Below are positions 1 through 26,665 of a stretch of DNA of 26,665 nt, piece after piece. Source of the stretch: a virus; IMG/VR virus record IMGVR_UViG_3300033571_028691, positions 1-26,665 of that record. One strand, given 5' to 3'. The position numbers and the translations under genes were made by a program. Under the pieces are notes generated by a model, which was not told the origin of the DNA, searched no databases, and worked only from the letters and a program-made list of their open reading frames with translations. Position 1 is the stretch's first letter. Every line of letters starts with the position of its first letter.

Positions 1-537
1 AAATTGAATTTTTTTAGTGTTGTCTGCATTATTGATAAAATAATTGGCGTTATCAACAAGTGATTTATTTGTGAGAGTGTCCGCAGAGGATGCCGTAATC
101 GGTACATCACCGCTTGCAACTGTGTTACTAATAAACTTCCAATCGCCTTGATAAAAAGCAATAATTATCTTCTGTTTATTATTATTAATAACAAAAGAAG
201 AATCACCGTTGATAGTGTTAGTTCCATTAGGAATAAGTGTAATATTATGAGTTGCGGCGTTTCCTGACTCATCACCAATAAAAAAGATTTGATTTGCAAC
301 ACCTGCTGGTAAATTCACAGTTGCAGCGCCTGCGTAATTAATCCCCACAACACAATCTGTCGCAGCACTCACAACTGTAGTCGCAACTGTTGAAATTCGA
401 GTTGCTAGAAATTGTTTATTTGTTGTTTGCGCATTGCTTGCTAAATCAACGAGAAAATCTGTAAGCGACATCCAACCCGTTTCGCCTGATTCAGGAATAC
501 TATAATTTGTATTGTTCCAGGTGCGTTGTATGCTCAT
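1..537 (-). CDS. Tail fibre-like virion protein, N-terminal part (cut by window edge)
   Basis: This open frame begins at ATG 537-535 and runs off the left edge without a stop (179 codons visible). The N-terminus includes RTWNNTNYSIPESGETGW, and near the visible end is SADTLTNKSL. Strings of the form ADTLTNKT/S are common in phage tail-fibre and tail-spike proteins, which is the main reason for the call. The composition, rich in Asn, Thr, Gly and beta-branched residues with no membrane segment, fits a beta-structured fibre. Its ATG overlaps the TGA of the upstream holin gene as ATGA, so it is probably translationally coupled and belongs to the leftward late operon. The receptor-binding C-terminus is not visible. 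It could instead be another appendage or structural protein. Confidence 0.6.
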   Translation of the reverse strand, partial: MSIQRTWNNTNYSIPESGETGWMSLTDFLVDLASNAQTTNKQFLATRISTVATTVVSAATDCVVGINYAGAATVNLPAGVANQIFFIGDESGNAATHNITLIPNGTNTINGDSSFVINNNKQKIIIAFYQGDWKFISNTVASGDVPITASSADTLTNKSLVDNANYFINNADNTKKIQF

Positions 538-923
538 TTAGTTATTCCTTTTATTTTTTCAAAAGTTCTTAGGCCGCCAAGGCCAAGCATACCTAAAAGT
601 ACTGGCAAAATCTCATCAATTTTAAACACGGGCAATGCTGTAATTTGTTTATCAAACAAAGTTAAGATAAAAATAAATAACGGTTGAAGTAAATAGTTAT
701 ATCCAAAAATTAAACCACAAATCCACATGATACAAGGACGTGCTCCACTGATAAACACGTTGTCACTTGTAGCTTGTGCTTGGTTAATTTCCATTTGTTT
801 AAAATCCGCTTCTTGAGCAAGTTTTATAAGTTCCGCCTGGGCTTTTTGCGCGTCTTCAGCGTTTGGAAATATTTTGTCAATAACGGTTGAGATAAGCGGG
901 AAAAGTACAGGCGGCAGACTCAT
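534..923 (-). CDS. Phage holin, three-TM family
   Basis: About 129 residues. It has an amphipathic N-terminal part with a charged helix (NAEDAQKAQAELIKLAQEAD), then SGARPCIMWICGLIFGYNYL, then two more hydrophobic stretches ending LPVLLGMLGLGGLRTFEK. The G-x-RP-x-x-W core before the first membrane helix and the closing GLGGLRTFEK are typical of the 3-TM holin family found in tailed phages and gene transfer agents. A holin would pore the inner membrane to time lysis. A TTG four codons upstream also opens the frame, but ATG 923 has a GAGGT ribosome site at proper distance, so I use it. It sits between capsid and tail genes in the late operon. No endolysin is adjacent; the M15 peptidase at 18.3 kb is the visible lysis candidate. 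Confidence 0.75.
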   Translation of the reverse strand: MSLPPVLFPLISTVIDKIFPNAEDAQKAQAELIKLAQEADFKQMEINQAQATSDNVFISGARPCIMWICGLIFGYNYLLQPLFIFILTLFDKQITALPVFKIDEILPVLLGMLGLGGLRTFEKIKGITK

Positions 924-937
924 GATAGACCTCAAAA

Positions 938-2284
938 TTAAGAAGCGGCTTCGTCATTAATTCCTTCCAACAATCCGTTTTTTGCTGGGGAACGGCAGAA
1001 CATATAAACATCACCGTAAGTATGGAACACATACGCACCTTGGTCTTGAAGTTGAAAGATTAGTTTTTCTTCGGGCATACCCTCAATTTGTGTTGCAATA
1101 TCCTGTGAACCGCTGCACATCCACTCGTCAGTTTTCAGTAACAGACTATCACCTTCCATAATGTAACGATGACCGATAATCTCAAGGTCACCCTCTGCAT
1201 ATGCAAAGCGAATGGCTTTACCGCCATTGACAATTTCTGATTTATTGTACGAGTAGTCATACTGACGCGCTGCCAGTTCGCTTGCCACAATGTTATGAAA
1301 TGTGCGTGGGTTTACATACACTTTTAAATCACCGGAAAGGCCGCCAGCATTGACCATGTCAGCAACAAATGATTCTAATTTTGCAAATGTAAGCTTGCCA
1401 GTGATAGTGCCAACATTTCCTTTCCACAATGGGTACGTTGCGGCGTTGATATTAAAAAGTGTGCCGGTATTTTTGAGAATCTTTTTTATGCCTACCATCT
1501 CATTTGACACTTCCATTCCCTCAAATGCGAGAATGTGAGAGCCTGAACTTGAGGCAGCGACTGGTGTAAAGTCAACTTTTAAAATTCCAAGTGCAGAATC
1601 AGCACTAATGAGTTTTCCTTCTGCGACAACGCTTAAGTTTGAAGCGAGGAGTTGCTTGACTTTGACACCTTGCATTCCTACCCAAATACCAGAGGCAAAA
1701 TCACCAGCATTTAATAGAATGTAATTATTGCCACTGCTGCTCAAAACTCCTGCGGTAAATGTAAGCGAGCCGTAAAGGGAACTGGTCAAAGTTCCGCCAC
1801 CATTTGTAAATGATGCCCCGCGGTAAGTTGCTGTCATATAAGCAACGCGGCCAAGAAGTTTGGTGGTGTTTTGTCCGTGAATTTTGACAATTTCTTGAAA
1901 GCGTTTATGCGACAGCATATTGTTTCTGACAACGTGTTTCGTTGCTTCAACAAACGCTGCGTCATTGCCAAGCGACCTACTAATTGATTGCCAAGGAATG
2001 ACAGAACGTAACACAGAAATTGACGGCGAAATTTCACTTTGACGGATTGCACCGGCGATTGCTGGGTTGATATTAAACACCTCACCGCCAGAACCCGCAA
2101 ATGTGATCCCAACTTCGGAACCCAGCACGATGGCTTCAATATATTTATCACCCACACGGCCTTTTTTTGTGTAAGCAACTTCTTTGTTGATTAATAAATC
2201 GTCCATCGGCAATGCGGAAGTGTTCATTTGCCCATAGACGTCTTTAAAGATTTTAATGACTGACGAGCTACTTGTTTGTGACAT
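938..2284 (-). CDS. Major capsid (coat) protein
   Basis: 448 residues with no signal or membrane segment. Its position directly after the scaffold and a small structural gene, its size, and stretches such as TGTLFNINAATYPLWKGNVG, VYVNPRTFHNIVASELAARQ and AYVFHTYGDVYMFCRSPAKN are the pattern of major capsid proteins of podovirus-like proteobacterial phages. It would form the icosahedral shell (HK97 fold expected but not provable here). ATG 2284 is preceded by AAAAAGGA at good spacing. The gene is more GC-rich and more regular in codon use than the early region, consistent with a highly expressed virion gene. A different abundant virion protein is possible but less likely given the scaffold two genes upstream. 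Confidence 0.7.
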   Translation of the reverse strand: MSQTSSSSVIKIFKDVYGQMNTSALPMDDLLINKEVAYTKKGRVGDKYIEAIVLGSEVGITFAGSGGEVFNINPAIAGAIRQSEISPSISVLRSVIPWQSISRSLGNDAAFVEATKHVVRNNMLSHKRFQEIVKIHGQNTTKLLGRVAYMTATYRGASFTNGGGTLTSSLYGSLTFTAGVLSSSGNNYILLNAGDFASGIWVGMQGVKVKQLLASNLSVVAEGKLISADSALGILKVDFTPVAASSSGSHILAFEGMEVSNEMVGIKKILKNTGTLFNINAATYPLWKGNVGTITGKLTFAKLESFVADMVNAGGLSGDLKVYVNPRTFHNIVASELAARQYDYSYNKSEIVNGGKAIRFAYAEGDLEIIGHRYIMEGDSLLLKTDEWMCSGSQDIATQIEGMPEEKLIFQLQDQGAYVFHTYGDVYMFCRSPAKNGLLEGINDEAAS

Positions 2285-2297
2285 AATTTAATCCTTT

Positions 2298-2807
2298 TTA
2301 AGCTTGTATAAAGTCAATTGTGATGAGGATGATACCAGCGGTAACGGAATCCAAGTTGCCCGCTGAAAAGCGCCCGTAAATGTTTCCTGCTGGTGACACA
2401 GAAATTTTCGATGTGGCAGCATCGGGCAGTGTTGTTGTTGCAACACCCTCACCGACGACGTATGCAATTGAGTTTGCGGGTGTTCCGCCTGTTGTTTGGA
2501 TGGTTTCGATTCGTGCACCGAGAACAGCTTTTGCGCTGTTGTGTGCAATAATAAAGCCAAAATAATTCGAGCCCATCGCAGTTGAACCAAAACTTGTTGC
2601 AACAACGACATCATTTGCTGTGCCAAGCATATTGTCTGTTGCTGTCTGATTAAAATCTCCGGTGTCAAATCCAAACAGCACCGGTGCACCCTGTAATGCA
2701 ATTTGCGCAGCGGTTTTTGCTGCAGAGATTGTGAATTTTAAAGTGAGTGTGTCCACTTGCGATTTTTGCAAGCGCTCGTCAGGTATGACTTTAGTGTGTG
2801 TAGCCAT
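2298..2807 (-). CDS. Small virion structural protein (head decoration candidate)
   Basis: 169 residues, rich in Ala, Thr, Gly and Val with regular beta-like alternation (VTAGIILITIDFIQA at the C-terminus). There are no membrane helices and no catalytic motif that I can see. The ATG overlaps the scaffold stop as TAATG, and 13 bases separate its stop from the capsid gene ATG, so the three genes are one translational unit. A small beta-rich protein between scaffold and capsid suggests a head decoration or stabilisation protein, but this rests on location and composition only. The ORF of 137 codons at 2288-2701 in another frame is a shadow of this gene. Confidence 0.5.
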   Translation of the reverse strand: MATHTKVIPDERLQKSQVDTLTLKFTISAAKTAAQIALQGAPVLFGFDTGDFNQTATDNMLGTANDVVVATSFGSTAMGSNYFGFIIAHNSAKAVLGARIETIQTTGGTPANSIAYVVGEGVATTTLPDAATSKISVSPAGNIYGRFSAGNLDSVTAGIILITIDFIQA

Positions 2808-3619
2808 TAATAACCTCGTTTAAAAAATTGTTCTAAATTTGATGATACTTTTTCAGATTTTGGCGGAGTTTTTGTTTTCAATGATGGTATTTTTGCGCCT
2901 TGTTTTTTAGCTAAATACGTCTCAACAAATTTCTCTGCGTATTTTTCTGGGAGGAGTTCTAAAAACTTTTCCGGGTTTTGCTCTGTCCACGCGGCAAGTC
3001 GATTTTGAAACGAATTTTTACTACGTGTCAGTGCATCTTTTACCGGCAATCGTTGTTTGCTTGCTTTGTATTCTGCAAGCATTTGTTCTGCAACATCAGC
3101 GATCATTTCAACCGTGGGTTTTGTGATTCCCATTTCTGCAAAAGTTGCTGCAAACTCGTCATCAAGAGATTTTGCAATAATTGCTTCTTGCTGTGCGAGT
3201 TGCTGTTGCTTTTGACTTGATTCAAAATCATCACGCCACTTTTTGAGCTCTTTCAATTCTTTGGCTTCCGGGGAAAGCTGTTGCTCTTCTTGCTGTGCAC
3301 GGATTCGCTCAAGTAGCCGTGATTCGTAATATTCGTAGGGATTAATGCCGAGTTGCTCTAAAAGCAATTCCGGATTTTCTTTCACTTGTCCTACAAACTG
3401 CTCAATTTGTTTCTTTAACTCTGCTGCTTCCTTAAACCGTTTATCTGCACTAACGCCTTTTTGGTAGTTAGAGATCAATTCAGTTTCAGGGACTTCAAGT
3501 TCGCTCCCATCCACTTTGACGCGAAACTTTTTAGTTTCGGCAGTGGTTGATGGAGTTTCTGCAACATTATTTTCTGTAACAACAGACTCTGCCGCTGGTG
3601 CTGGGTTAGTATCAGTCAT
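2807..3619 (-). CDS. Capsid scaffolding protein
   Basis: 270 residues. It has an acidic disordered N-terminus (MTDTNPAPAAESVVTENN), a short domain TKKFRVKVDGSELEVPETEL, then a long charged coiled-coil and helical region (about 55-190, with runs of E, K and Q such as IRAQQEEQQLSPEAKELKEL), and a basic C-terminus NLEQFFKRGY. This order is typical of phage scaffolds, which organise coat protein into the procapsid through a basic C-terminal coat-binding segment and then leave. Two start codons exist; ATG 3619 has AAGGA five bases upstream, whereas the first ATG (3625) touches the AGG, so 3619 is preferred. It is the first gene of the leftward late operon. Confidence 0.75.
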   Translation of the reverse strand: MTDTNPAPAAESVVTENNVAETPSTTAETKKFRVKVDGSELEVPETELISNYQKGVSADKRFKEAAELKKQIEQFVGQVKENPELLLEQLGINPYEYYESRLLERIRAQQEEQQLSPEAKELKELKKWRDDFESSQKQQQLAQQEAIIAKSLDDEFAATFAEMGITKPTVEMIADVAEQMLAEYKASKQRLPVKDALTRSKNSFQNRLAAWTEQNPEKFLELLPEKYAEKFVETYLAKKQGAKIPSLKTKTPPKSEKVSSNLEQFFKRGY

Positions 3620-3646
3620 GATCATCCTTTTTGTGGGTAGAAATAA

Positions 3647-3675
3647 CTTATACTAACTATTGTTACAAAGCCCAA
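3647..3675 (-). promoter_or_regulatory. Leftward late promoter before the scaffold gene
   Basis: On the minus strand a -35 TTGGGC (3675-3670) and a -10 TATAAG (3652-3647) are separated by exactly 17 bases and lie about 30 bases before the scaffold start. The -10 is one base off consensus and the -35 is weaker, so activator help is possible. It is the only promoter-like sequence seen for the scaffold-capsid-holin-fibre operon. Confidence 0.5.
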
Positions 3676-3687
3676 AATTTTATTTTC

Positions 3688-3710
3688 AAAAGATGAGAAA
3701 AAGATGACTC
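3688..3710 (+). repeat. Dispersed direct repeat, copy 1 (partner at 5656-5678)
   Basis: AAAAGATGAGAAAAAGATGA followed by CTC here is nearly identical, in the same orientation, to 5656-5678. The two copies bracket the membrane-protein gene and the serine recombinase about 2 kb apart. Similarity extends weakly upstream (TTTTATTTT and ATTATTTT). It may be a cassette boundary, a recombination target, or coincidence in A-rich DNA. Confidence 0.4.
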
Positions 3711-3888
3711 GTGGTTTGCTAGTTTTGCACGCGAGCATGCTAGAGATTTGGCGCGCACAGGATAAGCACCAAGGGCGATAGGTAGTTAAACCTTGATGCT
3801 CAAAAAGCATCTTACTCAATTCTTTATAAAATTCTATTATTATTGATTAATAATTAATTTTCAGCTCAAGGCCTCCTGGCCTTTTTTG
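3700..3888 (+). ncRNA. Candidate structured non-coding RNA ending in an intrinsic terminator
   Basis: This stretch is locally more GC-rich than its surroundings and holds no convincing gene. It contains a CAAGG/CCTTG pairing (about 3774-3795) directly followed by a GATGC/GCATC hairpin with a TCAAAAA loop, then an AT palindrome, then a clean rightward terminator at 3868-3888. No gene ends in front of that terminator on the plus strand, so it must end either an unseen small transcript or antisense readthrough. I could not identify a promoter with confidence. A 65-codon leftward frame over the same DNA looks unlike a protein. Confidence 0.3.
3868..3888 (+). terminator. Rho-independent terminator (rightward)
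   Basis: AGGCC, a four-base loop TCCT, and GGCCT form a perfect GC-rich stem followed by a run of T (3882-3887). It works only on the plus strand. It protects the leftward late promoter region from, or ends, a short rightward transcript. Confidence 0.75.
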
Positions 3889-3943
3889 CTGTGTTTTGCT
3901 TGGTTTTTTAAAAGTTGTGCTTATTTTAAAGGTATTTTCTCCT

Positions 3944-3996
3944 CAAGGTCAGCTCACAGTGTCAACCTTGGGCTTATTCGATCATCTCCCAAGGTT
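3944..3996 (+). promoter_or_regulatory. Attenuator-like set of alternative hairpins
   Basis: Segment 1 CAAGGT (3944-3949) can pair with ACCTTG inside segment 2 AACCTTGGG (3964-3972). Segment 2 can instead pair perfectly over nine bases with segment 3 CCCAAGGTT (3988-3996), which is followed by a pyrimidine-rich CTTCTATTGTTCTTC. The two pairings exclude each other, as in an attenuator. No gene directly downstream on the plus strand explains it. Confidence 0.35.
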
Positions 3997-4327
3997 CTTC
4001 TATTGTTCTTCTATAGTACTTATATAAAAAAATATTATTATTAAATAATAATAAAAAAATAAAAGAATACAACAGTTGAAAACTATAGTAGCCAAAAATT
4101 TTCAAAACCCGATCGCCAGATCCGTTATTATTAATTAATAATAGAATTTTAGAGAGATCGGCAGAAATTTTTTCTGCCATGTTATCATAAGTTGTTACCT
4201 TGCCCTATTCCTCCATCATCACCAAAGATATTTTTAAGCCAATACAGCAACTTTAATTTTTTTAAATCAAAACTACAGCCCCACTCCCAAAATCAAAGCG
4301 GGAGATAGTCGTAAACGATTCCTAAGA

Positions 4328-4355
4328 TTGGTTCCGATGGCCACTCTATTATACT
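4328..4355 (+). promoter_or_regulatory. Possible upstream rightward promoter
   Basis: TTGGTT (4328-4333) and TATACT (4350-4355) with a 16-base spacer. It lies upstream of the operator-like dyad and the better promoter at 4398, and may be a second start for the same small membrane-protein transcript. Confidence 0.35.
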
Positions 4356-4378
4356 AATTGTATTTTGTACATTTAAAG

Positions 4379-4394
4379 TTGGCCAACTGGCCAA
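4379..4394. promoter_or_regulatory. Perfect operator-like inverted repeat TTGGCCA-AC-TGGCCAA
   Basis: A perfect seven-base inverted repeat with a two-base centre, ending four bases before the -35 of the promoter at 4398. A related half, GACTGGCCAAAC, occurs at 5514-5525 on the other side of the recombinase gene. The placement suits a phage or plasmid regulator. No matching repressor gene is recognisable in the window. Confidence 0.5.
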
Positions 4395-4397
4395 TCA

Positions 4398-4426
4398 TTG
4401 ACACTCAAGGCAAAGTTTTCTATGTT
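4398..4426 (+). promoter_or_regulatory. Strong rightward promoter for the small membrane protein
   Basis: Consensus -35 TTGACA (4398-4403), a 17-base spacer, and -10 TATGTT (4421-4426). It lies 47 bases before the ATG at 4473 and directly after the perfect inverted repeat at 4379-4394, so it is probably regulated. Confidence 0.65.
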
Positions 4427-4472
4427 TTTCAACATGTTACATATTTTGGTCTGATATCTTCGGAGTTATCAC

Positions 4473-4637
4473 ATGCCCCTCGTTCTCGTTTTACTCTTTG
4501 CTGCTCTCGTGTTTTCAATACTGCCTTTTTTTATGGCACCCACGTTTTCGATTGTTGTTTTTCTCACTTCATTTTTTTTAAGTGTGAGCTTTGTTCTCTT
4601 GATGTGCAAAAAAAAACCGGATGATAAAAACTATTAA
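4473..4637 (+). CDS. Small two-helix membrane protein (54 residues)
   Basis: This gene lies in a different frame from the longer 88-codon open frame that overlaps it. ATG 4473 is preceded by CGGAG at seven bases and by the TTGACA promoter at 4398. The product is almost entirely hydrophobic: helix 1 about residues 3-20 (LVLVLLFAALVFSILPFF), a short turn MAPT, helix 2 about 25-45, then a charged tail CKKKPDDKNY. The positive tail predicts that both ends face the cytoplasm. Small two-helix proteins beside lysogeny or plasmid control genes include superinfection-exclusion proteins, small holins and toxins; I cannot choose among them. The combination of promoter, ribosome site, operator and membrane topology makes a real gene likely. 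Confidence 0.6.
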   Translation: MPLVLVLLFAALVFSILPFFMAPTFSIVVFLTSFFLSVSFVLLMCKKKPDDKNY

Positions 4638-4755
4638 CCACTTGATTTCGATTGTGTTGTAATTTTTGGGTGTGTGTTTTATGGTGTGGGTGCTAAGCCG
4701 AGGGGTTTAGGTGTATTGTAGCTTAGTTATGGGTTCCCTATGAAAACCTTTTTAG

Positions 4756-5385
4756 TTATTTATATTTTGGATTAGGAAGAGGTTTGAAATTTTTAGTCTT
4801 AACAAATCTATCAACAGTTGCTCTGTTTACGCTAAACATTCTCCCGATGGCTGAATGACTGACCCGTAATTCGACAAGCTTCTTTATCTGATCCTCTTTA
4901 TCATCAAGCACGCACTTACCCGTTGAGCCGGGAGGTCTACCCAATCGTTTTCCTCGCTTTTTAATAGCTGACAATGCTTCTTTTGTTCGATAGCTTACTA
5001 AGTCTCTTTCAATCTCTGCAAATAAACTAAACAACGTGATTAACATTTTAGATTGCATATCAAGTTGTTCTTTAATTACAATGTTTTCTTTTAGTGAGAT
5101 AAGATAAATTTTTCCTTTTATAAAGCTATTTATTAATTGTATTACTTCTGTTACAGAACGACCTAGGCGACTTAGTTCGCTAACTATAATCGTGTCGCCC
5201 TTTTCCAATTCTGTGAGCACATTTGTCTTACGTTCTTTTAATGACTTGCGCGACGAAGCATATACTTCTACGAATTTGTTTATTATCAAATTGTGCTTAT
5301 GTGCATAATCATAAATCGCAACTCTTTGATTGTTACAGTCCTGTGCTTCTGTCGAAACTCGAACGTATGCGCAAATGTTACCCAA
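4756..5385 (-). CDS. Serine recombinase (resolvase/invertase family)
   Basis: About 209 residues from the TTG start I prefer. The catalytic serine lies in YVRVST (about residue 11), followed by the resolvase core motif VSELSRLGRSVTEVIQLI and the helix-E stretch LFAEIERDLVSYRTKEAL. Then come RGKRLGRPPGS and a C-terminal helix-turn-helix RVSHSAIGRMFSVNRATVDRFV. Length and order match small serine resolvases and invertases, which make double-strand cuts through a phosphoserine intermediate. A TTG at 5397 also opens the frame, but GGAGG precedes TTG 5385 at five bases and puts the serine at the usual distance. Res-like dyads lie directly upstream, so multimer resolution of a circular plasmid form is the favoured role. 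DNA inversion (tail-fibre switching) is the alternative, but no inverted target pair is visible. Confidence 0.88.
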   Translation of the reverse strand: MGNICAYVRVSTEAQDCNNQRVAIYDYAHKHNLIINKFVEVYASSRKSLKERKTNVLTELEKGDTIIVSELSRLGRSVTEVIQLINSFIKGKIYLISLKENIVIKEQLDMQSKMLITLFSLFAEIERDLVSYRTKEALSAIKKRGKRLGRPPGSTGKCVLDDKEDQIKKLVELRVSHSAIGRMFSVNRATVDRFVKTKNFKPLPNPKYK

Positions 5386-5407
5386 AAACCCCTCCAATTT
5401 TTGAAAA

Positions 5408-5465
5408 TGTACAAAACCAAATTATTTGTTACACTACTCTATACAAATTAACAAACATTATTTGT
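5408..5465. other. Res-like recombination site (two dyads)
   Basis: Two imperfect dyads lie immediately upstream of the recombinase. The first is 26 bp (5408-5433), with arms TGTACAAA and TTTGTTACA. The second (5443-5465) has arms ACAAAT and ATTTGT. The arms share an ACAAA/TTTGT core and the spacing resembles adjacent subsites of a res site. A related GTCGCA(ACA)GTTG direct repeat follows at 5464 and 5501. Resolvases usually act on sites next to their own gene and repress it there. The identity as res is inferred. Confidence 0.5.
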
Positions 5466-5548
5466 CGCAACAGTTGGGTAGCCTATACGTTCGTTTAAAA
5501 GTCGCAGTTGACTGACTGGCCAAACTCTAAATGTGTAAAAACACTTAA

Positions 5549-5568
5549 TGATAATGATTCTCAATATC
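5549..5568. promoter_or_regulatory. Fur box
   Basis: TGATAATGATTCTCA (5549-5563) matches the 7-1-7 Fur core TGATAATNATTATCA at all but one defined position. Positions 5550-5568 match 16 of 19 bases of the classical GATAATGATAATCATTATC. It sits in the control region between the recombinase and the methyltransferase. Fur with ferrous iron represses promoters it overlaps, so iron status of the host may be sensed here. Which transcript it controls is not clear. Confidence 0.6.
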
Positions 5569-5604
5569 ATAGATTAATTGTCTATCGTACATTTAAACGA
5601 GAAG

Positions 5605-5664
5605 ATGAAAAAACTACTAAAGCTTAAATATATGATTTTATTGATTATTTTAGGAAAAAGATGA
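5605..5664 (+). CDS. Possible 19-residue hydrophobic peptide
   Basis: ATG 5605, weakly preceded by GAGAAG, encodes MKKLLKLKYMILLIILGKR. This is a single short hydrophobic helix with lysines at both ends, the pattern of leader peptides and of some small membrane-active toxins. It is downstream of the Fur box and its 3' end overlaps the dispersed repeat at 5656. It is too short to support from sequence alone. Confidence 0.2.
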   Translation: MKKLLKLKYMILLIILGKR

Positions 5665-5678
5665 AAAAAAGATGACTC
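5656..5678 (+). repeat. Dispersed direct repeat, copy 2 (partner at 3688-3710)
   Basis: Nearly the same sequence, AAAAGATGA then A-rich spacer then AAAGATGACTC, as at 3688-3710, in direct orientation. The interval between the copies contains the two-helix membrane protein, the recombinase, the res-like site and the Fur box. Confidence 0.4.
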
Positions 5679-5714
5679 CAAAAACACAAAAAATTGATCC
5701 AAATCAATTCATTC

Positions 5715-5837
5715 TCTCAAAACCATTCATAAACATACAAAACTTTTTCAAACGCTCTCAAAACCCTCTATAAACAAGGAAAACTTTTTCAAACTACCCC
5801 AAAACCATTGGTAAACAAGCAAAACTTTCTAAAGCAC
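5715..5837 (+). repeat. Three tandem 41-bp imperfect repeats
   Basis: Units at 5715-5755, 5756-5796 and 5797-5837 are exactly 41 bases apart. Each carries a conserved block C(T)CAAAACC, then TAAACAAG or TAAACATAC, then AAAACTTT(T/C)(T)C. The period is not a multiple of three and no good frame spans them, so they are not coding repeats. They lie about 145 bases before the methyltransferase. Their spacing near four helical turns would let a protein bind all copies on one face, as at partition sites, iterons or repeated operators. Confidence 0.6.
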
Positions 5838-5982
5838 AAACAAATATCAACAAACGCACTAACAAACGCCAGCCAATGTAGTAAATAACAGCCAAAAACT
5901 TTTTCGGCAACTTTCGTATGCAGAACTGCACTAGTACATAGATAGAATAGACAAAGCTCAATAAATGTAATAAGTACACTAA

Positions 5983-6807
5983 ATGGAATTAAACAAAGTT
6001 TACTGTGCTGACAATTTACAAGTAATGCAATCAATGACAGACGCAAGCATTGATTTGATTTACATAGACCCACCTTTTAATACTAATAGAATTCAAAAAA
6101 CCGCAACAGCGCAATTTTCAGATTCTTTCGGTGGTCTTGAAGAATACTTGAATTTCATGAGGCCACGGTTGCAGCAGATGCATAGACTATTAAAAGAAAC
6201 GGGTAGTCTGTTTGTTCACGTCGACTATCGAGTTGTGCATTACTTAAAAATTGAGCTTGATAAAATCTTTGGCAGTCCCAAAAACTTTATCAATGAAATA
6301 ATTTGGCATTACGTGATAGCTGGCGGTAGAAATTCAAAAAGTTTTAAAAAAAGACACGATACAATTTTATGGTATGCAAAAGATATCAATAAATATTATT
6401 TTTTTGATAATCAAATACGACAGCCTTTTACACCTGATAACAAACTTACAAATAAATTTCATGGTACAAAACGTGATGAAACTGGTAGAGAGTACGTCGA
6501 AAAATGGGGAACATGTACCAAAAAAAAATACAGATACTATCTCGACAATGGAAAAATGCCTGAAGATGTGTGGTTAGACATCAAACCGCTTAACTCTGCT
6601 TCAAAAGAACGCGTTAATTATCCAAACCAAAAACCTCAAAAATTACTTGAACGTATTATTAAAGCCGCAAGCAAACCTGATGATATTATAGCAGATTTTT
6701 TCTGTGGCTCAGGCACGACTTGCAAGGCAGCAAAATCATTAAATAGAAAATATTTGGGAATTGATAGCAACCCGCAAGCTATTGACTCATTTCAAAAATT
6801 TTGCTAA
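5983..6807 (+). CDS. Orphan DNA methyltransferase, beta class (N6-adenine or N4-cytosine)
   Basis: 274 residues. Motif IV is near the N-terminus (LIYIDPPFNTNR, about 25-36), followed by a middle target-recognition region, and the SAM-binding motif near the C-terminus is DFFCGSGTTCKAAKSLNRKYLGID (about 238-262, key residues F-C-G-S-G). This order, IV before I, defines the beta class of the N6/N4 methylase family. DPPF rather than DPPY is common in adenine enzymes. No restriction endonuclease is adjacent, so it is probably a solitary enzyme protecting phage DNA or altering regulation. The ribosome site before ATG 5983 is weak. A strong terminator follows 33 bases after the stop, so it is a single-gene unit. 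Recognition sequence cannot be predicted. Confidence 0.85.
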   Translation: MELNKVYCADNLQVMQSMTDASIDLIYIDPPFNTNRIQKTATAQFSDSFGGLEEYLNFMRPRLQQMHRLLKETGSLFVHVDYRVVHYLKIELDKIFGSPKNFINEIIWHYVIAGGRNSKSFKKRHDTILWYAKDINKYYFFDNQIRQPFTPDNKLTNKFHGTKRDETGREYVEKWGTCTKKKYRYYLDNGKMPEDVWLDIKPLNSASKERVNYPNQKPQKLLERIIKAASKPDDIIADFFCGSGTTCKAAKSLNRKYLGIDSNPQAIDSFQKFC

Positions 6808-6839
6808 GTTGTTCATATCCTGTAAAAAAAAGTTTGTTT

Positions 6840-6873
6840 CCGCTGGGTTTCCTGTTCCCCCGGCGGTTTTTTT
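6840..6873 (+). terminator. Rho-independent terminator after the methyltransferase
   Basis: CCGCTGGG (6840-6847) pairs with CCCGGCGG (6859-6866) through one G-T wobble, followed by seven T. The strong GC stem contrasts with the AT-rich surroundings. Confidence 0.85.
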
Positions 6874-6907
6874 ATATATATACTGCACAAATTTAAAGCA
6901 TATTCTC

Positions 6908-6936
6908 TTGACTTAACTATTAAGCTATAGTATAAT
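6908..6936 (+). promoter_or_regulatory. Strong early rightward promoter
   Basis: TTGACT (6908-6913), a 17-base spacer, and consensus TATAAT (6931-6936). The 13-bp palindrome CTTAACTATTAAG (6912-6924) overlaps the -35 and spacer and is a likely repressor site. The eleven bases TTGACTTAACT recur at 11047-11057, and TTGACTTAA also at 25240-25248. Confidence 0.8.
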
Positions 6937-6967
6937 ATAAATAGCCCAAAGAACAGGAGGGTGTGTT

Positions 6968-7324
6968 ATGTCAGAGTTTTATATTAAAAAGCGCACAGCG
7001 CTGACGCAAGTATCTGTCAGTCACTTGCTCAACTATTTGAAAGGATTTCATGATTTTACGCTCTATAAAGATGAGCTTAAAAGTAATAGCAATAAAGTAG
7101 ATTATTGCAAAGTGTTAGAAGCTGTAATCGGATGTATGTATGCTGAAAATGCAGTCGGCGAAAGAAAAAGAAACAAGCTTTTAGTGCAAGAAAGCACGTA
7201 TACTTACGCTTATTACACGAATAAGTTTAACAAGAACTATAAAGCTCACAAAAAGCTTGCAAAAACTCTCGCAAAAGAAATGACAACACAACTTGACTTA
7301 GAGTTTGCAGAAGAAACTAAGTAA
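6968..7324 (+). CDS. Unrecognised early phage protein (118 residues)
   Basis: ATG 6968 follows a near-perfect AGGAGG at seven bases and the strong promoter at 6908, so this is probably a highly expressed immediate-early gene. The protein is soluble, lysine-rich and predicted helical, with YLKGFHDFTLYKDEL in the middle and a basic segment YTNKFNKNYKAHKKLAKTLA near the C-terminus, then an acidic end. I see no membrane helix, zinc motif or catalytic signature. The terminator at 7336-7360 follows directly, so most transcripts may stop after this gene. Strong early small phage proteins often take over or inhibit a host function, but nothing here says which. Confidence 0.7.
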   Translation: MSEFYIKKRTALTQVSVSHLLNYLKGFHDFTLYKDELKSNSNKVDYCKVLEAVIGCMYAENAVGERKRNKLLVQESTYTYAYYTNKFNKNYKAHKKLAKTLAKEMTTQLDLEFAEETK

Positions 7325-7335
7325 AGTTAAGAGCG

Positions 7336-7360
7336 CTCAAGGGAAACCTTGGGTTCTTTT
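7336..7360 (+). terminator. Rho-independent terminator with GAAA tetraloop
   Basis: CTCAAGG (7336-7342), loop GAAA, CCTTGGG (7347-7353) with one wobble, then TTCTTTT. It lies between two genes of the same direction with no clear new promoter downstream, so the following genes seem to need readthrough or antitermination. Confidence 0.8.
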
Positions 7361-7385
7361 AATTCTAATTTTTACACTATAAAAC

Positions 7386-8090
7386 ATGAGATTTGACAGC
7401 ATGAAACAGGTTAAATTAAACAATAAAAAAAGAACACAAACTTTAGTAAATCAAATTTGGCCTGATTTAAATTATCGCCTTAATTTATACAAATTATATG
7501 GTTCAAATTGTTTAGAACATACCAGCAGTTTAATTTTAGATTTAGCAAATAACACCTGTTTTTTAATTGATGACTTTGAAGAAGAAGACTCAATCCCTTA
7601 TAGATCACAATTAGATAAATATTTAACTATAAAACTTCACCTATATAATATAAATGACAATCAACAATTTATGGATTGTCAATATAAAACAAATTTGAGT
7701 CTAATTTGTGCCGAGGGTGACTACTTTAAAGTTGATTTAACAAAATTTAAATATATTCCAAAAATTAACCGTTGGTTTTCTGATAGCTTTATTGCTGAAG
7801 TTGATAAAGCACTTTTTAATAGACTTAAAAATTATTATCAAAACTATCCCGATTTATTTAATCTATTGTATCAAGAAGTGATTAATACACACAATCAACA
7901 GGAATTGGAAAATTTACTTCTATTTAAAATACCGAAAAAAATTTGTGCTGAAATAGATTTTCAGACAGATTTTAAAGTTCGTAAATTTTTAAGTCGTATC
8001 AATTGGCTTGAAAACAACCTATACAAACCTGACATTATCAAACGTTTACACTCACAAATTCTTGCACTCTATAAACAACAGGAGATTTAA
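7386..8090 (+). CDS. Unrecognised early phage protein (234 residues)
   Basis: A lysine- and asparagine-rich soluble protein with no signal peptide or membrane helix. The N-terminus is basic (MKQVKLNNKKRTQTLVNQIW) and an acidic patch FLIDDFEEEDSIPYR lies about residues 57-71. No motif was recognised. Two in-frame ATG codons (7386 and 7401) are possible and neither has a good ribosome site. A TATAAA sits four bases before the first ATG, which could be a -10 giving a near-leaderless message, but no matching -35 is clear. It heads a gene run 7386-9964 separated from the first early gene by a terminator. Very low GC content is shared with the next genes. Confidence 0.6.
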   Translation: MRFDSMKQVKLNNKKRTQTLVNQIWPDLNYRLNLYKLYGSNCLEHTSSLILDLANNTCFLIDDFEEEDSIPYRSQLDKYLTIKLHLYNINDNQQFMDCQYKTNLSLICAEGDYFKVDLTKFKYIPKINRWFSDSFIAEVDKALFNRLKNYYQNYPDLFNLLYQEVINTHNQQELENLLLFKIPKKICAEIDFQTDFKVRKFLSRINWLENNLYKPDIIKRLHSQILALYKQQEI

Positions 8091-8093
8091 AAA

Positions 8094-8609
8094 ATGACAA
8101 CAAGTTATATTGAAAACGACGGGCTTAAAATTTGTGCAAAATTTCTAAACAAATTTATAGCGTCAGATCCTTTAATAGATATGAGTTTTGATTTAGAAAG
8201 TGGTCTAGCAGCAAAAGAATTTTATGAAAAATTTAAAAATGATTTAAAATTTTTAAGCTGTATTTATGATAAAGAAAAATTAATCAATTTTAACAATTTA
8301 GCGTTATTTATTGCATTAAACTCTCACAGTAGCTTTCTCTGTGACGACGAAAAGACTTTACATATTAAAATTGCCAAAATTTGTTTGCCAAAATTTGAAG
8401 CTCTCATTAAAGAGAATCTCGACAATTTAGACAATCAAACAAGCATTGATGAGATATTTGAAACTCATTTTGCACATTTAGTAGCCCCAAAAAATCCTAA
8501 GGGTGGCAAATGGGATCTTCCTCGTATCGTGACACTTGCCGAAATAAAACCTTTTTTCGTTGATCCTAATAATATCGACGAATTGTTTAAAGCGCACAAA
8601 TTGGATTAA
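8094..8609 (+). CDS. Unrecognised protein, intact member of a tandem paralogue pair
   Basis: 171 residues, helical, acidic and lysine-rich, with no membrane segment. A core block EFYEKFKNDLKFLSCIYDKE then KLINFNNLALFI (about residues 43-75), and later IAKICLPKFEALIKE and IDEIFETHF, recurs in the frame immediately downstream (8641-8967), so the pair arose by tandem duplication. The ribosome site CAGGAG lies 11 bases before ATG 8094, and the start is four bases after the upstream stop. The C-terminal extension APKNPKGGKWDLPRIV is unique to this copy. No function is known to me; the family looks like phage-specific small helical proteins. Confidence 0.65.
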   Translation: MTTSYIENDGLKICAKFLNKFIASDPLIDMSFDLESGLAAKEFYEKFKNDLKFLSCIYDKEKLINFNNLALFIALNSHSSFLCDDEKTLHIKIAKICLPKFEALIKENLDNLDNQTSIDEIFETHFAHLVAPKNPKGGKWDLPRIVTLAEIKPFFVDPNNIDELFKAHKLD

Positions 8610-8967
8610 TCAGTGTAATTTTGATTATAAAGATAGTAAATTTGATGAAAAAATTTTTGATTTAGCAAACGAATTTTATGATGGGTTTATAAGTGATCCA
8701 ACATTTTTAAGTTTTATTTATGATGAAGAAAACTTAATCAATTTTAAAAATTTAGTTTTTATGATCGGTGAATTTTTTGAATTAAGTTACGACCTAAAAA
8801 TAAAATTAGCGCCACAAGTTGCAAAAATAGTTCATCCAAAATTTCTAGTTTCCATAAAAAAAGGTAGTGGAGATTTTAAGAACCATAAAAAATTAACTTA
8901 TAAAGAAATATTTGATTTGTATTTTGGTTTTGAAAGAATGAAAAGCTACTACTTCCTCGATAACTAA
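8560..8967 (+). pseudogene. 5'-truncated paralogue of the preceding gene
   Basis: From about 8641 the frame encodes FDEKIFDLANEFYDGF then FLSFIYDEENLINFKNLVFMI, IAKIVHPKFLVSIKK and KEIFDLYFGFE, which aligns along its length with residues about 33-130 of the preceding product. The part equal to the first about 30 residues of that product is missing. No ATG, GTG or TTG exists in frame between the upstream gene's stop and ATG 8761, which lies inside the conserved block. The only upstream start is a TTG at 8560 inside the previous gene, with no ribosome site. It is therefore a decayed duplicate, or is translated by an unusual route. The conserved reading frame without stops argues that decay is recent. 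Confidence 0.6.
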
Positions 8968-8982
8968 CAAAAAAGGCAAAAA

Positions 8983-9027
8983 ATGATAATAACACAATCC
9001 TTTATAATCAAAAAAGGCCAAAAATGA
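8983..9027 (+). CDS. Possible 14-residue leader peptide coupled to the next gene
   Basis: ATG 8983 is preceded by AAAAAAGGCAAAAA and encodes MIITQSFIIKKGQK, stopping at a TGA that overlaps the next ATG as ATGA. The same block AAAAAAGGC(C)AAAAATGA occurs twice, before this start and before 9024. The duplicate ribosome site may be a simple duplication, or may set up coupled translation of the following gene. Confidence 0.25.
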   Translation: MIITQSFIIKKGQK

Positions 9028-9689
9028 CGATAAAGACTAACGAAGCCCATGCGACACCCGCATTTTCAATGATTGCGGCTTCTTTGATTGCTGATTTTAA
9101 TATGCAATACTTTAATGTTGAAAAGAAAACAGAAATCGCTAAAATATTTCACAACTTAAAAGAGCATAGCTTCTTTGCTGTGGATTGTTTTGAACATTCA
9201 CATTTAGAACGAATCGAAAACCAACCGACAAATTATCAGCTTGTCGGTTCTTTTTTTGCTCATCCAAATTCGAGCTTTAAAAGTGAAAATGTGGACGCCG
9301 AATTTTTGATGATGTTAGCATCTGAAACCTCGACAATGCTAAAAAAATATATCAAAAAATTTAATGTTGACTTGAATTTAACGACCTATGTTGAAAAAGA
9401 AAATCTAGGATATTATCAAGCAGATTTGCAAATCATGCTGCAATTATTTAAAGAAGAAATTGATAATATTGAAACCAGAGTTTTTAAACATTTTAATTAT
9501 CTTCTTTCTAAAAAAGATTTACAAAATGATATAAAAACATTTATTATTTTTAAAGAACTCGACAATCACATTACAAATTTTTATCTCAAATTTTTTTGCT
9601 TTCGAATGCGGTCAATGCTTTCAAATGATTCTGCTATTAAAGTTGAATTTGCAAATGCAATCCAAAATTACATAATAGGGAAATTATGA
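9024..9689 (+). CDS. Unrecognised phage protein carrying an internal terminator
   Basis: 221 residues. The N-terminal third (MTIKTNEAHATPAFSMIAAS) is followed by mixed sequence and, from about residue 90, a helical lysine-rich part including EFLMMLASETSTMLKKYIKK. No known domain is seen. AAGGCC before ATG 9024 is a moderate ribosome site, and the stop overlaps the next ATG (ATGA). A perfect intrinsic terminator lies within codons about 67-78. Translating ribosomes would normally mask such a hairpin, so transcription past it could depend on ongoing translation or on antitermination. The protein segment coded by it, NQPTNYQLVGSFF, shows no special character. The gene could also be a fusion of two shorter ancestral units. 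Confidence 0.6.
   Translation: MTIKTNEAHATPAFSMIAASLIADFNMQYFNVEKKTEIAKIFHNLKEHSFFAVDCFEHSHLERIENQPTNYQLVGSFFAHPNSSFKSENVDAEFLMMLASETSTMLKKYIKKFNVDLNLTTYVEKENLGYYQADLQIMLQLFKEEIDNIETRVFKHFNYLLSKKDLQNDIKTFIIFKELDNHITNFYLKFFCFRMRSMLSNDSAIKVEFANAIQNYIIGKL
9223..9257 (+). terminator. Intragenic rho-independent terminator
   Basis: AACCGACAA (9223-9231) pairs perfectly with TTGTCGGTT (9241-9249) around a nine-base loop, and one C later a run of seven T follows (9251-9257). It is as good as the intergenic terminators of this window, yet lies inside the open frame 9024-9689. Confidence 0.75.
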
Positions 9690-9964
9690 GCAATAATAAA
9701 GGCAGACCACCAGCACGCTGGGTTGACCAGTTAGCTGACGGGGAATATACAGTGCAAGATTTGATTGAGCTGACTGGTAAATCAGCACTTGCGACGCGTT
9801 GGATTATGCGTAAATACGCAAAAAGCGCACGCTATGTTTTAAATCCGAATGCTAAGGGTATTATTGTTTATTATCTTTGGAATAGAGAGCATTACATCGA
9901 TAAGCTAAAGAGTGCCGCGCAAGCTCGTAAGCTGCTAATCGACGCAACCCGCGGCACAAAATAA
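9686..9964 (+). CDS. Small DNA-binding protein (AT-hook-like plus HTH)
   Basis: 92 residues and strongly basic. The N-terminus NKGRPPARW resembles an AT-hook (GRP core). It is followed by a likely helix-turn-helix, EYTVQDLIELTGKSALATRW, and a basic C-terminal half with KLKSAAQARKLLIDATRGTK. Its ATG overlaps the upstream stop. It closes the rightward early operon and meets the leftward methyltransferase-like cassette tail to tail, with only an AAAATTA/TAATTTT weak dyad between. The motif pattern indicates DNA binding, most likely a transcription regulator or nucleoid-like factor of the phage; targets are unknown. Confidence 0.6.
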   Translation: MSNNKGRPPARWVDQLADGEYTVQDLIELTGKSALATRWIMRKYAKSARYVLNPNAKGIIVYYLWNREHYIDKLKSAAQARKLLIDATRGTK

Positions 9965-9981
9965 AATTAGCACAAATAATT

Positions 9982-10623
9982 TTACGCATCAAATTTTAAA
10001 CTTTCTAAAAAAAGTTCAGCATTATAAATTTCTTTGATATAAATCAATTGTTCTTCTTGACACTTTTTATAATAAGAACACCACGTCAAATCGATATCAA
10101 TTGGAAAATGCCCTAGAGTTTCAAACCACTCTTTACTTGCTTTGGTTTTGTTAGCATTTTTTCTAACAGTATCAGGGCAGCTCAACGCTGTTAGTGCTTC
10201 GTTTCTGTGAATCTGCCATTGGACTGCACAAATAAAATGCAGAAAAAAATCATAATGTTTTTTTATGTAGTCTTTAGAAATTTTGACAGCCAAATTTTCT
10301 TCAATAAATTGAAACGTCGCATCGATGATTCTAGAGCGACAGGCGAGGATATTATTGTAATCAATATCAATCGCCCATAATGTGTCTAACGTTGCTGTAA
10401 TGGCTTCAAAAATGCCTAAATTTTTTAATGCTTCAAGCCTACGTTTGTACATTGCAACAACAAAGTTGCCAGTTCCACACGTTGGCTCAAACAGACACAC
10501 TTCTAAATCAGCCCATACTTTTGGATTATTCTGACTCATCAAATCAAGCATCTCTTCGACAACATGCTCGGGCGTAAAGACTTCGCCAAATTCTTTTATT
10601 CGCTCTTTACTTTTACTTAGCAT
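9982..10623 (-). CDS. Short N6-methyltransferase-like protein lacking the NPPY motif
   Basis: 213 residues. KEFGEVFTPEHVVEEMLDLM (about 10-29) and motif I FEPTCGTGNFVVAMYKRRLE (about 45-64), then LWAIDIDYNNILACRSRI (about 87-104), are clear hallmarks of gamma-type N6-adenine methyltransferases: helix before motif I, SAM-binding loop, and acidic motif II/III region. The catalytic NPPY/DPPY motif IV expected about 40-80 residues later is absent, and the protein ends without a target-recognition domain. Short proteins of this type are found in phages; whether they methylate is unclear. It may bind SAM without catalysis, act as an antirestriction decoy, or be a truncated enzyme. The start overlaps the upstream gene by 11 bases, so the two are one leftward cassette inserted between rightward operons. 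Confidence 0.7.
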   Translation of the reverse strand: MLSKSKERIKEFGEVFTPEHVVEEMLDLMSQNNPKVWADLEVCLFEPTCGTGNFVVAMYKRRLEALKNLGIFEAITATLDTLWAIDIDYNNILACRSRIIDATFQFIEENLAVKISKDYIKKHYDFFLHFICAVQWQIHRNEALTALSCPDTVRKNANKTKASKEWFETLGHFPIDIDLTWCSYYKKCQEEQLIYIKEIYNAELFLESLKFDA

Positions 10624-10948
10624 TAAATAACTCTTGTTGTTTTTCTTTATTATTTAAAATAACTTTCCGCACTCGGATATTGATTAAAAATTCATCAGAA
10701 TCTTTATGCACTAAGTTTACGTGTGCGTGTGCAATATCTCTGACGACTTTCACGAGTCCAGATTTTTTATAAACCTTACCAAAAACGCCGAGGTCATAAT
10801 AAAATTTACCGCGTTTTAAAGAAATATTTTTATGTTCCGGGTATCTTTTTGGGATATTTTCCAATTCTTTTTTAGCACTCGCATAGTCATCAAACACTTC
10901 TAAAACATAAATAACTCGACTTTTTGTCCCAACGTAACAGTATATCAT
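10613..10948 (-). CDS. Unrecognised partner protein of the short methyltransferase
   Basis: 111 residues from ATG 10948, chosen over a longer frame (to 11023) because AGGAG lies five bases upstream. The N-terminus MIYCYVGTKSRVIYVLEVFD suggests a small alpha/beta fold, with a short helix ASAKKELENIPKRYP and a basic C-terminus VRKVILNNKEKQQELF. No known family is recognised. Its stop lies 11 bases inside the start of the methyltransferase-like gene, so translation is coupled. The pair is a compact leftward unit. A weak -35/-10-like pair TTGGCA and TAAGTT (16-base spacer) lies upstream near 10990-11016. Confidence 0.6.
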   Translation of the reverse strand: MIYCYVGTKSRVIYVLEVFDDYASAKKELENIPKRYPEHKNISLKRGKFYYDLGVFGKVYKKSGLVKVVRDIAHAHVNLVHKDSDEFLINIRVRKVILNNKEKQQELFNAK

Positions 10949-11166
10949 AACACTCCTAAAAATTTGATTCAGAAAAAAAATTAAGCTAAACTTACTAAGA
11001 GATAGCTGCCTGCCAAAATTCAATCATCAAAATCCTACCTTATTATTTGACTTAACTTAATATGCCCACCAAAAAATTACAGCTATCTTATCCAATTCAT
11101 CACCTTGACAAAAATGCTCAAGTCAATTACTTAACAATTATCCTTCCTTGTTCAATATCTCTCTAG

Positions 11167-11205
11167 ACTCACAGATTTCATCGCTCTGTGAGTTTTGTTA
11201 TTTTA
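11167..11205 (+). terminator. Terminator placed just before a ribosome site (attenuator candidate)
   Basis: ACTCACAGA (11167-11175) pairs perfectly with TCTGTGAGT (11185-11193), followed by TTTTGTTATTTT. The ribosome site TTGGAGG of the next gene begins only a few bases later, so the hairpin must be crossed for the 11218-15476 operon to be expressed from any promoter in 11030-11160. No gene ends upstream on this strand, so this is a leader terminator rather than an operon end. Confidence 0.75.
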
Positions 11206-11217
11206 ATTGGAGGTATA

Positions 11218-11523
11218 ATGCGGACTTTTCTGTACGTGAAAGAAACACATGAAATAATTAGCAAGCACTGTTCAATTAAAGCAGCACAACGTCAACAGTC
11301 AATTATGCCAATTGATGGCAATAAATATGAAATTATCCCTATATCAGAACTCCCAGTTTCTGTTGTTTATGTTCTTGCATATTCAATTGACCCGATGGAA
11401 AAAGAAGATATTTTCGCTGTGTTTTATCATTATCAAGAAGCGCATGAAGCAACGACAAAAAACGTAAAAGACCCACGATATTTTTTACTAACACCAAGAA
11501 TTTATTTTAAAACGATTTACTGA
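11218..11523 (+). CDS. Unrecognised phage protein (101 residues), first gene of the terminase operon
   Basis: ATG 11218 has TTGGAGG at five bases. A longer frame starting at GTG 11188 would begin inside the terminator hairpin and is rejected. The protein has a short N-terminal beta-like segment MRTFLYVKETHEIISK and a second VVYVLAYSIDPMEKEDIFAV, with YHYQEAHEATTKNVKDPRYF after it. The second half loosely resembles the alternation of beta strand and short helix in the leftward 111-residue protein at 10613-10948, but not enough to claim relation. No motif, no membrane segment. Next gene follows after 10 bases. Confidence 0.6.
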   Translation: MRTFLYVKETHEIISKHCSIKAAQRQQSIMPIDGNKYEIIPISELPVSVVYVLAYSIDPMEKEDIFAVFYHYQEAHEATTKNVKDPRYFLLTPRIYFKTIY

Positions 11524-11533
11524 TGGAGTTTAA

Positions 11534-12037
11534 ATGCTAGAAAATTCTGAATTACCCCTACTTGTCAAAATATTTAAAGAGAAATTTAACACTGAAGTAG
11601 CAAAAACTATTTTAAATTATTATATGAGCGTTGCGTTAATTCCACAGGATGAAGTCATATTAAAAGCAAAAAATGAAAAAGATAAAGAGTTTTTAGAAAT
11701 TACTATTGTAGAAGACTCTGATTTTAAAAAGTACTTTAGAACTTCAAAACATATCATGATGGTTATTGAATCAATACAAAATTTAATTAGTACAGTGAAT
11801 ATATCAGATTTTAATTTAAAAAAAGAAAGTGACAAAGCGCCTGAAGAATTTATACAAATAAAACTAATTTTATTGATTAGTTTATTATTAAAAGAACTAC
11901 GCGGTCACACAGATAATCAAGAATTAAAAGATGTTATGCAATTAATTACAAATGCACTACTCGTTTCAACGGATGACTTTCTAAAACAGAATTATGACAC
12001 AAAGTATCAAAACTGGGAGACAAATGACAAAATATAG
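11534..12037 (+). CDS. Unrecognised helical phage protein (167 residues)
   Basis: ATG 11534 follows GGAG at six bases. The protein is acidic and helical. It contains KKYFRTSKHIMMVIESIQNL (about 73-92) and a hydrophobic helix IQIKLILLISLLLKELRGH (about 112-130), which is more likely a buried amphipathic helix than a membrane segment because charged residues flank and enter it. The segment around residue 75 resembles EFYKTSEHLAIILKRLHEL in the next gene product, so the two may be distant tandem paralogues. Its end overlaps the next start by 14 bases. Confidence 0.6.
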   Translation: MLENSELPLLVKIFKEKFNTEVAKTILNYYMSVALIPQDEVILKAKNEKDKEFLEITIVEDSDFKKYFRTSKHIMMVIESIQNLISTVNISDFNLKKESDKAPEEFIQIKLILLISLLLKELRGHTDNQELKDVMQLITNALLVSTDDFLKQNYDTKYQNWETNDKI

Positions 12038-12482
12038 TTTTCAAATAATTTATAAACCAATTGTTGAAATGTACGTGAAACTTCAAGAAGATTTACTTAA
12101 ATATGGGCAATATGCCAACACGCTAAAAAAATTAGAATCAGAAAGTGATGAGGATTACGTCAAGAAAATGGAACAATTCGTAACAAAAATCCGAAGTTCT
12201 GATGAAAAAACTATGAGAGATGTAGCAAAACTACTTGCAATTAACGAAACAAAAGAGCCAAAACAAGTTGCAAAATGTACAGAATTTTATAAAACCTCTG
12301 AACATTTGGCCATTATTTTAAAACGACTTCATGAACTCAAAGACTCAAAGTATTCAAACCCTGAAATTGAGAAATTACTAGAAAAAGTGATTTTCTTTTT
12401 CTTTAGTTATACATTACAACTCTGTGATAACATTTATTCAACCCACACAGTAAAGAATGAGAACTATGAAAAACCCAATTGA
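12024..12482 (+). CDS. Unrecognised helical phage protein (152 residues)
   Basis: ATG 12024 is preceded by GGGAG at good spacing; a longer frame from 11994 lacks this. The sequence is helical with charged N-terminal region (KKLESESDEDYVKKMEQF), the block EFYKTSEHLAIILKRLHELK, and a hydrophobic stretch EKVIFFFFSYTLQLCDNIYS near the C-terminus. Possible distant paralogue of the gene before it. No catalytic residues recognised. It overlaps both neighbours, showing a tightly packed operon. Confidence 0.6.
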   Translation: MTKYSFQIIYKPIVEMYVKLQEDLLKYGQYANTLKKLESESDEDYVKKMEQFVTKIRSSDEKTMRDVAKLLAINETKEPKQVAKCTEFYKTSEHLAIILKRLHELKDSKYSNPEIEKLLEKVIFFFFSYTLQLCDNIYSTHTVKNENYEKPN

Positions 12483-12729
12483 CGAGAAAAAAACAAAGTA
12501 TTTTGAGTTGAAAAAAACTTTAAAAATTACAAATAAGATTGTACGATTATTTCACGAAATCGGAGATTTGAGACCTGGACTTATTAATGAGCACGAAGCA
12601 TACATCAACGCAGTCGGCGCAACTGTTTATTTCTTAGAAAATACTGTCAAAGAATATGCAGATATTGCGCTAGAAATTCATCAAGCGGACGAATGCGAAG
12701 CAAGCATAACATCTTTAAAACTACAATAA
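12466..12729 (+). CDS. Unrecognised small phage protein (87 residues)
   Basis: Two ATG codons (12457, 12466) open the frame; ATG 12466 has GAG at four bases and is preferred. The protein is helical, with KKTLKITNKIVRLFHEIGDL and an acidic C-terminal half ENTVKEYADIALEIHQADEC. The first block is loosely like those of the two upstream products. Overlaps the previous gene by 17 bases and the next by 37. Confidence 0.55.
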   Translation: MKNPIDEKKTKYFELKKTLKITNKIVRLFHEIGDLRPGLINEHEAYINAVGATVYFLENTVKEYADIALEIHQADECEASITSLKLQ

Positions 12730-12998
12730 AGGGTTACAAAAAGCTGGTCACAGATGACTACAAACACGAAAAAAACTACCTCAAATCTCTCAATGAATCA
12801 GAAAAAGAATGGCTTGAAACGTTTATTTCAGGCTATTATTTTAGAAATACACAAAGTTTTTTAAAGCTCAATTTCACAGTGAGTCAACGCCGCGCAAGTT
12901 ACAATCGACACCGCGCTATTTTAAATGATATCTATTCTAAATGTGTTCCCTTACAATTTAATGATAATCATGAGGTTGATAATGATGATAATAATTGA
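12693..12998 (+). CDS. Unrecognised phage protein upstream of terminase (101 residues)
   Basis: The segment LKSLNESEKEWLETFISGYY resembles small proteins common just upstream of terminase genes in tailed phages, where L-(S/T)-x-x-E-x-x-WL-x-x-F-x-x-x-YY recurs; this is from general familiarity, not a search. The rest is basic (VSQRRASYNRHRAIL) and ends in an Asp/Asn-rich tail. ATG 12693 has only a weak ribosome site and overlaps the previous gene by 37 bases, so coupling is likely. Function unknown. Confidence 0.55.
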   Translation: MRSKHNIFKTTIKGYKKLVTDDYKHEKNYLKSLNESEKEWLETFISGYYFRNTQSFLKLNFTVSQRRASYNRHRAILNDIYSKCVPLQFNDNHEVDNDDNN

Positions 12999-13251
12999 AG
13001 CATTTTGTCTTGGAATTCTTCTTGGAACTGCACCCATTGGCTATTATTTAATCAGAAAAAAAATTGAGAGTGTTACCATAAAGTTTGACAAAGCTCACTT
13101 GAATATGAAAGACGCAACAGAAAAACTCAAACAATTGCATGAAAATGCATTGACAAATTATGAGTCACAATCTAAAAAAATTGAAAAACTCCAAACTGAA
13201 ATGAACATTATTAAAACAACCACAACCCTTAAACGCTCAGGAAGTGTATGA
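12982..13251 (+). CDS. Membrane-anchored coiled-coil protein (89 residues)
   Basis: ATG 12982 has GAGGT five bases upstream; the longer frame from 12925 is not needed. One N-terminal membrane helix (MIIIEAFCLGILLGTAPIGY then YLIRKK, about residues 2-23) is followed by an amphipathic coiled coil (about 30-80: FDKAHLNMKDATEKLKQLHE and following). This single-pass helix plus coiled coil resembles i-spanins (Rz-like) and some phage membrane adaptors. There is no outer-membrane spanin frame nearby, so spanin is only one option. It overlaps the end of the previous gene and the start of the next (ATGA-type, 13248-13251). Confidence 0.6.
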   Translation: MMIIIEAFCLGILLGTAPIGYYLIRKKIESVTIKFDKAHLNMKDATEKLKQLHENALTNYESQSKKIEKLQTEMNIIKTTTTLKRSGSV

Positions 13252-13847
13252 AAATTTCAATCTCAAATACGTTTGATATTTCAACCGTCGCAAACACAAA
13301 ATCTTACCAAGAGTTGCAAAGTTATTTTGATTATGCAAACAGATTCACTTATGAAACTGTACAAGCTCTCACAAAAAAACTGACACTCAATGATAATTTT
13401 AGTTACTCCACGTTGAATTTAACAGTGAGTCACGGTGAGCCAATAGTTCTTAAAATTTCGAGTTATTCTCATATTCTTATCAATTCGATTATTCCAATTT
13501 TGACGTATGATATCTCTCAAAACTCACTCTCTCAATATGTTTTGACAATCTTTTTTAAACAAAATCAAAATATTTTTGCAAATAATGCAATTTGGGTAGC
13601 AGGGACAATTGTCAAATACTCTGTGCAAAATATCCAAAATTATAGCATTGGGGATGTAGTCACATTTTCAGGGTTCCGCAATCAACCCAATAATGGAACT
13701 TATTTAATTGTAGGAATTGATTTAGACACAGCGTCAGTATTTGTCCAAAATTATAACCGTACAAGTTCTACGGGAGATGAACTTCTCTCAACATATTCTG
13801 GTAGTCCCCTTGTAAAAAATTATGTGACCATTGGAGTTATCAATTGA
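13248..13847 (+). CDS. Putative virion or tail-associated protein (199 residues)
   Basis: The protein is beta-rich, with Ser, Asn, Thr and hydrophobic alternation and no charged helical segments, unlike the neighbouring early proteins. The piece YSIGDVVTFSGFRNQPNNGT followed by YLIVGIDLDTASVFVQ resembles small beta domains of phage structural proteins (G-D-x-V-T-F-SGF-x-N-x-x-NNGT-(Y/F)). The ATG overlaps the upstream stop, and the terminase small subunit follows with overlap. A structural protein gene just before terminase is common in podovirus-like phages. The exact particle location is unknown. Confidence 0.5.
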   Translation: MKISISNTFDISTVANTKSYQELQSYFDYANRFTYETVQALTKKLTLNDNFSYSTLNLTVSHGEPIVLKISSYSHILINSIIPILTYDISQNSLSQYVLTIFFKQNQNIFANNAIWVAGTIVKYSVQNIQNYSIGDVVTFSGFRNQPNNGTYLIVGIDLDTASVFVQNYNRTSSTGDELLSTYSGSPLVKNYVTIGVIN

Positions 13848-14095
13848 ACAACCGTGAAAAAATCCGCGCAATTATTGACCAGCAAATACAAAAACTTTAT
13901 GAAATTTCTGAAACTTCAAGCAAGCCATTATTTGATAAAGAAATTGACTCACTGGCTAAACTTGCAAAACTTGTTGAAGCAGAATCATTACTTGATAGCT
14001 TAAAAGACAAAACAAAATTTGATGATTTATCAGAAGAAGAATTGTTACTTCTTTATAATTTTAGAAAGAATCAACCCAATGGACAGAGTGACTGA
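13844..14095 (+). CDS. Probable terminase small subunit
   Basis: 83 residues starting at TTG 13844, with GGAG at seven bases. The product is a short charged helical protein (NNREKIRAIIDQQIQKLYEI, DSLAKLAKLVEAESLLDSLK) ending LSEEELLLLYNFRKNQPNGQ. Small helical proteins encoded directly before the large terminase usually recognise the packaging start site and help load TerL. It is shorter than many small terminases and I do not see a classical HTH, so the call rests mainly on position and overlap with TerL (17 bases). Confidence 0.55.
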   Translation: MNNREKIRAIIDQQIQKLYEISETSSKPLFDKEIDSLAKLAKLVEAESLLDSLKDKTKFDDLSEEELLLLYNFRKNQPNGQSD

Positions 14096-15476
14096 AAAAT
14101 TGTGGCAACGAGGCGAAATGAGCTTTTTGTTGCATGCAGCACAGAAACAAGTCTATGACAAAATATTAACAAGCAACGAGCAATTGCATTTGTTTTTAGG
14201 CTCAAGACAGTTTGGCAAATCATTTCTCTCTCTTGCTCTTGGCTTTCAACACGTCGCAAGCCCGCACACGATTAATAAACTCGTAAAGATTGCAGCGGGT
14301 ACACTCAAAGCGACAAACGATATCGTGAACGATAATATGAAATTTTTTATTGTGAGTGCACCACCGGGTCACATCAAACCGACAAAATCTGACAAGCGTT
14401 ACAAAGTTGGAACAAATGGCGAGATACGCTTGGGGATGATGGAACGTGCGCACGTCGATTCATTGCGCGGTGGGAATGCTGGGCTTTACATTCTTGAAGA
14501 AGCAGCAGCAGCGGTGAGTAGTGATGATTTTGAGTACGCATACAAAGCCGTAATCATTCCGCAGCTACTTCGCTCCGGGGGTAAGATTGTTATCATCACC
14601 ACGCCCTCAAAAAACCCTGATCATTACGTGCACTCTGTGATTCAACCGCAGTGTGAAAAAAAAGGCACACTTTACAAAGCGACTATCTTTGACAATCCAC
14701 AACTCACAACAGAGCAAATACAAAACGCTATTAATGCGTATGGTGGCGCTGACACTTTAGATTTTAGGCGTGAGTACCTGTGCGAAGTTGTGCGCGATGG
14801 ACGCTCATTGATTACGCCTGCATTTTCTGATGTGCGGCATATTACAAATCAAAGCTATGAGAGTGTGTATGCAGCAAACTGTTGGATAATCGGAGACACG
14901 GGAGGCATACGTGATAAGCACGTCTTACAAGTTTGGGGTCATCGAATTACAGACAATAAAAAATTAATCATTGCAGAGGTGATGTTTGATTCCAATACCA
15001 ACACGATAGTTTTGGGTGATATGATTAAACAACTCCGCACAAAATATCAAATAAAACCCTATCACATTTTTTTAGACTGCCATGGTCAGACTCAAGTCGA
15101 TCTCAATACTTTGTGTGATGTTTCTGTTACGTTACCGCCGAAAGTTGATCGAGACAATGCAATTATGGCTTTGAATTCGGCGTTCTTTCAAGATGAGATT
15201 TTTATCAATAAATCATGTGAGTTTACAATAAAAAGTTTACGCTCTTGTATGTTTAATAAAACACGCACAGACTTTGAACGAACAGATGAGTTAGGCCATG
15301 CTGATGCTGTGATGTGTGCTGTCTATGGTTTGCGTGTTGAAAAATTTATTGAGCGCTCTAAAATCATCACTAACTTTTCAAACTTTAGTCAAATGAGCAA
15401 TCAATCACCACAGACAAATTTAGAAAAAGTCACAAAAGCCCTTAGACCCTTTCACAAAAGCCTAGCAAATTTTTAA
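14079..15476 (+). CDS. terL: Terminase large subunit (packaging ATPase and nuclease)
   Basis: 465 residues from ATG 14079; the longer frame from 14019 lies inside the previous gene and adds an unrelated hydrophobic tail. The ATPase has Walker A-like GSRQFGKSFLSL (about 41-52), Walker B LYILEEAAAA (about 136-145), and a coupling-type stretch KIVIITTPSKNPDHY. The C-terminal RNase H-like nuclease has acidic positions in IIGDTGG (about 270), FLDCHGQ (about 332) and GHADAVMCAV (about 407). The enzyme pumps DNA into the procapsid and cuts concatemers. It is the last gene of the operon and its 3' end overlaps a leftward gene by 35 bases. The ribosome site is weak, consistent with coupling to the small subunit. 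Confidence 0.88.
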   Translation: MDRVTEKLWQRGEMSFLLHAAQKQVYDKILTSNEQLHLFLGSRQFGKSFLSLALGFQHVASPHTINKLVKIAAGTLKATNDIVNDNMKFFIVSAPPGHIKPTKSDKRYKVGTNGEIRLGMMERAHVDSLRGGNAGLYILEEAAAAVSSDDFEYAYKAVIIPQLLRSGGKIVIITTPSKNPDHYVHSVIQPQCEKKGTLYKATIFDNPQLTTEQIQNAINAYGGADTLDFRREYLCEVVRDGRSLITPAFSDVRHITNQSYESVYAANCWIIGDTGGIRDKHVLQVWGHRITDNKKLIIAEVMFDSNTNTIVLGDMIKQLRTKYQIKPYHIFLDCHGQTQVDLNTLCDVSVTLPPKVDRDNAIMALNSAFFQDEIFINKSCEFTIKSLRSCMFNKTRTDFERTDELGHADAVMCAVYGLRVEKFIERSKIITNFSNFSQMSNQSPQTNLEKVTKALRPFHKSLANF

Positions 15477-15861
15477 CGATATTTTCTGTTAATGAATCCA
15501 AAATAATTTGTGTTGCTTCTTTCTCTGAAAGAATTAAAGAATCAATCACTTTTTCAAGTGTGTCTTTTTTCCAAAACTCAAACCATTTCTTCTTTTCAAT
15601 TTTTGCAGCTTTCTCAACCATAAAGTTTTTTAATACAGTTCTATCGCCAGCAATCCAAACCATAAATTTAATCGAATATCCATTGACTCCATGATAGCGA
15701 AAAAAACAGTTTGCATATTTTGGTTGTCCGTTCTCATCTTTTTCTTGAAAGCTTGTTGTAAAAATTTCAAAAGATAAATTAACAAGCCGAGTTTTTACAG
15801 ACAACTCTTGAATTGCAATGCATGGAGTTTCTAAAATTTTTATAAGCGACGTAGTACCCAT
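15442..15861 (-). CDS. Unrecognised cassette protein (139 residues)
   Basis: Second gene of a leftward pair lying between the terminase and replication operons. N-terminal beta-like part (TRLVNLSFEIFTTSFQEK, CFFRYHGVNGYSIKFMVWIA) is followed by a basic aromatic segment KIEKKKWFEFWKKDTLEKVI and a helical C-terminus. No known domain recognised and no membrane helix. Its start lies 22 bases inside the end of the upstream gene. The 35-base tail overlap with terL means transcripts of the two operons are antisense at their ends. Opposite-strand two-gene cassettes like this in phages are often morons or (anti)defence units. Confidence 0.55.
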   Translation of the reverse strand: MGTTSLIKILETPCIAIQELSVKTRLVNLSFEIFTTSFQEKDENGQPKYANCFFRYHGVNGYSIKFMVWIAGDRTVLKNFMVEKAAKIEKKKWFEFWKKDTLEKVIDSLILSEKEATQIILDSLTENIVKNLLGFCERV

Positions 15862-16283
15862 GAGCCTAACACTTTCTTAGCCTGGTCTTCGCGTAAATAG
15901 GGATGTGCAGCGAGAATTGCAGCGACAACGTGACCCGTTGACATGCGCTCGTAATCCTGCAACCCAAAATCTTCTGGACGGCTATTTTTTAATAAATTAT
16001 TAAATCGACGCGTTTTATTTTCTTCTAGTCGTTTTTTCTTGTCTCGACTTTCTCTACGAAGACAATCAGAAACAGCTTGAACAGATGGTCTGAATTCTGC
16101 ATAAGTGCTAATATCATTAAAGACAATTTGCCAAATTTCTGAATCTGTTAAATCTGGGTTGTGTTGTTTTAATATTTTTTTCACTGTTACATATTTAATG
16201 ACTCGGCCGTTTTTTTTCAAGTGGCCGTTGCGCCATTGCACACCAATGTGTTGTAATACGAGAGCCGCGTTAACTTTTGTCAT
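15840..16283 (-). CDS. Unrecognised basic cassette protein (147 residues)
   Basis: First gene of the leftward pair, with ATG 16283 preceded by AAAAGGATATGA. The product is strongly basic with a helical N-terminal block and a charged linker RRESRDKKKRLEENKTRRFN (about residues 76-95), then LQDYERMSTGHVVAAILAAH. The segment around RPSVQAVSDCLRRESR may be a DNA-binding helix, but I see no clear HTH. Its promoter (16344-16316) overlaps the divergent start of the replication operon, so it could be a regulator of that operon; this is inference from position. Confidence 0.55.
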   Translation of the reverse strand: MTKVNAALVLQHIGVQWRNGHLKKNGRVIKYVTVKKILKQHNPDLTDSEIWQIVFNDISTYAEFRPSVQAVSDCLRRESRDKKKRLEENKTRRFNNLLKNSRPEDFGLQDYERMSTGHVVAAILAAHPYLREDQAKKVLGSWVLRRL

Positions 16284-16315
16284 TCATATCCTTTTGTTTT
16301 TAAATTACATATGTT

Positions 16316-16344
16316 AATATAGATGACGTTACCAAATAAATCAA
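16316..16344 (-). promoter_or_regulatory. Leftward promoter for the 15442-16283 pair
   Basis: On the minus strand TTGATT (16344-16339), a 17-base spacer, and TATATT (16321-16316), about 33 bases before ATG 16283. The TATA box overlaps a weaker rightward -10 (TATAGA 16318-16323 with TTGTTT 16294-16299, 18-base spacer) that could serve the replication operon, so the two may compete. Confidence 0.55.
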
Positions 16345-16359
16345 TAGAGGGCATCGTGT

Positions 16360-16941
16360 GTGTTAAGTTATTACGATTTGACTAGACAAGTGCATTATGA
16401 TCCCAAAACAGGAATTTTTACCTGGAAGATAAAAAAACGAAAAACTCGAAAAGGATCAGAAGCTGGTTTCTATGCGCCAAGTCGTCTGTACCGCTACATC
16501 AGAATTGATGGTAAAGATTATACTTGTCAGCGTATTGCATGGTTTTATATGACAAAAACTTGGCCAACTAAATTTGTTGGCTTTAGAAATAAAAATCCGA
16601 TGGATTTACGATTTTTAAATTTAATCCATTGTGATAAATATGATTTGCAATCCAACAGATCCAATTCACAACACCTCACAGGTGCACATTTCAGAAAAGA
16701 AAACAAAACCAAGCCGTGGAATTCAAGAATTTACTACAAAGGTAAGTGCATTTCCCTTGGTTATTTTAAAACAGAAAAAGAAGCACACAGGGCACACACA
16801 AGAGCAAAAAAGGATATACAAAGTGGAATTATCGACTTTGCTAAAGAAGTACCGAGTAAATGGCGAGACCTTTTATCACCACGCAGGACGGTATGCGAAT
16901 CAGCCCGTGGAGAAACGCAAACTGGTTCAAGAAATTCTTGA
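16360..16941 (+). CDS. HNH/AP2-type homing endonuclease-like protein with degenerate active site
   Basis: 193 residues from GTG 16360 (GAGGG at eight bases). The N-terminal part YDPKTGIFTWKIKK and RYIRIDGKDYTCQRIAWFYM with TKTWPTKFVGFRNKNPMDLRF follows the HNH endonuclease pattern. However, the usual H before R-x-AW is Q, and the usual (I/V)-D-H-x-N is VGFRN, so the catalytic His and Asp are gone. The second half GAHFRKENKTKPWNSRIYYK then GKCISLGYFKTEKEAHRAH (about 107-150) matches the AP2-like DNA-binding domain that often accompanies HNH homing enzymes. It probably still binds DNA but may not cut. It lies directly before the helicase and its 3' end overlaps that gene by 119 bases, suggesting an inserted homing gene later domesticated. 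Confidence 0.7.
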   Translation: MLSYYDLTRQVHYDPKTGIFTWKIKKRKTRKGSEAGFYAPSRLYRYIRIDGKDYTCQRIAWFYMTKTWPTKFVGFRNKNPMDLRFLNLIHCDKYDLQSNRSNSQHLTGAHFRKENKTKPWNSRIYYKGKCISLGYFKTEKEAHRAHTRAKKDIQSGIIDFAKEVPSKWRDLLSPRRTVCESARGETQTGSRNS

Positions 16942-18337
16942 AATGGGCGCAGAGCTTGAAGAAGTTGAACCAATAATCGAAATCCTCAAGCAAAAATGTA
17001 TTGAACGGCAAAAATTTTCCGATCAATCTTTTGATGAGATTGAACAAGTCATCCATTCATTTCATTACGTCATCGATAAATTCCAAATTGTTTTAAATAA
17101 AAATAATCCTGAACAAAAACTTATCTATTTGATTGAGGGAACACGAGCAAAACTATTGGCATCCTCACTCCCTGGCACAGATGAGCTAGTGCGGTTGCTT
17201 GCAAATATTTATCCTGAAGATATGGCGTTATTGCATAAAGAAATTCAATTGCGCACAGAAAAAAAGAAACGACACCATGTGACAATCGAGAGTTGCATTA
17301 AATTATTAGTCAACTCGATTATCAATGCACTATACACAAAAACTCCAATGGCAATTAATTATGATATCAAACCATTAACACTATCAAATAGTTCCGAATT
17401 TTCAGCGCACAAGTTGAATTATGAATACAAAGAAACACCACAACTCAATCCACATCTTAAAGAATTATTAGGGCGTATCACAGACAGTGATCGGTTGTGT
17501 GCGTTACTTTGGATTTGTTTTAATGGCCATAAATCGCCGTATGTTATTTATTTATACGGCGAGGGCGGCGAGGGGAAATCATCATTTACTGGAATGTTGC
17601 GGCGAAAAATTGGCAAAGATGTTGTAGCAAGCTTTGATAGCTCAAATCAATTTTCAAATTTTGGCATGTTCAATAAAGCGCTAATTGTTCTCTCTGAAAA
17701 TAACAATCCCCGAGTTTTGCAAAAAGCAGAAGTGAAACAATTAACAGGAGATAGTATTGTCAGCATTGAACAAAAAGGAAAAGATAGGTTCACAGGAACA
17801 TTGTCAGGATTATTGATAATTGACTCAAACGTACTCCCTGAAATAGACGGAGATTCCTACGAACTTCGAAGACTTCGTTTATTTAAATTTGAACCATTAC
17901 AAGCCACAGAATTTTATTCTAAAGAAATGTACGAGAGTTTTTTAGGAGAAAATTTTAATGACTTTTTAAATTATTGCAGAATTTGTTACGAAAACATCGG
18001 GCAAAATTGGACTGTGCTACCTAGCCCAAATCAACAAGCACAATTTAAAAGTTTACAAGACAAAGCACAGCTTGTCATGAATCAAGAATTGTGGGCTAAA
18101 CTGATTCGCTCTGGAGAATTTGCAATTGATCCCCGTTCTGAAATTGAAGAATCCACATTTTATAAAGCATTGCAAAACATTACAAACCTCAAAGAATTTA
18201 AAAAGAATTACGGACTTTCTAACTTTTTAAAATATTTAAAGCATGAACACGCCATCAAATCCGAGCATGGAAGAATTTATGGTTTGAAAGCCGTTGATAA
18301 AAAAGGCGTGTATTATGACCCATACCATACAAATTAA
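16823..18337 (+). CDS. SF3-type replicative helicase (D5/P4-like NTPase)
   Basis: 504 residues from GTG 16823, chosen because AAGGA lies nine bases upstream; the longer frame (from 16631) runs through the HNH gene. The AAA+ core has Walker A YLYGEGGEGKSSF (about 246-258), Walker B ALIVLSENN (about 287-295), KQLTGDSIVSIEQKGKDRF and the sensor/arginine-finger stretch GLLIIDSNVLPEID then ELRRLRLF. This is the superfamily 3 helicase pattern of phage and plasmid primase-helicases of the P4/D5 kind. I see no primase signature in the 245-residue N-terminus, so primer synthesis may come from elsewhere. It should unwind the phage origin or fork. It is followed by the M15 peptidase after nine bases. 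Confidence 0.85.
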   Translation: MELSTLLKKYRVNGETFYHHAGRYANQPVEKRKLVQEILEMGAELEEVEPIIEILKQKCIERQKFSDQSFDEIEQVIHSFHYVIDKFQIVLNKNNPEQKLIYLIEGTRAKLLASSLPGTDELVRLLANIYPEDMALLHKEIQLRTEKKKRHHVTIESCIKLLVNSIINALYTKTPMAINYDIKPLTLSNSSEFSAHKLNYEYKETPQLNPHLKELLGRITDSDRLCALLWICFNGHKSPYVIYLYGEGGEGKSSFTGMLRRKIGKDVVASFDSSNQFSNFGMFNKALIVLSENNNPRVLQKAEVKQLTGDSIVSIEQKGKDRFTGTLSGLLIIDSNVLPEIDGDSYELRRLRLFKFEPLQATEFYSKEMYESFLGENFNDFLNYCRICYENIGQNWTVLPSPNQQAQFKSLQDKAQLVMNQELWAKLIRSGEFAIDPRSEIEESTFYKALQNITNLKEFKKNYGLSNFLKYLKHEHAIKSEHGRIYGLKAVDKKGVYYDPYHTN

Positions 18338-18346
18338 AGGTAAAGT

Positions 18347-18811
18347 ATGCCATTAATTACAAGAGACAATTATTTAAAAATGAGAGATATTACATACCAT
18401 AAAGATTGGAATAAAAAACTTGAAAAAACAATGGAAGCCACAATCAATCAAATCAATGAATTTTTAAAAGAAATTAAATTTTCAAATGTGGAAGTTGTAA
18501 GCGGCTGGCGACCACAACAATTGAATGAAAGCATTAAAAATGCCGCTACGCAAAGTAAACATATTACATGCCAGGCTGTTGATTTACTGGATTTAAAACC
18601 GTTTCCATTAATGCATGCAATCTTAGAGAATTTAATTGCGGCAGAAACTCATGGTGTTTACTTTGAAGATTTTTCATATACGCCAAGCTGGGTTCATATA
18701 CAAGTTGTGCCGCCTAAATCGTTTCGTAGGGTATTTGTTCCAAATTCCAATCCACCTCTTGTTGCTAATAAATGGAAAGGTCTTGAGTATTATGACAGAC
18801 AGTTTATATAA
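18347..18811 (+). CDS. M15-family peptidase (endolysin candidate)
   Basis: 154 residues without signal peptide. SGWRP (52-56), SKHITCQAVDLLD with H72 and D79, and WVHIQ with H117 give the zinc-binding His-Asp-His set of the M15 D-Ala-D-Ala / L,D-peptidase family, and the spacing fits the M15_3 type found as phage endolysins. It would cleave peptidoglycan peptide cross-links once the holin opens the membrane. Ribosome site AAAGG precedes ATG 18347. It is unusual to find it in the replication operon, between helicase and polymerase, rather than beside the holin at 534-923; expression timing would then be early, with activity controlled by holin release. The next gene starts 20 bases before its stop. 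Confidence 0.8.
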   Translation: MPLITRDNYLKMRDITYHKDWNKKLEKTMEATINQINEFLKEIKFSNVEVVSGWRPQQLNESIKNAATQSKHITCQAVDLLDLKPFPLMHAILENLIAAETHGVYFEDFSYTPSWVHIQVVPPKSFRRVFVPNSNPPLVANKWKGLEYYDRQFI

Positions 18812-19349
18812 AGTTGGCGATAAATTTAAAATAATTGAAACAACAAGTGATAAGTTTTTAATCGGAGATATCTTTAAACTGCATGAGATCCGTTTAGGTC
18901 ATTATCCATATTTATTAAAAAGAAAAAGTTATTCGACTATTTTTGAAATTGAGCTCAATGCTGAACTCGTGAGTGTTTTCGGTGTAAAATTTGAGCCTCT
19001 CAAAAAACTTTTTGATGGAATTAGCACAAAAGATGATATGACGCTCAAACCACATTATCGAGCGATTAGTCCTTATTTATTGCAGAATATGGCGATGATT
19101 TTTAGACAAGGAATTAAAAAGCACGGCCTCGATTCCCATCGTAATATTGAAGCAAAACATGCTGGAGAAATTATTGATGCATTGTTGCGACACATTGAAA
19201 AAATCAGGCTTGGGGAATTTTTTGATTTAGAAAGTAAGCAACCACACCTTGCACATGCTGGCTGTAATCTTTCAATTCTCATGAATATCTATGCAAAATA
19301 TGGTGCCGAAGAATTGATTAAATCAATAAATGGGGAATTGAATGAGTGA
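18792..19349 (+). CDS. dATP/dGTP diphosphohydrolase N-terminal-domain-like protein
   Basis: 185 residues from ATG 18792 (GAG four bases upstream; a longer frame from 18636 is in the previous gene). The last two thirds, LKPHYRAISPYLLQNMAMIF, QGIKKHGLDSHRN, ALLRHIEKIRLGEFFDLESK and HLAHAGCNLSILMNI, follow the pattern of the phage dATP/dGTP diphosphohydrolase N-terminal family (formerly DUF5664): P-x-x-L, G-x-x-K(Y/H)G, LLRH, GE-x-x-D-x-ES-x-x-x-HLAHA-x-CN. This is a helical domain linked to nucleotide-pool control in phages. The first about 75 residues are extra and unassigned. The ATG of DNA polymerase lies eight bases inside its end, so stoichiometric coupling with the polymerase is likely. 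Real substrate is not provable here. Confidence 0.65.
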   Translation: MTDSLYKVGDKFKIIETTSDKFLIGDIFKLHEIRLGHYPYLLKRKSYSTIFEIELNAELVSVFGVKFEPLKKLFDGISTKDDMTLKPHYRAISPYLLQNMAMIFRQGIKKHGLDSHRNIEAKHAGEIIDALLRHIEKIRLGEFFDLESKQPHLAHAGCNLSILMNIYAKYGAEELIKSINGELNE

Positions 19350-21276
19350 AGCTGTGCTTGATTTTGAATTCTTTGGTGCAAACAACGAACACCCAACGTT
19401 AGTGTGTGCGGCACTAGCACATAAGACCTACTGGCTCTTGGATAACTCGGATACAACACGTTTTAAAAATGATTTAAAAAAATTTAAAAAGCTGATTGTT
19501 TATTACGGAGTTGCAGAATCTCGTTGTTTACTTGCTCTTAAAATCAATCCCTTAAATTTTGAATGGGTTGATTTGTATGCAGAGTTTAAGATGTTGCAAA
19601 ACTCAAACAATCAATATCTTTATGGCACTTATATTGATAGTGCAGGGCTTAAGAAATTCTCAGAACCCAAAAATTTTCGTGAATATATAAATCAAGTAAA
19701 TAACGAAGATGACGATGAAGAAATGCTGAAGCATAACAAAGTACCCTCAAATTTAATTAATGCAGTATTTAAAATGACGCAACACGTTTTAAGTTCTTTG
19801 CAAAAAAATCAAATGAGAGAAATCATCATTTCAGGAAACGTCGAAAATATCACAAACCATAAAAAAGAAATTATGGAATATTGCTTGAGTGATGTTTCGT
19901 TTCTTTATGCTGTGCGTAATAAAATTGAGTTCGAGTATTATAGGCTAGGACTACGAAACTTTGAAGAATCTATACTTGATCGTGGTTTGTATTCAGCGTG
20001 CATTGGGATTTGTGAGCAGATAGGAATTCCCATCAATAAACAACTGTTGGATAAAATTATTGCAAAGACTCCTGAAATTATTAAAGACTCAAGAGATGCT
20101 GTCAATGCATTATCCTCATTTCCAATTTATATCCCTGAAATTCCCGCCACAGAAAAACATTTTAAAAATGGTGCTGTAAAAATCATCAAAAGCAAACCCG
20201 AACGACGCGACAACAAAGCAATTCAAAAACTCATTGAAAGTTTTGATATTCCCGCTTGGCCAAAAACAGAAACGGGCTTTTATAAAACAGATTCTGACAC
20301 GATAGAAAGTTATAGAACGATTCCCGTTATTGAAGAGATGTATAAGTGCAACAAAACCGAATCATCTTTAAAATGGTTTCGTGAAAAAAATTCCGACGGG
20401 TTTTTTGCCGCTTATGATTTTAAAAATGACGTTGTCAGACCCTTTTATGGAATTTACGGCACACAGACGGGACGTAATGCCGCCAAAGCGAAAACGTACC
20501 CATTGGCGATGAGTTCCTGGTTGCGTGCGATTATTCAACCAAAACCAGGAACTGTCATCATTGCAGCAGACTTTAGTCAACAAGAAATTGCTGTTGCAGC
20601 GTGGCTCTCTCAAGACAAGAATTTAATCAACGCTTACAATTCAGGTGATGTGTACTTAGAGTTTGCAAAACAAGCGGGCGCTGTGCCCATGGATGCAACA
20701 AAGAAAACCCACGAGCGCGAGCGCGACCTTTTTAAATCAACAAAGCTTGGCTTGCAGTATGGGATGGGTGCTGAAAAGTTACGATTGAAGCTCACATACG
20801 ATTGCAAACGGACTGTGTCGCTTGAAGAGACTCAAGCATTAATTACAGCACATAAAACTGTGTATGCAGAGTACTGGAATTGGGTTTATGAAATTAGCAA
20901 GCAATACAAAAGCCGCGTGCCGCTTGTCACATCTGATGGTTGGGTTTTGTGGACTGACAACCCCATTATGACAAGCGTGCGCAACTTCCACGTTCAAGCA
21001 CACAGTGCCAGCATTACGCGTCAAGCTGTAGTCGATGCGTGCAAAGCAAATTTGAAAGTGATGTCAAGTTTGCATGACGCGCTTTATATTATCTCGCAAG
21101 AACCGACAAAAGATTTGATTATTCTCAAGCAAATCATGCGCAACGCAACAGAAAAAATACTCGGTGAAAACTGTATAGAAATACGAATTGATGATAAAAT
21201 CTTAACAGATTCAGAAATATGGGTTGAAAAAAAAGGACAAGCCGATTGGTCTAAAATCAAAACACACATCATTTGA
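19342..21276 (+). CDS. polA: DNA polymerase, family A, with 3'-5' exonuclease domain
   Basis: 644 residues. Exonuclease motifs: VLDFEFFG (5-12, D-x-E), and EYCLSDVSFL (about 179-188). Polymerase motifs: A, AADFSQQEIAVAAWLS (about 408-423); B, RDLFKSTKLGLQYGMG (about 461-476); C, SLHDALYI (about 575-582). This is a phage replicative PolA without a 5'-3' exonuclease domain. At the O-helix site that is Phe762 in E. coli Pol I (Tyr526 in T7), this enzyme has Leu (K-STK-L-GLQYG). Leu at 762 is reported in viral PolA surveys to associate with temperate or slower replication, which suits a phage-plasmid. The second exonuclease motif is less clear (YYGVAESRCL). It starts inside the end of the diphosphohydrolase-like gene. 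Confidence 0.9.
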   Translation: MSEAVLDFEFFGANNEHPTLVCAALAHKTYWLLDNSDTTRFKNDLKKFKKLIVYYGVAESRCLLALKINPLNFEWVDLYAEFKMLQNSNNQYLYGTYIDSAGLKKFSEPKNFREYINQVNNEDDDEEMLKHNKVPSNLINAVFKMTQHVLSSLQKNQMREIIISGNVENITNHKKEIMEYCLSDVSFLYAVRNKIEFEYYRLGLRNFEESILDRGLYSACIGICEQIGIPINKQLLDKIIAKTPEIIKDSRDAVNALSSFPIYIPEIPATEKHFKNGAVKIIKSKPERRDNKAIQKLIESFDIPAWPKTETGFYKTDSDTIESYRTIPVIEEMYKCNKTESSLKWFREKNSDGFFAAYDFKNDVVRPFYGIYGTQTGRNAAKAKTYPLAMSSWLRAIIQPKPGTVIIAADFSQQEIAVAAWLSQDKNLINAYNSGDVYLEFAKQAGAVPMDATKKTHERERDLFKSTKLGLQYGMGAEKLRLKLTYDCKRTVSLEETQALITAHKTVYAEYWNWVYEISKQYKSRVPLVTSDGWVLWTDNPIMTSVRNFHVQAHSASITRQAVVDACKANLKVMSSLHDALYIISQEPTKDLIILKQIMRNATEKILGENCIEIRIDDKILTDSEIWVEKKGQADWSKIKTHII

Positions 21277-21288
21277 GAAAGGTTATTG

Positions 21289-21642
21289 ATGCAAACAGAA
21301 TTTGTCAAAACTGAAAGCAAAACGATTTTTAAAAAAGCGCCATCGCTGAAAAATCAACCAGTAAATGGTGAGCTCTTTACTCTGAATGAAGCAGTGACAG
21401 GGACACTCTCAAATATTTTTGAGAATCAAGACGGGCAAATTATTTTTCTCAAAACACCCACTGGAGATGTGGGAGTTCCTTTGTATTCAGGGCTGAAATT
21501 TTTTATTTATCATAAGAAGTATAAATACGGCGATATTGAGAAAGTGGGCAAAGAAAAAGGCGATCCAATTACGATTGTTTATCTTGGTACGAAAATGAGC
21601 CCAAAATCGAATAGACTCATGCACAACTTTTTTGTGGAGTGA
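21289..21642 (+). CDS. Unrecognised replication-operon protein (117 residues)
   Basis: ATG 21289 is preceded by AAAGG at six bases. The middle part (VNGELFTLNEAVTGTLSNIF, DGQIIFLKTPTGDVGVPLYS) has the strand pattern of a small beta-barrel, and the C-terminus is basic with GTKMSPKSNRLMHNFFVE. Position between DNA polymerase and a RecE-type exonuclease suggests an accessory such as a single-strand-binding or polymerase-associated factor. I cannot confirm an OB fold, and there is no acidic SSB-type tail. Overlaps the area of the next start. Confidence 0.6.
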   Translation: MQTEFVKTESKTIFKKAPSLKNQPVNGELFTLNEAVTGTLSNIFENQDGQIIFLKTPTGDVGVPLYSGLKFFIYHKKYKYGDIEKVGKEKGDPITIVYLGTKMSPKSNRLMHNFFVE

Positions 21643-21647
21643 ATACT

Positions 21648-22433
21648 TTGACTGATGCTGATTATTACAAGCTCGATTGTCTTAGCTTTTCAAAACTCAA
21701 ATACATTTTACATTCACCGCGTAAATTTTTTCAAAATCAAGAAACACCTTTTGCGGGAACGGCTGCAACAAATTTAGGCAATGCGATTCACTGTTGGATA
21801 CAAAATCAGCAAGAGCGCGTGAGCTTTCTGCCTGACTTGTCTCACGTCAAAACGCGCGACGGCAGAATAGCCCGAACACCGCAAAGCACAACCGAGGGAA
21901 AGCAAATCATTGAAGACTTTAAAAAAACTGTGCCGGCAGACAATTTTATTTTGTCTTGCGATTGTCTCCCTATTTTGATTAATCTCTATAATCATTATAA
22001 ACAGAATTACGAAATTCAAGAAATTATGAGCGACTTCATGAATTTTGAAACGCCTTACTTTGCAGAAATTGACGATTTAAAATTTAAGGGCAAGTTAGAC
22101 GCGGAAAATCGCAACTATATTATCGATTTTAAAACAACGTACAAACCCGCGTCAAAATATTCTGTTGCAAAACATCTCATATACGACGAGTATTATCATA
22201 TGCAACTTGCAATCTATGGGTTGCTAAAAGCACGCAACGAAGAAAAAGATTTTAGAGATTATCATTACAAAATTATTTTCTTTGAAACCGAGCCACCGTA
22301 TGATGTAAAAATGTACACAATAAGTCATTTTACAATTCAGCAAGGGTTGGATTTACTCACTTCTGCTATCAATAAATACAAACACTATATCATCAATAAA
22401 AACCCTCTCTATGAGTTGAGCGAAACGATATGA
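21648..22433 (+). CDS. PD-(D/E)XK exonuclease (RecE-like)
   Basis: About 261 residues. LSFSKLKYILHSPRKFF near the start, TNLGNAIHCWIQNQ, FKGKLDAENRNYIIDFKTT (about 147-165; catalytic D and D-x-K), and YHMQLAIYGLL form the pattern of phage PD-(D/E)XK nucleases of the RecE C-terminal/DUF3799 type. Such enzymes resect double-strand ends 5'-3' for recombination or end processing, usually with an annealase; no obvious RecT or Beta protein is in the window. GTG 21639 also opens the frame, but GGAG lies at eight bases before TTG 21648 and overlaps the GTG, so I prefer TTG. The stop overlaps the next ATG as ATGA. Confidence 0.8.
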   Translation: MTDADYYKLDCLSFSKLKYILHSPRKFFQNQETPFAGTAATNLGNAIHCWIQNQQERVSFLPDLSHVKTRDGRIARTPQSTTEGKQIIEDFKKTVPADNFILSCDCLPILINLYNHYKQNYEIQEIMSDFMNFETPYFAEIDDLKFKGKLDAENRNYIIDFKTTYKPASKYSVAKHLIYDEYYHMQLAIYGLLKARNEEKDFRDYHYKIIFFETEPPYDVKMYTISHFTIQQGLDLLTSAINKYKHYIINKNPLYELSETI

Positions 22434-22912
22434 TAAAAATTCCTACAATTATTGCAATCGACCCCGCGTCAAATAAAGCGGGAGTTGCATTGTATTATAA
22501 CGAAATTATCCGCTCGGCATTATTGACGGGCTATGGGAATTGGACGCAAAGAATCACACAACAGCGCCAACAGCTCGAATTATTTTTAAATCATTATTTA
22601 CCGGAAAATCAAATTATCAATCATCTTGTTGTAGAGAACGTTGTAGGTTTTCGCAATTCAAAGCTTAGTTATTCTGTGGGTGCGTTGTGCTCATTGCCAT
22701 GCATTCAGAGTGAACTAAACCTGATGGCACCATCTTGTTGGAAGAAAATTGTGAAAAAATGTGGCGGCGGAAAAATCCAAAAAGGGTTTGCAGCGTTACG
22801 TTATGTGCGGCCGGCGTACCCGCAAGTGTCTGATGATGAGGCCGACGCTATCTTAATGTTACTTGCTTATCTTGAGAAAGGCTTTACAGATGAACAGTAT
22901 ACCGATTACTAA
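22430..22912 (+). CDS. RuvC-like Holliday junction resolvase
   Basis: 160 residues. IIAIDPASNKAGVAL (D11), HLVVENVVG (E69), and VSDDEADAILMLLAYLE (D135/D136 and D139) supply the four acidic positions of the RuvC/RNase H fold, with the typical (I)-(D)-P-(G/A)-S start. The enzyme would resolve four-way junctions from recombination-dependent replication before packaging. Length is close to bacterial RuvC. It is coupled to the upstream exonuclease (ATGA) and overlaps the downstream Orn-like gene by 23 bases, so the three nucleases are one unit. Confidence 0.8.
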   Translation: MIKIPTIIAIDPASNKAGVALYYNEIIRSALLTGYGNWTQRITQQRQQLELFLNHYLPENQIINHLVVENVVGFRNSKLSYSVGALCSLPCIQSELNLMAPSCWKKIVKKCGGGKIQKGFAALRYVRPAYPQVSDDEADAILMLLAYLEKGFTDEQYTDY

Positions 22913-23480
22913 TATCTTATTTTTAGATCTCGAAACAACAGGGCTTGATTGTGCAAAGCATTATATTTTAGAAGTTGCAATTCTTCCAGCACAATTGCAT
23001 GAAGAAAACTTTTTCTGTAATAAAGAGAATTTGTTTACGGCTCTGTTGAACTTTCACGTTGAAAATTTCAAAGAGAATTTTGACCCAAAAGCTCTTGAAA
23101 TGCACGAAACAAATAATTTGATTCAAGATATTTTAAATTCTGATATTAAAAAGTGGGAACTAAAAGAACTCGAGCAAGAGTTGATTAAACAAGTCAATAA
23201 TACTTTTGGAAAGTATGCAATGGGCATTCAATTAGCCGGAAATTCCGTGCATTTTGATTTGCAATTTATCAAACATCATATGCCCACATTTGCAAAACGT
23301 TTGAGTTATCGAATTTTAGATATGAGTACATTCCGCACACTCGCAACAGCACTTTGTAATTATAAATCAGAACTCAACCCAGCGCACAGAGCTAAAGAAG
23401 ATGTTTTGTATTCTTACAGTTTAATGCTTGATTTTATCAAAAAGTTGAGACACAGCGAGACTAATCGAAGCTTAAATTAA
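22890..23480 (+). CDS. Oligoribonuclease-like DEDDh 3'-5' exonuclease
   Basis: 196 residues from ATG 22890 (AAGG at eight bases). ExoI is LFLDLETTGLD (D13, E15), exoII is AGNSVHFDLQFIKHHMPTFA (D123), and exoIII is HRAKEDV (H166, D171), so all DEDDh residues are present. The stretch GNSVHFDLQFIKHHMP with RILDMSTFRTLA matches bacterial Orn (GNS-x-x-x-D-x-x-F-(L/I)-x-x-x-MP and LD-(V/M)-ST) better than DnaQ proofreading subunits. Orn degrades di- and oligoribonucleotides and pGpG. In a phage it may recycle RNA primers or nanoRNA, or interfere with nucleotide signalling. The polymerase has its own exonuclease domain, so proofreading is a less likely job. It ends nine bases inside the convergent TrfA-like gene. 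Confidence 0.75.
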   Translation: MNSIPITNILFLDLETTGLDCAKHYILEVAILPAQLHEENFFCNKENLFTALLNFHVENFKENFDPKALEMHETNNLIQDILNSDIKKWELKELEQELIKQVNNTFGKYAMGIQLAGNSVHFDLQFIKHHMPTFAKRLSYRILDMSTFRTLATALCNYKSELNPAHRAKEDVLYSYSLMLDFIKKLRHSETNRSLN

Positions 23481-24608
23481 TCCGCCATCTTTTCTAACAA
23501 ACAATTTTGAATTTTCTATTTTATATTCAAAATTGGTATTTTCTGTTACGTAAGCATTTTTAATCAATTCAAGAGCAGAGCGTAAAGACCTGTTGAATTC
23601 TTTTTGAATCAAACCGCTTCTTGATAAGTCGTGTAAATATTCAAGCGAAAAAGGGATGGGTTCTTTATGTGAAGCGTAAAAATGAAAAATCCATAAAGCC
23701 AATTGATTTTGGCCAAGTTGCTTTCTAATATTGATATTGATAAATGTATAGTCATCTGTATCTCTAAACACGCAAAGTAAATGATTATCAAATTCTAAAT
23801 AATAAGCGTTGGGTTCATCTTCGATCAAAGCAAACGATTGAATAAGATGACTCATATACATTGCGTGTTGCTTGCCTTTGACTTGCACAACCGCGAGTAC
23901 AAGTTTAAAAATTCGATTTTTCACTTGGTCGCGGGTTTCTGTACTATCTGTATACCCTAAAAATTTACACACTTCATAAATTGTCACACGGACACGATTA
24001 CTTCCTTTAGACTTTTCTTTAAATAAATAGACCAATGCATCCCAAACTATGAGATCCAATTGGTTTAATTCTTCTCCCGAAAACAGCACTTGATACTGCG
24101 ACATCGACAGTATCTCTTTATTTTTGACAGTAAGATGAACCCCTCTTTTTTGAATTCCGAACAAAGCAGAACGTAAAAAAACGTTGGGAATTGCTCGACT
24201 TAAAGGTTCTGTGACGGGGATAAATTCTGTTGTCGGAAGAGCATTAATTTTTTCTTTGATGCTATCAAAATGTTTATTGAGATAATCTTTGAACTCTTCA
24301 GTATTATTCTTTAAATAGTCGTAGAGCCTGTAAGGTTTTGTTTTCAAGTCGCTAATTGTTTCATGTGTCGTGAGTATCTTTTCTTCTAAAAATCGAAACC
24401 CTAAAATTCCAAAATCATTGAGACAAAGATTGACGACGTGTTTAAATGCATTGTAACTAAAATAATTAAAATTGCCTTTAAAATCTTGAAAGTTGTCAAA
24501 AAACAAAGCCCCACAAATACCCATCGCTTGGTTAAAGTGTGGATGTTGTTGAGTATTGTCGTTTTTAATTGAGATTCTCTTGACTGTCTGACTTTTTGTA
24601 ATTAGCAT
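23472..24608 (-). CDS. trfA: TrfA-family plasmid replication initiator
   Basis: 378 residues. AIPNVFLRSALFGIQKRG (139-156), FSGEELNQLDLIVWDALVYL (176-195), VTIYEVCKFLGY (208-219), and QLGQNQLALWIFHFYASHKE (297-316) with LEYLHDLS follow in order the signatures of the TrfA replication initiator family of broad-host-range plasmids (RK2 type). TrfA binds iterons, melts the AT-rich origin and loads host helicase. The first about 130 residues (including ICGALFFDNFQDFKGNFNYF) are extra relative to the core. ATG 24608 has GGAGG at seven bases, but that site sits in a hairpin. Iterons lie 158 bases upstream. Its presence strongly supports plasmid maintenance of this phage. Gene symbol given by family. 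Confidence 0.85.
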   Translation of the reverse strand: MLITKSQTVKRISIKNDNTQQHPHFNQAMGICGALFFDNFQDFKGNFNYFSYNAFKHVVNLCLNDFGILGFRFLEEKILTTHETISDLKTKPYRLYDYLKNNTEEFKDYLNKHFDSIKEKINALPTTEFIPVTEPLSRAIPNVFLRSALFGIQKRGVHLTVKNKEILSMSQYQVLFSGEELNQLDLIVWDALVYLFKEKSKGSNRVRVTIYEVCKFLGYTDSTETRDQVKNRIFKLVLAVVQVKGKQHAMYMSHLIQSFALIEDEPNAYYLEFDNHLLCVFRDTDDYTFININIRKQLGQNQLALWIFHFYASHKEPIPFSLEYLHDLSRSGLIQKEFNRSLRSALELIKNAYVTENTNFEYKIENSKLFVRKDGGLI

Positions 24609-24615
24609 AAATCAA

Positions 24616-24670
24616 CCTCCGTGTTTATAGCTATTTTAAGAAAATTAAATATACACAGAGGCTTTTTTTT
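24616..24670. promoter_or_regulatory. Hairpin over the initiator ribosome site; terminator on the plus strand
   Basis: In the leftward initiator mRNA, CCTCTGTGT (24661-24653) pairs with ACACGGAGG (24624-24616), with three more pairs after a two-base bulge, so the GGAGG ribosome site is buried. On the plus strand the same stem is followed by nine T (24662-24670 region), a terminator for rightward readthrough from the 16.3-23.5 kb operon, which would otherwise pass antisense through the initiator gene into the origin. Confidence 0.6.
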
Positions 24671-24748
24671 TGCCAAATTTTTCTTCTATAAAAATTCCTG
24701 CACAATTTTTAATCAAATATATCGCATCATTTTTAAGCATATTTAAAA

Positions 24749-25000
24749 CCCACTAGATCGGGGTTTATACACCCACTACCGACTTGATTATACACCCACT
24801 ACCGACTTGATTATACACTTTTGATTCCATTTTTTTAAAAACCGTTTTTGAAAAATAAATCAATAATTTCATATTTTTATTTCAAAATTAAAAATTCGCT
24901 CCAGTATCTTATAGTTTTATATATATATATTTAATCATTTTTTATTCTTTTTAATCAAAAAAAATGCACAAAAAAGAAGCAAACATAGTCTTAGGTATGC
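24749..25000. other. Probable plasmid origin of replication: iterons and AT-rich region
   Basis: Two exact 23-bp direct repeats (24766-24788 and 24789-24811) each begin TATACACCCACTACCGACTT; a partial third, TATACACTTTTGAT, follows (24812-24825), and CCCACTAGATCGGGGTT precedes them as a degenerate fourth. Counting the preceding T, each unit contains TTATACACC, one base off the DnaA-box consensus TTATNCACA. About 170 bases of extreme AT, including TATATATATATTTAATC, follow as the likely unwinding element. Iteron length of 22-23 bp and position upstream of the initiator gene are standard for TrfA/Rep-type plasmids. Number of full iterons (two) is low. Confidence 0.75.
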
Positions 25001-25076
25001 TATAAATAAACCTAAAACCATATCATTTCATGTAGCAGTTTCATTTTTTTTCTTCAAAATTTTGAGGCCACAGGAG

Positions 25077-25196
25077 ATGCAGCTTCGAATGAAAAAATCG
25101 AACCCAAGAATTTTTTGTAATTGCAATTTTAAATTTGGTGAGACTCAAAAAATAAAAAATTTAGACGCTTTTAAGCTCATAGAGAAAAAAATATAG
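25077..25196 (+). CDS. Possible 39-residue basic peptide beside the origin
   Basis: The frame encodes MQLRMKKSNPRIFCNCNFKF and a lysine-rich end. An AGGAG touches the first ATG (too close) and lies 12 bases before the second (25089), so initiation is not convincing. CNC might bind metal but one motif is not evidence. The rest of 24826-25254 holds no other supported gene; a TTAGGT/ACCTAA hairpin lies near 24991-25015. Confidence 0.2.
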   Translation: MQLRMKKSNPRIFCNCNFKFGETQKIKNLDAFKLIEKKI

Positions 25197-25254
25197 CAAA
25201 GATGAATCATGAATTATGCAGTTATTCTTTTTCTTTGTATTGACTTAAAAATAG

Positions 25255-26664
25255 TTAATTTTGCGATATGCTTGGTTTTGAGGCAAGATACAATAGAACT
25301 TCGGGATTTATGCCACTTTTTGATGCAAATTGCTTTACAGACATTGGCACCTTATTAACTATATTATTGCCAGTATTGATCCCCTTTGCAACTACCTCCC
25401 CTAACTTTCTTCTGCCGAAAGGTGTTAGCAATGATGCTGCCATGAATGCCCCAGGGCTTACCTGTTGCTGGTTTGCTGAATAAGCCCCAGCACCTGTTGC
25501 CCCTACAATACCACCCAAACCAATCGCTGAATTAAGGCTCTTGTTGTTCAGGTTTTGCAAAGCTTTTCCGATCTGACTTTGCATCGCATAGTCTTTGACA
25601 AATTTCGGGTAGGCGCGATCTTGAATTTTTGATTCTAAAATTTCATTTAAAGTTTTCTTTATTTTTCCTAGAGCTGCAGCGTCAACTTCGTCCATTCCAG
25701 CGCGTGCTTTTTTAATGTTTGAATTCAAAAATGAAATTGAACGTGCTAAGTCTGTGCCGCTTACATTTTTAAGTTTATCAGATTTACCAAGCAGATTACT
25801 CTCTAAATCTTTTAGCGCACGAGTAACGGCGGAATTTTCCGGAATATCTTTTAATTCGTTTGGATTAAATGATTTTTTTACGTTAGCAAGAATTTGAGGA
25901 GCACTAAATGGCTCTGTGACGCTCTCTCTTAAAGCGCCAATTTGTTGACCTGTTGTTTTTCGTGAAGCATCCAACATTTTTTGACGACCAGGTGTTGTCG
26001 AAAAAAAATCTGCATATTTGTTTTTTAAAATATACTCTGCCAAGTCTTTCTCTTGTTTTTCACGCATCTCCAGTGGCATGTTTTTTGAAATTTTATTGAG
26101 TAATCCTTTATCAAACCCGACACTTTTTAATGCGTTGTCAGTTTTGATTTTATCAAGAGATTCTCCAATTTTCCCAATGCCTTTTCCTGCTAATCCAAAC
26201 GCTCCTGAAATTGCGCCACCCGTTGCGGCACCTTTTGCTTGTTGCAACGCATCACCCTCTGCACTACCTAAACCCGCAAGTGCACCTTGGGCAACCATAG
26301 AGGGAATTGTCACCAAACTTTTCGCGCCAATAGCTGGTAAACCTGATGCAATCTCGCCGACCATTGACGACCCAGGGTTGGATTGTTGTAATTGCTTTTG
26401 ATATGCACGTGAAGCATCCCGATCAACTTTATAACCAGTTTGAAATGCTTTCTTAACACCCTCAAAACCTTCTCCCTCTGGTTTAGGTAACATGCCAAAA
26501 GCTTGTTGTCCTGCACGCTTAACTCCGCCTAAAACTCCCTCAATCTCATCTAAAAAATTAAAAGTTGCACCACGCGCAGCACCAATTCCAGCGGCTTCTA
26601 ATTTTTTTGCAAAACTATCATTGTTACTTTTGGGTTGTGCTGTTTGTTGTTCCAATTTCTGCAT
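25255..26664 (-). CDS. Glycine-rich virion/ejection protein (5' end at window edge)
   Basis: 469 codons are visible; the ATG at 26664 is one base from the window edge, so the true start may lie beyond. The N-terminal part AGIGAARGATFNFLDEIEGV is a pattern seen in phage internal-virion or DNA-injection proteins. It is followed by GVKRAGQQAFGMLPKPEGEG, and by long Gly/Ala stretches with glycine-zipper spacing (GALAGLGSAEGDALQQAKGA, GGAISGAFGLAGKG) that can insert in membranes. A charged helical middle (about 180-370) and a second Gly/Ala segment GLGGIVGATGAGAYSANQQQ follow. It is probably one of the proteins ejected to form the DNA conduit. It is leftward, as are the capsid genes, consistent with one late operon around a circle. 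No clear terminator follows; TTGACTTAA at 25240 lies just after the stop. Confidence 0.6.
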   Translation of the reverse strand: MQKLEQQTAQPKSNNDSFAKKLEAAGIGAARGATFNFLDEIEGVLGGVKRAGQQAFGMLPKPEGEGFEGVKKAFQTGYKVDRDASRAYQKQLQQSNPGSSMVGEIASGLPAIGAKSLVTIPSMVAQGALAGLGSAEGDALQQAKGAATGGAISGAFGLAGKGIGKIGESLDKIKTDNALKSVGFDKGLLNKISKNMPLEMREKQEKDLAEYILKNKYADFFSTTPGRQKMLDASRKTTGQQIGALRESVTEPFSAPQILANVKKSFNPNELKDIPENSAVTRALKDLESNLLGKSDKLKNVSGTDLARSISFLNSNIKKARAGMDEVDAAALGKIKKTLNEILESKIQDRAYPKFVKDYAMQSQIGKALQNLNNKSLNSAIGLGGIVGATGAGAYSANQQQVSPGAFMAASLLTPFGRRKLGEVVAKGINTGNNIVNKVPMSVKQFASKSGINPEVLLYLASKPSISQN

Positions 26665-26665
26665 T

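Follow-up and report, generated by a model that had tools for sequence, protein, structure and literature searches.

Why does a tailed phage that encodes its own helicase and DNA polymerase also carry a TrfA-family plasmid initiator with an origin, and is the phage maintained as a plasmid? We addressed this question in the whole virus record IMGVR_UViG_3300033571_028691 (the window; 26,665 bases, no end overlap), an end-truncated contig that holds most of a tailed-phage genome. We consider it likely that this is a tailed phage of Silvanigrellales that is kept as a circular plasmid and whose replicon cassette is exchangeable. A first-pass annotation, made from the letters alone, had proposed a phage-plasmid; it did not include the cassette exchange, the probable host or the toxin-antitoxin pairs that relatives carry. 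The presence of a TrfA replicon in a tailed-phage genome is well supported by our analysis, and a phage-plasmid, with plasmid maintenance as we infer it, is the best reading of this genome.

The phage genome, its relatives and its probable host

The window encodes the following phage proteins:

534–935, minus strand: holin (GTA_holin_3TM; PF11351, 61.5 bits; phrog_3427)
938–2284, minus strand: probable major capsid protein (59% identity to a Silvanigrella phage protein; weak PHROG head-protein match, E=0.006)
14019–15476, plus strand: terminase large subunit (phrog_2, 92 bits; PF03237)
16631–18337, plus strand: primase/helicase of the SF3 type (DUF5906), part of the module for phage replication (PF19263, 54 bits; phrog_864, DNA primase)
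18347–18811, plus strand: endolysin-like M15 peptidase (phrog_894; PF08291 just under the cut-off)
19342–21276, plus strand: family A DNA polymerase (PolA; PF00476, 77 bits; 54.5% identical to that of the Silvanigrella phage)
21639–22433, plus strand: PD-(D/E)XK exonuclease (DUF3799; PF12684, 62 bits)
22430–22912, plus strand: RuvC-like Holliday junction resolvase (phrog_827, phrog_159)

Among the terminase, scaffold, capsid and holin genes named in the first-pass annotation, the terminase and holin are recovered by profiles and the capsid by the weak PHROG match together with the 59% identity, and the scaffold gene is assigned by its position.

We found seven IMG/VR contigs of this phage family (G001 included), which align to one another as phage sequence. 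The start and end of one contig, G004, share an identical 123 bp, and this direct terminal overlap makes its map circular at 40,199 bp; G004 carries portal and tail-region genes and is free of bacterial flanks. When a handful of short terminase and capsid peptides served as search patterns, no relative came up among about 85,000 species genomes, and the capsid found no match in plasmids.

In the window, a 41-bp tandem repeat (positions 5714–5828; 2.8 copies, 79% matches) separates the serine recombinase gene from a DNA methyltransferase gene; the repeat is partly conserved in G003. The window has DNA methyltransferase genes at 5983–6807 (plus strand) and 9982–10623 (minus strand). An Eco57I-like methylase adjoins the second methyltransferase in G004 (25796–27380), which suggests a variable modification module. 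Two open reading frames of the early region (8094–8609 and 8560–8967) are 39% mutually identical over 101 residues and look like a tandem duplication.

The nearest named phage is Proteobacteria phage MWH-Nonnen-W8red 1 (CP017838, Silvanigrella aquatica). It shares with the window homologous capsid (59%), terminase (38%), PolA (54%), helicase and holin proteins, but differs in that it carries a tyrosine integrase, that TrfA was undetected in it and that its gene order around the helicase is not the same. Because this phage and the homologues of the swap partner described below point in the same direction, the hosts are probably Silvanigrella-like freshwater bacteria (Silvanigrellales). The deposited record CP017838.1 (L011) contains a duplicated stretch of about 4 kb (21111–25296 and 30344–34358) and runs of N, which are probably assembly errors.

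The TrfA replicon and its slot

The replicon and the two genes that flank it are:

22863–23480, plus strand: RNase T/DEDD exonuclease that flanks the slot on the left (PF00929, 42 bits)
23472–25227: exchangeable replicon cassette (initiator gene and origin), about 1.8 kb, from the comparison of relatives
23472–24608, minus strand: TrfA-family replication initiator, 378 aa (Pfam TrfA match, predicted fold, dN/dS)
24750–24818, minus strand: iteron array, three 23-bp direct repeats of the GTGTATA-N10-TAGTGG type (repeat search, shuffles)
24819–25227: AT-rich DNA adjoining the iterons, candidate unwinding element in the right part of the cassette
25255–26664, minus strand: probable internal virion protein that flanks the slot on the right (phrog_5880; possibly truncated by the contig end)

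The first-pass annotation had identified a TrfA-family initiator and proposed a search with the TrfA profile, and this search gave a match well above the gathering cut-off of 22 bits. PF07042 matched the open reading frame with 41.0 bits (E=1.6e-10) over profile positions 34–243 of 282; when run on whole genomes it scored 41.6 bits in the window, and none of the 14 control genomes matched. TrfA is also present by this profile in G001 and G002. A second, sub-threshold Pfam match of the open reading frame is to Rep3_N (WH1), and the NCBIfam models gave no family at E<=0.05. In PLSDB, the window TrfA matched 432 plasmid records, all at less than 60% identity; the matches listed are annotated as TrfA almost throughout, and plasmid TrfAs among the best of the 432 records are 26–33% identical to the window protein. 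In an alignment with eight plasmid TrfAs, the three signature peptides picked out in the first-pass annotation fall within conserved TrfA blocks, and the window protein has an N-terminal extension of about 125 aa that most of the plasmid proteins lack.

An AlphaFold model of the window TrfA, built from six sequences, has moderate to good confidence for residues 140–378 and poor confidence for the first ~140 residues. In the PDB, the model most closely resembles initiators with two winged helices (RctB, E=1.9e-8; RepE, as RepE54, about 1e-5), and the predicted fold is consistent with a TrfA-family initiator. The N-terminal region gave only keratin matches in a PDB sequence search, and these are spurious. 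Comparison of the window trfA with the G002 copy gives a dN/dS of 0.16; the gene is under purifying selection.

The iterons and the AT-rich element reported earlier were both recovered. The iteron units begin at 24818, 24795 and 24772 on the minus strand, the observed count of repeat pairs at a lag of 23 was reached in 0 of 500 dinucleotide shuffles, and the intergenic region beside the iterons has a GC content of 26%. The window has 3 units, G001 at least 4, G002 6 and G003 5, the last with the layout of the window and a different core. As G001 is 99.97% identical to the window and has at least four units, the array of the window may have been collapsed in assembly. Repeats of 22–23 bp are typical beside trfA: arrays of 22-bp repeats adjoin 8 of the 12 other TrfA genes tested.

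The slot sits between two convergent phage genes. At its left edge, the convergent exonuclease and trfA genes overlap by their stop codons, and the right edge of the cassette falls just before the virion gene. The left-flank exonuclease is conserved in relatives with either replicon, and the right-flank virion protein is 94% identical to a longer protein of G004. The contigs G004 and G005 cease to be homologous to the window at about 23,480, where the exonuclease gene ends, and homology restarts at 25228; in these two contigs the slot is filled by an unrelated gene (208 aa in G005) and 11-bp repeats. G002 and G005 are mostly 95–99% identical over the 14 kb leading to the slot and mostly 89–97% identical past it, and the slot of G002 holds a TrfA cassette about 91% identical to that of the window, whose left backbone is mostly ~74–83% identical to G002. 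These contigs show a clean cassette exchange between near-identical backbones. The start of the G003 contig adjoins the slot.

The alternative cassette

The only PLSDB homologues of the 208-aa protein that replaces TrfA lie on two plasmids of Pigmentibacter ruber (Silvanigrellaceae), both complete and circular. Among the phage-like genes of one of them, pGTC16762-2 (AP029161), are a terminase and a baseplate gene, and the homologue of the 208-aa protein on this plasmid adjoins ParA (AAA_31, 153 bits) and ParB; G012 and G013, viral contigs derived from isolates, represent the same type of phage-plasmid. Repeats with an 11-bp period lie upstream of the homologue gene in four among the Pigmentibacter plasmids, G012 and G013, and, in fewer copies, upstream of the slot gene in G004 and G005. 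By gene content, pGTC16762-2 (AP029161.1; L046/L047) is a circular 68-kb phage-plasmid, which has a HigB-type toxin gene as well as ParA/ParB.

The structural model of the 208-aa protein contains a probable winged helix and a coiled coil. It has no significant PDB match, with a weak likeness to MarR-type winged helices (E>=0.13), and searches of Pfam, PHROGs and NCBIfam with the sequence gave nothing credible. We think that the protein is probably an initiator, since pGTC16762-2 already has ParA/ParB beside its homologue, which leaves replication initiation as the likely role. On balance, we lean towards a dedicated slot in which two unrelated iteron replicons, TrfA/23-bp and an unnamed-initiator/11-bp type shared with local plasmids and phage-plasmids, interchange on genomes that are otherwise nearly identical and the incompatibility group would be swapped as a cassette. 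Members of the ~210-aa family were seen in G005 (21595–22221, minus strand; L022:1595-2221) and G004 (39456–40145, minus strand), with further members at L044:5974-6627, L045:5980-6615, L050:9992-10597 and L051:9914-10579. This family, found on Silvanigrellaceae plasmids and phage-plasmids, is a candidate for an undescribed plasmid initiator.

A more doubtful possibility is that the 208-aa protein is a centromere-binding or regulatory winged-helix protein and that maintenance modules, not replicons, are exchanged. Some partition systems use repeats of about 11 bp, which would suit this possibility, as would the MarR-type likeness and the lack of any Rep match in the three family databases. Two observations speak instead for an initiator: the 208-aa gene takes the exact place of trfA and its origin, and in pGTC16762-2 a ParA/ParB pair already adjoins the homologue.

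Maintenance genes and the mode of persistence

Two further loci of the window bear on maintenance:

3719–3767: site at which relatives carry toxin-antitoxin pairs (alignment breakpoints); the window has no pair here
4756–5397, minus strand: small serine recombinase (resolvase/invertase), candidate for multimer resolution (PF00239, 107 bits)

Members of the tyrosine integrase (PF00589) and large serine recombinase (PF07508) families are absent from the window, G001–G006, G012 and G013. ParA (AAA_31) was found in none of the window, G001–G006 and the Silvanigrella phage, and no repressor was identified. The toxin-antitoxin locus of the relatives is bounded by the scaffold-position gene on one side and the serine recombinase gene on the other and holds RelE with an HTH antitoxin in G003 and BrnT/BrnA in G004. 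The serine recombinase of the window is of a type widespread on plasmids. It had been described as a resolvase with res-like dyads, of which the recombinase stands by PF00239; its best model, below the cut-off of 272 bits, is the Mpi invertase (174 bits), and the dyads were not confirmed: an inverted-repeat scan and an alignment of three relatives gave no convincing res site upstream of the gene, where there is one imperfect 10-bp dyad.

The phage is probably temperate, and since its swappable slot holds a replication gene and an origin of plasmid type, the host probably retains it as a plasmid with an exchangeable maintenance part. We infer its extrachromosomal maintenance, the control of its replication, its host and the motive for the swaps along the following lines. 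In the prophage state, TrfA would bind the 23-bp iterons, melt the adjoining AT-rich DNA and recruit host replication proteins, so that the element would be held at a controlled copy number. Upon induction, the phage would switch to its own module of helicase, PolA and exonuclease. At the fixed slot, the cassette of TrfA and origin would be traded for a cassette of the non-homologous 208-aa DNA-binding protein and 11-bp repeats, a swap that probably escapes incompatibility with co-resident plasmids or phage-plasmids.

The same genes could belong to a strictly virulent phage in which TrfA and the iterons serve as a lytic-phase origin that recruits the phage helicase and polymerase and in which there is no plasmid state. 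Such a phage would need neither of the gene types that we failed to find (repressor and partition genes), it would make use of the phage's own PolA and helicase, and the cassette does adjoin the replication module. We nevertheless regard a virulent lifestyle as improbable. The replication modules of G002 and G005 are 95–99% identical despite their different origins, and the module is thus not tied to one initiator; the slot also accepts a gene family whose other members lie on plasmids and phage-plasmids; the toxin-antitoxin pairs and the serine recombinase suit plasmid upkeep; and the related Silvanigrella phage carries an integrase.

That integrase, and the fact that many temperate phages integrate, could instead point to an integrated prophage in which trfA is an accessory or a relic, but we judge this very improbable. 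The first-pass annotation had named chromosomal genes and att sites flanking the element as evidence against a phage-plasmid; neither an integrase family member nor a bacterial flank was found in the window or G001–G006. No chromosome-phage junction was seen in any relative, G004 closes into a circle, and the purifying selection on trfA argues against a relic. We give almost no credence to an assembly chimera, in which a plasmid trfA was mis-joined to phage contigs: contigs do break at the iterons (G001 ends inside them and G003 starts beside them), but the backbones of the window and G002 differ, their trfA copies differ at 8% of bases and the gene-end junctions are alike on both sides of the cassette, so that the edges are too consistent and trfA too diverged for the swap to be a mis-assembly.

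Comparison with known systems

The closest parallels each share some features with this phage family and differ in others. Neither the window TrfA nor a plasmid TrfA matched any of the 50,697 INPHARED records, and the literature searched does not describe a tailed phage-plasmid of the TrfA type. As no INPHARED phage matched TrfA, a TrfA-driven tailed phage widens the range of this broad-host-range plasmid replicon to include tailed phages, in this case ones that probably infect Bdellovibrionota. For Silvanigrellaceae, of which few genomes have been sequenced, the alternative cassette indicates a family of plasmid initiators that has yet to be described. Replication genes are known to move between plasmids and phage-plasmids, and incompatibility has been proposed as the motive (PMC10879196); with G002 and G005 as a natural pair, whose backbones are ~97% identical and whose replicons differ, escape from incompatibility as the motive for replicon exchange in phage-plasmids becomes directly testable.

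Phage-borne TrfA is not confined to this family, as a TrfA gene also occurs in at least one other, unrelated phage-like lineage (G011; L043:9842-10753), with 22-bp repeats at ~9699 and a gene content that includes rIIA/rIIB, a ribonucleotide reductase with an intein-like sequence, thymidylate synthase and anti-repressors. Another TrfA contig (L041; 18932–20638, with TrfA at 9875–10771) has a DarB-like antirestriction protein and an anti-repressor-like domain and is reminiscent of P1-type phage-plasmids.

RK2/IncP-1 and related TrfA replicons (PF07042) resemble the window cassette in having a TrfA homologue, 22–23-bp direct repeats and AT-rich DNA. The window differs from them in the 26–33% identity of its TrfA, the long N-terminal extension and the phage setting, and it is without conjugation or partition genes. 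pGTC16762-2, G012 and G013 share with the window family the likely host order, phage morphogenesis genes and a relative of the 208-aa slot protein accompanied by 11-bp repeats, and pGTC16762-2 is likewise a circular plasmid. They differ in size (63–68 kb), in their baseplate genes and other structural proteins, in that no TrfA has been shown in them and in having ParA, joined by a confirmed ParB in two of these three elements.

P1 and other phage-plasmids classically keep one replicon for the plasmid state and another for lytic growth; the two replication systems of the window, which the first-pass annotation had called unusual, are ordinary for such elements. P1-type phage-plasmids (PMC10879196) also resemble this family in their addiction modules and site-specific recombinase; P1 itself is of another phage lineage, uses RepA, not TrfA, and has parAB and Cre. 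Membership of the P1 family was considered and rejected.

A further precedent for two replication systems comes from mycobacteriophages with extrachromosomal prophages, in which a replication/partition cassette replaces the integration cassette (PMC7157519). These cluster A phages belong to another host phylum, and their cassette consists of parABS with RepA or an RNA-based origin, where the window family has TrfA with 23-bp iterons or the unnamed protein with 11-bp repeats and no ParA was found. The likeness lies in the arrangement: in cluster A, too, related temperate phages carry a plasmid maintenance cassette that replaces the integration cassette at a fixed place, and more than one type of origin is in use (PMC7157519).
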